This document shows, piece after piece, positions 1 to 64,000 of a DNA stretch of 64,000 nt. How positions within the stretch are numbered: the stretch's first letter is position 1; every line of letters begins with the position of its first letter. A model generated the notes under the pieces. The model saw only the letters and a list, made by a program, of their open reading frames with translations. It was not told the DNA's origin and did not search any database. The position numbers were made by a program, and so were the translations under genes. The stretch comes from Sphingobium arseniciresistens (GTDB taxonomy: Bacteria > Pseudomonadota > Alphaproteobacteria > Sphingomonadales > Sphingomonadaceae), in NCBI GenBank assembly GCA_029167225.1, contig JARFNK010000001.1:496001-560000 (forward strand), in the 5' to 3' direction.

Positions 1-103
1 TCGCAACAGCAAATAGTGGGGCGGCGCTGAGGTCGGAGATATGGAGGGCGCTAGAGATCGGCTTGCGTTTGCGATTCGTACAGGTCGTAATCACCAATGC
101 CAT
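1..103 (-). CDS. Uncharacterised protein, N-terminal fragment (runs off left edge)
   Basis: An open frame runs from an ATG at 103 to the window edge without a stop and begins MALVITTCTNRKRKPISSAL. A purine-rich GGGGGCG stretch just upstream could be its ribosome binding site. In-frame ATGs further upstream near 183 and 207 would lengthen it. It points the same way as the gene at 306-926, which lies upstream of it, so the two may be co-transcribed. The 'TTCTNRKR' opening recalls small uncharacterised proteins found on genomic islands, but I cannot assign a family. Only 34 residues are visible. Confidence 0.5.
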   Translation of the reverse strand, partial: MALVITTCTNRKRKPISSALHISDLSAAPLFAVA

Positions 104-305
104 TAACGCGCCCCCATCGCCCGCCGTCACGAGCACATTTATTTCTATCAAGGCTTGATCAGAATAGCCATATAAATGCATCGGCAATCCACCGGTTCGG
201 CGCATTAATGCCTCCGTCGGGACAAGTTGCAGGCTGATGCGAGGGTTGGAAGACGATGGCCCCCGTTGGTCGAGTCTAGCTCTTCACAGCGCTGCCCCCA
301 TCAAC

Positions 306-926
306 TCATGGCGCCCGGGATTGCCAGAGGAGAAGGTCGATCTTCTTCACGTCGCTCAGGCGGCGCAGGTCCGGGAGCGCGTTGTCAAAATCGGCGCGAA
401 TACGCCGGTATCCCGCTTGCTCGATGATCCCGGCATAGGCGGCGGCAATGTGCGCGTAGTCTTCGCACAACCCCGGTATCCTCTGCGAAGCTGGGCCGGT
501 TCGCGTCCTCAGCGCCATGTTTATCCGAACCCAGGAATCATAAACTGGCATGTTCGGATCGATCGTCGCGAGCAGCTTCGACGCGAACGAGGCTTCGACC
601 CGGCCGGTTAAATCATGGAGAGCGGTTAGGACGTGCCTGAAGCTCTGCTCTCCGACCGTCTTTTGAATTTCAAACAGTTCGTAAAATGCGTTCCGCCAAG
701 GGGCACCCCGTCTGACCATGTAGAGGCCGTTGAAGGTGCGCTGAAAGACCGCATCGGCCCGGACGTCGCATTGCCCGACCCGCGCCATTAAATATTGGTA
801 GCGGTCCATGTCAGAACGTCGCGACTGCAGGCGACCAAGAATCGATGGCAAGCTGTTTGTAAGCAAGTCGAAGAGTCCAGCCTCTACCGCATCCACCATC
901 GCTGCACTCGCCTTTGACCCGGTCAC
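306..926 (-). CDS. Hypothetical protein, 206 aa
   Basis: Not recognised with confidence. The frame opens with GTG at 926; an ATG at 899 (MVDAVEAGLFDLL) is an alternative start with an AAGGCGAG stretch ahead of it. The protein is soluble, with no signal peptide or membrane segment. Residues around 'SFASKLLATIDPNMPVYDSWV' weakly recall the helix-hairpin-helix region of some DNA glycosylase-like proteins, where a Lys and an Asp sit in a similar ASK...PxxPxxDS pattern; this is only a resemblance. It lies 92 bases downstream of the relaxase gene on the same strand, a place where ICEs of this type often carry cargo, and is followed by another open frame that leaves the window. Confidence 0.6.
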   Translation of the reverse strand: MTGSKASAAMVDAVEAGLFDLLTNSLPSILGRLQSRRSDMDRYQYLMARVGQCDVRADAVFQRTFNGLYMVRRGAPWRNAFYELFEIQKTVGEQSFRHVLTALHDLTGRVEASFASKLLATIDPNMPVYDSWVRINMALRTRTGPASQRIPGLCEDYAHIAAAYAGIIEQAGYRRIRADFDNALPDLRRLSDVKKIDLLLWQSRAP

Positions 927-1018
927 ACTGTTTCACTTCGCACCTCCGGCCGCACCTCGTCGAGCGAAATGGGCGACCGCGATTTGTCGGCGAAGCCCTG
1001 ACGGAGAGTCGACGCAGG

Positions 1019-3007
1019 TCACGATATCGATGGTCCGCCTCGCTCTCGTCCAAACCGCCAACTTACTCCGTCTGACCCCATTAGCCCGCTGACCTTGTTT
1101 CCCATCTGCCGTTCGAGCACGGGCCTCCACGGCACGAGGGTGAATTCCCGCGATCGTTCGACCAGGGCGAAGCGCCCGCTGACGAGGTCGACTGGCCGGC
1201 GATAAATCCCCTCGACCCGCGCGCCCTCCGCAGTTTCCTGGAACGGCATCTTGAGTTCTTCGGACAGTTGCCCCGCAATGCGCAGCAATTCGCGCCGTTG
1301 GAGCGCAGCGATCATGCCGTTCGGAAACATCGTGCCGCTGCCCGTCTCCTCGGCAAATCCCTGTGCCACCAGCCACTGCCGACGGCGCGCCTGGGCGTCG
1401 CGCAGATCATGCCCGAACCCGGCATCGCGGACGGGCTCGGGCGCCCCCGATACCAACTCCCGGTCGATCCACGTCGCGGCATCGGCCTCGACCAGCCGGT
1501 CGAGCGGCTGCGCCGACAGCGCGGTGATCGCCACTGGACGGTCGCGCAGCCGTGTTGCCTCATAGTTCGCCACGCGATCGAGATGATCGGCCGCGACGAT
1601 CCAGCGGCCCGACGGCTCGCGCTCGACGATGCCCCCTATCCGCCGCATCGCCTCGAGCCGCCGGACATGGGTCTCGGCGAAGGCTTCAGTGGCGGTCGGA
1701 TCGTGGCGCAGATGGGCATCGACGTCGTAGCGGCCGCCATTGGCAGCAGCGACCCTGACGATGGTGCGATCGACCTCCCGAACCTCGGGCCGGATCGGTG
1801 CGATCCGCACGATGGAGCCATGGGACATGATTGCATCGGTTTCCGCACCCTTGCCGATCCCGACATAATGGCTGCGTCCATCCGTGCCATCGACGATCAG
1901 ATAGTGGCGATCGGCATGCTCGTCGGCGAGCCCGCGCGCCAGCACGCGGCCGACGAGCGGGCGGGCATCGGGCGCGGCGGGATCGTAGATCGCCTGATCG
2001 GCAGCCCCGCGCTCGACCGCAGCGCGAGAAAATTCGCGCTGCATCGTGCGGATGATGTCGCCGCGCTCGCCCAATGCACGGAGTGTATCGGCGAGGTCGG
2101 GCGCGAGCCGGAATCGTCCCGCGCCGAGTGGCTCGGCCAGACCGAGGCGTGACAGCTTCGCCAGCCGGCCGGCACGCAGCGTCTGGTCCATGACGTCGCG
2201 ACCGTTGGTCGTCACCATCCGATCGGCGTCCACCCCTTTGAGCAAGGCCCGGTCGATTGACGTCAGACGTTCCTGTTCGACTTCGGCGCGCAGTGTCTGC
2301 TGGATTTCGCGGTGGGTACGCGGGCCGAGATCGAGATCGACCAGCTCGGCGGCGCGCTCGCGAATGCCGGTCGTCATAAAGTCGCGGGCGAGGATCAGGT
2401 CGGCGCCGCGATCGTCCTTCCCGCGCACCAGAATATGGGTGTGCGGATGGCCGGTGTTGAAGTGGTCGACCGCGATCCAGTCGAGCTTGGTCCCGAGATC
2501 CTCTTCCATCCGTGCCATCAGCCGCCGGGTCAGGGGTTTCAGATCATCATATTGATCGCCGTCCTCGGCCGAGACGATGAAGCGGAACTGGTGGCGATCG
2601 CCTGCCCCGCGCTCGCCGAACGCCTTGCCGTCGACGGCGTCGGCATCACGGCCGTAGAGCTGGCCGCGCTCACCGTCGCGCGTGGTACCGTCGCGCTGGA
2701 GATAGCGCAGGTGCGCGGCGGCGGCCGACGCGCCCTTGCCGGCAAGCTTAACGATGCTTGCCTTGACGATGACGCGGCGGCCGTTCGACGCCGCATGACG
2801 GCCACGGCTGGCGAGCATCCGCCCGACACCCGCGCCGCGTCCGATCCGGGTGCCCGAGAACGCTCCCCGCGCGAGGCCCGGGGCAGCCGTACCGCCGCGC
2901 GCAAGATTGGCGGCCGCGAGCACGCGGCCGAGATAGCGCCGGGCGCGCTTGCCACCCTGGCTGCGCTGGCGCCCGAGGCGCGGCTCGAAGCTGTCGTCGT
3001 CGGCCAT
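1019..3007 (-). CDS. VirD2-type relaxase with DUF3363 domain
   Basis: Conjugative relaxase, expected to nick the transfer origin and lead the single strand into the recipient. The 662-aa protein opens with an Arg/Gly-rich stretch and then a VirD2-like catalytic domain from about residue 80. Visible are 'IVKLAGKGASAAAAHLRYL' with 'RDG' and the metal-binding histidine motif 'DHFNTGHPHTHILVRGKDD'. The C-terminal half matches the DUF3363 region that accompanies these relaxases, ending 'LERQMGNKVSGLMGSDGVSWRFGRERGGPSIS', described here by its final residues GPSIS. Length is normal for the family and no disruption is seen. Upstream at 3040-3200 is a set of inverted repeats that could be its oriT. 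Confidence 0.9.
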   Translation of the reverse strand: MADDDSFEPRLGRQRSQGGKRARRYLGRVLAAANLARGGTAAPGLARGAFSGTRIGRGAGVGRMLASRGRHAASNGRRVIVKASIVKLAGKGASAAAAHLRYLQRDGTTRDGERGQLYGRDADAVDGKAFGERGAGDRHQFRFIVSAEDGDQYDDLKPLTRRLMARMEEDLGTKLDWIAVDHFNTGHPHTHILVRGKDDRGADLILARDFMTTGIRERAAELVDLDLGPRTHREIQQTLRAEVEQERLTSIDRALLKGVDADRMVTTNGRDVMDQTLRAGRLAKLSRLGLAEPLGAGRFRLAPDLADTLRALGERGDIIRTMQREFSRAAVERGAADQAIYDPAAPDARPLVGRVLARGLADEHADRHYLIVDGTDGRSHYVGIGKGAETDAIMSHGSIVRIAPIRPEVREVDRTIVRVAAANGGRYDVDAHLRHDPTATEAFAETHVRRLEAMRRIGGIVEREPSGRWIVAADHLDRVANYEATRLRDRPVAITALSAQPLDRLVEADAATWIDRELVSGAPEPVRDAGFGHDLRDAQARRRQWLVAQGFAEETGSGTMFPNGMIAALQRRELLRIAGQLSEELKMPFQETAEGARVEGIYRRPVDLVSGRFALVERSREFTLVPWRPVLERQMGNKVSGLMGSDGVSWRFGRERGGPSIS

Positions 3008-3039
3008 TTTCCTGTTTCCGGGGGCGTGGAAGGGTGAGC

Positions 3040-3200
3040 ATGACGCGCACCGGAACAGATGAAAACCGGTGCCAATGAACGTGGCGGAACTCCGCCGGTT
3101 TCACGCGAGACGGCACTGGCGGGAGGAAGACAGTGCCGTCTGCAAGCCAAAAAAACGATGTGCAGACAACGGCTTATGGAACGACAGTGCCATAGCTTTA
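3040..3200. other. Candidate origin of transfer (oriT): clustered inverted repeats upstream of relaxase
   Basis: Three perfect inverted repeats lie directly upstream of the relaxase start: GCACCGG at 3047-3053 with CCGGTGC at 3066-3072; GGCGGA at 3083-3088 with TCCGCC at 3091-3096; and AGACGGCACTG at 3108-3118 with CAGTGCCGTCT at 3131-3141. GACAGTGCC recurs as a direct repeat near 3130 and at 3183-3191. Such arrays next to a relaxase gene are typical of oriT. I see no clear nick-site match here, so this is a positional inference. Confidence 0.4.
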
Positions 3201-3289
3201 TCTTGCCTTACGCCGTCCTCCCGCCTGACCTGCTCCTGTCGCTCATTTCCGCCACCCTGCTGCTCGCCAATGTCGCCCGAGACGAGGCA

Positions 3290-3332
3290 AAAATGAGCCG
3301 GGACACGATGCCTGTCCGGCATCCTGTCCCGG
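3290..3332 (-). terminator. Intrinsic terminator downstream of the gene at 3350-3709
   Basis: CCGGGACACGATGCC at 3298-3312 pairs with GGCATCCTGTCCCGG at 3318-3332 (15 bp, one mismatch, 5-base loop). On the minus strand the hairpin is followed by CTCATTTTT, giving a U-rich tail. It begins 18 bases after the stop codon of the minus-strand gene ending at 3350. Confidence 0.75.
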
Positions 3333-3349
3333 CGTTTCCGAGCCGCAGA

Positions 3350-3709
3350 TCAATGCGTCGCCGCGAAGGCTTCGCGTGCCTGGCGTTCGCTCCTGAAATG
3401 GCGCCGCCCCATCAATCCATGCGCGTTCCCATCGCCATCGACGATGCTCACTGCGACGAACCAGCGGCCATCCAGCCGCCCGACGATCGCCACCCGATCG
3501 AGGTCGAAATCCTCCTCGTCGTTGCTCTCATACGCCCCAAGCCACCGCTCCGACACCCGCGCATCCCACAGGAAATCGCTCTCCTCGGCCTCCAGGAACC
3601 GTGCGGCAAGCGCTTCGCCGGCACCCCGTCCGAACTCGATTTCGAGCCCGGCCACGAGCGTTGCCACCACGCGGTCCGACGCCGCACCGATAGATTGAAA
3701 CATGGTCAT
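3350..3709 (-). CDS. Conserved ICE-associated hypothetical protein, 119 aa
   Basis: A small acidic protein (MTMFQSIGAASDRVVATLVA...) with a strong AAGGAGG-type ribosome binding site just upstream of 3709. No signal peptide or membrane helix. The middle is rich in Asp and Glu ('SNDEEDFDLDRV'). I recognise no domain. It sits between the relaxase and the TraF/transglycosylase genes, all on the same strand, so it is likely part of the element's transfer backbone rather than cargo. A hairpin with a T tract follows the stop codon, suggesting a separate transcription unit from the relaxase. Confidence 0.75.
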   Translation of the reverse strand: MTMFQSIGAASDRVVATLVAGLEIEFGRGAGEALAARFLEAEESDFLWDARVSERWLGAYESNDEEDFDLDRVAIVGRLDGRWFVAVSIVDGDGNAHGLMGRRHFRSERQAREAFAATH

Positions 3710-4028
3710 GATCGCCTCCTTCGCTTGAAGTCCCCATCATCGAGGACAGACCTCCGAAGACGGGTGGCGGAGCGGCTGTCAGGGCCGCTGGAGGCGCAGC
3801 CGGAAGCGCCGCGCAGCGGCGGCGGAGGAACCGATTTTGTTGCGCTGAAACCAAAAGACTCGGCTGCGCAGCAGCCTCCGGCTCGCAGCAAAATTGGAGG
3901 GGCCGCCGGCCTTGCACAGCCGCTTCGCCGCCCGTCATGCTGGGCCTTGCCGAGACGAGCCCCTCCAACATCTGCTGGTCGCAATGCCGTCGCGGTCGGC
4001 ACCCTTCGACGCCGCCGCAGATGCTGAA
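3710..4028. other. Intergenic region without a gene
   Basis: About 320 bases between the transglycosylase and the next minus-strand gene. No convincing coding frame. It holds an imperfect inverted repeat, with CCGATTTTGTTGC near 3831-3843 facing GCAGCAAAATTGG near 3889-3900 (11 of 13 bases pair). This may be a transcription stop for the transglycosylase operon or a regulatory fold for the downstream gene. Confidence 0.4.
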
Positions 4029-4673
4029 TCAACGGGGTGCGCGGACCGCGAACAGGCTGTCTGGTGGATCGTCCGGCGCGCGCGATGGTGACGGATCGCT
4101 GGATTTCGTGCTGGTCCGAAGCACGACGAACAATGCCGGTGGCGGCTGCTGTGGAGGGGATTGCGACGGACTTGGAACCATGCCCGACACCTGCGCGAGA
4201 TAGGCGCGCGTCTCGGCCGGCAGCGCACGGCCCGACGCGAGAAATGCCGCATAGCGGCCGGGACCGGCATTATAGGCACCGAACAGCCCGGGATAACCGA
4301 AGCGGTCATACATCGCGCGCAGATAGGCGGTGCCCGCCAGGATATTGTCGCGCGGATTATGGGGATTGTACCCGAGGCCGTGCGCCGCCCGCATCGCCTT
4401 CCACGTCACCGGCATCAGTTGCATCAGCCCCATCGCACCCGCCCGGCTCGTGATCGGCCGTCCGCCAAACACGGTCATGCCGCCGCTTTCGGCGCGGATC
4501 ACCCGCTCGATCCACGCCACCGGCACGCCGAACCGAGCGGACGCTTCGGCGATCTCGGCGCGCCAGCGCTGAACGGGATCGGCCCTTGATGAAGCGACTC
4601 TGGGCGGACCGGCCGCGGCGGACGTCGCAACGAGCAGCGCGGCGGCGAGCGCGAGCAACCTCAGCGCAGCCAC
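4029..4673 (-). CDS. Lytic transglycosylase (conjugation-associated)
   Basis: Periplasmic murein-cleaving enzyme expected to open the peptidoglycan locally for the conjugation apparatus. A GTG start at 4673 gives a clean signal peptide (VAALRLLALAAALLVATSAAA) and overlaps the end of the TraF gene by 13 bases. The open frame extends further upstream, but that part reads as out-of-frame TraF. The SLT domain is clear: 'ERVIRAESGG' with the catalytic Glu, 'GAMGLMQLMPVTW', 'NPRDNILAGTAYLRAMYDRF' and 'FGAYNAGPGRY'. The Pro-rich C-terminus is probably unstructured. About 214 aa. TraF and transglycosylase genes commonly sit together in such elements. Confidence 0.85.
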   Translation of the reverse strand: MAALRLLALAAALLVATSAAAGPPRVASSRADPVQRWRAEIAEASARFGVPVAWIERVIRAESGGMTVFGGRPITSRAGAMGLMQLMPVTWKAMRAAHGLGYNPHNPRDNILAGTAYLRAMYDRFGYPGLFGAYNAGPGRYAAFLASGRALPAETRAYLAQVSGMVPSPSQSPPQQPPPALFVVLRTSTKSSDPSPSRAPDDPPDSLFAVRAPR

Positions 4674-5257
4674 AGCGGGGTCGCCCTGCCGATGACATCC
4701 TGCCCCAATGTCGGCCCGAAATAGCGCCCGTCGAACGAATCCGGGGTCTCGGTCATGAGCAGGAAGACCATGCCTGGGGCCAGCCGGATGCAGCCTTGCC
4801 AGGCAGGCAGCGGGCGGTCCGCTGCGTCGGCATTGCGGCGCACCGCAACCGTCGTGCCGTTCACCAGTACGGAGCGATCCACCGCGCACACCATGTCGCC
4901 TGCGATGCCGGCGACGCGCTTCACCAGCGGCACGTTGCGGGGCAGATAGTGGCGGCTCGCGGCCAGTTGCCGCGCTTCGGCTGGCGGCCAGGCGACGGCC
5001 ATGTCGCCGCGCTTGAGCGCGGCGCCGGGCGATACGGCATAGAGACCAATGGGCGCGCTGGCGCTCGCATTCCAGACCAGCCGGGGCAGCGGCGGCAGCG
5101 CGATCGTGAGGCCGAGGCAGGCGATGCCGGCGCCGAGCAGCGCGGCGCGACGGAGCAGCCGCAGGCGGCGGACATGGGCCGCCCGCCGGACCTCAAACCA
5201 CGCGAACAGCGGCAGCGGGCGGTGGCCAGAGTGTTCTGGGGAAGGCCGCTCAACCAT
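4661..5257 (-). CDS. traF: TraF-type S26 signal peptidase
   Basis: Conjugal transfer peptidase, related to leader peptidase and expected to process (and in IncP systems cyclise) the pilin. The start at 5257 (MVERPSPEHSG) overlaps the stop of the HTH gene by 8 bases; the longer frame upstream is not needed. A membrane anchor lies near residues 40-60 (AALLGAGIACLGLTIALPP). The likely catalytic Ser is in 'SASAPIGLY' and the general-base Lys in 'VKRVAGIAGD'. The C-terminal 'DSFDGRYFGPTLGQDVIGRATPLW' is typical of TraF. About 198 aa, intact. Confidence 0.87.
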   Translation of the reverse strand: MVERPSPEHSGHRPLPLFAWFEVRRAAHVRRLRLLRRAALLGAGIACLGLTIALPPLPRLVWNASASAPIGLYAVSPGAALKRGDMAVAWPPAEARQLAASRHYLPRNVPLVKRVAGIAGDMVCAVDRSVLVNGTTVAVRRNADAADRPLPAWQGCIRLAPGMVFLLMTETPDSFDGRYFGPTLGQDVIGRATPLWLR

Positions 5258-5486
5258 GGTCGCCTCCCCGCGCGCGGGCCGTCGACCAGGCCTCGATATC
5301 GTCGATATGGTAGCGCCAGGTGCGGCCATGCAGGCGGCATTTCGGACCTCTTCCCGTCTGGCGCAGGCGCTTCAGCGTCGAATAGGCAAGGCCGAGATGA
5401 AAGGCCGCCTGCTTGGCGGTGAGGAAGGGGCAGGTCTCGCGCGCGGCCTGCGCACGTTCGGCGGTATCGTCCATGATCCAGTCCAT
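5250..5486 (-). CDS. Excisionase-like helix-turn-helix protein
   Basis: A small MerR/excisionase-type DNA-binding protein. The core 'FLTAKQAAFHLGLAYSTLKRLRQTGRGP' followed by 'WRYHIDDIEAWS' is the usual winged helix of 'HTH domain-containing' proteins in these elements. I chose the ATG at 5486 (MDWIMDDTAER); an ATG at 5474 is equally possible, and the upstream part of the open frame looks non-coding. Its stop overlaps the start of traF, so translation of the two is probably coupled. Its role, whether excision or control of the transfer operon, cannot be read from the sequence. Confidence 0.75.
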   Translation of the reverse strand: MDWIMDDTAERAQAARETCPFLTAKQAAFHLGLAYSTLKRLRQTGRGPKCRLHGRTWRYHIDDIEAWSTARARGGDHG

Positions 5487-5606
5487 CTGCGCCGGCGCAT
5501 CGTGCGCCGCTGATGAGCGCGGATTGGATCGATCCGGCCGTCTTCGGCAGGGTCGCAAATCGACCCATGCGATTCCGACCCCCCATGTTTCGGACGGGCA
5601 GCAATG

Positions 5607-5631
5607 CCCCGCGCCCTTGCAGGGCGCGGGG
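5607..5631 (-). terminator. Perfect GC hairpin after the DUF736 gene
   Basis: CCCCGCGCCC (5607-5616) and GGGCGCGGGG (5622-5631) form a perfect 10-bp stem with a 5-base loop, 8 bases past the DUF736 stop codon. No T tract follows, so termination is plausible but not certain. Confidence 0.5.
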
Positions 5632-5639
5632 CGGTTCGC

Positions 5640-5960
5640 TCAGTCGGCGGGATTCCAGATGATCGCGAAGGCGTCGTCGTCGTCCTGGCCCGCAGCGCGG
5701 CCGAGATTGGCGTAGAGCCGGCGCGGCCCGAATTCGGGGGCGGCGAGCGACAGCGACACATAGTCCTTGCCGCTCATTTCGCCGCGCCGGACCCATCCGG
5801 CCCCGACCTCGACGCCGGCCGCCGACACACGATAGTCGGGCTGGGTGTCCCCGGACTTGCGGGTGTTGGGAATGATCTCGATGTCGGTGCGGATCGAGAG
5901 CGTCTTGAGCTGGCCCTTGAAGCCGTTTCCGTCGCGGGTGACATAACCGATGGCTGGCAT
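5640..5960 (-). CDS. DUF736 family protein
   Basis: 106-aa protein starting MPAIGYVTRDGNGFKGQLKT, with the conserved DUF736 pattern: the N-terminal 'IGxV..d..GF.GxLkTL' and the C-terminal 'LYANLGRAAGQDDDDAFAIIWNPAD'. The family occurs almost only on alphaproteobacterial conjugative elements and plasmids, and its function is unknown. The ATG at 5960 was chosen because homologues start at MPxIGxV; the upstream extension is out of character. A single-gene unit seems likely, as a hairpin follows and a long non-coding leader precedes it. Confidence 0.88.
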   Translation of the reverse strand: MPAIGYVTRDGNGFKGQLKTLSIRTDIEIIPNTRKSGDTQPDYRVSAAGVEVGAGWVRRGEMSGKDYVSLSLAAPEFGPRRLYANLGRAAGQDDDDAFAIIWNPAD

Positions 5961-6621
5961 TGTTCGTCTCCTGAAAAGTCGCCCCGAACCGTTTCCGGGC
6001 GATGGGCGGACCGGAGGGACGGTCACGGCAGGCCCGCGAACCGGCAGGCCGGAGCGGCAGCGGAGGACCGGAGCCGAAGGCTTATTTGAAGCGCAGCGAC
6101 CGCGAGGAGCGCGCCTTGGCGGGCGGGGAAATAAGCCGCACGGCGATTGTTTCGCGGGGACTGCGGCCGTCCCAGGTCATGCGCCCGAGGAGCCGGAAAC
6201 GGTACGGGGCACAGCGCGCCAGACGACAATCGACATCCCGATGTGTCCCGCGCGAAGGCAAAGAGAAGCCGGCAGATGTACGCCACCGTTCCAGCCGGTC
6301 GATCGCCCAATTCTCGCTCGGTGAGGGCACCAACAGGGATTTGCGGCTGATAAGCAAGCAGAAGCGCGACGCAACTGGTCCGGCGCAAAGCATGCGTGGC
6401 AAGGCCAATGGCGGGGATCGTTCTCCGCGTCGCATTGATCTCGATCGCGCATTTTGCGGATCGGTGTGCTGCCGGCCGACGTCGCCCCATCGCTCCAATG
6501 GCGGCCGCGAAACGGTCCAGTTCGGGGGTCGCGACATCGCGGTCGAAACGGTAGAGATCGGTATCGCGTGCGGTTGGTCGCGCGTAAATTCGCCCGCCAG
6601 GCACTGTGAGAAGGAAGATGA
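5961..6621. other. Long non-coding leader with inverted repeats
   Basis: About 660 bases with no believable gene; the open frames across it have Arg/Ser-rich compositions typical of shadows. Seen: an imperfect hairpin GCCCCGAACCG/TTTCCGGGC at 5981-6000 just upstream of DUF736, and a perfect 9-bp inverted repeat GGCTTATTT (6079-6087) and AAATAAGCC (6129-6137) with a 41-base loop. Both could act in DUF736 expression or as a DNA-processing site. Confidence 0.45.
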
Positions 6622-7338
6622 ATGTCGGATCGGGAGCGCGCGGTACTGCAACGCAAGATCATGAAACTGACCCTCGCGATGCTCCAGACGCTACTGGAGT
6701 TCAAGACCGTCTACGATATCCAGGCGTATATGACCGACCGCCACGGGCGCGATTTCAGAACGTTCGAGGAGGAAACTGCGGATCAGGTCTTTGCGGGTGC
6801 CGGAGTTCTGGCTACGCGCGAGAATATCGTCGTTATCGACAAGTTCGGCGATGCGGAATTTTGCCATTGGGAAGTCCCTATGGGGTCGCACGAGACCGGC
6901 GCGTATATCATGGCGTTTCCGCTCGCGGCGGCGTCGGCATCCTATGTCTTCACGCTCATCGAAGGTTTCGGCGACGACATCGCCGATCTAGTGAGCCCCG
7001 GCAGTCGGAACCGCAACAGAGCGTGGCACGAAGATGTGAAGGGGTTCGCGGACCTGGCCGATCCGGTGCAGGTCACAAAGGCGCGCGAAGCGTTCGCCAA
7101 GCATTTCGCGGCCGACCCCGCCGACGTTCCGCCACTGGCCGCGCGTCGCATCGTCGGGCTGAAAGCCGCGCGGAATGCCTTTGCCCATGACGGTGAGCGT
7201 TCAATTGATTTCCAGCAGTTCCTGCAGGATGCACTCGCGATCGTGTGCCACATCGCGTTCCTGACGACGGGTGAGGATCGCATCTCAGTCTATCCATGGG
7301 AGGACCATATGGATCAATTCGCGCCGCGATCCTCCTGA
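6622..7338 (+). CDS. Hypothetical protein, 238 aa
   Basis: Not recognised. It starts MSDRERAVLQRKIMKLTLAML after GAAGGAAGATGA; a weak GAAGG site precedes the ATG at 6622. The protein is soluble and has no signal peptide. The C-terminal part 'LKAARNAFAHDGERSIDFQQFLQDAL' resembles the 'RNxxAH' pattern of HEPN-like or RiboL-PSP-like domains, in which Arg, Asn and His can form an RNase site; this is a weak motif only. It is on the opposite strand to the neighbouring transfer genes and therefore looks like cargo. A perfect GC hairpin follows at 7405-7430, between it and the convergent ParB-like gene. Confidence 0.65.
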   Translation: MSDRERAVLQRKIMKLTLAMLQTLLEFKTVYDIQAYMTDRHGRDFRTFEEETADQVFAGAGVLATRENIVVIDKFGDAEFCHWEVPMGSHETGAYIMAFPLAAASASYVFTLIEGFGDDIADLVSPGSRNRNRAWHEDVKGFADLADPVQVTKAREAFAKHFAADPADVPPLAARRIVGLKAARNAFAHDGERSIDFQQFLQDALAIVCHIAFLTTGEDRISVYPWEDHMDQFAPRSS

Positions 7339-7404
7339 GCCTCATCGCGCGCCCGAGCCCGTCGGGGCGAGGGCGCGCGGCCGAATTTTCGAGAATGGAA
7401 GGAT

Positions 7405-7430
7405 GCGGGCGGCGGTCTTCCGCCGCCCGC
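7405..7430. terminator. Hairpin between convergent genes
   Basis: GCGGGCGGCGG (7405-7415) pairs perfectly with CCGCCGCCCGC (7420-7430) around a TCTT loop. It lies between the ends of the gene at 6622-7338 and the convergent ParB-like gene. No T tract, but an 11-bp GC stem here is probably a two-way terminator. Confidence 0.6.
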
Positions 7431-7436
7431 AAGGGA

Positions 7437-9282
7437 TCAGGCGGCGAGGCGGTCGGCCTCGTCGTCGGGGTCCGGCAGGGCTTTCGCCGCGCCGGGTGCG
7501 CTCGGATCAGGCTCGTCCTCCGGCAGCTTCCGCCCGATTTCGCGGGCTGCCTGTGCCTTGGCATGGGCCGCGACGGTGCCGACGCCGCCGCGCGCGGTGT
7601 AGGCGGCGGGCGGGAACGCCATCCAGCGCGGCACCCAGCTTTCGCGTTTCACACGCCCGTTGGTGCCGTCGAGATGATCGCGGACGATGCGTTTCAGTGT
7701 CTTGGTCTTCTCTTGCCGATTGGCGCTGGCGACGGTTTCGCCCGCCACCTCGGCGACAATCCGGGTCAGCACTTCCCGGTCGCGGATCAGCTCGAAAAAG
7801 GCATCGTCGGCCTGCCAGCAGCGGGTCATATCGACGCCGATCTCGATGCCCACCGCCTCGACGGCGGCGCTTCCCGACGCCAGCGTTTCGCCCATGACGA
7901 TAGCGATCACTTCCATCACGACCGTTATCGGGAAGGTCGAGCAGGCGCTGGAAGATGCCGACGACGCCATAATCGTCGCTATTGCCCCCGGTCACGGTCG
8001 GTTCCTCGGCGGAGAAGCCGAGGACCGCCAGCACGGCGCGGCGGCGCTCGTCGAAATCGGCCTCCGCCTTGCTATTGTCGAGGCTGTCGCGCACCTCGTC
8101 GTTGCGGGTGGATTGCGGTTCGGCCTTGACGGTCCAGAGGTGCGAGCCGCCGATGGCATGGGCCACCATCAAGCGCAGCGCGATGGTCGGATGGCCGGTC
8201 AGCGCGGCGCGGACGGCGGCATGGCGATGCAGGTCGACATAGGTTTGCATGGTCGATGTCACCTCGGGTCGGGCGGGCTTGTGGCCGGTTACGCCACCAT
8301 TCTCCGAACCCTCGGCCGTGGCGAGGCGCGCCGCTTCCTTGCGGCTGACATAGCCCTCGTGGATCGTGACTTCGCCGCTTGCGCGCACGTCGACATAGAC
8401 GCGCCCGCCCTTGCGTTTGCCCGCCTTCTCATATTCCCATGTCGAGAAATGATCGGACGGCGGCACGGTGATCGCGTCGGCCCAGCCCTGCTCGACATAG
8501 GCCGCGCGGCGCGCCTCGATCGCCTCGTTCTGCGCGGTCCAGAAGGCATCGGCGTCGGCGAAATAGCGGTCGTCGCCGAACAGGTCGGCGATGGTCGCAA
8601 GTCCGCTCGCCTCCACGTCGAACAGCGCATGTCTCACCGGGATCGACTGCCCGCCGAACAGCCACGCCTTCAACTGGTGGCCGGTCGGCACATAGCTGTC
8701 CTCGTCCTCGGCCAACGCCAGCCATGCCTTTTGCTGGCTCTTGGAGGCCAGCGTCAGGTGGCGCACCGTTGCGCGGTCGATCTGCTCCTTGCGGTAGAGA
8801 TCGCGGATGCGCGGCAGCAGGTTGCCGAGCGCCAGCACGCGGCGGATGGTGAGGTCGGGCAGTCCGAAGGTGGCGGCGATATCCTCCACTTTGCGGCCCT
8901 CGCGGACGAGACGGGTGAAGTTCTCCCACTGTGTCACCTCGTCGGGGTCGAGCCGCGCCATGTTCTCGATCATCGACGCCTCGATGGCGTCGGCGTCGTC
9001 GCCCTCGTCGAGGATCGCACAGGGCAGCATTGCCGCATCGGGGTCGGCGTCGCCGCCCGCGCGCCGTTCGTCGGCGACGATCCTTGCGGCATGGAAGCGG
9101 CGGCTTCCGGCGACGATCTCATAGCCATCGGGCGCGCAGTTCGGGCGGACGATGATCGGCTGGATAACGCCACGGCTGCGCACGGTCGGCAGGATGTCGG
9201 ACACGTCTGGGGCCTTTTTGCCGTAGCGCATATTGGCCTTGCTCACGACCAGCTTGTCGAGCGGGATAAAATCGAGTTTCAT
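7437..9282 (-). pseudogene. ParB/RepB-like partition protein, interrupted by a frameshift near 7922
   Basis: ParB-like nuclease-domain protein of ICE backbones. The N-terminus (MKLDFIPLDKLVVSKANMRY) and 'GYEIVAGSRRFHAAR' are the ParB N-domain, 'MIENMARLDPDEVTQWENFTRLV' follows, and an HTH lies at 'VEDIAATFGLPDLTIRRVLALGN'. The expected C-terminus is found in the next frame (VVMEVIAIVMGETLASGSAA... ending DPDDEADRLAA at 7437). The switch is near 7922-7923, where GATAACGGTCGTG has one G too many compared with a continuous reading 'LPDN-VVMEV'. Without correction the first frame runs on to 7507 with a nonsense tail (591 aa). It may be a mutation or an assembly error; the rest of the gene is undamaged. 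Confidence 0.75.
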
Positions 9283-9365
9283 CGGTCTACTCCTTGTGAG
9301 TGCCGGTCCGTCGATCTTTCCGGGTGGGCGGACCGGCTTACAAAGCGGCGAAAACGCGCCGCGCG

Positions 9366-9782
9366 TTATCCGTCTGTCCCGTCTTCGGGATCGGTCGGAA
9401 TCTCGGGGTCCGGCGCGGACTCTATGCGCCAGATGATCGATTGGGCTTGCTGGATTGAACCGGCGCGGCGCGCGGTGTCGGCCCAGACGGACAGGCGGCA
9501 GGTCGTGGCAAAGGCGATGTCGCGCTCGATGCCGAGGCCGAACGGCAGATAGACGCCCGCCAGTTCGGACAGGCTGAACGTCCCGAGTTCGGGGCAGCCG
9601 AAACCAAGGTCGGCCAATCCGAACAGGGTGCCGCCGTCATCGTAAAGCTCGGTCGCCAGCCACGTCGCCGCGCCCAGCGGGTTGAAGAATTTGACGACCG
9701 GCGCGGGATCATGATCGCTCTCGGCGGAGCGGTTGGCATTCACGCGCAGCGCGGCGTGAAGCTCGGGGTTGAGCAGGATCAT
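9366..9782 (-). CDS. DUF2958 family protein
   Basis: 138-aa soluble protein beginning MILLNPELHAALRVNA. 'VVKFFNPLGAATWLATEL' followed by 'LFGLADLGFGCPELGTFSL' is the DUF2958 signature; the family is of unknown function and common in alphaproteobacterial ICEs beside ArdC and ParB. Its start overlaps the stop of the ardC-like gene by 4 bases (ATGA), so the two are translated together. The C-terminus is acidic (DPEIPTDPEDGTDG). Complete and of normal length. Confidence 0.85.
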   Translation of the reverse strand: MILLNPELHAALRVNANRSAESDHDPAPVVKFFNPLGAATWLATELYDDGGTLFGLADLGFGCPELGTFSLSELAGVYLPFGLGIERDIAFATTCRLSVWADTARRAGSIQQAQSIIWRIESAPDPEIPTDPEDGTDG

Positions 9783-10816
9783 GCCGCCCTCCGTTCGCCG
9801 GTGTCACCTTGCGCAGCCTCGGCTTGGGCGGCGGCGTGCCGCGCCAGCAGCCAGTCGGCGGCCTTGGTCGCGGCGCTCGCCGCGCGGAAGATCGCGCGAT
9901 TGTCCTCGCGCAGCACGTCCAGCCAGTTCGCCAGATAATCGGCGTGGCGGACGGTCGGGACGATGCCGAGGGCGGCGCAGAGGAAGGCCGAACCCATTTC
10001 GGCGACCAGTTCCTCGCGAGCATAGTCCTTGGTGCCGAAGCCGGTGGTCAGGTTGCGCGCTAGCCGCGACGGGTGGCCGGTGGCGTGGGTCAGCTCGTGA
10101 AGGCAGGTCCGGTAATAATTGACCTGCTCGAAGAAGGCCGGTTGCGGGGGCACCTGCACATAATCCTGCGCCGGGACATAGAAGGCGCGGTTTCCGCCGA
10201 CACGGAAATCAATGCCGCTTGCCGCGATCACCTGCTCGGCGACGGGCACGATCTGGCGTTCGGGCAGCGGCGCGGGTTCGGGCGCGAGGCTGGGGCGCAG
10301 CCCTTCGCACTGCGCGACGTTGAACACGGTGAAGCGCTTCAAGAAGGGGATGGCGCGGGCCTCGCTGCCCTCGTCGCGGGCGCGGGCCTTCTCGGTTTCG
10401 GGGGTGAAGCGGTCGGCATAGACGACGGTGGTGCCGCGCTCGCCCTTGCGGACGCAGCCGCCCGCCTCAAGTGCCTGCTTGAAGGTCAGCCAGCCCTGCG
10501 AGGGAAATCCATGCTCGATCACCGCGCCCCACAGGATCAGCACATTGACGCCAGAATAGCGGCGCGCGGTGAGTGCGTTGCGCGGCAGGCCGGGGCTGAT
10601 CGTGCTGCCATCGCCCTCGGGACGACCCCAAGGCTGCACCCACGGAAAGCGGCCTGCCTCCAGTTCGGCGACGATCCGCGCCGTCACTTCGTCATACAGG
10701 CTGACGCGGGCGGTTTCGGCTTCTGTCGGGGCCTTGGCCGGGTTTGGTGTTCCGCCGTTGGACGCCGAGGATTTCCGGCCCTTGCCGCGCGCGCGGACGG
10801 TTGGGGAGATACGCAT
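9779..10816 (-). CDS. ArdC-type antirestriction protein with zinc metallopeptidase domain
   Basis: 345-aa protein expected to protect incoming ICE DNA from restriction in a new host. An N-terminal ssDNA-binding domain of the ArdC/TraC type is visible (about residues 38-175: 'YDEVTARIVAELEAGRFPWVQPW', 'SGVNVLILW', 'GERGTTVVYADRF'). It is joined to a zincin-like domain with HELTH at 240-244 ('CLHELTHATGH') and a downstream Glu in 'YAREELVAEMGSAFL' as the likely third metal ligand. The first 35 residues are basic and Ser/Pro-rich. It heads an ardC, DUF2958, parB order on the minus strand. Upstream is a run of perfect hairpins. Confidence 0.88.
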   Translation of the reverse strand: MRISPTVRARGKGRKSSASNGGTPNPAKAPTEAETARVSLYDEVTARIVAELEAGRFPWVQPWGRPEGDGSTISPGLPRNALTARRYSGVNVLILWGAVIEHGFPSQGWLTFKQALEAGGCVRKGERGTTVVYADRFTPETEKARARDEGSEARAIPFLKRFTVFNVAQCEGLRPSLAPEPAPLPERQIVPVAEQVIAASGIDFRVGGNRAFYVPAQDYVQVPPQPAFFEQVNYYRTCLHELTHATGHPSRLARNLTTGFGTKDYAREELVAEMGSAFLCAALGIVPTVRHADYLANWLDVLREDNRAIFRAASAATKAADWLLARHAAAQAEAAQGDTGERRAA

Positions 10817-10897
10817 CGTTCACCTCCTGCACCGCCCCAAAACCACCATGGCCTCCCCGGAAAGCGGGGGTGGGCGGCAGGATGCGAACCGGAGAGG

Positions 10898-11083
10898 ACC
10901 GCTTGAGCGGTGCCGGCACCCGAAGGGCCGCAACGCCAGTGAAGGAGCCGGGCGCAGCCCGGCTTGCCGGCGACGCGAGCGGGCCTAGCAGGGAGCGCCG
11001 CCCACTCCCGCGCCACCGGGAGAGGCCACTAACAGTGCCGCCGCGCTAGCGGCGACCGCGTCAAGGACGGGCAGCGCCCGTCC
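10898..11083. repeat. Array of perfect stem-loops upstream of ardC
   Basis: At least five perfect hairpins in 186 bases: ACCGCT/AGCGGT (10898-10911), AGCCGGGC/GCCCGGCT (10946-10964), CTCCCG/CGGGAG (11005-11022), CGCCGC/GCGGCG (11039-11054) and GGACGGGC/GCCCGTCC (11065-11083). The stems differ in sequence, so this is not a tandem repeat. The rest of the gap from 10817 to 11290 shows no gene. The position just before an antirestriction operon would suit a single-strand promoter or another structure used on entering DNA; that is inference. Confidence 0.55.
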
Positions 11084-11290
11084 GCAAGCGCCAGCCGATC
11101 GTTACCGCCAGGCCGAGACCCGGCATGGCCGGGGCTCGGTGGTGAAGGCGACGGAAAGCCATTGACGTTGCCGAGCCATAGAGCGCGATCGCGCCGTCAG
11201 GCGCGAGGCGCCATTCAACCTGGACTTGCCCGCCAGGATGACTCGTTTCAGAATTACTTGCCAAATGGATCTTGGATCGGGGGATGGGGA

Positions 11291-12223
11291 ATGGCCGAAG
11301 CAATCCGGATAAGACTGACGCCACGGGAATCCCGTGGCGATCATCCAGATATTCGCCGCGAGTTCTGGAATTCCGTTGGCCAGGAATTCGAGACATCGAC
11401 GGATATCGGCAAGCTCGAAGGCAAGCTTTGTCGTGAACTGTCCCAGGAACTGCGCAAAGGGCTCATTTCAGAGATTGCGACGCCCATCCGGGAAATCGAA
11501 AGGTCACTATTCGACGGTGAATACAGGAGCCTGGACCATTTCCTTTTTCGGGTCATCGAGCGTCCTGACCGCGGGTTTGGAGGCGATGCGTCGCAGATTT
11601 TCGAAACCCTGACACGGCATCTGGATCAACGGCAGGAGCTGTTCAGAAGCAGTCCCGAAATCAGGCGGTTGCAGGAAAAGATGGCGCGCGCCGGCAGCGT
11701 CTATTTTTCCGTCAGGATTGCCGGATATTCGAGTTTGAACCTCGATGTGTCAGTCAGCTCGCTTTCGGCCCTGGCCGACGTCTTCGATCGGGATTTCGAC
11801 AGCTTCCGGGTCTTTCTCGAGGCGTTCGTTCCGCAAGCCTTCAACCAGGTATTCTGGCACGATGCCTCCGATCTGGTGGAATTTTCTACCCACATCCCTT
11901 CAGGCTTCGCCGCCGCGTTCAGTGCGGCCGCCATAGCCCCGGCAATATCCCAGCCCGTGCCGAACCCGTTGTCGACGCCGCCAAGCGGCCCGTCCTCTCG
12001 TGAAAAGGCGGAATGGCTCTGGAAGCTGGCCAACGGCTCGCTTCTATTGCCGGTGCTGCTCGCGCTCATCGTCATGTACTTCGGAATGTCCATGCTGATC
12101 GAGATTCGAGGAACGCAATATGACGCCTTGAAGCCGGTTCTGGACCATCAACTCAAGCTTCTGGAGGAGGACCGCCTTCGCCTTGGTGGGACGACGCAGC
12201 CGGCACCCAGACCCAAGCCATAA
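11291..12223 (+). CDS. Hypothetical membrane-anchored protein, 310 aa
   Basis: Not recognised. I chose the ATG at 11291 (MAEAIRIRLTPRESRGD), which follows a GGGGGATGGGGA ribosome binding region; the open frame upstream looks like chance. The N-terminal part is charged and helical (e.g. 'IGKLEGKLCRELSQELRKGLI'). A Pro/Ser linker follows, then one transmembrane helix near the C-terminus ('LLLPVLLALIVMYFGMSML') and a short charged tail ending in Pro and Lys. This suggests a cytoplasmic domain held to the membrane by a tail anchor. It is opposite in strand to the transfer backbone and probably cargo. Confidence 0.65.
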   Translation: MAEAIRIRLTPRESRGDHPDIRREFWNSVGQEFETSTDIGKLEGKLCRELSQELRKGLISEIATPIREIERSLFDGEYRSLDHFLFRVIERPDRGFGGDASQIFETLTRHLDQRQELFRSSPEIRRLQEKMARAGSVYFSVRIAGYSSLNLDVSVSSLSALADVFDRDFDSFRVFLEAFVPQAFNQVFWHDASDLVEFSTHIPSGFAAAFSAAAIAPAISQPVPNPLSTPPSGPSSREKAEWLWKLANGSLLLPVLLALIVMYFGMSMLIEIRGTQYDALKPVLDHQLKLLEEDRLRLGGTTQPAPRPKP

Positions 12224-12246
12224 TCCCGCTTCCGTGCCGGCTGCCA

Positions 12247-13045
12247 TCAACGCCCGCGCCGCATCAGCTGCCGGTATCCGCCGCGCGCCATGTCACGCGC
12301 CTCGCGCACCAGTCGCCGAACGCGCGAGCGCAGCGAATCCGAGGCACCGCTCCATTCGTGCGCCGTGCGTTCCTCGCCGAACAGCATCGCGCCGATCTCC
12401 CGCTGGCTCGCACCTTCCCCGAGCGCGTCGTGCACGCGCAGCAACTCGATCCCGCGGTCGATCCGAGAGTCGCGGGGAAACAGCGATCGCGCGAACCGGC
12501 GATGCCGGCACAGGTCGAGCAGGCGGCGCAGCGGCAGCAGCCGGGTTTCGGCCGAGGCCAGTCCGCGCAGCCGATAATGGAGCAGGACGGCGTCCTGCCC
12601 GGCCAGGCGCCCCTCCTCGATGTCGAGCCGGATGTGATGCCAGCCGTCGGACAGCACCGCATGCTCGTGCCCAGCGGGATCGATGGCGATCGCCAGCCAG
12701 GGTGCGATTCCCGCGATATGGATGCTGTCGGGATCGGCCGGATCGGCAGACAACGCGGTGACGGCGATCGTCCCGGGGTCGAGATCGGCATGCCAGATGA
12801 TCCGCGCCTCCGGGGCTGGGAGGCCGGGATGTTCCGCGAAAGTGCAGCCCCCAGGGCACGGGGGCGCCGGCGCTGCGGGTCGCGGTGCTGGCGCGCGTGT
12901 ACCAGCCGACATAGCCGGGATCGCGGCGCAGCCATTCCCACATCAGCCCCGCGCAATCGATGCCGCGCAAGGCACCATAGGACGCCGGGTCGCGCCAGTC
13001 GGCCCCCGGGCTGCGAGATCCTTGCCCATTCACGCGCGGTCCCAT
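12247..13045 (-). CDS. DUF6499/DUF2285 regulator in two frames; candidate FseA-like excision activator made by +1 frameshift
   Basis: The N-terminal part starts at ATG 13045 (MGPRVNGQGSRS) and carries the DUF6499 pattern 'DWRDPASYGALRGIDCAGLMWEWLRRDPGYVGWY'-like, read to codon 69. The DUF2285 part continues in the +1 frame ('AEHPGLPAPEARIIWHADLDP' onward) to a stop at 12247, giving about 265 aa in all. The join is ...CAC TTT C GCG GAA...: after TTT (12841-12839), skipping the C at 12838 restores the reading. A TGGGGG stretch lies 6 bases upstream. In ICEMlSym(R7A) two overlapping frames (msi172 and msi171) are joined by a programmed +1 shift to make FseA, which activates excision. The same domains, the same shift direction and a neighbouring luxR suggest the same here; a sequencing error is the alternative. 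Without a shift, frame 1 would run on to 12293 as an unrelated tail. Confidence 0.72.
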
Positions 13046-13278
13046 CTCCGGCGCGTCGTTGCACCCCCGGCATCCCCGGCGCAACGATCCGGCGTATCGC
13101 CGTCGCCGTTCGCCGAAAGGCAGGTTTTGTGTTGCAATGCATCATGATACGTCAGTTCCATGACATTGCTCGCCGGGTGACGGCTTGAGGAACCGCCGCC
13201 CGGCCCAAGGGACCGGGAAAGGGCGACCCGGGGATTTTCGGTGGCTTGAGACACCGCCCGGGGCCGCGACGCTGCCCT

Positions 13279-14052
13279 ATGGGCATGCACAACATGGCGA
13301 CGCAGTTCATGCGCGTCGTCGAGGCCGTGGCGAATGCAGACGATCTTGCCGCCGCGATGACGGCGGTGACGGAACAGCTCGGCTTTCAGTATTTCGCGCT
13401 GACACACCATGTCGACATCATCGCGGCGAGTGGCAGCGCCATTCGCCTCCACAATTATCCGGCACGCTGGGCGGACTATTATGACCGCAATGCGCTCGGC
13501 GTCTCCGATCCCGTCCACCGCGCCAGCCATATGACCAGCGTCGGCTTTCCCTGGTCGCGGATGTCCGAGCTGATCCCGATGACCCGCGAGGACCACCGCG
13601 TGCTGGCGATGGGCCGCGACCAGGGCATCGGCGACGGATTCACCGTGCCGGCGCATGTGCCCGGCGAGGCGCGGGGCTCCTGCTCGTTCGCCAACGAGGC
13701 GGGCCGGCCGATGCCGCACGAAATGCTGCCGCTGGCGCAGCTCGCGGGGATGTTCGCCTTCGAGGGCGCGCGGCGGCTCTGGGCGATGCGCGGCGGCTTG
13801 GAGATGCCACCCCGCCCCGTCCTCACCGACCGCCAGCGCGACTGCGTGCTGTGGGTCGCGCGGGGCAAGAGTGACTGGGAGATCAGCCTCATCCTGGGCG
13901 TCGGCGAGGAGACGGTCGCCCGTCATGTCAAGCAGGCCTGCGAGCGCTACGGCGTGAACAAGCGGACATATCTCGTGATCCTGACGCTCTTCGACGGAAC
14001 GCTGACCTTCTCGGATATCTTTCGCCGCCGATATTACCCTTTTCCGGAATAG
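13279..14052 (+). CDS. LuxR-family quorum-sensing regulator
   Basis: Acyl-homoserine-lactone-responsive transcription factor. The N-terminal autoinducer-binding domain (about residues 5-160) has 'LGFQYFALTHH', 'YPARWADYYDRNALGVSDPV' and 'GIGDGFTVPAHVPG', which cover the usual Trp, Tyr and Asp contacts. The C-terminal GerE-type HTH reads 'LTDRQRDCVLWVARGKSDWEISLILGV...TVARHVKQACERYGV'. I took the ATG at 13279; ATGs at 13285 and 13294 are also possible and no strong ribosome binding site separates them. It is divergent from the DUF6499/DUF2285 gene and 56 bases upstream of the luxI-type gene, the expected layout for quorum control of ICE excision and transfer. Confidence 0.88.
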   Translation: MGMHNMATQFMRVVEAVANADDLAAAMTAVTEQLGFQYFALTHHVDIIAASGSAIRLHNYPARWADYYDRNALGVSDPVHRASHMTSVGFPWSRMSELIPMTREDHRVLAMGRDQGIGDGFTVPAHVPGEARGSCSFANEAGRPMPHEMLPLAQLAGMFAFEGARRLWAMRGGLEMPPRPVLTDRQRDCVLWVARGKSDWEISLILGVGEETVARHVKQACERYGVNKRTYLVILTLFDGTLTFSDIFRRRYYPFPE

Positions 14053-14078
14053 CGGGCTGACCCGCAGCAGGGCGACCC

Positions 14079-14096
14079 TTGGCCGATCACGGTCAA
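14079..14096. promoter_or_regulatory. Candidate 18-bp lux/tra-box-like dyad before the autoinducer synthase
   Basis: TTGGCCGATCACGGTCAA is an 18-bp imperfect dyad (6 of 9 positions in each arm pair), the length usual for LuxR/TraR operators. It lies between luxR and luxI and abuts the AAGGAGG ribosome binding site. Binding is inferred only. Confidence 0.35.
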
Positions 14097-14108
14097 GGAG
14101 GCAGTCTC

Positions 14109-14723
14109 ATGCTGCATGTTGTTCAATCCGCCGCGCGCCCGGAATCGGACGCGGTTCTTCGCGCAATGTTCGAGGCGCGCAAATCCGTCTTCGTCGACCT
14201 GCTCAAATGGGACGTTCCCGTCCTCGACGGCCGCTATGAGGTCGACCAGTTCGACGATGTCCACGCCGCCTATCTGATCCTCGCCGAGCCGGACGGCACT
14301 CATCTCGGATCCGCTCGGCTGCTGCCGACGACGCGGCCGCATATCCTCGACAGCCTCTATGCAGAACTGTGCGAGGAGGCTCCGCCGCAAAGCCCCGACA
14401 CTTTCGAGATCACCCGCTTCTGCCTCGATCGCCGGCTGAGCGCGCGCGAGCGCCGCCAGGTGCGCGACACGCTGGTGACCGCCCTCGTCGACCATGCGCT
14501 GGCGACGGGCATCGCTGCCTATAGCGCGATCGCGGAGATGGGCTGGTTCCAGCAGATCCTCGCCTTTGGCTGGCGCTGCATGCCGCTCGGCCTCCCCAAG
14601 ATCATCGACGGGACGATGCTCGCGGCGCTTCGTATCGAGATCACGCCGGAAACCCCGGCGCTGCTCGCAGCCGGTCACATTACCGCGTCGGCATTGCGTA
14701 TCGACCAGCGCGTCGCGGCCTGA
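14109..14723 (+). CDS. Acyl-homoserine-lactone synthase (LuxI/TraI type)
   Basis: Makes the acyl-homoserine-lactone signal from S-adenosylmethionine and an acyl carrier. 204 aa from the ATG at 14109 (MLHVVQSAARPES), preceded by a good AAGGAGG site 7 bases away. Conserved residues are visible: 'MFEARKSVFVDLLKWDVPV' (Arg, Phe and Trp of the family), 'YEVDQFDDVHAAYLI' (Glu/Asp), 'GSARLLPTTRPHIL' and 'FEITRFCLDRRL'. It is followed 18 bases later by a phytanoyl-CoA dioxygenase-like gene on the same strand. Together with the luxR gene upstream it forms a self-contained quorum circuit on the element. Confidence 0.9.
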   Translation: MLHVVQSAARPESDAVLRAMFEARKSVFVDLLKWDVPVLDGRYEVDQFDDVHAAYLILAEPDGTHLGSARLLPTTRPHILDSLYAELCEEAPPQSPDTFEITRFCLDRRLSARERRQVRDTLVTALVDHALATGIAAYSAIAEMGWFQQILAFGWRCMPLGLPKIIDGTMLAALRIEITPETPALLAAGHITASALRIDQRVAA

Positions 14724-14741
14724 TGGAGCGGGAGAAGCACG

Positions 14742-15635
14742 ATGACCGACACTCTCGATCTTTCTGGCGACCTCGCCGGCGCGGTCGCGCGCCACACTGC
14801 CGAGCTCGCCGCCCAGGGGTATTGCATCGTCGACGATGCGCTGCCGTCCGCCACCGTCCGGGCGCTCGACGACGACCTCGCCGATCAGTTCGCGCGCACG
14901 CCGTTCGGGCAAGGTGGATTCTACGGCACGACGACCAAGCGGTTCGGCCGGCTGCTCGTCCGATCGCCCCACGCCGCGGCCCTGGTCCAGCATTGCCTCG
15001 TCCTCGGCATCGTCGAGACGGTGCTGTCGCCCTGGTGCGACCGTATCCAGCTCAACACGACGCAGGCGATCGCGGTACATCCCGGCGCGCCCGCCCAGCT
15101 GGCGCACCGCGACCAGGACATGTGGCGTGGGCCGGTCGGCGAGATCGAATATCTCGTCAACGTGATGTGGCCGCTCACACCCTTCACCAGCGACAATGGC
15201 GCGACACTCGTATGGCCGCGCAGCCATGGCGGACAGGCGCTCGAGCCCGAGCCCGCAGCGCCGCCGTTCGCCGCCGAGATGGCGCCGGGCGCGGCGCTGA
15301 TCTTCCTCGGCTCGACCCTGCACGGCGCCGGCGCCAACCGCACCGGGGCCGTGCGGCGCGGGCTGGTCATCGGCTATTCGCTCGGCTGGCTCAAGCCCTA
15401 CGAGAACCAGTGGCTCGCCTATCCGCCGGCGGTGGCGCGACACTTCCCACCGGAGCTGGCGGCGCTGGTCGGCTATCGCCAGCACCGTCCCAATCTCGGC
15501 AATTATGAAGGCCAGTGCCCCTCGGTCCTGCTCGGCGACGATGCCGATCGCCCACTGGGCGCGATCGACGCGCTCCGCCCCGACCAGCAGGCCATGGTCG
15601 ATGCCCATCTGAAAGCGCGGCGAGCCGCGTCATGA
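14742..15635 (+). CDS. Phytanoyl-CoA dioxygenase family protein
   Basis: Predicted Fe(II)/2-oxoglutarate oxygenase of the PhyH fold, 297 aa. Visible: 'AAQGYCIVDDALPSATVRALDDDL' at the N-terminus, the likely iron ligands His and Asp in 'AQLAHRDQDMWR', 'PLTPFTSDNGATLVWPRSH' in the core, and a distal His/Arg region 'STLHGAGANRTGAVRRGLVIGYSLGW'. The start at 14742 follows GGAGCGGGAGAAG. Genes of this family are often found directly after luxI in sphingomonads (recalled, not checked), so it may modify the signal or a compound made under quorum control; the substrate is unknown. Its stop overlaps the next start by 4 bases. Confidence 0.85.
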   Translation: MTDTLDLSGDLAGAVARHTAELAAQGYCIVDDALPSATVRALDDDLADQFARTPFGQGGFYGTTTKRFGRLLVRSPHAAALVQHCLVLGIVETVLSPWCDRIQLNTTQAIAVHPGAPAQLAHRDQDMWRGPVGEIEYLVNVMWPLTPFTSDNGATLVWPRSHGGQALEPEPAAPPFAAEMAPGAALIFLGSTLHGAGANRTGAVRRGLVIGYSLGWLKPYENQWLAYPPAVARHFPPELAALVGYRQHRPNLGNYEGQCPSVLLGDDADRPLGAIDALRPDQQAMVDAHLKARRAAS

Positions 15636-16240
15636 ACTCGGGGGCAACCGCCGAGCGCGTCCATGAGGTGCTGAAGCGCCGGATCATGGGCCGCGAATTC
15701 CGGCCGGGCGACCGCCTCGACCCGGCGGTGCTGGCCGCGCCGCTGGCGTCGAGCGTGACGCCGGTGCGCGATGCGCTCCACCTGCTGACCGGGGAGGGCC
15801 TGGTCGAGACCCGCACGAGCGGGGGCTTCCACGTCCCGGCGCTCGACGAACCGGCGTTGAAGGATATGTATAACTGGTCCGCCGAGTTGCTTGCGCTCGC
15901 GATCCGGTCATGGCCGCAGCGTGCGGCGATCACCTTGGTCGTTCGAACCGGCCGGGATGATCGGGCGGTCGCCGAGATTGCCTCGGACACGTTCCTGGCC
16001 CTTGCCCAGCGCTCGGCCAATAGCGAGCATGCACGCGCGATCGAGCGGCTCAACGCACGCCTTCATGCCGTGCGAATGGTCGAACCACACGTCCTTCGCG
16101 AGGTGGACGAGGAACTGGCTGCCGTGACATCGGCTGCGGCGGCCGGGGAGCGTGATACGCTCCGACGCCTCAGCGCGTCCTATCATCGTCGTCGGCGCCG
16201 TGCCGCCGCCGACATCGTGCGAGCGGTCTACCGGGCCTGA
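15632..16240 (+). CDS. GntR-family transcriptional regulator
   Basis: 202 aa from the ATG at 15632, which overlaps the dioxygenase stop (ATGA). The N-terminal winged helix is typical: 'RVHEVLKRRIMGREFRPGDRLDPAVLA', 'TPVRDALHLLTGEGLVETRTSGGFHVP'. The C-terminal half is helical and FCD-like but short and without obvious metal ligands. As the last gene of a luxI, phyH, gntR run it may control that run in response to a small-molecule ligand. What it binds cannot be told. Confidence 0.83.
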   Translation: MNSGATAERVHEVLKRRIMGREFRPGDRLDPAVLAAPLASSVTPVRDALHLLTGEGLVETRTSGGFHVPALDEPALKDMYNWSAELLALAIRSWPQRAAITLVVRTGRDDRAVAEIASDTFLALAQRSANSEHARAIERLNARLHAVRMVEPHVLREVDEELAAVTSAAAAGERDTLRRLSASYHRRRRRAAADIVRAVYRA

Positions 16241-16388
16241 TCAGGCGGACGCCGGCCGCAGTCTGCCGCTGCAGAGCAGCGTGATGGTCCATATATGGCT
16301 GAAACCGGCATGATCGCTTCTGAGCACAGGGAATCCCGGCGGCCGATCAGAGTTGCATCGGAAAGCCGCCATCCTGAAACTCCGCCTT

Positions 16389-17771
16389 CTATATAGCCAG
16401 GGCCTGCAGCAGCAATCGGTATCGGCGCAGCATTTCGGCCTGGGGCGGCGTCGCCGTCGGCTCATGCTCGTCGCATTCGGCCAAGGCTTTCGCGATGGTC
16501 CCCCACTTGCAGTCGCCTTCAAATAGAAGGCGTTCGCGAACATGGGCGCGGACGGATTCTTGCAGTTCGGGCGGCAGCAGGGCCGGGCTTTCGGCGTAGA
16601 TGATCCGCGCGCCAAGCAGCGCGAAGCGGCTTTCGGTGAATTGTGAAAGCAAGAGATGTCGATCCGGCCAGGGCGCGGCATGAAACCGGTCCATGAGCCG
16701 TTCGTCAGGCGTCGAGGCAAAAGCGCCATAGATCATCTGCTCGACATGCTCTGGCTCGTCATACTGAAGCTTCGAACTTTCGTAGGCCTCGAGGAGGCGC
16801 GCGACGAAGGAGGTGTCGGCAAGCACGGCAGCCGCTCGATGCACGATTTCCGCTTCCGACAGGCCACCAAGTGACCAGGCCGGTGCATCGTAGATCGATC
16901 GCAATGTTGGTGCCGCGTTGATCTTGACCTTGCGAAGAGGCTTGGGCTTGCCGGTGATGCAAGCCATCAAGGCATGATCGGGCATCGCGGCGAATGCCGC
17001 TGGATCATGGCTCAAGTCGAAGCACAGGTGCTTGGTGGATTGCTCGCGATCGACACCGACGCAGATTATGGGAAAATGTTTCTGCCCGCCAAAGCTGTAG
17101 AATTCGCTCAGCAGGACGGGATCGCCGTCCAGGAGAAAGGCTTCGGTCGCCGCCTTTTGCGAGAAGCGAATGAAGTTGGACCATTCGGCCGACGCGCCGT
17201 CGGCGATAATCCGGCACATGTGGATGACGGCCTCGACGTCGGCCATCGCATCGTGGGCATTGCTGTGATCAAAGCCGTTGGCCGGAGCGAGTTGGTCGAG
17301 CTTGAAGTTCGGCCTGCCGTTGGCCTTCGATGGAATGACCAGGCAGTCGGGCTCGAACTGGGCGACCGTCTTGACGAGCATCATCGCGTCCGCGCGCGCA
17401 TTCCCCTCGCGCTGCGTCAGATAGGGGTTGTGCAGGGTCTGATATTGCGCCTGCCGCAGCAATTCCTCGTCAAATGCCAGGCTGTTGTAACCGACAAAAA
17501 TCGCGGGCGACCATTCGAGCATTTTGGCGCGAATGGCCCTGACCATCGCATAATGGGTCGGCAGGCTGGGATCGGTTGCCTGCTCGATGGAAACGCCGGT
17601 TACGAGCATCGCGCCCGGTGACATGATCACATGCGGCAACAAGCGGCAGCGGATTTCGAACCGGTCAATCTCTTCGAGATTTTCGTCCGTCTTTATCGCG
17701 GCAAATTGCAGAATCTGGTCGAAGCGCGTGTCGGTTCCGGTGGTCTCGGTATCATAGAAGATGAATGCCAC
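16389..17771 (-). CDS. DEDDh exonuclease, exodeoxyribonuclease I-like
   Basis: 460-aa protein opening MAFIFYDTETTGTDTRFDQILQFAAI, the ExoI motif of DEDDh 3'-5' exonucleases (Asp and Glu at residues 7 and 9). 'FVGYNSLAFDEELLRQ' carries the second Asp, and 'NAHDAMADVEAVIHM' supplies the His and last Asp. Length and layout match SbcB-type exonuclease I, which degrades single-stranded DNA in repair. Chromosomes normally carry their own copy, so this is likely an island-borne version that might process ICE DNA or counter host nucleases (inference). It lies 17 bases downstream of the ImmA-like gene on the same strand. Confidence 0.82.
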   Translation of the reverse strand: MAFIFYDTETTGTDTRFDQILQFAAIKTDENLEEIDRFEIRCRLLPHVIMSPGAMLVTGVSIEQATDPSLPTHYAMVRAIRAKMLEWSPAIFVGYNSLAFDEELLRQAQYQTLHNPYLTQREGNARADAMMLVKTVAQFEPDCLVIPSKANGRPNFKLDQLAPANGFDHSNAHDAMADVEAVIHMCRIIADGASAEWSNFIRFSQKAATEAFLLDGDPVLLSEFYSFGGQKHFPIICVGVDREQSTKHLCFDLSHDPAAFAAMPDHALMACITGKPKPLRKVKINAAPTLRSIYDAPAWSLGGLSEAEIVHRAAAVLADTSFVARLLEAYESSKLQYDEPEHVEQMIYGAFASTPDERLMDRFHAAPWPDRHLLLSQFTESRFALLGARIIYAESPALLPPELQESVRAHVRERLLFEGDCKWGTIAKALAECDEHEPTATPPQAEMLRRYRLLLQALAI

Positions 17772-17788
17772 CGGAGCCCCCCGCTCGC

Positions 17789-18310
17789 TCAGCTCAAGGC
17801 GAGCAACCTGAATTGCAGTGCCGACAAGCTCACCTTGAAGCGCTTGGCAAGCATCTGCAACTGTTCAACATCATCCAAATCGAACCCAGTTGTATCGATA
17901 AGCGGGGCGAGCAGCATCGTTGGCATCAGCAGTTCCGAGGCAAAGGTATTTGCCTCGATTTCCATGCGATTTGTTCCCTGCGATGCCTCTGTATCGCGGA
18001 GCAGGATCGCGAAACCCTTGTCGACATGCGCGGTGCCGTTAATTTCCTGCTGATGAAGGACATGATGGCCAAGCTCATGCGCCATCGTGAAGCGTTGCCG
18101 GTTGGGGTGGTGCAGCGCATTGACGCCAACTATGCCGACGCCGTCCTTGATCAACGCCATGCCAGACAGTTCCTGGTCGAGCGGCGAAAATTGAACGCGG
18201 ATACCGCGTTTCTTGATGATCTTTTCCACGGGAACAGGAATCGATACATCACCATATTCGGCCAGGATACGGCGTGCTTCTTCGCGAGCATGTTGCTTGA
18301 AGGTTGTCAT
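17789..18310 (-). CDS. ImmA/IrrE-type metallopeptidase
   Basis: 173-aa zinc protease with HELGH at residues 78-82 ('RFTMAHELGHHVLHQ') and a downstream Glu in 'RMEIEANTFASELLMP', the standard ImmA/IrrE set. Such proteases cleave a partner XRE repressor; in ICEBs1 of Bacillus, ImmA cleaves ImmR to turn on excision. The start overlaps the stop of the XRE gene by 4 bases, so repressor and protease are made together. The exonuclease follows closely and may share the transcript. Confidence 0.88.
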   Translation of the reverse strand: MTTFKQHAREEARRILAEYGDVSIPVPVEKIIKKRGIRVQFSPLDQELSGMALIKDGVGIVGVNALHHPNRQRFTMAHELGHHVLHQQEINGTAHVDKGFAILLRDTEASQGTNRMEIEANTFASELLMPTMLLAPLIDTTGFDLDDVEQLQMLAKRFKVSLSALQFRLLALS

Positions 18311-18663
18311 CGCGGCACGTCGACCTTTTCAGGGCCCAGGGCGCTGCGAACCAATCTCTCCAGATCCGACAATTGCACTTCGGAGAAACCATCCGGATCG
18401 ATGTTCAGCATGGAAGCCGATGCCGGAGTGTCGGGTTTCGGCAGCGTGGCCGGCACCAGGTCCGTGATCGATTTGAGGGCGAGCACGCGCGCGATTGCGT
18501 AGACCTGGTGCAACAGCACCTTCTGGCGGCCTCGCTCGACGTTGGCGACCGACGCGCGCGACACGCCAATCCGGTCGGCAATCTCCTGCTGGGTGAGGCC
18601 CAGCGACGTGCGCCGGGCCGCCATTGCCCGCCCGAGCTGCGCGTAGATTGCCATGTCTTCCAT
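18307..18663 (-). CDS. XRE-family repressor partnered with ImmA-like protease
   Basis: 118 aa with an N-terminal helix-turn-helix ('GLTQQEIADRIGVSRASVANVERGRQKV', about residues 22-50) and a C-terminal tail that could hold the cleavage site. Starts are possible at 18663 (MEDMAIYAQL) or 18654 (MAIYAQL), the latter with a close GGAAG. It faces the small-protein genes across a 160-base gap that contains a perfect 20-bp palindrome, its likely operator. With ImmA downstream this looks like an ImmR/ImmA-style switch. Confidence 0.87.
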   Translation of the reverse strand: MEDMAIYAQLGRAMAARRTSLGLTQQEIADRIGVSRASVANVERGRQKVLLHQVYAIARVLALKSITDLVPATLPKPDTPASASMLNIDPDGFSEVQLSDLERLVRSALGPEKVDVPR

Positions 18664-18701
18664 GGGGAGCGGTGTGACAGGCTATCCTTCGTCCGTCAAC
18701 G

Positions 18702-18721
18702 TCACAAACAATTGTTTGTGA
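18702..18721. promoter_or_regulatory. Perfect 20-bp palindromic operator candidate
   Basis: TCACAAACAATTGTTTGTGA is a perfect palindrome in the divergent gap between the XRE repressor (minus) and the small-protein genes (plus). The GC content drops sharply here. The size and position fit a dimeric repressor site, most simply for the XRE protein next to it. Confidence 0.7.
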
Positions 18722-18822
18722 TACACACACTATGAAGTTGGTATAGTTGACATGCGCGAAAGGATTCGAGATATGGATGGCACGGCACGCGGTTGATCGA
18801 GTCGCAGGCGAAAGGATTGGAA

Positions 18823-19083
18823 ATGCAGTTGGAAGGTGCAGTGATCCGGGAACAGGGCGTGACGTTTGCGGTCGTCGTGGTGAAGCGCCATGTGACCAGC
18901 AACCGCGGCGAGGCCTCGCGAGCGATTCAGGGCTTTGGGCGCTACTTCCCGGGAATGCCGATTGTCCTGATGTCTCAGGATGCCAGCGGGCAGGCCACCT
19001 ATTTTGGTCGGTCCGACATCTCGAAGTTCCTCGCCGGGGTGCCGCGGCACGCCATCCCCTGGAAGCGCTACACATTCAACTGA
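18823..19083 (+). CDS. Small conserved hypothetical protein, 86 aa
   Basis: Starts MQLEGAVIREQGVTFAVVVV at 18823 behind GAAAGGATTGGAA. Soluble and mixed alpha/beta in appearance, with 'FGRYFPGMPIVLMSQDASGQATYFGRSDI' and 'IPWKRYTFN' at the end, which give it the look of a small single-domain protein. I know similar proteins only as hypotheticals. It is the first of a run of small genes on the plus strand across a palindromic operator from the XRE repressor, so it is probably controlled by that repressor. Confidence 0.7.
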   Translation: MQLEGAVIREQGVTFAVVVVKRHVTSNRGEASRAIQGFGRYFPGMPIVLMSQDASGQATYFGRSDISKFLAGVPRHAIPWKRYTFN

Positions 19084-19099
19084 TCCGATAGGAGATTTT

Positions 19100-19288
19100 A
19101 TGGCCAAGAATACGGGCAACAATTTTCGTCGCGGGGCCGTGACAGGCCGTACCCAATTCCAGCGCCCCGACGGCAACTACCAGAAGCGCGACGAACGCAC
19201 GGGGCATTTCATGACCGTCAAGGACGACGGCAAGCCCTTCAAGGGCGTGGCCAAGGAGCCGGATGGCCGGGATGGCCCGAATTCCTGA
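19100..19288 (+). CDS. Small basic protein, 62 aa
   Basis: Starts MAKNTGNNFRRGAVTGRTQF after a good AGGAG site 7 bases before the ATG at 19100. It is very polar, with repeated Arg, Lys and Gly and the ending 'GKPFKGVAKEPDGRDGPNS'; no hydrophobic core is evident, so it may be disordered or bind nucleic acid. Similar short proteins are widespread in Proteobacteria without known function. It lies 16 bases after the preceding gene, probably in one operon. Confidence 0.72.
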   Translation: MAKNTGNNFRRGAVTGRTQFQRPDGNYQKRDERTGHFMTVKDDGKPFKGVAKEPDGRDGPNS

Positions 19289-19319
19289 TCCCATCATTTC
19301 ATCTCGAAGGAATTTCCGA

Positions 19320-19592
19320 ATGGCAGACGTAAGGGTTACCTGCATCAACAAGCAGCCGCGCAACGATCCGCACGAGGGCATCACCCACCTGGGCGGTGCG
19401 ACCTGGCGCTGGACGCGCCAGGAGGTCATCAATTCCATCGAAGCCAAGACCAACACGTTCTTCACGCTGGTTGGCGGGAATCGCGCAGAGGTCGGCGTGG
19501 TGAACGGAGCGAACGGCAAGTACCTTCGCACCTATGCGGATGGAAAGTGGAACGACAATCTCCTGGCGCTCCCGGAATGTTCGAACGCATAG
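19320..19592 (+). CDS. DUF3892 family protein, 90 aa
   Basis: MADVRVTCINKQPRNDPHEGITHLGG is the usual start of DUF3892 proteins, and 'WRWTRQEVINSIEAKTNTFFTLV' followed by 'VGVVNGANGKYLRTYADGKWNDNLLALP' completes the domain. The family is small, soluble and of unknown function, and is often found near restriction or mobile genes. The ATG at 19320 follows GAAGGAA. It is in line with its small neighbours on both sides. Confidence 0.82.
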   Translation: MADVRVTCINKQPRNDPHEGITHLGGATWRWTRQEVINSIEAKTNTFFTLVGGNRAEVGVVNGANGKYLRTYADGKWNDNLLALPECSNA

Positions 19593-19613
19593 TTGCTGAG
19601 GTCGGGAGGTCAC

Positions 19614-19919
19614 ATGGACTGGCTATGGACATGGGGCGGTGCCTGCTTCGGCTATCGCTATGACGACGATCTTTGGACCTACGACGGGCGCCATGTCGGC
19701 CGCTTCCATGGCGATGAGATCTATGGGCGCGATGGCCGCTATCTTGGCGAACTGAGAAACCAGAACCGGCTGATAACGCATCGTTCAAAGTCGGGATGGC
19801 GAAAGCCGGGTTTCGGTGCTTTTGGGCGTCGCGGCGCTTATGCGCGCTATGCCAGCTATGCGGGTTACGCAATGTACGCTGGGTATGAAGACTTTCCCGC
19901 GCCGGAAGCCTTTCACTAG
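19614..19919 (+). CDS. Small Tyr/Gly-rich protein, 101 aa
   Basis: ATG at 19614 with GGGAGGT 4 bases upstream. The N-terminal half holds two related units, 'LWTYDGRHVGRFHGDEIY' and 'YGRDGRYLGEL', which look like short beta-hairpin repeats. The C-terminal half carries a tyrosine-rich tract 'YARYASYAGYAMYAGYEDF'. No signal peptide. I cannot name a family. The composition differs from its neighbours, and the repeats may serve binding rather than catalysis. Confidence 0.7.
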   Translation: MDWLWTWGGACFGYRYDDDLWTYDGRHVGRFHGDEIYGRDGRYLGELRNQNRLITHRSKSGWRKPGFGAFGRRGAYARYASYAGYAMYAGYEDFPAPEAFH

Positions 19920-19957
19920 ATCGAAAACAGGCGGGCGCGAGTGATGGATCAAAGAGC

Positions 19958-20449
19958 ATGATTGAAATTGAAGGGAATTTGTTTGTTGGCGGTGAGGTCG
20001 ATGAGCAACAGGTGCGCGGCCAGCCGGGCTGGTTTTTCATTCATGCTTGCAAGGAGCCCTATCACCGGCAGGCGTTGGGCTATGCTGGGCGAGCCGCCTC
20101 CAAGGATCATCCCGAATATCTGATCGCCCGGCGCGAGGGGCGCTTGATCCTGAATTTAGTGGACGCTGCCGACGTCAATTACATTCCTGCCGACATCGTG
20201 GACGCAGCACTTGTCGCAATTCATGAAAATATCGACGGCCATCGAATCCTGCTCCATTGCAATCAGGGGCAATCCCGCTCACCGACGATAGGCCTGCTCT
20301 ATCTGCTCAAATTCACGGACCGGCTGAGCGGCTTGGACAGGGACGCCGCGATCGATGCATTCAGGTCGATCTATCCTCCTTACAATCCGGCGCGAGGCAT
20401 GGCCGAATATGCGCGGATCAATTGGGATCGATATTGCCCTGGTGCCTGA
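19958..20449 (+). CDS. Dual-specificity/tyrosine phosphatase-like protein
   Basis: 163 aa with the signature HCxxxxxRS: 'HCNQGQSRSPTIGLLYLL', nucleophile Cys101 and Arg107. The expected general-acid Asp is probably in 'LNLVDAADVNYIP'. The protein is soluble. It closes the row of small plus-strand genes and ends about 250 bases before the lasso precursor, so it could equally be the last gene of the XRE-controlled set or a stand-alone gene. Island-borne phosphatases of this type appear in some phage-defence or signalling loci, but no partner kinase is seen here. Confidence 0.8.
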   Translation: MIEIEGNLFVGGEVDEQQVRGQPGWFFIHACKEPYHRQALGYAGRAASKDHPEYLIARREGRLILNLVDAADVNYIPADIVDAALVAIHENIDGHRILLHCNQGQSRSPTIGLLYLLKFTDRLSGLDRDAAIDAFRSIYPPYNPARGMAEYARINWDRYCPGA

Positions 20450-20701
20450 ACTGACATTTGCGATCATGGTCGGGCAGCACCCGTTTCTATCGTATCGCCT
20501 GGACGGGGTTTCGCTTGGATTGCTTGCCAAGTGTGGCCGACGGGAACGATGGGCGCGTAGCCGACCGTTCTCGGCAACGGTGGGATATCCGGTACCCCCA
20601 AACAAAGTCTGTATAGAAGCCGTATAAAGTTCGGATAGCCGGTCGCGCTCCATAGAGTGGGCTTGCTGCATTTTCGCAGCATGTCAGAGGAGTGCACCAT
20701 C
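20450..20701 (+). promoter_or_regulatory. Leader and promoter region of the lasso peptide operon
   Basis: No gene in this 252-base gap. Just before the precursor, TGCTGC (20664-20669) and GCAGCA (20676-20681) form a 6-bp hairpin in the likely mRNA leader, followed by AGAGGAG at 20686-20692, nine bases from the ATG. AT-richer stretches near 20609-20640 could hold the promoter; no clear sigma-70 boxes are visible, which would fit an ECF sigma factor. Confidence 0.45.
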
Positions 20702-20833
20702 ATGGAACGCAACGACGAACGGCATGACGACCTGATCGACCTCGGCGCCGCCAGCACCGAGACCCAGGGCCGGCCCGGGCTCCAGCTCGAGTTCGGCGTG
20801 ATCGCCCAGCCCATCGGCATCGAGGCCGAGTGA
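20702..20833 (+). CDS. Lasso peptide precursor (A)
   Basis: 43-aa peptide starting MERNDERHDDLIDLGAASTETQ (leader), with the core beginning right after. The leader ends with Thr at position -2 (T-Q before G), the residue required by lasso maturation proteases. The predicted core starts GRPGLQLE, where Gly1 and Glu8 would form an 8-residue macrolactam ring, and continues with a 13-residue tail FGVIAQPIGIEAE. The ring-tail junction 'LEFGVIAQ' strongly recalls the sphingomonad lasso peptide subterisin (GPPGDRIEFGVLAQ..., from memory). The B1-B2 and C genes follow at once. It is too short for most gene finders but has a good ribosome binding site at 20686-20692. Confidence 0.9.
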   Translation: MERNDERHDDLIDLGAASTETQGRPGLQLEFGVIAQPIGIEAE

Positions 20834-20847
20834 TCCATCGGCGCGGG

Positions 20848-20867
20848 CGCGCCGCGCGGGCGGCGCG
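20848..20867 (+). promoter_or_regulatory. Hairpin between precursor and processing genes
   Basis: CGCGCCG (20848-20854) and CGGCGCG (20861-20867) form a perfect 7-bp GC stem in the 49-base gap between the precursor stop and the B gene. Such structures usually keep the precursor message abundant relative to the enzymes by partial termination or by protecting the upstream RNA. Confidence 0.5.
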
Positions 20868-20882
20868 TCCGCTCCATTCGCC

Positions 20883-21575
20883 ATGCAGCAGCGATATCGG
20901 ATCGCAGATGGAATCGGCTTCTGCCGGTTCGAGGGTCGCACGATCGTCCTCGACATCACCGCCGACCGCTATTGGCAGCTCGGCGAGGATGCGGGGCGCG
21001 TCCTGGAGACCGTAGGCGCCGGCATGACCGTCGGCATCGACGAACATGCGCTGGCGCGGCTGGTGACGCTCGGCTTCGTCGCCCCCGCCGGCGAGAGGCC
21101 GGCAGCCATGACGGAAAGCCTTGGCGCATCGATCGGCGCCTCTCTATCGCATCCATCGAAAAGTGCGCTCGAGCGGGGCAGCCAGCAGGCGCGTGCCGGC
21201 TGGACGATGGCGTGCGAGGTCACCACGCTCGCGATCGCGGCCCGCGTGGCACTGCGCAGGCTTGCGTTGAAGACCATCATGGAGCGGCTGACGGCTCGAC
21301 GCCTGCGGGCGACACCGATCCATTCCGCAAACAATCTCGAACAGCTTGCGCAACGCTTCGCGCGATGCCGGCGACTGCTCCCTTTGCGGCCGCTGTGCCT
21401 GCCGGATTCGATCGCGTTCCTCTGGTTCGCCATGCGTCGCGGCCATGCCCCGCGACTGGTGTTCGGCGTCGAGGCCTTTCCCTTCACCGCGCATTGCTGG
21501 GTGCAGGATGGCGACGTCGTCCTGACCGACGCGCTCGACCATGTCGGCCGCTTCAAGCCGATCATGGTGCTGTGA
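20883..21575 (+). CDS. Lasso peptide B1-B2 protein: leader-recognition domain fused to protease
   Basis: 230 aa. Residues 1 to about 75 form the PqqD-like recognition element that binds the leader ('FEGRTIVLDITADRYWQLGEDAGRVLE'). Residues 100-230 form the transglutaminase-like B2 protease with a visible catalytic set: Cys172 ('RPLCLPDSIAF'), His204 ('FTAHCWVQ') and Asp216 ('LTDALDHVGRF'). It removes the leader so that Gly1 can be cyclised. The start at 20883 (MQQRYRIADGIGF) lies 49 bases after the precursor, and the stop overlaps the C gene start by 4 bases (GTGA). Fusion of B1 and B2 is normal in Proteobacteria. Confidence 0.9.
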   Translation: MQQRYRIADGIGFCRFEGRTIVLDITADRYWQLGEDAGRVLETVGAGMTVGIDEHALARLVTLGFVAPAGERPAAMTESLGASIGASLSHPSKSALERGSQQARAGWTMACEVTTLAIAARVALRRLALKTIMERLTARRLRATPIHSANNLEQLAQRFARCRRLLPLRPLCLPDSIAFLWFAMRRGHAPRLVFGVEAFPFTAHCWVQDGDVVLTDALDHVGRFKPIMVL

Positions 21576-23326
21576 CGAGCGATAGCTACCTGGCGATCGT
21601 CGCGCCCGTGGCCGATCCGGGAGCGGTGCGGCGGATGGCGGAGCGCGCTGCGGAAAGACTCTCGCTGATCCCGGCGTTCGAATGCGACGGCCTGGTCGTT
21701 CTCGTCGATACCGCGACGCGGCTTCGCCGGTTCGGCGAAGCTGGTATCGCGGTCGGCTCGACCATGGCCCGAAATGGCGATGCCGGCATAGCGGGCGGGG
21801 CCGATCGATGGGACGGACGCCAGTTCGCGGGCGCCTTCTGGGGCGATCATGTCGCATTCTTCCGGCCGCAAGGCAGGGGCGAGATCTCGGTCATTCGCGC
21901 GGCATCGGGGCGTCTTGCGGCATTCCGGATGACGGTCGGCGGGATCACGCTCATCGCATCCGAGCCTGCGCTGCTGCTCGCGCTGACCGATGCAGAGCCG
22001 CGCATCGACTGGCGCTTCGTCGCGCATCATCTCGCCTTCCCGCACCTGCGCTGCGGCGCGACCGGTCTCGCCGGCATCGACGAATTGTTCGCAGGCGACC
22101 GCACGACATTCGCCGGGACGGGCACGCGGCGTCAATCGATCTGGAATCCCTGGGACTTCGCGGCGGCCGAGCGGCAGGTCGCGGACCTGGACGAGGCGCG
22201 GCACATGCTGCGAACCTCCGTCAACGAGGCGACCGCGGCGCTGGTGCGACCCTATCGCTCGATCCTGCTGGAGCTGTCGGGAGGGCTGGATTCGTCAGTG
22301 CTCGCGGCGGCGCTCGCAGCGTGCGGCGCGCCTGCCACCGCGCTCAACCTCGTCACGCCGCGTGCCGAAGGCGACGAGCGGGACTATGCCCGCGCCACTG
22401 CGGCAGCCACGGGCCTTGTACTTGCTGAACACAATGTCGCAGCCGACGTCGACCTGACCCGGCCGGTGGAATGCCGGTCGGCGCGGCCCGGCATTCCGCA
22501 GCTTCTGGCGCCTGCCGACCGCTTGCTGGGCGACACGGCGCGGGCGGCGGGGGTGGAAGCCTTTGTCAGCGGGACCGGCGGCGACTGCATATTCTGCGCT
22601 CCGGGGTCGGCGGCGCCGGCCGCCGATGCGCTCCGCCGTTTCGGTCCCGGCCGCCGCTTCCTGCGCGCGGTATGTCACATTGCCGAAGTCCATGACACGA
22701 GCCTGTGGATCGCGGGCTCGATGGCGTGGCGACAGGCGCACCGGCCGCCGATCCACCGCGTCTGGCCGGGATCGGATGCCTTTCTCGCAAGGGACGTGCT
22801 GCCGCGCGAACCCGACTTCCATCCCTGGCTCGTCGAGCCCGATGACGCGCTGCCGGGACGGCGCAGCCATGTCCGCGCGGTCGTTGCGGCCTTCGCCCAT
22901 CTCGATGGCTATGCACGGCACGCCGTCGCCCCGTCGCTTTTTCCGCTGCTGAGCCAGCCGGTGATGGAGACCTGCTTCAGGATTCCGACTTGGATGTGGA
23001 TCGACGGCGGGCGCGACCGGGCGGTCGCGCGCCAGGCGTTCAGCGACGTGCTGCCGGCGAAGGTGATCGACCGCCGGTCGAAGGGCGGCATGGACGCCTA
23101 TTGCCTGCGGAACTTCGAGGCCAACCGCGCAAGGCTGGAGCCCTATCTGCTCGATGGGCACCTTGCCGGCGCCGGCCTGCTCGATCGACCCACTGTCGCG
23201 GCCTATCTCCGCCAGCCGGTGGGATCGCGCGATCCGCGCTTCTATCGCCTGCTGCCGATCATCGATGCCGAGGCCTGGGCACGCGGCTGGCTCGGCCCGG
23301 AGCCTGGGCCGGCCAGCGCTCCATAG
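21572..23326 (+). CDS. Lasso peptide macrocyclase (asparagine synthetase-like C protein)
   Basis: 584 aa. It activates the Glu8 side chain with ATP and joins it to Gly1. The ATP-pyrophosphatase motif SGGLDSS lies at residues 236-242, and 'FVSGTGGDCIF' and 'VIDRRSKGGMDAYC' are further family signatures. The N-terminal glutaminase-like half lacks the catalytic Cys, as in other lasso C proteins. I chose the GTG at 21572 because it couples to the B stop; the longer open frame upstream is a shadow of B. The 3' end overlaps the convergent isopeptidase gene by 85 bases. Confidence 0.9.
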   Translation: MTSDSYLAIVAPVADPGAVRRMAERAAERLSLIPAFECDGLVVLVDTATRLRRFGEAGIAVGSTMARNGDAGIAGGADRWDGRQFAGAFWGDHVAFFRPQGRGEISVIRAASGRLAAFRMTVGGITLIASEPALLLALTDAEPRIDWRFVAHHLAFPHLRCGATGLAGIDELFAGDRTTFAGTGTRRQSIWNPWDFAAAERQVADLDEARHMLRTSVNEATAALVRPYRSILLELSGGLDSSVLAAALAACGAPATALNLVTPRAEGDERDYARATAAATGLVLAEHNVAADVDLTRPVECRSARPGIPQLLAPADRLLGDTARAAGVEAFVSGTGGDCIFCAPGSAAPAADALRRFGPGRRFLRAVCHIAEVHDTSLWIAGSMAWRQAHRPPIHRVWPGSDAFLARDVLPREPDFHPWLVEPDDALPGRRSHVRAVVAAFAHLDGYARHAVAPSLFPLLSQPVMETCFRIPTWMWIDGGRDRAVARQAFSDVLPAKVIDRRSKGGMDAYCLRNFEANRARLEPYLLDGHLAGAGLLDRPTVAAYLRQPVGSRDPRFYRLLPIIDAEAWARGWLGPEPGPASAP

Positions 23327-25335
23327 GCCTGCCAGCGGCGGTACTGCGCTGCCTTGGCGGGATCGGGGTCGATCCAGCCCTGCAGCCAGTAGCGGAACCA
23401 GTCGAGGTTGCGCGCATTGGCCGCCAGCTGATGCCGGGGCTGCCATTTGACATGCACCTCGTCGGGAAAGGCCCAGAGTTCGACCGGCTTGCCTGCCCGC
23501 TGGAGCCGCGCCAGCAGCTCGACATTGGGCCGATATTCCTGCTCGGGAAGCTGCATCAAGAGCGGCGCCTGGATCCGGTCGGCATTGAAGGCGGGCGACA
23601 GCTCGCGCCAGCCGCGAGGGTCCTGGTCGGGGTCGCCGATGCCCCAGCCCGATTTCAGCACCTCGGGGACTTCCCGGCCCTTGACCGCGTTGAACCAGTA
23701 GTAAGTCGGGGTCAGCAGCACGTTCGCGATCGAGGTCGCCGCGAGCAGGCGGGTATGCATCGCGATCCAGATCGTCGACTCGCCTCCGAAGCTGACCCCG
23801 CCCATGCCGACCTTCGTCCGGTCGACGATGCGGTCGCGGGCGAGCAGGTCGATCACTGCCTCAATGCCGGATTGGGCGATGCGGTAGGCGCCGACCTGGT
23901 CGCCGACCCCATCGGGCGCGGGATAGCGGTTGATGCAGAGCGCGGCGATGCCGTGCCGGGCGAGTTCGCGTAACGGGAATTCGTCGCCGAGGCCGCCGCG
24001 CAGATAGCCGCCGCATGAATAATAAGTGACGAACAGCGGCGCCGGCCCCGTTACCCCATCCGGTCGCAGGAGTTGGCCGGTGAAGCGCCGGCCCGCACGA
24101 TCCACCCAGCTGATCGGGCGAAATTTCGGCGCGGCATCGGCAAGCGCCGGGTTCGGATCGACCAGCAGGCGCGGCTTGCCTGTATCAAGCTCGATCGCGA
24201 CGAGGTGCGGCGGCACGTCCGCGGCCGCCGCGACGCACACTATGGTTCGGGTTCCGATGGCGCAGCCCTGCGTCTGGTCGCGACCACCGCCCAGCAGGCC
24301 CTGTCCGGTCGCGATCGTGTCAACAACGCCCGACCCCACGTTCCAGCGATGGAGGCTGGAGTTGCCACCGCCGTCGCTCGTCTCGAACACGAGTGCATCG
24401 GCCCCCCGCTGCCACGTCACCGACCGGATGCGCTGCCCGGTGCAGGCCGCCGCGCCGCACCGGAGCGCGCCCTGGAGTCCCGAGCCCCTGGCGACCAGCA
24501 GTTCATGGCGGGCGCCCGAGGAGAGGACATAGGCCGTGCCGCGCCCGTCGCCCGAGGCAATGCGGGCGACGAGGAACCGCCCATCCAGCTTGTCGAACGC
24601 CTGGGGTGCCGGCGCGAGCCGCGCCGCCTCCGCCGCCGTCGCATCGCGGGCCAGCCCCGAGGCGATGTCCACCGTCCGCACCTGGGGCGCCTGGTCGGCC
24701 AGCAGCCCGGCATGGCCGAACCAGAAGCCGCCGAGCCGCTCGGTTGCCCGGCGTCCATCGATCCGGCCGCCGCGATAGAGCGGGCGCGAAGGATCGACCT
24801 TTGCGTCGATCAGCACGCCGTCGTCATGTTCCCTGTTCTCCGCGCGCACGATTTCGTCGCGCGAAGGCCCGACCCGGTAGGTGATGCTGCGGCCATCGGC
24901 CCCGAGCATCATGTCGATCACATTGCCCGACTCCGCGGTTGTACGTGCCACTCCCGAGCCGTCGACAGCCGCACGCCAGACCTGCACCTCGCCGTCGATG
25001 ATCGCGCGATAGAGGATGTAGCGCGAATCCGGCGACCAGATCGGCGGCTCGGAAAGCAGGGTGCCGTTGAGCCAGGTGCCTTCGCCGGCATCGGCGAGCC
25101 GGCGCGGCGGCGCGCTGCCGTCGACCGGCACGACGAACCAGGCGAGGTCGTGCGCATTGCGCTCGATCGAGGCGACTTCCTCACGGAACGCCACCATCCC
25201 GCCGTCCGGCGAGATCGCGACGCTGGACAGGTCGGTGAGCTCGATCATCTCGCGCATCGATGGCGTGCGCTGGGCTTGGCTCACGCCGGGAAGGGCAAGA
25301 AGCGCGAAGAGGATCGACAGCCGCCGCTTTACCAT
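23242..25335 (-). CDS. Lasso peptide isopeptidase (S9 family, AtxE-type)
   Basis: 697 aa with a signal peptide (MVKRRLSILFALLALPGVSQA), so periplasmic. The first two thirds look like a beta-propeller ('AISPDGGMVAFREEV', 'IWSPDSRYILYRA'). The C-terminal hydrolase domain has the nucleophile Ser in 'GMGGVSFGGEST' and the catalytic His in 'FPDEVHVKWQPRHQ'. AtxE-type enzymes linearise the matched lasso peptide by cutting the isopeptide bond, and they mark the sphingomonad/Caulobacter class of lasso loci. It is convergent with the C gene (85-base overlap) and its start overlaps the end of the TonB receptor gene. Confidence 0.9.
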   Translation of the reverse strand: MVKRRLSILFALLALPGVSQAQRTPSMREMIELTDLSSVAISPDGGMVAFREEVASIERNAHDLAWFVVPVDGSAPPRRLADAGEGTWLNGTLLSEPPIWSPDSRYILYRAIIDGEVQVWRAAVDGSGVARTTAESGNVIDMMLGADGRSITYRVGPSRDEIVRAENREHDDGVLIDAKVDPSRPLYRGGRIDGRRATERLGGFWFGHAGLLADQAPQVRTVDIASGLARDATAAEAARLAPAPQAFDKLDGRFLVARIASGDGRGTAYVLSSGARHELLVARGSGLQGALRCGAAACTGQRIRSVTWQRGADALVFETSDGGGNSSLHRWNVGSGVVDTIATGQGLLGGGRDQTQGCAIGTRTIVCVAAAADVPPHLVAIELDTGKPRLLVDPNPALADAAPKFRPISWVDRAGRRFTGQLLRPDGVTGPAPLFVTYYSCGGYLRGGLGDEFPLRELARHGIAALCINRYPAPDGVGDQVGAYRIAQSGIEAVIDLLARDRIVDRTKVGMGGVSFGGESTIWIAMHTRLLAATSIANVLLTPTYYWFNAVKGREVPEVLKSGWGIGDPDQDPRGWRELSPAFNADRIQAPLLMQLPEQEYRPNVELLARLQRAGKPVELWAFPDEVHVKWQPRHQLAANARNLDWFRYWLQGWIDPDPAKAAQYRRWQAYGALAGPGSGPSQPRAQASASMIGSRR

Positions 25336-28271
25336 GACTTCACCAGCTGGAAGGCGATCATGCGCCCGACGGGACTGGCATTTTCGGGGTCGAAGCCCGA
25401 TGCCGAGAAGGGCGTGCGATTATTGACGTAGGGCGGCGCGCGATCGAACAGGTTGGTGATGCTGAGCGCCAGCCTGACGCCGTGCAGCGGTCCGCGATCC
25501 CCGCCGAGTTCGTAGCCAAGCTGAAGATCCAGCGTTGTCCAGCTATGCACGCGCTCGGCGGGCGTGACGCCGTTGTTCAGGTAGCCATTGACGAAGTTGA
25601 GATAGGCAGCGGCACTTGCCTTGCCGAGCGTAGCGGCGGCGCGGCCCCGCAGGCGCAGGTCGACCGGATTGCCGATGGTCGACACGACGTCGGCGGAGTC
25701 GGAGGTCGCGGTGATCCGTTGCGTGAGATTGAGCAGCCAGGTGCCGCTCACGCCGAGTTCGAAACTCCGACCCTTCTCGCCGCCACGATATCCGATGTCG
25801 AAATCCAGCCCGCGTTCGGTCGTTCGGGACAGATTCGCATTACGCCCGTCGACAAGCACCGTCACGGCCGAGGCGGGAATCCCGTAGGGGTTCACGAAGG
25901 TCGGGTCCGCATAGAGCGCGGCGATCGTGGCGGCGGCGGGATTGTCGGTGATCAGCGACTGGAACCGGCTGCGCTGCGACAGGAACGAGAAGAGCTCGGC
26001 GGCGGGATTGCTGATGCGGTCGCGATAGGAAATATCGAAATAGGTGGCGCTGACCGAGAGGCCGGGTAAACGCTGCGGGCGGAATTCGAACCCGACGGTC
26101 CAGGTCCTGGCCTTTTCCGGACCGATGTCGGGGCGGTTGCCGAACAGGGCGATCACGGTGCTGGCGCCCGTGGGCGAAGCGGGATCGGGCAACGGCAGCG
26201 GGATGATCTGATTGAGGCCCGGACCCTGCCGGATGTCGACAAAGCTCGGCGCGCGAAACGAGGTGCCGAACGTGCCGCGCACCGTCAGGGACGGCACCGG
26301 CTTCCAGCTCAGTCCGAGCTTGGGATTGGCGGTCGTGCCGACGTCGCTGTAGCGTTCGATCCGCCCGGCGACCGACAGGTCGAGCCGGTCGATGCCGGGC
26401 ACGTCCTGTTCCGGCGCGACCAGCGGTGCCAGCAGTTCGGCATAGCCGGCGACGATCGAACGACCAAGCGGGAAGCCCGCCGTTCCGCCGCTCACCGGCT
26501 GCGGCGTGAACTCGTCGTCGAACGATGAAAAGCCGTACCATTCGTGCCGGTACTCGCCGCCGATCGCCATCCGGACATCGCCTGCGGGAAGAGCGAACAG
26601 CGGCCCGTCGAACTTCAGCGAGGTCGACCATTGCCGGGAGTGGCCGGTCTGGACGAAGCCGCCGCGCACGCGATCGATGGTCGCCGGATTGGTGACCGCG
26701 CCGTCGCCGAACAAATTGTACGAGCTGGCCGGATCGGGATCGGCAAGCGCGACCGCCAGCCGGTAGTAGTTGGGCACGTTGCGCGTAGCCTGCCGCTCGC
26801 GCTGCTCGCCATAGGCACCGTGAAGCTCGGCCGACCAGCGCCCGAGCGCGGCTTCGAGCGTGGCAGCGCCCGCCCAATTGGTGACATGGGCGTCGAGCGT
26901 CGGGGCGCCGAGGTCGGGCCGGAAGTCATAGTGGACGGTCACCGGCTGGCCGGTGCCGATCGGATCGACATAGAAGGGATTGGCCGGGCTGACGGTGACG
27001 CCGCCATAATTGCTGGGGAAGGTCCGGGCGGACGACCGCCGGTCGGCGAAGAAACCCTGTGCCCGGAACTTGAAGCTGCCGCCCAGGTCCTGTTCGAGCG
27101 CGGCATAGGCGGAATGCCGCTCCAGCGCCGGCAGGATGTCGGTGTCGCGGCGCCCGTCGGCGAGATTGGCGACGCCGGGGACGAGGTCGCCAGCGGCGAG
27201 GCCGGTGCCGTTCTGGCCGCGCGGAATGCCGAAGACCTGGCCGTTGGCGGCGATGATCGTCCCCGGATTGGCATAGTCCTGCCGGTAGTCCGGCCCGCCA
27301 AAGGCCCGCAGGTCCTCGGTCGCATAGGCGCGGTCCTTCGCGCCGAGCCGGCCCCGGCGGTAATATTCATAGCCGGCGATGAACCGGCCGCTGCTCCAGT
27401 GGAAGCCGACGAGTTGGCTCGCCTGCACTTCGTCGAAGCCGTCGGCAACGCCATAGCGCAGGCGGGTCTCGGCGCCGTCGAGGTCGCGCCGCAGCCGGAC
27501 GTTGACCACGCCCGCGACGGCGTCCGAACCGTAGATCGCCGACGCGCCATCGGCGAGCACCTCGATCCGCTCGATCACGCTCGACGGGATCAGCGTCAGG
27601 TCGACGAAGCTGCCCGAACCGCCGCCAAGCGGCGGGCGGTTGCCATCGACCAGCGTCAGCGTCGAGGTCGTGCCGAGCCCGCGCAGGTTGACGCCCGAGC
27701 CGAAGCCGAAATTGGTGCTACTGTTGTTGCGCACCGAGAAGCCGACCGTTCCCTCGTTCGCACCGCCGGCGAAGTTCTGAGGCAAGGCCGCGAGGATCTG
27801 CTGCGTCGTCGCATAGCCGCTGCGATCGATGTCCCGGCGGTCGACCGTCACCAGGTTCGAGCCCACCGGGGCAGCACCGCGAATGCGGGTGCCGGTGACG
27901 ACGATGTCCGCCTCGTCGCCCCGCGGGTCCGCGCGGCCGGCCGCCGGCCGCACCACGAAGCTGTCGCCGACGCGCTCGAAGGACAGGCCGGAGCCGGCGA
28001 GCAGCAGGCCCAGCGCCTCCTCGATCGTGTAGGAACCCCGGAGCGCCGGGGCCTCCCTGTCGCCGACCAGCGCCCCGTCGGCCAGGACGGTCCTACCCGA
28101 CAGGAGCGCGAGCGCCCTGAGCGAATCTCCCAACCGTTGCGCGGGAATATCCACGCCGAGCCGCCGGGACTCCTGTGCGTGCGCCTGCGACGCGCTCGCT
28201 ACCAGCGCAACCGTGGCCATGCCCTCCAGCAGGTGCATTGCCGTCTCTTTGAATCGAACCATCGTCGTCAT
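25329..28271 (-). CDS. TonB-dependent transducer/receptor with STN domain
   Basis: 980 aa. After a signal sequence ending near 'ASQAHAQ', an STN (secretin/TonB N-terminal) domain is clear ('LGVDIPAQRLGDSLRALALLSG', 'YTIEEALGLLLAGSGLSFERVG'). A plug follows ('DIVVTGTRIRG', 'VNLRGLGTTSTLTLVDGNRPP', 'IERIEVLADGASAIYGSDAVAGVVNV') and then a long beta-barrel with a terminal Phe-rich strand. STN domains signal to FecR-type anti-sigma proteins, and FecR and FecI genes lie directly upstream on the same strand. In this setting it most likely imports the lasso peptide or its relatives and reports their presence. Confidence 0.9.
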   Translation of the reverse strand: MTTMVRFKETAMHLLEGMATVALVASASQAHAQESRRLGVDIPAQRLGDSLRALALLSGRTVLADGALVGDREAPALRGSYTIEEALGLLLAGSGLSFERVGDSFVVRPAAGRADPRGDEADIVVTGTRIRGAAPVGSNLVTVDRRDIDRSGYATTQQILAALPQNFAGGANEGTVGFSVRNNSSTNFGFGSGVNLRGLGTTSTLTLVDGNRPPLGGGSGSFVDLTLIPSSVIERIEVLADGASAIYGSDAVAGVVNVRLRRDLDGAETRLRYGVADGFDEVQASQLVGFHWSSGRFIAGYEYYRRGRLGAKDRAYATEDLRAFGGPDYRQDYANPGTIIAANGQVFGIPRGQNGTGLAAGDLVPGVANLADGRRDTDILPALERHSAYAALEQDLGGSFKFRAQGFFADRRSSARTFPSNYGGVTVSPANPFYVDPIGTGQPVTVHYDFRPDLGAPTLDAHVTNWAGAATLEAALGRWSAELHGAYGEQRERQATRNVPNYYRLAVALADPDPASSYNLFGDGAVTNPATIDRVRGGFVQTGHSRQWSTSLKFDGPLFALPAGDVRMAIGGEYRHEWYGFSSFDDEFTPQPVSGGTAGFPLGRSIVAGYAELLAPLVAPEQDVPGIDRLDLSVAGRIERYSDVGTTANPKLGLSWKPVPSLTVRGTFGTSFRAPSFVDIRQGPGLNQIIPLPLPDPASPTGASTVIALFGNRPDIGPEKARTWTVGFEFRPQRLPGLSVSATYFDISYRDRISNPAAELFSFLSQRSRFQSLITDNPAAATIAALYADPTFVNPYGIPASAVTVLVDGRNANLSRTTERGLDFDIGYRGGEKGRSFELGVSGTWLLNLTQRITATSDSADVVSTIGNPVDLRLRGRAAATLGKASAAAYLNFVNGYLNNGVTPAERVHSWTTLDLQLGYELGGDRGPLHGVRLALSITNLFDRAPPYVNNRTPFSASGFDPENASPVGRMIAFQLVKSW

Positions 28272-28342
28272 TCTCCCCCTTTGGCCGCCGGAGGGCGGGA
28301 TGGGCGGGAGACGACGAAGGCGGGAATCACCCGCCAGATTTT

Positions 28343-29356
28343 TTATCGATTGGGAGAACCGGCTGTTGCTCGGGGCTCAAGGAGGATGACCGCCGGGTCC
28401 GGGCGATCGACTGTGAGGTCGAACATGGCGGCGGTGGCGCGCGCGAATTCCTCCGGGTCGCGCGACCGGAACGCGCCAGTCACCGACAGGCGCGCCAGGC
28501 GTTGGTCGGCAAGGCGTATCTGCGTCCCGTTGTAGCGGTTGATGGCGTTCACGGCGTCCCCGAGCGGCGTGGCGTCAAGCGCCAGCATGCCGGACACCCA
28601 GCGGGCCTGCGCCGCCGAGATTGGCTGGGGCGCGGATCGGTCGCCCAGCGCTATCCTCTCGCCGGCATCGAGTCTTCGCGACCGGACTGGTGCCCCCGGC
28701 GCGGAACTGTGCAACTCGACGCTTCCTTCCAATATGGCGACCGTCGGCACACCTTCAGCGATGCTGACGTCGAACAGTGTGCCTCGGGCCACGACCTCGC
28801 CGCCTGGCACCACGACGGTGAACGGACGCCGACGGTCCGATGTGACGCGGAAGCGGGCGCGTCCGCGCTCCAGCGCGATGCGCCGGTCACTTCCGGTCAG
28901 CACGACATGCAGGCGCGTCGCCGTGTCGAGCGTGATCCGGGAGCCATCGGCAAGGCTGATCGTGCGGATTTCGCCGACGCCGGTCTGATAGACCGCGGCC
29001 TCGGCGGGCGAGACCAGCGCAAAGGGGCCGACCTGCTGGACGACGCCTACCGTCGTCACGCCCAGGACGGCCGCCAGGGCAACGCCGGCGGCGCCGACAT
29101 GCGTGCTGCGGCGCATGAGAAAGGGCGCGCGGCCGAGCCCGCGGGACCGGCCGATAGCGCTGTCGGCGAGCAGCAGGCTGTCCCGCCAGCCGCGTTCCGC
29201 CTCGTCATAGGCGGTGCGATGCGCGGGATCGGCCTCGAGCCAGGCACGGAAGGCCCGTTCGACCTCCGGCCCGGCATTCCCCTGTCGCCGCGCCAGCCAG
29301 TCGCCCGCCGCATCATGCACGCGGGCGGGAGTCGAAGACCTGGGCGAGCCGGTCAT
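28343..29356 (-). CDS. FecR-type anti-sigma/signal-transfer protein
   Basis: 337 aa: an N-terminal cytoplasmic DUF4880-like part ('AGDWLARRQGNAGPEVERAFRAWLEADPAHRTAYDEAERGW', shown here in pieces), one transmembrane helix ('HVGAAGVALAAVLGVTTVGVV'), then the FecR domain ('YQTGVGEIRTISLADGSRITLDTATRL', 'GRARFRVTSDRRRPFTVVVPGGEVVARGTLFDV'). It receives the signal from the STN domain of the receptor downstream and controls the sigma factor. The start overlaps the sigma gene stop by 4 bases. Confidence 0.9.
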   Translation of the reverse strand: MTGSPRSSTPARVHDAAGDWLARRQGNAGPEVERAFRAWLEADPAHRTAYDEAERGWRDSLLLADSAIGRSRGLGRAPFLMRRSTHVGAAGVALAAVLGVTTVGVVQQVGPFALVSPAEAAVYQTGVGEIRTISLADGSRITLDTATRLHVVLTGSDRRIALERGRARFRVTSDRRRPFTVVVPGGEVVARGTLFDVSIAEGVPTVAILEGSVELHSSAPGAPVRSRRLDAGERIALGDRSAPQPISAAQARWVSGMLALDATPLGDAVNAINRYNGTQIRLADQRLARLSVTGAFRSRDPEEFARATAAMFDLTVDRPDPAVILLEPRATAGSPNR

Positions 29357-29925
29357 GCGCGCAGGTGGCGCCCGAGCTGCTTGATCGCCCGGCTCATCTG
29401 CTTCTCGACACCCTTCACGCTCAATCCCGTCTTTTGTGCGATCTCGGCATAACTATAGCCGTCGAGGCGGCGCGCGAGAAATATTTGCCGCGTGAGCGGC
29501 TTGAGGCGAAGCACTGCCTGCTCGAGCCGGGCGAGCCTGTCGCGCGCCTCGAGCGCGGCGACCGGGTCACCACCGTGCAGCGCGACCTCTTCGATGGGAA
29601 CATGGAAGTGCCGGCTGCTGCGCGCATTCGACCGGGCTTCGTCGCGCAGCAGGTTGCGGGCAGCTTCGCGCAGATAGGCAGCGGGCGAGGCGATCGCCGC
29701 AGCCTGCTCTTCGGTCCTTCCCGCCATGCGCGTGAAAATCTGCTGGACGACGTCATCGGCATGGCCGGGCGGCGTGCGTGGCCCAAGGAAGCGCAACAGC
29801 CCCGGCCGTTCGGCTCGGTAGAGATCGGCGAGCCCGTCCGGCGATGCCGCGACGAGATCGTGGCCCGGCGGCAGCGGGGCGTCTTCGTCCAGCGGCAAGC
29901 GGGCGGTCCCTAGCGCCGACCGCAT
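29353..29925 (-). CDS. FecI-type ECF RNA polymerase sigma factor
   Basis: 190 aa from the ATG at 29925 (MRSALGTARLPLDEDAP); the frame extends upstream but that part looks non-coding. Region 2 is visible in 'LYRAERPGLLRFLGPRTPPGHADDVVQQIFTRM' and region 4 in 'LKPLTRQIFLARRLDGYSYAEIAQKTGLSVKGVEKQMSRAI'. It should drive the receptor/isopeptidase operon, perhaps the lasso operon as well, when the receptor signals. The order sigma, FecR, receptor, isopeptidase is one minus-strand unit facing the plus-strand A-B-C operon. Confidence 0.9.
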   Translation of the reverse strand: MRSALGTARLPLDEDAPLPPGHDLVAASPDGLADLYRAERPGLLRFLGPRTPPGHADDVVQQIFTRMAGRTEEQAAAIASPAAYLREAARNLLRDEARSNARSSRHFHVPIEEVALHGGDPVAALEARDRLARLEQAVLRLKPLTRQIFLARRLDGYSYAEIAQKTGLSVKGVEKQMSRAIKQLGRHLRA

Positions 29926-30641
29926 TGCGATCGATGCCGCTTGCTTGTGCCGGTCTCCGTTTCCATCGCTGGCGTCTCCTCGCGTCTGGCGAGGCGAAGC
30001 CGGCGGGAGCCGGGTGTTGAGAACGTGCTTGAGACACGCGCCGACGCCTTTGGCCGCAAGCGGCTTGGACATGCGCGTCGGCCACCCGGCCGCGTCGATG
30101 GCGGGTCATTTCACTCAAGCGAGGTTCTCACGCCTCGGCGCCGCCCTTGCGGCGCGTGATCAGACTAACGCAGCGAATGGAAGACGCAATAGCAACGGCT
30201 TGTGCACCACGGGACGCGGCTCGCTCCACTTCAACGGTCGATCGTCAAACGCTCGTCGCTGGACTCTCCCACTCGCCGCGCACGGGCGCGCGGGAGCTTC
30301 TGACGCGCGCTAGTAGCGCCGTGATCGCTGGCAGCACGAGCAGGGTCAGCACTTCTGGCAGGGCTGCAATCGAAAATTCGGGGATTAGCGGATCCTTCGA
30401 TGCACCGAATGCCGAATTTTCGGGGCTTTGTTAGCCAATTTTCCGAAAAATCGAGAGTTAATGGTGAATTTTGGGTCGATGTCGCCTGCGAACACGATGA
30501 AATGTTCTTCGGGCACGATCCGCAATCCCGCTATTTCAAAATTCCTGTCGGGGAGAGTAGCTAATGCGCGTCTGACCGCGGCATGCGGCTCCTCGCCGCC
30601 GTTCCCGTTCGTCCAAGAGAAAAATCAGGTTCGGTTATGCC
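29926..30641. other. Intergenic region with AT-rich inverted repeats
   Basis: About 700 bases without a credible gene. CGAAAATTCGG at 30371-30381 and CCGAATTTTCG at 30412-30422 form a perfect 11-bp inverted repeat, and an imperfect dyad ATTTTCCGAAAAAT follows at 30438-30451. The AT-rich character contrasts with the flanks. It separates the lasso regulatory genes from the integrase-proximal gene and may hold their divergent promoters. Confidence 0.45.
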
Positions 30642-31823
30642 ATGAGTTCCCACGAGCCTGCCGTACTCCCAACGAACCTGACCCGAAACCAGCTTCATGC
30701 GCTCGTTTGGGAAAAGCCGATCAGCCATCTGGCGAAGGCATTCGGCATATCGCACTACGATCTGGTGGCGATCTGCACGCGGCTCGACATTCCCCGGCCG
30801 GCGCGTGGGCATTGGAACAAGCTGGCGGCGGGCAAGGCGGTCGAAACGAGGGCGCTGCCGCCGAAGGGGCCCGACATGGCCGACAGGATCAAAATAGCGC
30901 CGCTCCCGCGGGGCCGTGCGGCTGAACCCGCAGCGGAAGAGGCATTGGCGGCGGCGCGCGGCAGCGCGAAGATGCGGCCGGTCGCCGAACGGCTCGTCCG
31001 TCCGCATCCGATCATCGCCGGCTGGCTCGCCAGGCGCGAGCGGGAAATCAGGAAGGGCGATCAGATCTACGACCGCCGGCTCAAGCGATCGGTCCGGCCC
31101 TCGGCGTTCAGCGTGCAGGAGCGGCGGCGCCACCGTATCCTCGATGCGCTGTTCAAGGCGCTCGAAGCCGAGAATATCAGCGTGACCGAAAGCGAGCGGT
31201 TGGAGCTTTTCGCGACATCCGGCCGTGAAAAGATCGAGTTCCAGCTCAGGGTAAAGCTCCAGCAGGTCCGGCGCCCTCTCACCGCCGATGAGCGCGAATG
31301 GTACTCCTATCGCGACAAGGACTACAGGCTGGAACTTGCCGAAACCGAGGCCCTCATTTTCGAGGTGAAGACCTGGCTGCCTGCCAACCTGCAGCGCAAC
31401 TGGCAGGATGGCCGCAAGGGCACGGTCGAGACGATGGCGGGCGACATTCTTGCGACCATGCTCGCCGCGTTCCCGCTGATGGTCGCCGAGCGGGAGCAAC
31501 GCGAGAAAGCGGAAGAGCGGCGGCGGATCGAGGAGCAGCGGCGCCATGAGCTCGAACAGCAGCGCAAGCTCGACCAGAACCGCTTCCGGTGCCTGCTCGA
31601 ACAGGCCGGCCGGTGGCGCGAGGCCGAGCTTGCCCGGAGCTTCGTCGCCGCGCTGCGCGCCGCGATCGCCGATCCGACCGTGGAGATCGACGACAGGCCG
31701 GCATCCGAATGGCTGGATTGGGCGGAGGCGCGGGCGAGCCAACATGATCCGCTCGCATCCGATCCGCTGGATGTGTTCGATACGATCGCCGATGTGACGA
31801 ACTGGACGTACCGTGATCGGTGA
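30642..31823 (+). CDS. Conserved hypothetical protein with N-terminal HTH-like part, 393 aa
   Basis: Starts MSSHEPAVLPTNLTRNQLHALVW. The N-terminus has a helix-turn-helix-like run 'ISHLAKAFGISHYDLVAICTRLDIPRP' followed by 'ARGHWNKLAAGKAV', a pattern I have seen in widespread island proteins of unknown function. The middle is charged, and a coiled coil is likely near 'EREQREKAEERRRIEEQRRHELEQ'. The C-terminus ends in 'WLDWAEARASQHDPL'. It is convergent with the integrase, the stops being 16 bases apart. It may act in control or maintenance of the element, but nothing proves this. Confidence 0.75.
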   Translation: MSSHEPAVLPTNLTRNQLHALVWEKPISHLAKAFGISHYDLVAICTRLDIPRPARGHWNKLAAGKAVETRALPPKGPDMADRIKIAPLPRGRAAEPAAEEALAAARGSAKMRPVAERLVRPHPIIAGWLARREREIRKGDQIYDRRLKRSVRPSAFSVQERRRHRILDALFKALEAENISVTESERLELFATSGREKIEFQLRVKLQQVRRPLTADEREWYSYRDKDYRLELAETEALIFEVKTWLPANLQRNWQDGRKGTVETMAGDILATMLAAFPLMVAEREQREKAEERRRIEEQRRHELEQQRKLDQNRFRCLLEQAGRWREAELARSFVAALRAAIADPTVEIDDRPASEWLDWAEARASQHDPLASDPLDVFDTIADVTNWTYRDR

Positions 31824-31839
31824 TCGGATGCCCGTCCTG

Positions 31840-33063
31840 TCAGCCGCGAGCGAAGTTCGGCTTCAGCACTTTCGCGCCGTCGCGCAACTCGTCGAGATGA
31901 TCGGACCAGTGCTGCATCATCCGTACGCGCTCGTCCCAATATTCGCCGCGGGTGTAGGCACGCCGGATGGCGTTGGTCTCCATATGGGCGAGTTGGCGCT
32001 CGATGGCGTCGGGATTGAACTTGCCCGTTTCGTTGAGCAGCGTCGCCGCCATGGCCCGGAAGCCGTGCGCCGTCATTTCCTCCTGACCAAAGCCGAGTGC
32101 CCGCAGCGCCGCGTTGACGGTGTTCTCCGACATCGGGCGCCGCGGCGAACGGAAGGAAGGGAAGCAGTATTTCCCCGTGCCCGTCAGCTCCCAGAGTTGC
32201 TCGAAAAGCTTGGTGACCTGCGTGGACAGCGGCACGCGGTGTGGTCGTCGCATCTTCATCTTCTGCTCGGGGATATTCCAGACCGAGCGGTCGAAGTCGA
32301 ACTCGCTCCACTCCGCCTGGCGCAGTTCGCCGGGGCGCACGAACAGGTGCGCCGACAGCCTGAGCCCGAAGAGGGTGATGGCATGCCCGGTATAGCCCTC
32401 GATGGCGCGCATGAGTTCGCCCGCGCCCTTGGGCGTGGTGATGGCGGCGAGATGCTTGGCCTTGGGCACGGTAAGCGCGCCGCGCAGGTCACGCGCCGGA
32501 TCGGTTTCTGCCCGCGTCGTCGCAACGGCGTAACGGAACACACGGCTGAGGACGCTGCGCATGCGCCGCGCGCTTTCGTATCGGCCCGTGGCCTCGACCG
32601 AGCGGAGTACGACAAGCACCTCCTGCGCGGTGATCTTGGCGACGGGGCGGTTGCCGATCTTGGGATAGGCCTTGGCGAGCAGCCAGCGGATCTTGCTCAG
32701 GGTGATCTCTGCTATCCCCTCACGCTCCTGCTTGGCGACCCATTCCTCGGCGACCAGCTTGAAGCTGTTTTCCTCGGACAGCATCGCGCGCGCCTCGGCA
32801 AGCTTGGCCTCGTGCGAGGGATCGAGGCCGGCGGCGATCAGCTTGCGCGCCTCGTCGCGCCGCTCGCGCGCATCGGCGAGGCCGACGTCCGGCCAGGCGC
32901 CGAAGGAGAGCGTGCGCTGCTTGCCGAGATAGGCGTAATTGAGCCGCCAGAGCTTGCGGCCGTTCGGCTTGACGAGAAGATAGAGCCCGGCGCCGTCGGT
33001 GAGCTTGTATTCGCGCTCCCTCGGCCTGGCGCTCGTGACAGTGGTCGCGAAGAGTTTTCCCAT
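31840..33063 (-). CDS. int: Tyrosine site-specific integrase of the ICE (P4 type)
   Basis: 407 aa from the ATG at 33063 (MGKLFATTVTSARPREREYK). The N-terminal arm-binding DUF4102 domain is plain ('YKLTDGAGLYLLVKPNGRKLWRLNYAYLGKQRTLSFGAWPDV', seen in parts), then a core-binding domain and the catalytic domain: Arg in 'HLFVRPGELRQAEW', His-x-x-Arg in 'TAHGFRAMAATLL' and Tyr in 'RAYTRGEYWDERVRMM'. Two further in-frame ATGs at 33099 and 33111 would add 12 or 16 residues. It lies 163 bases from the 3' end of tRNA-Leu, the usual target of P4-type integrases. Confidence 0.92.
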   Translation of the reverse strand: MGKLFATTVTSARPREREYKLTDGAGLYLLVKPNGRKLWRLNYAYLGKQRTLSFGAWPDVGLADARERRDEARKLIAAGLDPSHEAKLAEARAMLSEENSFKLVAEEWVAKQEREGIAEITLSKIRWLLAKAYPKIGNRPVAKITAQEVLVVLRSVEATGRYESARRMRSVLSRVFRYAVATTRAETDPARDLRGALTVPKAKHLAAITTPKGAGELMRAIEGYTGHAITLFGLRLSAHLFVRPGELRQAEWSEFDFDRSVWNIPEQKMKMRRPHRVPLSTQVTKLFEQLWELTGTGKYCFPSFRSPRRPMSENTVNAALRALGFGQEEMTAHGFRAMAATLLNETGKFNPDAIERQLAHMETNAIRRAYTRGEYWDERVRMMQHWSDHLDELRDGAKVLKPNFARG

Positions 33064-33112
33064 GGTATCGGCCCGTCCATAAGGGGCCTTCGATACCATG
33101 CAGGATACCATG
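33061..33112. promoter_or_regulatory. Three copies of a GATACCATG repeat at the integrase start
   Basis: CATGGTATCG at 33061-33070 and CGATACCATG at 33091-33100 form a perfect 10-bp inverted repeat; GGATACCATG at 33103-33112 is a near third copy. Inside the outer arms GGCCC and GGGGCC can also pair. All three overlap possible integrase start codons, so a protein bound here, or an RNA fold, could block integrase translation or transcription. Confidence 0.55.
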
Positions 33113-33226
33113 TTTGTTCCCGATTGGTGCCGGATCAGCCCGGATTTGACCGGACGATCTTAGCACAAAAAACGGCTGAAATCAGCCACTTTCGGGACGT
33201 TCCCGGACGCCGCCGGAAGAACAAAT

Positions 33227-33313
33227 GGTGCCCAGAAGAGGACTCGAACCTCCACGACCTTGCGATCGCCAGCACCTGAAGCTGGTGCGTCTACCAATTC
33301 CGCCATCTGGGCA
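33227..33313 (-). tRNA. tRNA-Leu (CAG)
   Basis: Full tRNA cloverleaf on the minus strand. The acceptor stem GCCCAGA (5' end at 33313) pairs with TCTGGGC before the encoded CCA (33229-33227). The anticodon stem CCAGC/GCTGG flanks the loop TTCAGGT with anticodon CAG. A long variable arm and the T arm GGTTCGAGTCC are present. It is the insertion site of the element, and its 3' end faces the integrase. Confidence 0.93.
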
Positions 33314-33483
33314 CGGGGTAGGTCGGCGCAACTAGCCGCCGGCTTTCTGGCTGTCAATCGCCATGGGGCGATATTTTTCAACAAATCGCATCCGCCCCCC
33401 GGTTGTTTCGCGCTGCACCATGTTGCAAGGGATGATGGAAAGCCCATGATCGCGCTTGGCGCGCAAAGCGAAAGGCTCCTGTG

Positions 33484-34410
33484 ATGAAGGACATTCTGGT
33501 TACGATTTTCGGCGGAGGCGGCTTTCTGGGTCGCAACGTCGCCCAGGAACTGCTGGCGCAGGACGTGCGCGTGCGCATCGCCGCGCGCAATCCGGGCACG
33601 GCGCTGCGCGTAAAGCCGCTCGCCGGGCTGGGGCAGATCCAGCTGATGAGCGCCGACATCACGAAGGAAGCCAGCGTCGCCCGCGCGGTCGAGGGCGCCG
33701 ACGCGGTCATCAATCTCGTCGGCATCCTGAAGGGCGATTTCGATCGCGTGCATGTTGCCGGCGCGGAAAATGTCGCGAAGGCGGCCGCTGCTGCAGGTGC
33801 GAAGGCACTGGTGCAGGTGTCGGCGATCGGCGCCGATTCGCAGAGCCCCTCCGCCTATGGCCGCAGCAAGGCCGCGGGCGAGGCAGCGGTCCGCGCGGCC
33901 TTCCCAACGGCAACCATCATCCGCCCGTCGATCATCTTCGGCCGGGAAGACCAGTTCACCAACCGCTTCGCCGGCCTTATCCGCATGGCGCCGCTGGTGC
34001 CGGTGATCGCGGGTGAAACCAGGTTCCAGCCGGTCTATGTCGTCGATGTCGCCCGCGCCATCGCGGCGGCGGCCATCGCCCCGGCAACGCATGGCGGCAA
34101 GACGTTCGAACTGGGCGGGCCGCAGGTGATGAGCATGGCGCAGATCAACGACTGGCTCGCCTCCGTCATCGGCCGGGGCCGCGCATTCATGCCGGTGCCC
34201 GGCGCCGTCGCCGGCATCCTGGCCGCGCTGCCCGGCGCGCCGCTGACCCGCGACCAGTGGCAGATGCTCAAGCGCGACAATGTGGTGGCCGATGGCGCCG
34301 AGGGGCTTTCCGCCTTCGACATCGCGCCGACGCCGATGGGCTCGGTCGCCGACCAGTGGCTGGTGCAATATCGTCGCCACGGACGGTTCGCAGGCCGCGC
34401 GCAGGCGTGA
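33484..34410 (+). CDS. NDUFA9-like NAD(P)-dependent epimerase/reductase
   Basis: 308 aa, complex I NDUFA9 subfamily of short-chain dehydrogenases. The N-terminal Rossmann motif 'VTIFGGGGFLGRNVAQELL' (GxxGxxG) is followed by 'DVRVRIAARNP', 'GADAVINLVGIL' and 'YGRSKAAGEAAVRAAFPTATIIRPSIIFG'. It lacks a clear YxxxK pair of true epimerases apart from 'YGRSK'. I preferred the ATG at 33484 to the GTG at 33481. These proteins are linked with complex I assembly or quinone biology in alphaproteobacteria. First core gene beyond the ICE insertion site. Confidence 0.85.
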   Translation: MKDILVTIFGGGGFLGRNVAQELLAQDVRVRIAARNPGTALRVKPLAGLGQIQLMSADITKEASVARAVEGADAVINLVGILKGDFDRVHVAGAENVAKAAAAAGAKALVQVSAIGADSQSPSAYGRSKAAGEAAVRAAFPTATIIRPSIIFGREDQFTNRFAGLIRMAPLVPVIAGETRFQPVYVVDVARAIAAAAIAPATHGGKTFELGGPQVMSMAQINDWLASVIGRGRAFMPVPGAVAGILAALPGAPLTRDQWQMLKRDNVVADGAEGLSAFDIAPTPMGSVADQWLVQYRRHGRFAGRAQA

Positions 34411-34477
34411 TCGCCCGCGCACCCTGCCCTCCCTTTCCGCCTTTCTTCCACCGACATCATTCGCCGGAGCCTTCCGC

Positions 34478-35287
34478 ATGGACATGCACATGCTTACCGT
34501 CATCCTGCTCGGCATCGTCGAGGGGCTGACCGAGTTTCTTCCCGTCTCCTCGACCGGGCACCTGATCCTTGCCAGCGAACTGCTCGGCTATGACGCCTCC
34601 GAATGGGCGATGTTCAATGTCATCATCCAGCTGGGCGCGATCCTGGCGGTGGTCGTGCTCTACTGGCGCACCTTCTGGGCGGTGGCGGTTGGACTCATCA
34701 AGCGGGAGCCCGTGTCCTGGCGCTTCCTGCGCAACCTCATCATCGCCTTCATCCCGGCGGCCGTAATCGGCCTGGCCCTGCACAAGCAGATCGAAGCGCT
34801 GCTGGGGGCCCCGCGCGTGGTGGCGGTGGCGTTGATCGTCGGCGGCGTCGCCATCCTTGTGATCGAGAAGCTGATCAAGAAGGGCACCATCCACGGCATC
34901 GCGGAAATCCCGGTGATGCGAACGATCGGCATCGGCTTCATCCAGTGCATCTCCATGATCCCCGGCGTCAGCCGTTCGGGCGCGACGATCATGGGCGCGC
35001 TGTCGCTGGGCGTGGAACGGCGCACCGCCGCCGAGTTCAGCTTCTTCCTCGCCATCCCCACCATGCTGGGCGCGACGACGCTGGAGTTGGTCAAGAACGG
35101 CCATGAGCTGACATCGGGCAACGTCGCCTGGGGCGATATCGCGCTGGGCTTCATCGTCTCCTTCATCGTCGCCATCCTGGTGATCCGCTGGTTCGTCGGC
35201 ATCGTCTCCCGTCATGGCTTCGGCCCCTTCGCCTGGTATCGAATCATCGCCGGTAGCGCCGCCCTGGTCTGGCTCATGATGAAATAG
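34478..35287 (+). CDS. uppP: Undecaprenyl-diphosphate phosphatase
   Basis: 269-aa polytopic membrane enzyme that recycles undecaprenyl diphosphate to the monophosphate carrier for cell-wall synthesis, and gives bacitracin resistance when abundant. Both signatures are present: 'GIVEGLTEFLPVSSTGHLIL' near the start and 'SMIPGVSRSGATIMGALSLG' in the middle, with the catalytic Glu, Ser and Arg. About eight hydrophobic segments. The ATG at 34478 (MDMHMLTVILL) starts the first membrane helix. 67 bases after the NDUFA9-like gene. Confidence 0.95.
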   Translation: MDMHMLTVILLGIVEGLTEFLPVSSTGHLILASELLGYDASEWAMFNVIIQLGAILAVVVLYWRTFWAVAVGLIKREPVSWRFLRNLIIAFIPAAVIGLALHKQIEALLGAPRVVAVALIVGGVAILVIEKLIKKGTIHGIAEIPVMRTIGIGFIQCISMIPGVSRSGATIMGALSLGVERRTAAEFSFFLAIPTMLGATTLELVKNGHELTSGNVAWGDIALGFIVSFIVAILVIRWFVGIVSRHGFGPFAWYRIIAGSAALVWLMMK

Positions 35288-35351
35288 GTCCATATCGGCC
35301 TTATTGATCGTCTTATTCTTTCGCTAAAATGAAGCATTTGACAGGTTGAGT

Positions 35352-35386
35352 CGCAATATAGGTCAGCAATAATTACCTATATTGCG
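35352..35386. promoter_or_regulatory. Perfect 12-bp inverted repeat upstream of gltD
   Basis: CGCAATATAGGT (35352-35363) and ACCTATATTGCG (35375-35386) with an 11-base spacer, in the AT-rich gap before gltD. TTGACA at 35338-35343 lies just upstream and could be a -35 box. It may be an operator for the gltD-gltB operon or the end signal of uppP; no T tract follows, which favours an operator. Confidence 0.55.
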
Positions 35387-35423
35387 AAAACTCCGTGACT
35401 TCCGCGGTTTTTATCGCTATGAG

Positions 35424-35447
35424 CCCCCCATCATAAAATTTTGGGGG
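35424..35447 (+). promoter_or_regulatory. Hairpin covering the gltD ribosome binding site
   Basis: CCCCCC (35424-35429) can pair with the GGGGG (35443-35447) that serves as the gltD ribosome binding site, five bases before the ATG. This would hide the site unless the hairpin is opened. The 13-base loop is AT-rich. Confidence 0.4.
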
Positions 35448-35451
35448 ACTT

Positions 35452-36903
35452 ATGGGCGATACTCCAATGTTGAAGTTCGTCGGAACCGGGCAATCCTATC
35501 CCGACAAGCGCGAAGCTGATGCACGCGCGACCGACTTCAACGAGATCAGCCGCAGCTTCGTGGTCGACAAAGCAGAGGAACAGGCGTCGCGCTGCTCGCA
35601 ATGCGGCGTACCCTATTGCTCGACACACTGCCCGCTGCACAATCATATCCCCGACTGGCTGCGGCTCACCGCCGAGGGCCGGCTGCGCGAAGCCTATGAG
35701 CTGAGCAACATGACCTCCACCATGCCGGAGATCTGCGGCCGCATCTGCCCGCAGGATCGCCTGTGCGAGGGCAATTGCGTCATCGAATTTTCCGGCCATG
35801 GCGCCGTCACCATCGGCTCGGTGGAAAAGTTCATCACCGACACCGCCTGGAAGGAAGGCTGGGTGGAACCGCTCGTCCCCGGCAAGCCCACCGGGCAGTC
35901 GGTCGGCGTGATCGGCGCCGGCCCCGCTGGCCTCACCACCGCAGAATATCTGCGCGCGGCGGGGCACGAAGTGCATGTCTACGACCGGCATGATCGCGCC
36001 GGCGGCCTGCTGACCTATGGCATCCCCGGCTTCAAGCTGGAGAAGGACGTGGTCATGCGCCGCGTCAATCGCCTGAAGGATGGCGGCATCGTGTTCCACG
36101 AAAGCTTCGAGGTCGGCCGCGACGCAACCATGGAGGAACTGCGCCGCAAGCATGACGCGGTGCTGATCGCCACGGGCGTCTACAAGGCGCGCGACATCCG
36201 CGCCCCCGGCGTCGGCGCGCCCGGCGTGGTCAAGGCGCTGGACTATCTGACCGCCTCGAACAAGGCCGGCTTCGGCGACGCCGTTGCCGAGCATGACGAC
36301 GGATCGCTGCTGGCGACCGGCAAGGACGTGGTCGTCATCGGCGGCGGCGACACGGCGATGGACTGCGTACGCACGGCCATCCGACAGGGCGCCAAGTCGG
36401 TGAAGTGCCTCTATCGCCGCGACCGGGAGAACATGCCCGGATCGCAGCGCGAAGTCGCCAATGCCGAGGAAGAAGGCGTCGAGTTCGTCTGGCTTTCCGC
36501 CCCCCTCGCCTTCGAAGGCACGGAGAAGGTGACGGGCGTGAAGGTCACGAAGATGCGCCTGGGCCAGCCCGACGCATCGGGCCGCCGCGCGCCCGAGCCC
36601 GATCCAGGCAGCGAGTTCAGCGTGCCGGCAGATCTCGTCATCAAGGCGTTGGGCTTCGACCCGGAGGAACTGCCCAAGCTGTTCGGCGCGGACGAGCTGT
36701 CCGTCACCCGCTGGGGCACGCTGCGGGTCGACCACAAGTCGATGATGACCAGCATGGACGGCGTGTTCGCTGCCGGCGACATCGTGCGCGGCGCATCGCT
36801 GGTCGTGTGGGCCATCCGCGACGGCCGAGACGTGGCCGAGCATATGCAGGCTTACCTCAAGGCGCAGGCGCGCACGAAGGCCAGCCAGAGCGTCGCGGCG
36901 TGA
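35452..36903 (+). CDS. gltD: Glutamate synthase small subunit
   Basis: 483 aa. Supplies electrons from NADPH to the large subunit for making glutamate from glutamine and 2-oxoglutarate. Cysteine clusters for two 4Fe-4S centres are visible ('ASRCSQCGVPYCSTHCPLHN', 'CGRICPQDRLCEGNCV'), then an FAD-binding 'GVIGAGPAGLTTAEYL' and an NADPH-binding 'VVVIGGGDTAMDCVRTAI'. The end 'GVFAAGDIVRGASLVVWAIRDGRDVAEHM' is typical. The start at 35452 (MGDTPMLKFVGTG) sits 5 bases after GGGGG. Its stop overlaps the DUF2059 gene start. Confidence 0.95.
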   Translation: MGDTPMLKFVGTGQSYPDKREADARATDFNEISRSFVVDKAEEQASRCSQCGVPYCSTHCPLHNHIPDWLRLTAEGRLREAYELSNMTSTMPEICGRICPQDRLCEGNCVIEFSGHGAVTIGSVEKFITDTAWKEGWVEPLVPGKPTGQSVGVIGAGPAGLTTAEYLRAAGHEVHVYDRHDRAGGLLTYGIPGFKLEKDVVMRRVNRLKDGGIVFHESFEVGRDATMEELRRKHDAVLIATGVYKARDIRAPGVGAPGVVKALDYLTASNKAGFGDAVAEHDDGSLLATGKDVVVIGGGDTAMDCVRTAIRQGAKSVKCLYRRDRENMPGSQREVANAEEEGVEFVWLSAPLAFEGTEKVTGVKVTKMRLGQPDASGRRAPEPDPGSEFSVPADLVIKALGFDPEELPKLFGADELSVTRWGTLRVDHKSMMTSMDGVFAAGDIVRGASLVVWAIRDGRDVAEHMQAYLKAQARTKASQSVAA

Positions 36904-37678
36904 GAAGGGCGCTGCCTCTGATGCTGCGTGTCGGCGCCCTTGGCGCCGCTCTTGTAGTTGCGAACGCTCCGGCAATGGCGCAGCAGGCATCGCCCGCGGC
37001 CGCCGCTTCGCCCGCCATCGACCCCGCGCGCGTCGCGCTGGCGCGGCCGGTCGTCGATCGGCTCTTCCCGGTCGGCACCTACAAGCGGATCATGGGCACG
37101 ACCATGGGCAAGCTGATGGACACGGTGATGGACAGCACCATGAACATGCCCATGGCGTCCCTCGCCCGCATCGGCGGCGTGCCGAGCGATCAGCTGGCCA
37201 AGATGGACAAGGCGACTCTGGCCGAGATCATGACCATTCTCGACCCCTATTATCGCGAGCGGACCAAGCGCGGCATGAACGCGATGATGGGCAGCATGAC
37301 CGATCTGATGATAGGCTTCGAGCCGCAGGTGCGCGACGCGCTGACCCGCGTCTATGCCCGCCGGTTCGACGCGAAGCAGCTGGAAGAACTCAAGCTGTTC
37401 TTCGATACGCCGACCGGGTCCGCCTATGCCGCCGATTCCATGACGCTGATGATGGAACCGGAGATCATGGGCGAGATGCAGGCCTTCATGCCGCAGATGA
37501 TGGCCAAGATGCCGGACTTCGTCGCCGCGGCGGAAAAGGCCGTCGCCGAGTTGCCCAAACCCAAACGCTATGCCGACCTCAGCAAGCCAGAGCGCGAAAA
37601 GCTCGCCAAGCTGCTGGGCGTCGATGCCAGCGAACTTCACGATAATGATCCCGCCACATCCATGGAGGCGAAAACGAA

Positions 37679-37682
<4 letters not shown>
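36900..37682 (+). CDS. DUF2059 secreted protein within the glutamate synthase operon
   Basis: 260 aa with a signal peptide (VRRALPLMLRVGALGAALVV... cut after 'AMAQ'). A GTG start at 36900 overlaps the gltD stop (GTGA); the next ATG is at 36921. The DUF2059 part includes 'FEPQVRDALTRVYARRFDAKQLEELKLFFDTPTGSAYA'. The protein is rich in Met, especially 'MGTTMGKLMDTVMDSTMNMPMA'. Its function is unknown, and its place between gltD and gltB, with overlaps on both sides (gltB starts at 37679), shows it is translated with them. Confidence 0.85.
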
Positions 37683-42253
<4,571 letters not shown>

Positions 42254-42275
42254 GCCGGAACCGATCTCCCACATG

Positions 42276-42314
42276 AAAGGGCCGGCGCGAGAGACATCTC
42301 CCGCCGGCCCTTTT
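42276..42314 (+). terminator. Intrinsic terminator of the glt operon
   Basis: AAAGGGCCGGCG (42276-42287) pairs with CGCCGGCCCTTTT (from 42302), giving an 11-12 bp stem with a T run. It lies 22 bases after gltB and, being symmetric in A and T, may also serve the convergent gene at 42343. Confidence 0.9.
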
Positions 42315-42342
42315 GATTCTAAGGCCATCCAAGGGACGGCGG

Positions 42343-42957
42343 TCAGTAGGACGATTTGGGTGCCGTTCGCTGCAACACGGGCGGCGGCGTGCGGATAAGA
42401 GCTGGCGGCTCGCCATGGGCGCCTTCCGACGTGGCGACCCTGCCGGGATGCGACGCCAGCGAGATCGTGCCAACGCCTGAAGACTGGGTGACGGCCGATG
42501 GCCCGGCGGGCTTCGCCATCCCCTGCTCCTGTGCCGTGGGCGCGCGCACCGTCTCGTCGCCCATCTCGGTCTCGACGGCTCGCGTATAGGCGTCTGGCGT
42601 CATCGCACCATCAACGAACCCCTGATCGTTGCCCATGATCCGTCGCTCGGCCAGCGTCGGCCCGCAGCCCTTGCAGACGACCGGGCGCGTCATCCCCGCA
42701 TAGTCGCTGTCCCCGCCGCCCGCGCCATCATCGGTGCCGGTGGCGGCAGTCAGGCGATCTTCGCTGCCATCATCCTGCGTGGCCGCCATGTCATAGGAGG
42801 TCATGCTGCTGCGGGGCTGCGCGATCCGGCCGGCGGCAAACCCGCCCAACGCGATCCCGCCCGCGCCGCAGGACAGCAGCACGGCGGCGCTCACGATAAT
42901 GAACCTTGGCGACATCAATCGATGAGATGTCACCCTATGCGACAGGCGGATCGGCAT
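42343..42957 (-). CDS. Hypothetical membrane-anchored protein, 204 aa
   Basis: One N-terminal membrane segment or signal anchor ('FIIVSAAVLLSCGAGGIALGG') and an otherwise polar, probably disordered chain rich in Thr, Gly and Asp. A small cysteine motif 'VVCKGCGPTLAERRIMG' might bind a metal. The start may be 42957 (MPIRLSHRV) or 42915 (MSPRFIIVS). I do not recognise a family. It is convergent with gltB and shares its terminator region. Confidence 0.7.
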   Translation of the reverse strand: MPIRLSHRVTSHRLMSPRFIIVSAAVLLSCGAGGIALGGFAAGRIAQPRSSMTSYDMAATQDDGSEDRLTAATGTDDGAGGGDSDYAGMTRPVVCKGCGPTLAERRIMGNDQGFVDGAMTPDAYTRAVETEMGDETVRAPTAQEQGMAKPAGPSAVTQSSGVGTISLASHPGRVATSEGAHGEPPALIRTPPPVLQRTAPKSSY

Positions 42958-43074
42958 GGCCCTGCACTCCCGTTCGACACGGCATCATAACGCCGGAACG
43001 CGCCGGCGGCAGCCTTCCCTGTCCGCTCCAGCGCCCACCAAGCTCCATTGACCGCACACATGCCTAACGCGCGG

Positions 43075-43650
43075 CTATTGCGGGAGATCCCCCGGCCGAT
43101 CGATATCCCGCAACTGAAGTGCGGGCGCCGGCACGCGCGCCGCGTCGGCGAGCAGGTCGCGCGCGCCCTTGTCCCCCTGCATCGCCTGAAGCGCTGCGAA
43201 ATGCCCTCGTCCAAGCAGCGCCGGCGGCATCGGATGGGCCCCGTCGAACGAGGCCGTAACCGCCAGGGGCCTATCGCCATGGGCCAGAAGCAGCGCATCC
43301 ACATGTGCCGCGGAAATGAACGGCATGTCGCCAAGGCACATCAGCACTGCATCCACATCGTGCGCCATGGCGGATGCGACACCAACGGAAAGCGACGCCG
43401 CCATGTCCGTTCGGTCCACGCGACCGCGCACGATGACAAAGCCGAGCGGCGCGAGCAGCGCTGCAACCGCGTCATCCTCCGGCGCGCAGACGGCGATGCG
43501 GCACGCAAAGCCAACCTCCGCCAGTACGCTCGCCGCATGCGTCACCAGCGCGCGCCCATTGAGGTCGGCAAGCAGCTTGTTTTCCTGCCCGAAGCGCCGG
43601 GACGCGCCGGCCGCCAACAGCACTGCAGCCACACGATCGGGCCGGATCAT
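43075..43650 (-). CDS. MobA-like nucleotidyltransferase (molybdenum cofactor type)
   Basis: 191 aa from the ATG at 43650 (MIRPDRVAAVLLAAGASRRFG). The N-terminal 'VLLAAGASRRFGQENKLLADLNG' is the nucleotide-binding motif of the MobA/MocA group, with 'CLGDMPFISAAHVDAL' as the metal-binding GDMP loop. MocA-type proteins add CMP to molybdopterin for xanthine dehydrogenase-type enzymes. The XdhC gene directly upstream (16-base gap) supports this use. The oxidoreductase itself is not in the window. Confidence 0.85.
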   Translation of the reverse strand: MIRPDRVAAVLLAAGASRRFGQENKLLADLNGRALVTHAASVLAEVGFACRIAVCAPEDDAVAALLAPLGFVIVRGRVDRTDMAASLSVGVASAMAHDVDAVLMCLGDMPFISAAHVDALLLAHGDRPLAVTASFDGAHPMPPALLGRGHFAALQAMQGDKGARDLLADAARVPAPALQLRDIDRPGDLPQ

Positions 43651-43666
43651 CCGGCCACCCCGCCCG

Positions 43667-44581
43667 TCATCCGGCCTCAACCAGATTGAGGCCACGCACG
43701 ATGCCCGCCGCGATCGACAGCGCGATCTCGCCATGGCCGACCGCCCCTATCGGCACGCCCGCCGGCCCTTCGATCCGCGCCAGAGCCTCATCCGAGAACC
43801 CCAGTTCCTTGAGCCGGGCAAGCCGCGCTGCGTGACTCTTGCGAGAGCCGAGCGCGGCGATATGGCCGGTCGGCCTTTTCAGCGCGGCGACAAGCGCAGG
43901 ATCGTCGATCTTGGGATCGTGGCTGAGCACGACGACCGCGGTGGAAGCGTCCGGCGCATGGGCGGCAATCGCCTCGTCCGGCCAGCGATCGTCGAGCACG
44001 ATGTCGGGAAAGCGCTCGGGCGTCAGGAACCGCGCGCGCGGATCGATGACGATCGGGGCAGCGTCGATATCCCGGACCAGCCGGGCCAGGGTCTGCGCGA
44101 TCTGCACGGCCCCGACGATCAGCACGCGGCGGGGCGGCCGATAGGTGTTGATGAACGCGTCGGACTGTTCCCCCAGGCTGCTGTGACCGCTGGCCAGATC
44201 GGTCGCGACGGCCAGCGCCTCACCATGGTCGCGCGATTGTGCGATTTGGTCGAACAGTTCAGGGGGAAAGCCGGCCTCGCCCACGGGCTGCACCAGCACC
44301 TGGATTTCGCCGCCGCAGGGAAGCCCCACATCCCATGCGCTGTCATTAGCGATGCCATAGGATTTCAGGCGGCTGACGCCATCGGCGATGACCTGTGACG
44401 CCGTCTCCAGCACATCGCCCTCGACGCAGCCACCCGATACCGAGCCTTCGAACCGGCCATCCTGATGGACGAGCATGTGCGCCCCGCGCGGACGGGGCGC
44501 CGACCCCCAGGTGGCAATCACAGTGGCCAGCGCAAGCCGATCATTCTTCCATGCCTGCGCAGCGGCGAGCAGTTCTTCCAA
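43667..44581 (-). CDS. xdhC: XdhC-family molybdenum cofactor insertion protein
   Basis: About 304 aa. The N-terminal XdhC/CoxI domain ('ATVIATWGSAPRPRGAHMLVHQDG', 'SVSGGCVEGDVLETASQ', 'CGGEIQVLVQPVGE') is followed by a Rossmann domain ('RRVLIVGAVQIAQTLARLVRDID'). It is expected to load or sulfurate the molybdenum cofactor in xanthine dehydrogenase-type enzymes. I chose a TTG start at 44581 because GAAAGGAA precedes it by about 6 bases and homologues begin near this point; the open frame upstream to 44752 looks unrelated. It pairs with the MobA-like gene downstream. Confidence 0.85.
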   Translation of the reverse strand: MEELLAAAQAWKNDRLALATVIATWGSAPRPRGAHMLVHQDGRFEGSVSGGCVEGDVLETASQVIADGVSRLKSYGIANDSAWDVGLPCGGEIQVLVQPVGEAGFPPELFDQIAQSRDHGEALAVATDLASGHSSLGEQSDAFINTYRPPRRVLIVGAVQIAQTLARLVRDIDAAPIVIDPRARFLTPERFPDIVLDDRWPDEAIAAHAPDASTAVVVLSHDPKIDDPALVAALKRPTGHIAALGSRKSHAARLARLKELGFSDEALARIEGPAGVPIGAVGHGEIALSIAAGIVRGLNLVEAG

Positions 44582-44785
44582 TGCCTGTTCCTTTCGGGCG
44601 GTGCTTGCACTGCTGCCGCCATGACTCTGTATGCAGCGCAAAAACGCGCAAATGAAAAGGGGTATCCGGCGCATACATCCCATTTTTGGCAGCGCCGGCA
44701 GACGCTGATGGGGCGGCGCCCTCCATCGACGAGATGCGCACGTCGTCGCCATGCGGGACCGCTCCCGCGGTGTCCATTCGCCGGA

Positions 44786-45778
44786 TCAGCGACGCGGCCC
44801 TGCCGTCGATCCCCGCACGATGCAGGCCGCGCCCAGCACCACCTTGCGCGGGGCGGCGTCGGGATTGGCGCAGCGGTCGAGCAGCATCGCCATGGCATTG
44901 CGGCCGATATCCTCGACCGGCTGCTCGATCACGGTGATGCCCTCGCCCACCAATTCGGTCCATGGCTCATTGTCGAAGCCGGCAAGGCCCATGTCCTGCG
45001 GTATCCGCACCCCCGCACCGATCAGCGCCCGCGCCGCATCCAGCAGCATCACGCCATTGCTGGCAAGCAGCGCATCGGGACGGTCGCCCGCGGCCAGCAT
45101 CGCGGCGATCCGGCCGTTCACAGCGTGCGCCCCATGATCGAGGAAGGCGGCATCGGGCGCCAGGCCATGGCGCTGCATGGCGGCCTCATAACCCGCACGC
45201 CGCTCGCTGCCGGTCGTGCTCGCCGCGCCGAAGAGGCCCGCGATCCGCCGATAGCCCTGCGCGTGGAGATGATCGACCAGCATCGCGCTCGCCGCAGCAT
45301 TATCCAGCACCACGCAGTCGTGCAGCATCGCCGGGCTCGACCGGTCGATGGTGACGATGGGAAAGGCGTGATCCTGCTCCGCCACCTTCTGCGCGCTGTG
45401 GCGGGTCGGCGCGAAGATGACGCCCGTCACCCGCTCCTCCTCCATCAGCCGCAGGTACATTTCCTCCTTCGCGGGGTTCTCGTCGGTGTTGCACAGGATG
45501 ACACGCAGCCCGCGCGCGAAGGCGATGTCCTCCACCACTCGGCTGACAGCGGTGAAGAAGGGGTTGCGGATGTCCGCGACGATGAGCCCGATCGTGCCGC
45601 TGTCGCGCGAGCGCAGCCGCCGCGCGGCAAGGTTCGGCCGATAGCCCGTCGCCTTCACTGCCTCTTCCACGCGCTGGCGCATATCGGGATCGACAGGCTT
45701 GCCGGAGAGTACGCGCGATACCGTTGCGGGCGAGACACCCGCGACGCTGGCCACCTGCTTGATCCCTATCCCAGACAT
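44786..45778 (-). CDS. LacI-family regulator of the fructose operon (FruR/Cra-like)
   Basis: 330 aa. The N-terminal LacI HTH is complete ('GIKQVASVAGVSPATVSRVLSGKPV'), with a hinge 'YRPNLAARRLRSRDSGTIGLIVADIRNPFF' and a periplasmic-binding-protein-like sugar domain. It is divergent from fruB. Two related dyads lie in the gap, one over its own start codon, which suggests that it represses both the fru operon and itself, with fructose 1-phosphate the likely inducer as for FruR. The start is at 45778 (MSGIGIKQVAS). Confidence 0.88.
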   Translation of the reverse strand: MSGIGIKQVASVAGVSPATVSRVLSGKPVDPDMRQRVEEAVKATGYRPNLAARRLRSRDSGTIGLIVADIRNPFFTAVSRVVEDIAFARGLRVILCNTDENPAKEEMYLRLMEEERVTGVIFAPTRHSAQKVAEQDHAFPIVTIDRSSPAMLHDCVVLDNAAASAMLVDHLHAQGYRRIAGLFGAASTTGSERRAGYEAAMQRHGLAPDAAFLDHGAHAVNGRIAAMLAAGDRPDALLASNGVMLLDAARALIGAGVRIPQDMGLAGFDNEPWTELVGEGITVIEQPVEDIGRNAMAMLLDRCANPDAAPRKVVLGAACIVRGSTAGPRR

Positions 45779-45792
45779 GGAAAACCTTTTCT
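45779..45792. promoter_or_regulatory. Operator candidate at the lacI-type gene start
   Basis: GGAAAACCTTTTCT matches the perfect operator upstream of fruB except at the centre and first base. It touches the start codon of the regulator gene, consistent with self-repression. Confidence 0.55.
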
Positions 45793-45865
45793 CATTCTTG
45801 CCTGAAACCTAGCATCAACAATGGAAAATTCCAGACCGAAAGCCATGGATGTTGACATTTTCATG

Positions 45866-45879
45866 AGAAAACGTTTTCT
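45866..45879. promoter_or_regulatory. Fructose operon operator
   Basis: AGAAAACGTTTTCT is a perfect 14-bp LacI-type palindrome 33 bases before fruB. TTGACA at 45852-45857 just upstream may be the -35 box, which would put the operator within the promoter. It is the likely main site for the divergent LacI-family regulator. Confidence 0.75.
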
Positions 45880-45911
45880 TGAAAGCAACAAGCCGAGTCT
45901 GGAGAGGCCTG

Positions 45912-48440
45912 ATGTCGACGACCACCACCGAACTTTTGCTGCCGCGCGAACTTGTGCGCATCAATGCGCAGGCTTCCGGCAAGGCGGACGCGATCGCGCA
46001 GGCCGCGCAGCTTCTGGTCGGCGGCGGCAGTGTCGATCCGGCCTATGCCGACAGCATGCTGCGGCGCGAGGCGGTGGCGAACACCTATTTGGGATCGGGC
46101 GTCGCCATTCCCCATGGCATGGGCGAGGATCGCGATCTGGTGCGGCGCGATGGCATTGCCGTGCTGCAAGTGCCCGGCGGCATCGCATGGAACCCCGGCC
46201 AGACCGTTCGCCTGATCGTGGGCATCGCCGCCCGGTCTGACAGCCACATCGCCATCCTGCGCCGCCTGACCCGCCTGATCCAGGACGAAGCCCTGCTTGA
46301 TCGGCTCGCCAGCACCCATGATGCGGACGAGATCGCCCGCGCACTGATGGACGACAGCCCGGCGGCGGCCTCCCCCACCGCCCCGGCGACCGATCTGCCC
46401 GAGCGGATCGAGTGGACCGTCGCCTATCCCTCCGGGCTTCACGCCCGCCCTGCCGCAGCCTGGGTGGAGGCCGCACGCGCCGCCGGCACGGCGCTGCGCA
46501 TCCGCCATGGCGAGGACATCGCCGATCCCCGCAGCCTCGTCTCGCTGTTGCAGATGGGCCTGACGCAGGGCGACACCATCGTCATCTCCGCCGGCGGCTC
46601 CGATGCGCCAGCCGTGCTCGCCCGCTTCCGCTCGGTGATCGAGGGCCTGACCGCCGACGAGAAGGCGCAGGCCGAGCGCGCCGCGCAGAAGATCGCCGCC
46701 GCGCGCGGCACGCGGGGATGGAAGCCCGCCAGCAGCATCGCCCCGATTGTCGGCGTCGCCGCCAGCCCCGGCCTCGCCATCGGCACCGTTCACAGCATCG
46801 CTGCCGCAGACGTCACCGTGCCGGACGTCCCCGTCAACCTGAACGAAGGCGCGGCGCTGCTCGACGCCGCCATCACCCGCACGAAGCTTCAAATGAAGGC
46901 GCTGGTGGACGACACCGCCCGCCGGCTCGGCCCCGCCGACGCCGCCATCTTCAAGGCGCAGGCCGGGCTGCTCGACGATACCGACCTCATCACCCTTACC
47001 TGCCAGTTGATGGTTGCCGGCCATGGCGTTGCCTGGTCGTGGAACGAAGCCGTCGACCGCATGGCGGGGAAGCTGTCCGCACTGGGCAATCCAGTGCTGG
47101 CCGCACGCGCCGCCGACCTGCACGATATCGGCCGGCGCGTGCTTGGCCAGATCGACCGGTCGCTGGAGCGCGGATCGCTCGCCAGCCTGCCGCAGGGACA
47201 GAGCATCGTGGTCGCGGCGGACCTTTCCCCGTCGGATACCGCGGGCCTCGATCCCGATCGCGTCTCCGGCCTTGCCACGACGCTGGGCGGCCCAACATCG
47301 CACACCGCCATCCTTGCCCGCACGCTGGGCCTGCCGGCGGTGGTCGCGGGCGGGCAGCCGCTGCTGGATGTACGCGGCGGCACGACGATGATCGTCGATG
47401 GCGATGCCGGGCTCATCTATCTCGACCCCGGCAAGGACGACCTTGCCTCTGCCCGTGCGTGGATCGACAAGCTCGCCGCGCGACGGCAGGCCGAGGAAGC
47501 GGAGCGCCAGCTGCCGGCCCATACGCGCGACCATCATGAAATCGCCATCGGCGCCAATGTGAACCGCCCGGATCAGGTGCCCATGGCGATCGCGCAGGGC
47601 GGCGAGGGCGTGGGCCTGATGCGCACCGAGTTCCTGTTCCTCGAACGCGGCGACACCCCGACCGAGGACGAGCAATATGAGACCTATCGCGCCATGATCG
47701 ACGCGCTGGAGGGCCGCCCGCTGATCGTACGCGCGCTCGACATCGGCGGCGACAAGCAGGTCGCGCATCTGCAGCTGCCGCATGAGGAGAACCCCTTCCT
47801 CGGCGTGCGCGGCGCACGGCTGCTGCTGCGCCGCCCCGATCTGCTCGATCCGCAGCTACGCGCGCTGTATCGCGCGGCGAAGGATGGCGGCGACCTGTCG
47901 ATCATGTTCCCGATGATCACCTCCATATCCGAGGTCATCGCGCTCAAGGGCCATTGCGAGCGCATCCGCGCCGCGCTCGACGCGCCCGCCGTGCCGCTCG
48001 GCATCATGATCGAGGTGCCCGCCGCCGCGATCCAGGCGGACGTGCTTGCCGCCCATGTCGACTTCTTCTCGATCGGCACCAACGACCTCACCCAATATGC
48101 GCTGGCCATCGACCGGCAGAACCCGGACCTTGCGAGCGAGGCGGACAGCCTGCACCCGGCCGTGCTGCGCCTCATCGCGATGACGGTGAAGGGCGCCGCC
48201 GCCCATGGCCGCTGGGTGGGCGTGTGTGGCGGCATCGCCGGTGATCCCTTCGGCGCGACGCTGCTGTCCGGGCTGGGCGTATCCGAACTCTCGATGACCC
48301 CACGCGACATCGCGGCGGTGAAGGCGCGGCTGCGCGGCGGCCGGCAGGATGCCTTCGCCGCGCTTACCGCCAAGGCGCTCACAATGGAAAGCGCCGCCGC
48401 CGTGCGTGCGCTCGACAATGGCACGGACAAGACGGCATGA
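45912..48440 (+). CDS. fruB: Multiphosphoryl transfer protein (EIIA-Fru, HPr and EI fused)
   Basis: 842 aa that relay phosphate from phosphoenolpyruvate to the fructose permease in one chain. EIIA with His68 ('GVAIPHGMGEDRDL') comes first, then HPr with His177 ('YPSGLHARPAAAWVEAA'), then enzyme I with the phosphohistidine His464 ('LGGPTSHTAILARTLGLPAVV') and the PEP-binding barrel ('GLMRTEFLFLERG', 'FSIGTNDLTQYALAIDR'). The start at 45912 follows GGAGAGG. First gene of fruB, fruK, fruA, with a 4-base overlap to fruK. Carrying its own EI and HPr makes the fructose system independent of other PTS genes. Confidence 0.94.
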   Translation: MSTTTTELLLPRELVRINAQASGKADAIAQAAQLLVGGGSVDPAYADSMLRREAVANTYLGSGVAIPHGMGEDRDLVRRDGIAVLQVPGGIAWNPGQTVRLIVGIAARSDSHIAILRRLTRLIQDEALLDRLASTHDADEIARALMDDSPAAASPTAPATDLPERIEWTVAYPSGLHARPAAAWVEAARAAGTALRIRHGEDIADPRSLVSLLQMGLTQGDTIVISAGGSDAPAVLARFRSVIEGLTADEKAQAERAAQKIAAARGTRGWKPASSIAPIVGVAASPGLAIGTVHSIAAADVTVPDVPVNLNEGAALLDAAITRTKLQMKALVDDTARRLGPADAAIFKAQAGLLDDTDLITLTCQLMVAGHGVAWSWNEAVDRMAGKLSALGNPVLAARAADLHDIGRRVLGQIDRSLERGSLASLPQGQSIVVAADLSPSDTAGLDPDRVSGLATTLGGPTSHTAILARTLGLPAVVAGGQPLLDVRGGTTMIVDGDAGLIYLDPGKDDLASARAWIDKLAARRQAEEAERQLPAHTRDHHEIAIGANVNRPDQVPMAIAQGGEGVGLMRTEFLFLERGDTPTEDEQYETYRAMIDALEGRPLIVRALDIGGDKQVAHLQLPHEENPFLGVRGARLLLRRPDLLDPQLRALYRAAKDGGDLSIMFPMITSISEVIALKGHCERIRAALDAPAVPLGIMIEVPAAAIQADVLAAHVDFFSIGTNDLTQYALAIDRQNPDLASEADSLHPAVLRLIAMTVKGAAAHGRWVGVCGGIAGDPFGATLLSGLGVSELSMTPRDIAAVKARLRGGRQDAFAALTAKALTMESAAAVRALDNGTDKTA

Positions 48441-49390
48441 GCATCCTCACCCTTACGCTCAACCCCGCCATCGACCAGACGGTGACGCTGGAGCAGCTGG
48501 TGCGCGGCGCGGTGCATCGCGCGTCGGCCGTGCGGTTCAATGCCGGCGGCAAGGGCGTGAACGTCGCCTCCTGCCTTGCCGACTGGGGCGCGGACGTCAT
48601 CGCGACCGGCCTGCTGGGTGCCGACAATGCCGCGAGCTTCGAGGCGCTGATGGCCGCCAAGGGCATCGGCGACACATTCGTCCGCGTAACGGGCGCAAGC
48701 CGGACCAACATCAAGCTGGTCGATGCGCAGGAGACGACCGACATCAACCTGCCCGGCTTCGACGCGGATGCCGGGGCTATCGCGACGGTCGCGCGCACCC
48801 TGAAGCAGCATGCCACGCCCGGCAGCCTGATGGTGCTGGCCGGCAGCCTGCCCGGCGGCATCGATCCGGACTGCTACGCCGCGCTGCTCGCCGATCTGGT
48901 GCCCATGGGCGCGAAGGTCTTGCTCGATGCGAGCGGACCGGCTCTGCGCGCGGCGCTGGACGGCCCGGCGCTGCCCTGGGCGATCAAGCCTAATGTCGCC
49001 GAACTGGCCGAATTGGTGGGCCACCCGCTCGAATGCATCACCGATGTCGTAGCCGCCGCCAGCGATCTCCATCAACGCGGCATCGACCTTGTCGCGGTAT
49101 CGATGGGCGCGGAGGGCGCGCTGTTCCTGAACGCGCAGGGGGCAGTGCGCGCCTCCCTGCCCCCCGTCACGCGCGGCAGCACCGTGGGCGCGGGCGACGC
49201 GATGGTAGCGGGGATCGCAGCGGCGCTCAGCGAAGGCGGCGACCTTGAGCGCATCGCCCGGCTCGCCAGCGCCTTTGCGGTGGGCAAGCTGGGGCTGGCG
49301 GGACCGAACCTGCCGCCGCGCGAAGAGATTGAACGGCTGGCGGCACAGACCAGCGTGGAAGCCATGAGCATGGCGGGAGAGACATTATGA
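48437..49390 (+). CDS. fruK: 1-phosphofructokinase
   Basis: 317 aa PfkB-family kinase that phosphorylates fructose 1-phosphate to the 1,6-bisphosphate. '[19 protein letters not shown]' is the N-terminal PfkB signature and '[19 protein letters not shown]' the C-terminal one, with the catalytic Asp in GAGD. '[25 protein letters not shown]' is typical of FruK. ATG overlaps the fruB stop and the gene's own stop overlaps fruA, so all three are translated together. Confidence 0.94.
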
Positions 49391-51108
49391 GCACCATCTG
49401 GGCCACAATCTACGCGGGGGACGCCAGCGTCGCCGGCGTGCTGGCCGGCGAGGCGCTGCGCACGGCGGCGCAGGCACGCTGCCTTGCGCTGGAGGTGGAG
49501 GTCTACACCACCGACGGCGTCCTGGGCAGTCTGGACGCGGCACGGATAGACCCCGCCGACCACTGGCTGATCGTGGGAGAAGGCCAGCCGGACGACCCGC
49601 GCTTCGCCGCGCTGCCGCGCAGCCAAAGCAGCATCGACGCTGTGCTAGCCGACCCGGCGGGGATCATCGACCGCGCGTCGGGCAGCGCATCGCAGGACGC
49701 CCCGGCTCTTCCGGCGGCCGGCCCGCTGCACATCGTCGCCATCACCTCTTGCCCCACCGGCATCGCCCATACGTTCATGGCGGCAGAGGGGCTGACACAG
49801 GCCGCCGCCGCCCTCGGTCACAATATCCGCGTCGAGACGCAGGGTTCGGTCGGTGCCGGCACGCCGCTCACCCCCGAGGAGATCGCCGCCGCCGACATCG
49901 TGATGATCGCCGCCGACAAGGAAGTGGATCGCGCCCGCTTCGCCGGCAAGCGGGTCTTCGTCTCCGGTACCAAACCCGCGATCACCGGCGGGCAGGCCCT
50001 GATCGCCCGCGCCATGGCGGAAGCGCACGCGCAGGCCGGTGGCAGCGATGCGGGCGCGCCTGTGGCTTCGGGATCGCAGGAACGCACCGGCCCCTACAAG
50101 CATCTGATGACCGGCGTGTCCTTCATGCTGCCCTTCGTGGTCGCGGGCGGCCTGCTGATCGCGCTCGCCTTCGCTCTGGGCGGCATCTATGCGAGCGACG
50201 AGGCGAACAGCGGCACGCTGGCCCATGCGCTCTTCACCATCGGCGCCAAGGGCGCCTTCACCCTGATGGTGCCCGCGCTCGCCGGCTACATCGCCTTCTC
50301 CATCGCCGACCGGCCGGGCATCGCGCCGGGCATGATCGGCGGCGTGCTGGCCGCCAATCTCGGCGCGGGCTTTCTGGGCGGCATCGTCGCCGGCTTCATC
50401 GCGGGCTATGGCGTCTATTGGCTCAACCGGCTGATTCAGCTCCCCAAGACGCTGCAGGGGCTGAAACCCGTGCTCATCCTGCCGCTGCTCGGCACGCTGC
50501 TGACCGGCCTGCTGATGATCTATGCCGTCGGCACGCCCGTTGCCGCCGTGCTGACCTTCCTCACCGAATGGCTGCGCGGCATGCAGGGGTCGAGCGCGAT
50601 CCTGCTCGGCCTGTTGCTGGGCGCGATGATGGCCTTCGACATGGGCGGGCCGGTGAACAAGGCGAGCTATGCCTTCTCCACCGCGCTGGTCTCCAGCCAG
50701 GTCTATGCGCCGATGGCCGCGACGATGGTGGCAGGCATGACCCCGCCGTTGGCGCTCGCGCTCGCCACCCGCCTGTTCCGCAACCGCTTCACCGCCGACG
50801 AGCATGAAGCGGGCAGCGCCGCCGCCGTGCTGGGCCTTGCCTTCGTGACGGAAGGCGCCATCCCCTTTGCAGCGCGCGATCCACTGCGCGTCATTCCCTC
50901 GCTGATGGCGGGATCGGCGCTGGCCGGCGCGATCTCCATGGCGGTGGGCGCGGAGCTGAAGGTGCCCCATGGCAGCGTGTTCGTGCTGCCCATCCCTGGC
51001 GCGGTCACGCATCTTGCCGGCTATGTGATCGCGCTGGTCGCGGGCACGCTCGCCAGCGCGCTGCTGCTCGGCATCGTCAAGCGGCCGCTCGCCAGCGGAG
51101 CGCCCTGA
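49387..51108 (+). CDS. fruA: PTS fructose permease, IIB'BC
   Basis: 573 aa. Residues 1 to about 100 form a degenerate IIB' domain without the active Cys. The active IIB domain has Cys122 in '[16 protein letters not shown]'. The IIC membrane domain from about residue 240 has multiple helices and the conserved '[24 protein letters not shown]' and '[18 protein letters not shown]'. It takes up fructose and phosphorylates it to fructose 1-phosphate, the substrate of fruK and probable inducer of the regulator. Last PTS gene; an OprB-type porin follows 40 bases later. Confidence 0.94.
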
Positions 51109-51148
51109 CGCCCGACCGACCCCGTTTCTTCCTTCCCGGACTTTCGCC

Positions 51149-52513
51149 ATGACCATCTGCCTTCGCGCCGCGCTGATCGCCGCGGCGAGCCTTCCCCTCA
51201 TGCCTGTCGCGGTGCACGCGCAGGACGAACAGACCCCGCCAGCGACACAGGACGCTCCGGCGACACTGGACGCAGCGCCCGCCGCGACGGACACGCCGCG
51301 CAGTTGGCAACCGCTCGCCGACCAGGGCATCAGCCTGCAACTGAGCTACACCGGCGAGGCGGCCGGCAATGTCACCGGCGGCCTGCGCCGGGACGCCGCC
51401 TATGCCGGGCAGGTCTTCGTCGGCGCCGATCTCGACATGGAGAAGATCGCGGGGATCGCCGGCGGATCGCTGCATGTGGCCGTCACCGACCGCCACGGCA
51501 AGAGCCTGTCGGCCATCGCCATCGGCAACAATACGTCGGTGCAGGAAATCTGGGGCACGCAGAACACCCATCTCGCCTATCTCACCTGGAAGCAGCAGAT
51601 GCTGGACGGCAGGCTGGAGGTGGAACTGGGACGCACCGTCGCCAACATCAACTTCCTGAACTCGCCCTTCTATTGCCATTTCCAGACCAACTCGGCCTGC
51701 GGCAACCCGACCTTCGTGTTCAAGAACAGCAATTTCACTTACTTTCCCGCATCCGCCTGGGGCGGGCATGCGACGGCGCATTTCAGCGACCGGGTCTATC
51801 TGCATGTCGGCGCCTATGAAGTGAACCCGGACCGCAAGCGCGAGAGCGACCATGGCATCAACTTCGGCATCGCCAACGCGACCGGCGTGATCGTGCCGTG
51901 GGAGCTGGGCTATGCGACCGATTTCAGCAACGATCACCTGCCGCGCAAATATCAGATCGGCGGATGGTTCGACCGGGGCGACTATAACGATCCGCTACGC
52001 GATGCCGATGGCGGCCTCGCGGTGCTGACCGGCAAGCCCTATGCCACCCGCCATGGCCGCACGGGCGCCTTCTTTCGCTTCGAGCAGATGCTGACCCGGC
52101 CCGATCCCGATACGCAGCGCGGGCTGACGCTGTTCGGCGTGGCGATGGCCAACCTTTCCGGCCGCGCGACCGAGAGCCGCTATCTGGAACTGGGCCTCGT
52201 GCAGACCGGCACCTTCAAGGGGCGCGACAAGGACACGATCGGCTTCGTCATCAACGACCAGCGCTTCAGCGACCTGACCCTCGCCAACATCCGCGCCGCG
52301 CGCACTTCTGCGGGCGGGTCGGCCAGCATCCCGCGCGACCAATATATGATGGAACTGGCCTATGGCGCGCAGATCACCCCCGCCATCCGCGTGTCACCCA
52401 ATATCCAGTATATCGTGAACCCGGATCAGGGCTCCGTTCCCTTCCGCACCAGCGACATTCCGAACGCGCTCATCTTCGGGTTCAAGTTCACCGTGGACGG
52501 GCTGGGATTGTAG
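51149..52513 (+). CDS. oprB: Carbohydrate-selective porin (OprB family)
   Basis: 454 aa outer-membrane porin with a signal peptide (MTICLRAALIAAASLPLMPV, cut after VHA). A low-complexity linker rich in Ala, Thr and Pro is followed by the OprB barrel: 'GISLQLSYTGEAAGNVTGGLRRDAAYAGQVFVGADLDMEKIA' (seen in parts), 'YLTWKQQMLDGRLEVELGRT' and a C-terminal 'IFGFKFTVDGLGL'. Position directly after fruA suggests that it brings fructose or related sugars across the outer membrane and is part of the fru operon. Confidence 0.88.
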   Translation: MTICLRAALIAAASLPLMPVAVHAQDEQTPPATQDAPATLDAAPAATDTPRSWQPLADQGISLQLSYTGEAAGNVTGGLRRDAAYAGQVFVGADLDMEKIAGIAGGSLHVAVTDRHGKSLSAIAIGNNTSVQEIWGTQNTHLAYLTWKQQMLDGRLEVELGRTVANINFLNSPFYCHFQTNSACGNPTFVFKNSNFTYFPASAWGGHATAHFSDRVYLHVGAYEVNPDRKRESDHGINFGIANATGVIVPWELGYATDFSNDHLPRKYQIGGWFDRGDYNDPLRDADGGLAVLTGKPYATRHGRTGAFFRFEQMLTRPDPDTQRGLTLFGVAMANLSGRATESRYLELGLVQTGTFKGRDKDTIGFVINDQRFSDLTLANIRAARTSAGGSASIPRDQYMMELAYGAQITPAIRVSPNIQYIVNPDQGSVPFRTSDIPNALIFGFKFTVDGLGL

Positions 52514-52611
52514 CGCGTGCGGGGCACGTCCCGCTCCTCACGCCGAAATCAAATACTTATCTTCCGCGCCCGCGCATTTTAGGCTTTCACCTCTGCGCCA
52601 TTGATGGATAG

Positions 52612-54291
<1,680 letters not shown>

Positions 54292-54455
54292 TGCCACGGG
54301 CGCGAGGCGGGACATGGCTTCATTGCGGAAAGCCTGGTTCTCGCCTCGCCGCCCACCATTGGAAGCAAGAACGCCCCGCCCCGCCGCTTCATGTTGAGGA
54401 GTTCCCACCTGTCATGATAGCCCAGACCACGAACCTTTTGAGGCTAGTCCCCCAC

Positions 54456-54737
54456 ATGCGATTGAACGCTGCCTTTCTCCTGTGCCTCACGACTTCGGCT
54501 TTAACCGCCGCACCTGCCTACGCTCAGGAGCAGGAATGGAACACCCGGTGGTCGCCGCTCAATGTCGAGGCGTCCGCGCGGAAATTCTGCAAGATACCGC
54601 CGGCCTATCTCAGTATCAGCATGGACCATGACGGCCGGGCATGGGTGCAGCAGTCGCCATCGGTGACGACCGAACAGAGCAGTTGCGTGGCGGGCCTGTT
54701 GAAGCGGTACAACATCGCGCTTCGGGATTCGCGCTGA
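54456..54737 (+). CDS. Small secreted hypothetical protein
   Basis: About 93 aa with a signal peptide (MRLNAAFLLCLTTSALTAAP, cut after 'AYAQ'). The mature part is short and holds two cysteines ('KFCKIP', 'QSSCVAG') that could form a disulfide. A start at 54414 (MIAQTTNLL) is possible and would lengthen the n-region; GAGGAG is present 5' of it. No family recognised. It lies between pgm and the GH92 gene. Confidence 0.6.
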   Translation: MRLNAAFLLCLTTSALTAAPAYAQEQEWNTRWSPLNVEASARKFCKIPPAYLSISMDHDGRAWVQQSPSVTTEQSSCVAGLLKRYNIALRDSR

Positions 54738-54832
54738 ACCTAGGGCAATTTCGGCGATGGACGATCGAGTACATCGCTCCCAGCCCCGCCCCCCTATTCC
54801 CACGCGCTTCGAAATCGCTTTAGAACGGGGGC

Positions 54833-57151
54833 ATGAAAGCCCTCCTCCGTATCCTGCCTGCGCTGACCCTCGCGCTGTCCACTCCATTCCTCGCAGCGTC
54901 CGGCAATGAGGATGTCGATCCGTTCATCGGCACCGGCGGCGAGGGACACACTTTTCCCGGTGCGGTCGCGCCCTTTGGCATGGTGCAACTGAGCCCGGAC
55001 ACCGACACCGGCTGCACCATCCGCGAATGCTATGGCCATGCGGCAGGCTATCGTCATGGCGACCCGACGATCCAGGGCTTCTCGCACACCCATTTTTCCG
55101 GCGCGGGCCATTCGGACCTTGGCGACTTTCTGGTGATGCCGGTTGCGGGCGACCAAGTGCCGCTGGAACCTGGTGATCCCGCCAGGCCCGGCTCCGGCTA
55201 TCGTTCGCGCTTCGGCCATGACAGCGAGATCGCGCGGCCGGGCTATTATGCCGTGACGCTCAGCGATGCGGGCGTGCGGGCGGAGATGACCGCCGGGCTG
55301 CGGGTGGGCGTGCATCGCTACAGCTTCCCGGCGGGCAAGGCCGCGCATCTGCTGCTCGACATGCGCAGTTCGCTCTACAACTATCCCGGCAAGATTCTCT
55401 GGTCCTCGCTGCGCCTCCACCCCGACGGCACGATCACGGGATCGCGCCAGACGCGCGGATGGGCGCCCGATCGCCAGCTGTTCTTCGCCATGCGCTTTTC
55501 CGCGCCGCTCAAGGACCATGCGTTCATCAGCACGGAAAAGGACGTCGCCTATCGCGGCTTCCAGGGGCCGGGTCGTGGCAGCGACGCCGTGGCGGAACGC
55601 AGCGGCCGCGCGCTGGTCGGCCGATTCGACTTCGGCGTCGTGGAACGGCCGTTGGAGGTCAGCGTCGCCCTCTCTTCCGTCGATGAGGCCGGCGCCATCG
55701 CCAATCTGGCGAGCGAGGCCGGCGGCTTTGACGCGGTGCGCGCGCAAACCCGCACTGCATGGGAAAAGGCGCTGTCCGCCATCGAGATCGATGCGCCTGC
55801 GCCGATGCGTCGCAACCTCTACACCGCGCTCTACCACAGCCTGATCGCGCCATCGGTCGCGGGCGATGTCGATGGTCGCTATCGCGGCCCTGACAATGCC
55901 GTGCACAAGGCGGATGGCTTCACTTTCCGCTCCACCTTCTCGCTCTGGGATACGTTCCGCGCCGAGCATCCGCTGCTCACCCTCGTCCAGCCGGAAAGCA
56001 CCAACAGCGACATCGTCCGCTCGCTGCTCGCCAGCCGCAGGGAGAGCCCGGACGGCATCCTGCCGGTCTGGCAGTTCCAGGGGCGCGAGACCTGGACGAT
56101 GATCGGCTATCATGCGGTGCCGGTGATCGCCGACGCCTATCTCAAGGGCATCGGCGGTTTCGACGCCAGGGAAGCGCTGGATGCCATGGTCGCCAGCGCG
56201 ACCTATGGGCCCTATGGCGGGATCGGCGACTATCAGAGGCTGGGTTATGTCCCCATCGACCGCGAGCCCGAAGCGGCATCCAAGACTGTCGAATATGCCT
56301 ATGACGACTGGACCATCGCGCGCATGGCACAGGCGATGGGCGAGAAGGATATCGCCGCGCGCTTCTTTGCGAGGGCGGGCAACTGGCGCAACAGCTTCGA
56401 CCCCAAGACCGGCTTCGTGCGCGCCCGCAAGAGCGACGGCGCCTTCCGTACCCCGTTCGACCCGACCGCGATCAACTATGGCTCCGATTATACGGAAGGC
56501 AATGCCTGGCAATATAGCTGGTTCGTGCCGCAGGACCAGACGCGCCTGTTCGCGCTGATGGGCGGAGACAAGGCGGCGATCGCCAAGCTGGACGCGATGT
56601 TCGATTTCGACAATTCCAAGGTCGACTACAGCCATGCGGAGGATATTGCCGGGCTGATCGGCCAGTATATCCACGGCAATGAGCCGAGCCATCACGTCGC
56701 CTATCTCTACGCCCATGCCGGTGCGCCGTGGCGCACGCAGGCGCGGCTGAAGCAGATCGTCGAGAGCCAGTACAAGCCCACGCCCGACGGCCTCTCGGGC
56801 AATGACGATCTTGGCCAGATGTCCGCATGGCTGATGTTCACCGGCCTCGGCTTCTACCCCGTCACGCCCGGCAGCCTGGAATATGTGATCGGCCGGCCTT
56901 TCGTGGAACGAGCGGTGCTGAACCTGCCGGGCGGCAAGCGGTTCACGATCCTGGCCGACGGGCTGAGCGACACGCATCCCTATGTCGGGCGCGTCCTGTT
57001 GAACGGCCGCCCGCTGGAGCGCAGCTATGTGCGACACAGCGAGATCCTTGCCGGCGGCGAATTGCGCTTCACGATGCAGGGCGAGCCCAACAAGGCCTGG
57101 GGTCGCTCAGCGGCAGCGCGGCCCTATTCCATGAGCGGTCGTGCGCAGTAG
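54833..57151 (+). CDS. GH92-family alpha-mannosidase
   Basis: 772 aa with a signal peptide (MKALLRILPALTLALSTPFLA). The N-terminal part 'VDPFIGTGGEGHTFPGAVAPFGMVQLSPDT' is the GH92 start, and the catalytic (alpha/alpha)6 domain shows 'GFTFRSTFSLWDTFRAEHPLLTLVQP', 'EYAYDDWTIARMAQAMG' and 'LSGNDDLGQMSAWLMFTGLGFYPVTPG' with the Asp/Glu network of the family. GH92 enzymes are calcium-dependent exo-alpha-mannosidases (1,2-, 1,3- and others) acting on mannans or N-glycans. It is periplasmic, and no other glycan-degrading gene is beside it. Confidence 0.93.
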   Translation: MKALLRILPALTLALSTPFLAASGNEDVDPFIGTGGEGHTFPGAVAPFGMVQLSPDTDTGCTIRECYGHAAGYRHGDPTIQGFSHTHFSGAGHSDLGDFLVMPVAGDQVPLEPGDPARPGSGYRSRFGHDSEIARPGYYAVTLSDAGVRAEMTAGLRVGVHRYSFPAGKAAHLLLDMRSSLYNYPGKILWSSLRLHPDGTITGSRQTRGWAPDRQLFFAMRFSAPLKDHAFISTEKDVAYRGFQGPGRGSDAVAERSGRALVGRFDFGVVERPLEVSVALSSVDEAGAIANLASEAGGFDAVRAQTRTAWEKALSAIEIDAPAPMRRNLYTALYHSLIAPSVAGDVDGRYRGPDNAVHKADGFTFRSTFSLWDTFRAEHPLLTLVQPESTNSDIVRSLLASRRESPDGILPVWQFQGRETWTMIGYHAVPVIADAYLKGIGGFDAREALDAMVASATYGPYGGIGDYQRLGYVPIDREPEAASKTVEYAYDDWTIARMAQAMGEKDIAARFFARAGNWRNSFDPKTGFVRARKSDGAFRTPFDPTAINYGSDYTEGNAWQYSWFVPQDQTRLFALMGGDKAAIAKLDAMFDFDNSKVDYSHAEDIAGLIGQYIHGNEPSHHVAYLYAHAGAPWRTQARLKQIVESQYKPTPDGLSGNDDLGQMSAWLMFTGLGFYPVTPGSLEYVIGRPFVERAVLNLPGGKRFTILADGLSDTHPYVGRVLLNGRPLERSYVRHSEILAGGELRFTMQGEPNKAWGRSAAARPYSMSGRAQ

Positions 57152-57214
57152 ACTGCGTGGGAAGTCATGTGGCGGTAGCGCCCGAGCCCCGCACGATTCC
57201 GACCGTTCCACCAG

Positions 57215-57514
57215 CTAACAAAAATGCACGGCCAGCCATACCGTCGGCTCGGTGGTGGAGGTGTATGTCACCCAGTGGCGCACACCGCCGGGGATCAGCA
57301 TGTGGTCGCCCGGCGCCAGTGCCTGCTCATCCGCGCCCTCCAGCAGCAGCCGGGCCTCCCCGGAGACGAGCATCACCCATTCATCATGCGGCTGGAGATA
57401 AGGCGCATCGGGCGGCGTCACCTGTCCGTGCGAGACGATCCGCTCGATCAGCGCGCCCTCGCGGCGCAGCAGCGGTTCGAACTGTTCATCCGGGCTCTGT
57501 CGATCATCGGTCAT
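57215..57514 (-). CDS. Cupin-domain protein
   Basis: 99 aa from the ATG at 57514 (MTDDRQSPDEQFEPLLRREG); the open frame extends upstream but that is a shadow of the convergent region. A single small cupin barrel: 'PHDEWVMLVSGEARLLLEG' and 'LAPGDHMLIPGGVRHWVTYTS' carry the usual His and Glu metal ligands. Its role is unknown; such proteins act as sugar isomerase-like or signalling proteins. Minus strand, divergent from the metal-resistance operon that starts at 57653. Confidence 0.8.
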   Translation of the reverse strand: MTDDRQSPDEQFEPLLRREGALIERIVSHGQVTPPDAPYLQPHDEWVMLVSGEARLLLEGADEQALAPGDHMLIPGGVRHWVTYTSTTEPTVWLAVHFC

Positions 57515-57652
57515 GCGCGGCAATGTATCGCCCCCTCCCTCGCCTGTCGCGCGAGACATGTCGCGCCGCGGGTGGAGGGCGCCTATGACAGCGGGCATTG
57601 AGGGATGGCGTTCGCCGGTGCGTATGTGCCTGCAGGCTGTCAGGAGATCAGG

Positions 57653-57934
57653 ATGAGGGATATCGATAACGTGCTGCGCAGGCTGAGCGAACAGCCGGTC
57701 CATCCCGGCCTTGTCGAGATGGACGGGGCGGTAATGGACGCGCTGCGCGCCCGGCGGGCAGGCGAGGCTCGCCCCGATGCGCTGATGATGAGCCTGGCGG
57801 TCGTCGCCGCGCTCGGCATCGGCTTTGCGGGATCGACCCTGCCCCGGCGCGCGCCCCAGCGGATCGCGGCGAGCGCGCCCTTCGGTGCGCCCTCCGCGTT
57901 GGCGCCCTCGACGCTGCTGGGCGAGCCGGAATGA
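57653..57934 (+). CDS. Small membrane protein, candidate anti-sigma factor (CnrY-like position)
   Basis: 93 aa from the ATG at 57653 (MRDIDNVLRRLSEQPVHPG), preceded by AGGAG 6 bases away. A charged N-terminal cytoplasmic part is followed by one membrane helix ('MMSLAVVAALGIGFAGSTL') and a short periplasmic tail. Its size, layout and place before a CnrX-like sensor and an ECF sigma gene match the anti-sigma factor CnrY/NccY, although sequence alone is too short to prove it. Stop overlaps the next start by 4 bases. Confidence 0.65.
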   Translation: MRDIDNVLRRLSEQPVHPGLVEMDGAVMDALRARRAGEARPDALMMSLAVVAALGIGFAGSTLPRRAPQRIAASAPFGAPSALAPSTLLGEPE

Positions 57935-58380
57935 CCCGAATGACTGGAGCACGTCATGCACTGCTCTATGCGCTGATCGGATTTCTGGGCGCCATCGCCG
58001 GTACGTTCATCGGGCGCGAACTGGTGGCGCCGACCCCGCCGGTGGAGAATGAGCTGCACAACCTGCTGCACGAACGCCTGTCGCTGGACGAAGCGCAGCG
58101 CGCCCGGCTGGATGCGATTGAAAAGGCGTTCGCCGGGCGGCGCCATGAGCTGGAGCAGACCCTGCGCGCCGACAACGCCCAGATCGCCGACGCCATCAAG
58201 GCCGAACAGGGCTATGGCCCGCGCGTGCAGGATGCGGTGGATGCCTCGCATGGCGCGATGGGAGAGCTGCAGAAGGAAGCGCTGCAGCATATCTTTGCGA
58301 TGCGCGCCGTGCTGCGCCCCGACCAGCGAGGGCCGTTCGACGCGGCCGTCGACAAGGCGTTGACGGCGCAGGGCAAGTGA
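57931..58380 (+). CDS. Periplasmic heavy-metal sensor (CnrX/Spy-like)
   Basis: 149 aa with an N-terminal membrane anchor ('ALLYALIGFLGAIAGTFIG') and a helical periplasmic domain ('ENELHNLLHERLSLDEAQRARLDAIEKAFAGRRHELEQTL', in parts), the form of the CnrX/NccX/CpxP group. Several His, Glu and Met residues ('MRAVL', 'FAMR', 'HELE') could bind metal. It would release the sigma factor from the membrane anti-sigma partner when metal is present. Overlaps both neighbours by 4 bases. Confidence 0.8.
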   Translation: MTRMTGARHALLYALIGFLGAIAGTFIGRELVAPTPPVENELHNLLHERLSLDEAQRARLDAIEKAFAGRRHELEQTLRADNAQIADAIKAEQGYGPRVQDAVDASHGAMGELQKEALQHIFAMRAVLRPDQRGPFDAAVDKALTAQGK

Positions 58381-58955
58381 ACCCATCCGTTCCCGGCTTG
58401 CGCCTGTCTGATGTCCCGGATGCTGAGCTTACCGCACGCGCGATCGCCGGCGAAGAACGAGCCTATGGCGCGCTGATGCAGCGGCATCGCGACCGGGTGT
58501 ACCGCATCGCGCGCGGGCATCTGGGCGACGCCGATCAGGCGCTGGACGTGACGCAGCAGGTATTCGTTTCTGCCTTTGCCGCGCTGCACCGCTACGATCC
58601 CGCCCGCCCCTTCCACACATGGATCGCGCGCATCGCCGTCAACAAATGCCATGACTGGGCGCGGCGGCGCGCGGTGCGGGCCTTCTTGACCTTCGCCCGG
58701 CCCATCGACGATGCGTCGCAGGTGGCGGACGACAAGGCCCTGGCCGATGTGGCGCTGGCTGACCAACGGGAATTGGCGCGGGCCATGGCGGCCATCGCCC
58801 AGCTGCCCGCGCGGCTGAAGGACGTGCTGGTGCTGCGGACGCTGGAGAGCTTCACGCAAGCGGAGGTGGCCGCCACCCTCGGCATCAGCGAAAAGGCGGT
58901 CGAGACCAGGCTGTATCGGGCCCGCGGAAAACTTGCCGAAATGTTGAGGGATTGA
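58377..58955 (+). CDS. ECF sigma factor (CnrH-like)
   Basis: 192 aa from a GTG at 58377 that overlaps the sensor stop. Region 2: 'AIAGEERAYGALMQRHRDRVYRIARGHLGDADQALDVTQQVFVSAF' (in parts), and region 4: 'LPARLKDVLVLRTLESFTQAEVAATLGISEKAVETRLYRARGKL'. With the two upstream genes it forms a closed membrane signalling set of the kind known from cobalt/nickel resistance (cnrYXH), here followed 59 bases later by copper genes. It likely controls its own operon together with copA and copB. Confidence 0.86.
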   Translation: MNPSVPGLRLSDVPDAELTARAIAGEERAYGALMQRHRDRVYRIARGHLGDADQALDVTQQVFVSAFAALHRYDPARPFHTWIARIAVNKCHDWARRRAVRAFLTFARPIDDASQVADDKALADVALADQRELARAMAAIAQLPARLKDVLVLRTLESFTQAEVAATLGISEKAVETRLYRARGKLAEMLRD

Positions 58956-59014
58956 CGTCGCGGCCGCGTAAACTCCTGCAAGCGACCGAACGCACAGCAC
59001 AGGATTTTGACCGC

Positions 59015-60823
59015 ATGACCATGTTGAACCGGCGCAGCCTCATCAAGGGCATCGCCACCGGCTATGCGGTTTCCGGCCTGTCGCCATGGTTTCCCGCCTG
59101 GGCGCAGGGCGTGTCGGCCGGGATCGCGCCGGGCCTGCCCACGCTCGCCGGCCCCGACATCCGCCTGACCATCGCACACCAGATGATGAGCGTCGATGGG
59201 CGCGAAAGCCATGCCATCGGGATCAACGGCACCATCCCAGGCCCGCTGCTGCGCCTGCGCCAAGGGCAGCGCGCGCATATTGCCGTGACCAATGATCTGG
59301 ACGAGGACAGCTCGATCCACTGGCACGGATTGCTGCTGCCCTTCCAGATGGATGGCGTGCCGGGCATCAGCTTTCCCGGCATCCGCCCGCGATCGACCTT
59401 CACCTATGACTTCCCGGTCGTGCAGGCCGGCACCTACTGGTATCACAGCCATTCCGGCCTGCAGGAGCAGATGGGCCATTATGGCCCGATCATCATCGAT
59501 CCAGAAGGCGAGGAGCCAGCCCCCGCCGATCGCGAGCATGTGATCCTGCTGTCCGACCACAGCCCGATGCATCCGCACATGATCTTCCGCAAGCTCAAGC
59601 AGCAGGGCGGCTATTTCAACTATCAGAAGCAGACGCTGGCCGGCCTGATCGCGGGCAGGGACCAGCCGCTCAAGGACCGGATGGCATGGGGCGGCATGCG
59701 GATGGACCCGGCCGACGTCGCGGACGTGACCGGCGCCACCTACCGCTATTTGGTAAACGGCCATGGCCCGGCAGACAACTGGACCGGCCTGTTCCGTCCC
59801 GGCGAGCGCGTGCGGCTGCGCATCATCAACGCCTCCGCCATGACGATCTTCAACCTGCGCATTCCGGGGCTAAAGATGGTGGTGGTGCAGGCCGATGGCG
59901 TGCCCGTGCGGCCGGTGAGCGTGGACGAGTTCCAGATCACCGTCGCGGAGACCTATGATGTCATCGTGACGCCGCAGGATGACCGCGCCTTCACGCTGGT
60001 CGCCGAGGCAAGCGACCGGTCCGGCATGGCCCGGGCGACGCTGGCGCCGCGTGCCGGCATGGTCGCGCCGGTCCCCGCGCTGCGCCCGCGCCCGCTCGCC
60101 TCCATGAAGGACATGGGCATGGGCGAGATGGGCGCGAAGGATGCCGACATGGCCGACATGGCGGGCATGGATCATGCCGCGATGGGCCACGACATGGCCG
60201 GGATGGACCGTGGCGCAACGCCGGCCAGCGATCCCATGCCCGGCATGGACCATGGCGGGATGTCGCACGACATGCGCGACTTCGCCCACGCGCCGGGGGT
60301 GCGGAAGAGCCCGACCGTGCAGACGATCGCACCCATGCCGATGGACCGCACCGGCGATCCGGGCCAGGGTCTGGATGTCGTCGAAGGGCGCGTACTGACC
60401 TATCGCGACCTGATGGCGACGCAGCGCAACCCGGATGTCCGCGCGCCCTCCCGCGCGATGGAGATCCACCTCACCGGGAATATGGAACGCTATATGTGGG
60501 CGTTCGACGGCGTGAAGTTCAACGAGATCAAGGGCCCCATTCCCTTCCGGCAGGACGAGCGGGTGCGCATCACGCTGGTCAACGACACGATGATGGCGCA
60601 CCCCATCCACCTGCACGGCCATTATTTCGAGCTGGTCACGGGCCATGGCGCATATGCGCCGCGCAAGCATACGGTGAATGTGCTGCCCGGCGGCAAGGTG
60701 ACGTTCGACGTGACGATGGATGCGCCCGGCGATTGGGCCTTCCACTGCCACCTGCTCTACCACATGCATGCCGGGATGATGCAGGTCGTCTCGGTCCGCG
60801 CCGATGCGGAGGGGGCGGCATGA
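59015..60823 (+). CDS. copA: Copper resistance multicopper oxidase CopA
   Basis: 602 aa, exported by the Tat pathway (RRSLIKGIATGYAVSG; twin Arg). It oxidises or binds cuprous copper in the periplasm. Copper ligand motifs are complete: 'HWHG', 'YHSHSG', 'HPIHLHGHYFEL' and 'WAFHCHLLYHMHAGMM'. Between domains lies a Met/His-rich insert ('MDHAAMGHDMAGMDRG', 'MDHGGMSHDMRD'), typical of CopA and able to bind many copper ions. The ATG at 59015 (MTMLNRRSLIKG) is preferred. Stop overlaps copB by 4 bases. Confidence 0.95.
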   Translation: MTMLNRRSLIKGIATGYAVSGLSPWFPAWAQGVSAGIAPGLPTLAGPDIRLTIAHQMMSVDGRESHAIGINGTIPGPLLRLRQGQRAHIAVTNDLDEDSSIHWHGLLLPFQMDGVPGISFPGIRPRSTFTYDFPVVQAGTYWYHSHSGLQEQMGHYGPIIIDPEGEEPAPADREHVILLSDHSPMHPHMIFRKLKQQGGYFNYQKQTLAGLIAGRDQPLKDRMAWGGMRMDPADVADVTGATYRYLVNGHGPADNWTGLFRPGERVRLRIINASAMTIFNLRIPGLKMVVVQADGVPVRPVSVDEFQITVAETYDVIVTPQDDRAFTLVAEASDRSGMARATLAPRAGMVAPVPALRPRPLASMKDMGMGEMGAKDADMADMAGMDHAAMGHDMAGMDRGATPASDPMPGMDHGGMSHDMRDFAHAPGVRKSPTVQTIAPMPMDRTGDPGQGLDVVEGRVLTYRDLMATQRNPDVRAPSRAMEIHLTGNMERYMWAFDGVKFNEIKGPIPFRQDERVRITLVNDTMMAHPIHLHGHYFELVTGHGAYAPRKHTVNVLPGGKVTFDVTMDAPGDWAFHCHLLYHMHAGMMQVVSVRADAEGAA

Positions 60824-62244
60824 TGAAGCGCGCGCTGCTGGCGACGACCGCCGCTTTCGCCTTCATGGGCAGCGCTCATGCGCAGCAGATGGACCATGGC
60901 AGCCACGATATGGGCGGCATGATGCACGACATGCCGATGGCCAAGCCAGCGCCGAAGCCGCCGGCCAAGCCCAAGCCCAAGCCAGCCGCCAAACCGGCTC
61001 CGGCAACGAAGGCGAAAGCGGCGAGAGCCCATGCCGGCCCGGCCGCTGCGCACACCCCGACCAGATCCGTGCGCCCGCCCGCCGCATCGACACCGCCGGC
61101 AGCACCGCCATTCAGCGCGTCCCATGGCGACCATGGCAGGACCGCCAGCCCTCCAGCCACGGGCATGGCGACCGATCATGGCGGGATGGATCACAGCATG
61201 ATGGGCCATGGCAACATGGCCCCATCCGCCCCGGCGCCGGAAGCGGCCGCGGACGGTAAGCGGGCAATGGACCATCAAGGCATGGACCATGGCGAGACGG
61301 ATCACGGGACCATGGATCATAGCACCATGGACCACGGCGCTGTGGATCATGGGCCTATGGGCCACGGGGGCATGGATCAGCCGATGATCGATGACGCTCC
61401 GGGAGCATCGCCCGCAACACGCATGGACCATGCCACGAATGGCGATCATGCCATGGCCGGTCATGGCTCCATGAACCATGGGACGGGTGGCACCGCCCTG
61501 CCCGCCGGCGATGCCCCGCCTCCCCCGCAGCCCACGACATGGGCGGCCGACGGCGCTCATGACCCCGCCGACATGGCGCGGGTGCGCGCCGCGCTGTGGA
61601 AGGAACATGGCGGCGCCACGCTGACGCAGCTGATGTTCAACCTCGCCGAATATCGGATCCGCAAGGGCCGCGACGGCTTCCGCTGGGACGGCGAGGCGTG
61701 GATGGGGGGCGACATCAACCGCGTCGTCATCAGGACCGAGGGCGAGGCGACCGCTGGTAAAGGCGTCGACAACGCTGAGATACAAGCCCTCTACAGCCGC
61801 GCCATCGGCCCCTATTTCAACCTGCAGGCGGGCGTGCGGCAGGATATCACCCCCAATCCCTCCCGCACCTATGCGAGCATCGGCGTGGAAGGCCTCGCGC
61901 CCTATTGGTTCGATGTCGAGGCGACGCTGTTCCTGTCCAACAAGGGCGACCTCCTCGGCCGAGTCGAGGGCTATTATGACCAGCGGATCACCCAGCGGCT
62001 GATCCTCCAGCCGCGGATCGAGTTGAACCTAGCCGCGCAGGACGTGCCGGAAAACGGCATCGGCGCCGGCCTGTCCGACGCAGAATTAGGGCTGCGCCTG
62101 CGCTATGAGATCGCTCGCGAATTCGCGCCCTATATCGGCATTTCCCATGACCGGAAATTCGGCGACACCGCCCGCTTCGCGCGCGCCATCCGCGACGAGC
62201 GCTCATCCACCAGCTTCGTCACCGGTATTCGTTTCTGGTTCTAA
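60820..62244 (+). CDS. copB: Copper resistance protein CopB with long Met/His-rich N-terminus
   Basis: 474 aa outer-membrane protein with a signal peptide (MMKRALLATTAAFAFMGSAHA). Residues of about 22-240 are low-complexity: a Lys/Pro/Ala tract ('PKPPAKPKPKPAAKPAPATK') and many MDH/HGxM units ('MDHSTMDHGAVDHGPMGHGG'), likely copper-binding. The CopB barrel follows from about residue 255 ('NLAEYRIRKGRDGFRWDGEAWMGGDINR', 'YSRAIGPYFNLQAGVRQD', ending 'TSFVTGIRFWF'). Start ATG 60820 overlaps the copA stop. The binding region is clearly longer than in many CopB proteins. Confidence 0.92.
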   Translation: MMKRALLATTAAFAFMGSAHAQQMDHGSHDMGGMMHDMPMAKPAPKPPAKPKPKPAAKPAPATKAKAARAHAGPAAAHTPTRSVRPPAASTPPAAPPFSASHGDHGRTASPPATGMATDHGGMDHSMMGHGNMAPSAPAPEAAADGKRAMDHQGMDHGETDHGTMDHSTMDHGAVDHGPMGHGGMDQPMIDDAPGASPATRMDHATNGDHAMAGHGSMNHGTGGTALPAGDAPPPPQPTTWAADGAHDPADMARVRAALWKEHGGATLTQLMFNLAEYRIRKGRDGFRWDGEAWMGGDINRVVIRTEGEATAGKGVDNAEIQALYSRAIGPYFNLQAGVRQDITPNPSRTYASIGVEGLAPYWFDVEATLFLSNKGDLLGRVEGYYDQRITQRLILQPRIELNLAAQDVPENGIGAGLSDAELGLRLRYEIAREFAPYIGISHDRKFGDTARFARAIRDERSSTSFVTGIRFWF

Positions 62245-62301
62245 TCGCGGGTCTAGTTTGGGAAGCATCAAGCCCCAACGGCCCGGATTAAACGCAAGCT
62301 C

Positions 62302-63566
62302 TGACCTGCCCCCCTCGGGCGGTCCCTCGATTATAACGAGAGTCCTGCAGTTGAATATTCCGGCACGCTCGCCTGCAAAAGCGCGTCTGGCGTGATGCTA
62401 TCGTCCTGCACGAACGTCCGACGCGCTTGTGCAGGCGTCCGATTTCTCAACGACGAGTGGGGCCGAACATGGTTGTAGTCGTAGCGCCAGATGGCCAACT
62501 TCCGGCGGGCATCGGCCAAGCTGTAGAACGGTTCCTCGTTGAGCAACTCATCACGCAATGAGCCGTTGAAGCTCTCGATGAAGCCGTTCTGCTGGGGTTT
62601 TCCGGGATCGATGTAATGCCACTCGACCTTGTTCTTGCTGGCCAACTGCAGGATCGCCCGGCTCGTCAATTCAGTGCCATTGTAGCTTCGCTGGCCTTGG
62701 GCTCACTGACAATGCAAGCCGGTTTTCCTTGGAGGCGAACCAAGGCATCTAGTTCGCGCGCCACCCGTGCTCCCGAGATGCTGGTGTCCGTCGCCAGGCA
62801 CAGGTTCTCCCGGCAGCAATCATCGTTGATCGCCAGAATCCTGAAACTGCGCGACGCGCCGAACGTATCGGAGACAAAGTCCATCGACCAGCGGTCACCA
62901 GGGCGAAGTGTTCCCGGCACTGGTGTCCGACTGTCCCGGGCGCGCTTGCGGCCGCGTCGTCGGCGCACGGACAAGCCTTCCTCCCGATATAGCCGGTAGA
63001 GCTTCTTGTGGTTCATGCTCATGCCCTTCGCTCCAGCATGACGCCGATCCGGCGATAGCCGAACCGACGGCGCTGCCCTGCAATCTCCCGCATGGCTTCG
63101 CGGATGGCTCAGTGGTTCGGCGGGCGTTCGCGCCTGGTCGTCTTGGGATCGACGCCAATCAGCACGCAGGCCTGACGCTGCGAGACATGGTAGTCCCGCA
63201 CCACACCGAGTGCCATATCGCGCCGCTGGCCCGGCGTCGTCAGCCGCTTTCCAGCAGGTCCTTGAGGATAGCGTTTTCAAGATGCTGTCGGCCAGGAGCC
63301 GCTTCAGCTTGCCGATCTCGTCTTCCAATTGCCGCAACCGATGGGCATCGGAAACCTCCATACCTCCATATTTCGCATTCAGCTTGTAGAAGTCGCCGTG
63401 CTCGGGCCGTGCTTGCGGCAAACCTCCACTGTCGGAAGTCCAGCCTCCTTTTCCTTGATCATCCCTATAATCCGCGCCTCGGTGAAACGGCTCTTCCGCA
63501 TGTGTCTGCTCCTTCCTCGTGGACAGACTCTACATCAGAATGAGGGACCGCTCCGGGGGGAACGCC
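62302..63566 (-). mobile_element. Decayed IS3-family element (IS407 type)
   Basis: The left end TGACCTGCCCCCC (62302) fits the IS407-type terminus, and its inner part GCGGTCCCTC is matched, inverted, by GAGGGACCGC near 63542 at the right end. The right terminus has drifted (GGGGGGAACGCC near 63555-63566), so the exact end is approximate. Inside are broken transposase frames. It follows copB by 57 bases and separates it from a glycosyltransferase gene. Confidence 0.75.
62331..63501 (-). pseudogene. IS3-family transposase OrfA/OrfB, several frameshifts
   Basis: OrfA starts at 63501 (MRKSRFTEARIIGMIKEKEA) but loses frame after 'CRKHGPS' and resumes as 'FYKLNAKYGGMEVSDAHRL'. OrfB appears in pieces: 'NHKKLYRLYREEGLSVRRRRG', the DDE part 'GDRWSMDFVSDTFG', then 'GKPACIVSE' breaking before the segment '[12 protein letters not shown]' and '[19 protein letters not shown]'. 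At least three frame changes are needed, so no active transposase is made. The final rve segment '[18 protein letters not shown]' is intact. Confidence 0.85.
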
Positions 63567-63637
63567 GATGGGATGACCTAATGATAGTGGGTGCACAGTG
63601 ATGGCAAACCATGTCTGACCCGGGCAGGGCGGGTAGA

Positions 63638-63697
63638 CCAGCCGATGAGCAACATCGGCTGGCATAATTCCGCAATTGCGGATATGCTGCATTGCAG
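63638..63697. promoter_or_regulatory. Three adjacent dyads upstream of a glycosyltransferase gene
   Basis: CCAGCCGATG/CATCGGCTGG (63638-63662, perfect 10-bp stem), TCCGCAATTGCGGA (63669-63682, perfect palindrome) and CTGCATTGCAG (63687-63697) lie in a row between the IS and the ATG at 63713. They may be operators, or the first may end transcription coming from the left. Confidence 0.5.
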
Positions 63698-63712
63698 AAC
63701 TAGACGGAAATC

Positions 63713-64000
63713 ATGAGCTGGAGAAGTGGTTTGTCAACAGCAGTTGCTATTCTAGATCCGCTAAGCGAACATGGGGGCATGCACTATTACGTCCATGATC
63801 AAGCATCTTCTCTAGTCAATAATCAAGTCCAGGTCACAGTATTTTCGCCTTCGACTCAGTTGGCCGAGCGGACGAGCTATAGGCACAAGGTCGCATTTCA
63901 GGGTGTTTACGGAAAAGCGCCAAAGCCGCTGCGCGCGGCACGCCTGCTATTCAACTATGTGAAAGCGATCGCGCAAGCCCGCGCGAGCGGTGCACGCTCA
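63713..64000 (+). CDS. Glycosyltransferase family 4-like protein, N-terminal fragment
   Basis: Open from ATG 63713 to the window end (96 codons, no stop). It reads MSWRSGLSTAVAILDPLSEH and then 'GGMHYYVHDQASSLVNNQVQVTVFSP', which is the N-terminal Rossmann part of GT4-type glycosyltransferases, in which a GG loop near the start contacts the acceptor. Base use is less GC-rich than that of the genes to the left, hinting at transferred DNA such as an exopolysaccharide cluster. A weak GACGGAAA site precedes the ATG. Confidence 0.7.
   Translation, partial: MSWRSGLSTAVAILDPLSEHGGMHYYVHDQASSLVNNQVQVTVFSPSTQLAERTSYRHKVAFQGVYGKAPKPLRAARLLFNYVKAIAQARASGARS

Follow-up and report, generated by a model that had tools for sequence, protein, structure and literature searches.

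An FseA-type excision activator, probably read through a +1 ribosomal frameshift at TTT-C, in a lasso-peptide-bearing ICE of Sphingobium arseniciresistens

The closest described counterpart of the gene treated here is fseA (msi172-msi171) of ICEMlSym(R7A) in Mesorhizobium. There a low-frequency +1 shift yields FseA, which activates rdfS and is itself inhibited by QseM; such a shift is needed by about 61% of 4709 FseA homologues in proteobacteria (PMC10359603). In that source, +1 sites are stated for alpha-, beta- and gamma-proteobacteria, sphingomonads go unnamed in the main text, and the FseA box is given as a pair of inverted hexamers before rdfS, separated by 15 or 16 bp, with the box hexamer of R7A 62-67 bases upstream of that gene. 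Quorum control of fseA has been reported and fseA has been studied on Mesorhizobium ICEs (PMC5882170, PMC8627217), and the Azorhizobium homologues of FseA are described as having no shift (PMC9601964). A Trp-Gly pair before the site was noted as a possible nascent-peptide stimulator, with only the first two bases of the FseA Gly codon conserved, and for release factor 2 a weakened pairing in the E site has been put forward as favouring its +1 shift (PMC5009743). A literature search combining FseA, frameshift and Sphingo- words found no sphingomonad report, the papers being by title on Mesorhizobium, Azorhizobium or general subjects. This mode of expression is already published and the gene described here adds another example; the suggestion in the original prediction that it would carry the frameshift brake onto new ground was overstated.

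Here we analysed a stretch of 64,000 nucleotides of Sphingobium arseniciresistens (assembly GCA_029167225.1, contig JARFNK010000001.1, positions 496,001 to 560,000), hereafter the window, in which the DUF6499 and DUF2285 halves of one ICE excision regulator had been proposed to lie in two frames that join when the C at 12838 is skipped after TTT. Reading of the frames and their Pfam domains bears this out, and with a probability of roughly 0.9 the locus encodes a single FseA-orthologous activator, made through a +1 step at TTT, that switches rdfS and the excision of a 78-kb ICE at tRNA-Leu(CAG). The parts of the gene are as follows.

12839..13045, minus strand: frame-0 part of fseA (DUF6499/PF20109, by Pfam), through TTT; start at ATG 13045 or GTG 13033
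12838..12853, minus strand: shift site TGG-GGG-CTG-CAC-TTT-C, comprising Trp-Gly, the pre-shift codon CAC, the slip codon TTT and the skipped C
12247..12837, minus strand: +1-frame part of fseA, with the middle domain and DUF2285/PF10074 (by Pfam), stop included
12293..12838, minus strand: frame-0 extension of 181 codons after TTT, not conserved and probably a by-product

On the minus strand the shift site reads TGGGGGCTGCACTTTCGCGGAA, with the Trp codon starting at 12853, TTT at 12841-12839 and the skipped C at 12838. Read from 13045, frame 0 yields a DUF6499 domain whose last residues, VPWGLHF, reach TTT (PF20109 at 12836-13000, E 1.2e-14), and the DUF2285 frame begins at 12837 (PF10074 at 12259-12552, E 1.6e-20). 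The joined protein (P0001, 265 aa) scores 53.5 bits with PF20109 and 73.9 bits with PF10074, both above the Pfam cut-offs, and carries MWEWLRRD as its DUF6499 motif, where the family motif is AWEFLRRN-like. Trp and Gly form the fourth and third codons before TTT, as described for FseA (PMC5009743). When the window is compared with up to 12 relatives, blocks below 60% identity excluded, the differences ahead of the site concentrate on third positions of frame 0 (30, 15 and 62 per codon position), and after the site the third-position excess lies in frame +1 in 5 of 5 blocks (25, 23 and 67 in the first block).

Among other known systems, prfB, the gene of release factor 2, would share with fseA a +1 slip of the peptidyl-tRNA and has a G-rich stretch upstream as well, whereas fseA has no stop codon in the A site (0 of the 156 sites surveyed below), its Trp-Gly is conserved also as protein, and its G-stretch lies 6 bases from the slip site in the window, against the 3 bases of the internal Shine-Dalgarno spacing of prfB. 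RovC of Yersinia (6xz5), the only solved relative at E up to 1 by sequence (E 5.2e-5, 26 bits in all), aligns with the DUF2285 part and gives a weak second match (4.4 bits) at the LRR(D/N)P stretch of DUF6499; RovC activates a type VI secretion system (PMC10359603).

The window holds the right 33 kb of an ICE of about 78.2 kb, delimited by an 18-bp exact repeat at C1:451014 and at window 33226-33243, of which a 25-base query found only the tRNA copy and a 17-base query both ends. The features of this element that bear on the argument are listed here.

1019..3007, minus strand: RlxS relaxase (NF041267, 1010 bits, cut-off 850)
4661..5329, minus strand: traF-like signal peptidase S26 (Pfam S26)
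5250..5474, minus strand: rdfS-like excisionase, from HTH_17 and gene order
5552..5579, minus strand: FseA-box-like inverted repeat GTCGGA-N16-TGCGAC, 5 of 6 pairs, a candidate target before rdfS
13246..14052, plus strand: luxR-type regulator (domains: autoinducer-binding and GerE), start position provisional
14079..14723, plus strand: luxI-type autoinducer synthase, by domain match
31840..33111, minus strand: tyrosine integrase of the element, adjoining tRNA-Leu
33226..33243, plus strand: 18-bp exact attachment repeat within the tRNA-Leu(CAG) gene 33226-33312, paired with a copy at C1:451014

The feature set of the ICEMlSym(R7A) type is present, namely RlxS, TraF-like and RdfS-like proteins, a TrbE-family match, an integrase and attachment repeats at a tRNA gene. 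Two assignments are backed by models under their cut-offs, as the S26 peptidase reaches 91 of 100.25 bits with TraF_Ti and TIGR01764 matches the rdfS-like gene only below cut-off; the order DUF736-HTH-S26 peptidase around the latter is as in a Sphingomonas paeninsulae plasmid (L207). The TrbE-family match is partial, in an 828-residue frame at C1:462452, TrbE being the only trb gene sought. Both the window's gene and FseA combine DUF6499 and DUF2285, with the +1 relation at UUU and the same placement of Trp-Gly, and both elements have RlxS, TraF, RdfS and LuxR-type quorum genes; the inverted-hexamer box before rdfS has a candidate counterpart in the window. The two differ in that the window's fseA (12247..13045, minus strand) is divergent from luxR, as had been stated, whereas R7A fseA lies behind traI2, and in that frame 0 continues for 181 codons here, whereas a review puts the R7A shift near the 3' end of msi172. 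In addition, the window's candidate box is farther from rdfS, its element carries lasso-peptide cargo, and no QseM-like gene was found on the window's contig, where a search of C1 for a lone DUF2285 gene besides fseA gave none at E 0.001; a weak DUF2285 match in the window, at 17032-17253, has E 0.002.

The claim of lasso-peptide genes on the element also stood, as genes for a B2 protein and an isopeptidase lie within it. This cargo (window 20883-30072) comprises a lasso peptide B2 protein, an Atxe2-type isopeptidase, a TonB receptor, FecR and an ECF sigma factor, and is comparable to that of the Sphingomonas paeninsulae plasmid. The same plasmid has the same shift site, and its neighbouring genes resemble those of the window (DUF2285 gene, luxR, luxI, phytanoyl-CoA dioxygenase, GntR and lasso peptide genes). 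A blastn search of plasmids matched mostly the luxR-luxI part, and among the best 20 of 28 records one extends into the DUF2285 gene. The window's own genome has three DUF6499 loci above cut-off, each with the +1 arrangement; the two outside the window, at C31:97455-98609 (L220) and C66:281159-282326 (L219), have a lone DUF2285 (QseM-like) gene just upstream of fseA.

As for the putative target of the activator, we examined 15 loci, in 6 of which no rdfS-like gene was found; GTCGNN-N15/16-NNCGAC stands upstream of 7 of 9 rdfS-like genes, the upstream regions of L219 and L220 having no GTCG-type repeat. The pattern alone occurs at chance in the window (11 matches against 6.0 expected, sd 2.7), and the evidence for the box is thus its shared place before rdfS, where other hexamer pairs with an equal or better match are also present. 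The candidate lies 77 bases before the likely rdfS start. A search for a Lux box before fseA gave no convincing shared dyad in 14 upstream regions. Two copies of CTCAAGCC, in minus-strand reading, are found between fseA and luxR at 13182-13189 and 13243-13250 as possible regulator sites, and similar copies are conserved in part of the 14 regions.

Further support for the joined reading comes from homologues. When public genomes were scanned with the DUF2285 part, 15 loci came up, of which 14 (L042-L055) are clear relatives and one (L056) is a weak Bacillota match. In 13 of the 14 relatives, all from other genomes, TGG-GGG-Leu-His-TTT-CGC precedes the DUF2285 frame in +1 relation, so that both the extra base and TTTC recur; the fourteenth (L053) retains only a WGLH remnant, with TCT replacing TTT and a rearranged N-terminal part. 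One of the relatives, L042, has a DUF2285 part 97% identical to that of the window and the same fseA shift. In a wider survey, DUF6499 was detected in 103 of 396 genomes drawn from the order, 21 of 337 from the class and 43 of 398 from the phylum, the draws overlapping. The loci examined were the stronger DUF6499 matches of these draws, the 15 scan loci and 100 stretches from longer lists, and weak and unshifted homologues are therefore under-represented in the figures that follow. The 207 sequences contained 203 DUF6499 matches, reduced to 191 by merging identical domain DNA only and with the window's relatives included; 183 have a downstream DUF2285, and 8 have none within the stretch examined. 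Relative to DUF6499, the DUF2285 frame is at +1 in 158 of the 183, in the same frame in 24 and at +2 in one. These proportions, with the domains and the ICE gene set, argue for the proposed FseA-type activator joined at TTT-C. The lone +2 case (L084) has TTTCGCC and is probably a later frame loss or an error. One sequence (L209, 4270-6173) holds tandem fseA-type genes, the first of the +1 kind and the second (5436-6173) one open frame.

A TTT is present in 157 of the 158 +1 homologues. Two of them gave no site by pattern, were excluded from the site counts and were inspected separately: L071 has TTT-C one codon farther on than the other sites, and L090 reads TGG AGG TTG CGG TGT, having lost the slip codon, and is possibly a dead copy. 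The remaining 156 sites fall into 143 groups at 90% protein identity and 57 at 50%. All 156 use TTT as the slip codon, whereas TTT makes up 31% of the Phe codons of these genes, and the base that follows, C at 145 sites and T at 11, permits re-pairing in either case. The A-site codon is mainly CGC (77) or CCC (50). Trp is kept in 154 of the 156 sites and Gly likewise, and since Trp-Gly is also present in 18 of the 24 in-frame homologues, it is partly a feature of the protein and alone no proof of a nascent-peptide stimulator.

Alternatively, the two halves might be separate genes, one for a DUF6499 protein and one for an independently started, possibly QseM-like DUF2285 protein. In the window the DUF2285 frame stays open over the 35 codons that precede the site, with an ATG at 12912, an ATG is present at the same place in 5 of 14 loci, and a GTG or TTG follows 28 codons after the site in 6 of 14. 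However, homologues differ widely in how far this frame is open ahead of the site, in several of them from 5 bases before the end of TTT, L052 has no start from 15 codons before the site to 59 after it, and the conserved TTT would be left unexplained. There is no start position common to all 14 loci, on which ground a separate DUF2285 gene was rejected; we consider this arrangement very unlikely.

Somewhat less likely still is that the frame-0 extension constitutes a second functional protein, as the original prediction had suggested on noting, correctly, that this frame reaches 12293. The extension spans 181 codons in both the window and L042, but 1 to 136 codons in the remaining 12 relatives that have the site, and over 156 homologues the median is 17, with 71 ending within 10 codons and 7 reaching at least 181. 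A Pfam search of the frame-0 product matched only the shared DUF6499, and NCBIfam gave no match. In addition, stop codons are denser near the site (4.1% in codons 1-5 and 4.9% in codons 6-10; 4.7% and 3.6% when weighted) than in later bins (1.2-2.9%), and early frame-0 stops downstream of the shift site may be favoured. The stop densities hint at selection for early frame-0 termination, which is not evident in the lineage of the window.

It is highly improbable that the shift stems from faulty sequencing or assembly, or from a dead gene with a lost frame. The genome is marked as 6% contaminated, and the same element has a frame break unique to the window in a ParB-like gene (7507-9282, minus strand), whose frame is lost near 7930-7950 where L042, L043, L044 and L207 read on, either a one-off break or an assembly error. 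In contrast, the fseA shift is common to 13 of 14 relatives, among them L042 with its ParB gene in one frame, TTT is invariant at the pattern-found sites, and the third-position differences mark both frames as coding. Equally improbable is slippage of the RNA polymerase in place of the ribosome, for which the T run alone speaks (TTTT in 11 of 156 sites), as three Ts are short for transcriptional slippage and the Trp-Gly and pre-TTT codon biases fit ribosomal decoding.

Returning to the ribosomal +1 shift, the codons around the slip site are biased in ways that the amino acids alone would not predict from the usage of the same genes. The Gly codon of Trp-Gly is GGG in 103 of 154 +1 sites (67%, with 51 other Gly codons) against a background of 16%, and in 4 of 18 in-frame homologues (Fisher p 0.0004 against the +1 sites, relatedness not corrected). 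Of the 41 alignment columns that contain 15 or more Gly, none has a higher share (0.67, next 0.43), and in 4 of them GGG is the most frequent codon. Where Arg precedes TTT, the codon is CGA in 38 of 43 cases against a background of 9%, again the highest share of 87 Arg columns (0.88, next 0.29). After grouping at 50% protein identity, the weighted counts are 32.2 of 55.7 for GGG and 19.5 of 21.5 for CGA. The share of TTG after Gly (0.36) is narrowly the highest of 76 Leu columns (next 0.33), and the slip column is the sole one of 16 Phe columns with TTT as its commonest codon. Among homologue pairs 30-70% identical, the slip column ranks first of 122 in its rate of identical codons, the preceding codon third, Gly 11th and Leu 121st, so that the Leu codon is biased and not fixed.

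Directly before TTT, a G is observed in 7 of 156 sites against 36 expected from codon usage. His at this place is mostly CAC (31 of 36), which is also the window's own codon, and Ser is TCC or AGC in 30 of 33. As these C-ending codons pair well, weak E-site pairing cannot account for all sites. In these hosts CGA would be read through an I-A pair. The CGA bias before TTT suggests a signal at the level of the RNA or the tRNA. The GGG bias is compatible with an added role of the RNA beside the Trp-Gly residues. The original prediction had taken the TGGGGG stretch for a possible internal Shine-Dalgarno stimulus as in prfB, whose spacing is shorter, and GGG is preferred at the site but not required. 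The profile of anti-Shine-Dalgarno pairing peaks at the shift site, a peak that largely follows from Trp-Gly itself and is given no weight here. Parsimony on a tree implies no fewer than 21 switches of the Gly codon to or from GGG and no fewer than 11 between classes of pre-TTT codons, the directions being set aside because alphabetical tie-breaking favours GGG and CGA. Our search found no description of such RNA-level codon signs around the skip site, the site alignment of the original 2015 PNAS paper lying outside it.

Taken together, we propose that ribosomes arrive at TTT after Trp-Gly-Leu-His and that in a fraction of passages the peptidyl-tRNA-Phe slips by one base, from UUU to UUC, whereby translation would enter the DUF2285 frame. 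The joined protein, which we infer to be an orthologue of FseA in the strict sense, would bind the inverted repeat at 5552-5579 ahead of rdfS, activating rdfS and the genes behind it so that the integrase excises the element, and ribosomes that do not shift would leave an inactive by-product. Transcription of fseA would be under the control of LuxR-LuxI, and the quorum signal and a presumably low-frequency shift might thus act as two brakes in series.

The present analysis makes an ICE excision switch readable where annotation tends toward a truncated DUF2285 gene alone, as in the Sphingomonas paeninsulae plasmid, and it ties a lasso peptide cargo to an element gated, on this reading, by quorum sensing and frameshifting in sphingomonads. 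The codon biases at the site offer a direct and cheap test of bacterial +1 shifting without an A-site stop codon, and the interest of the locus lies in a complete, testable ICE switch together with this signal at the codon level.
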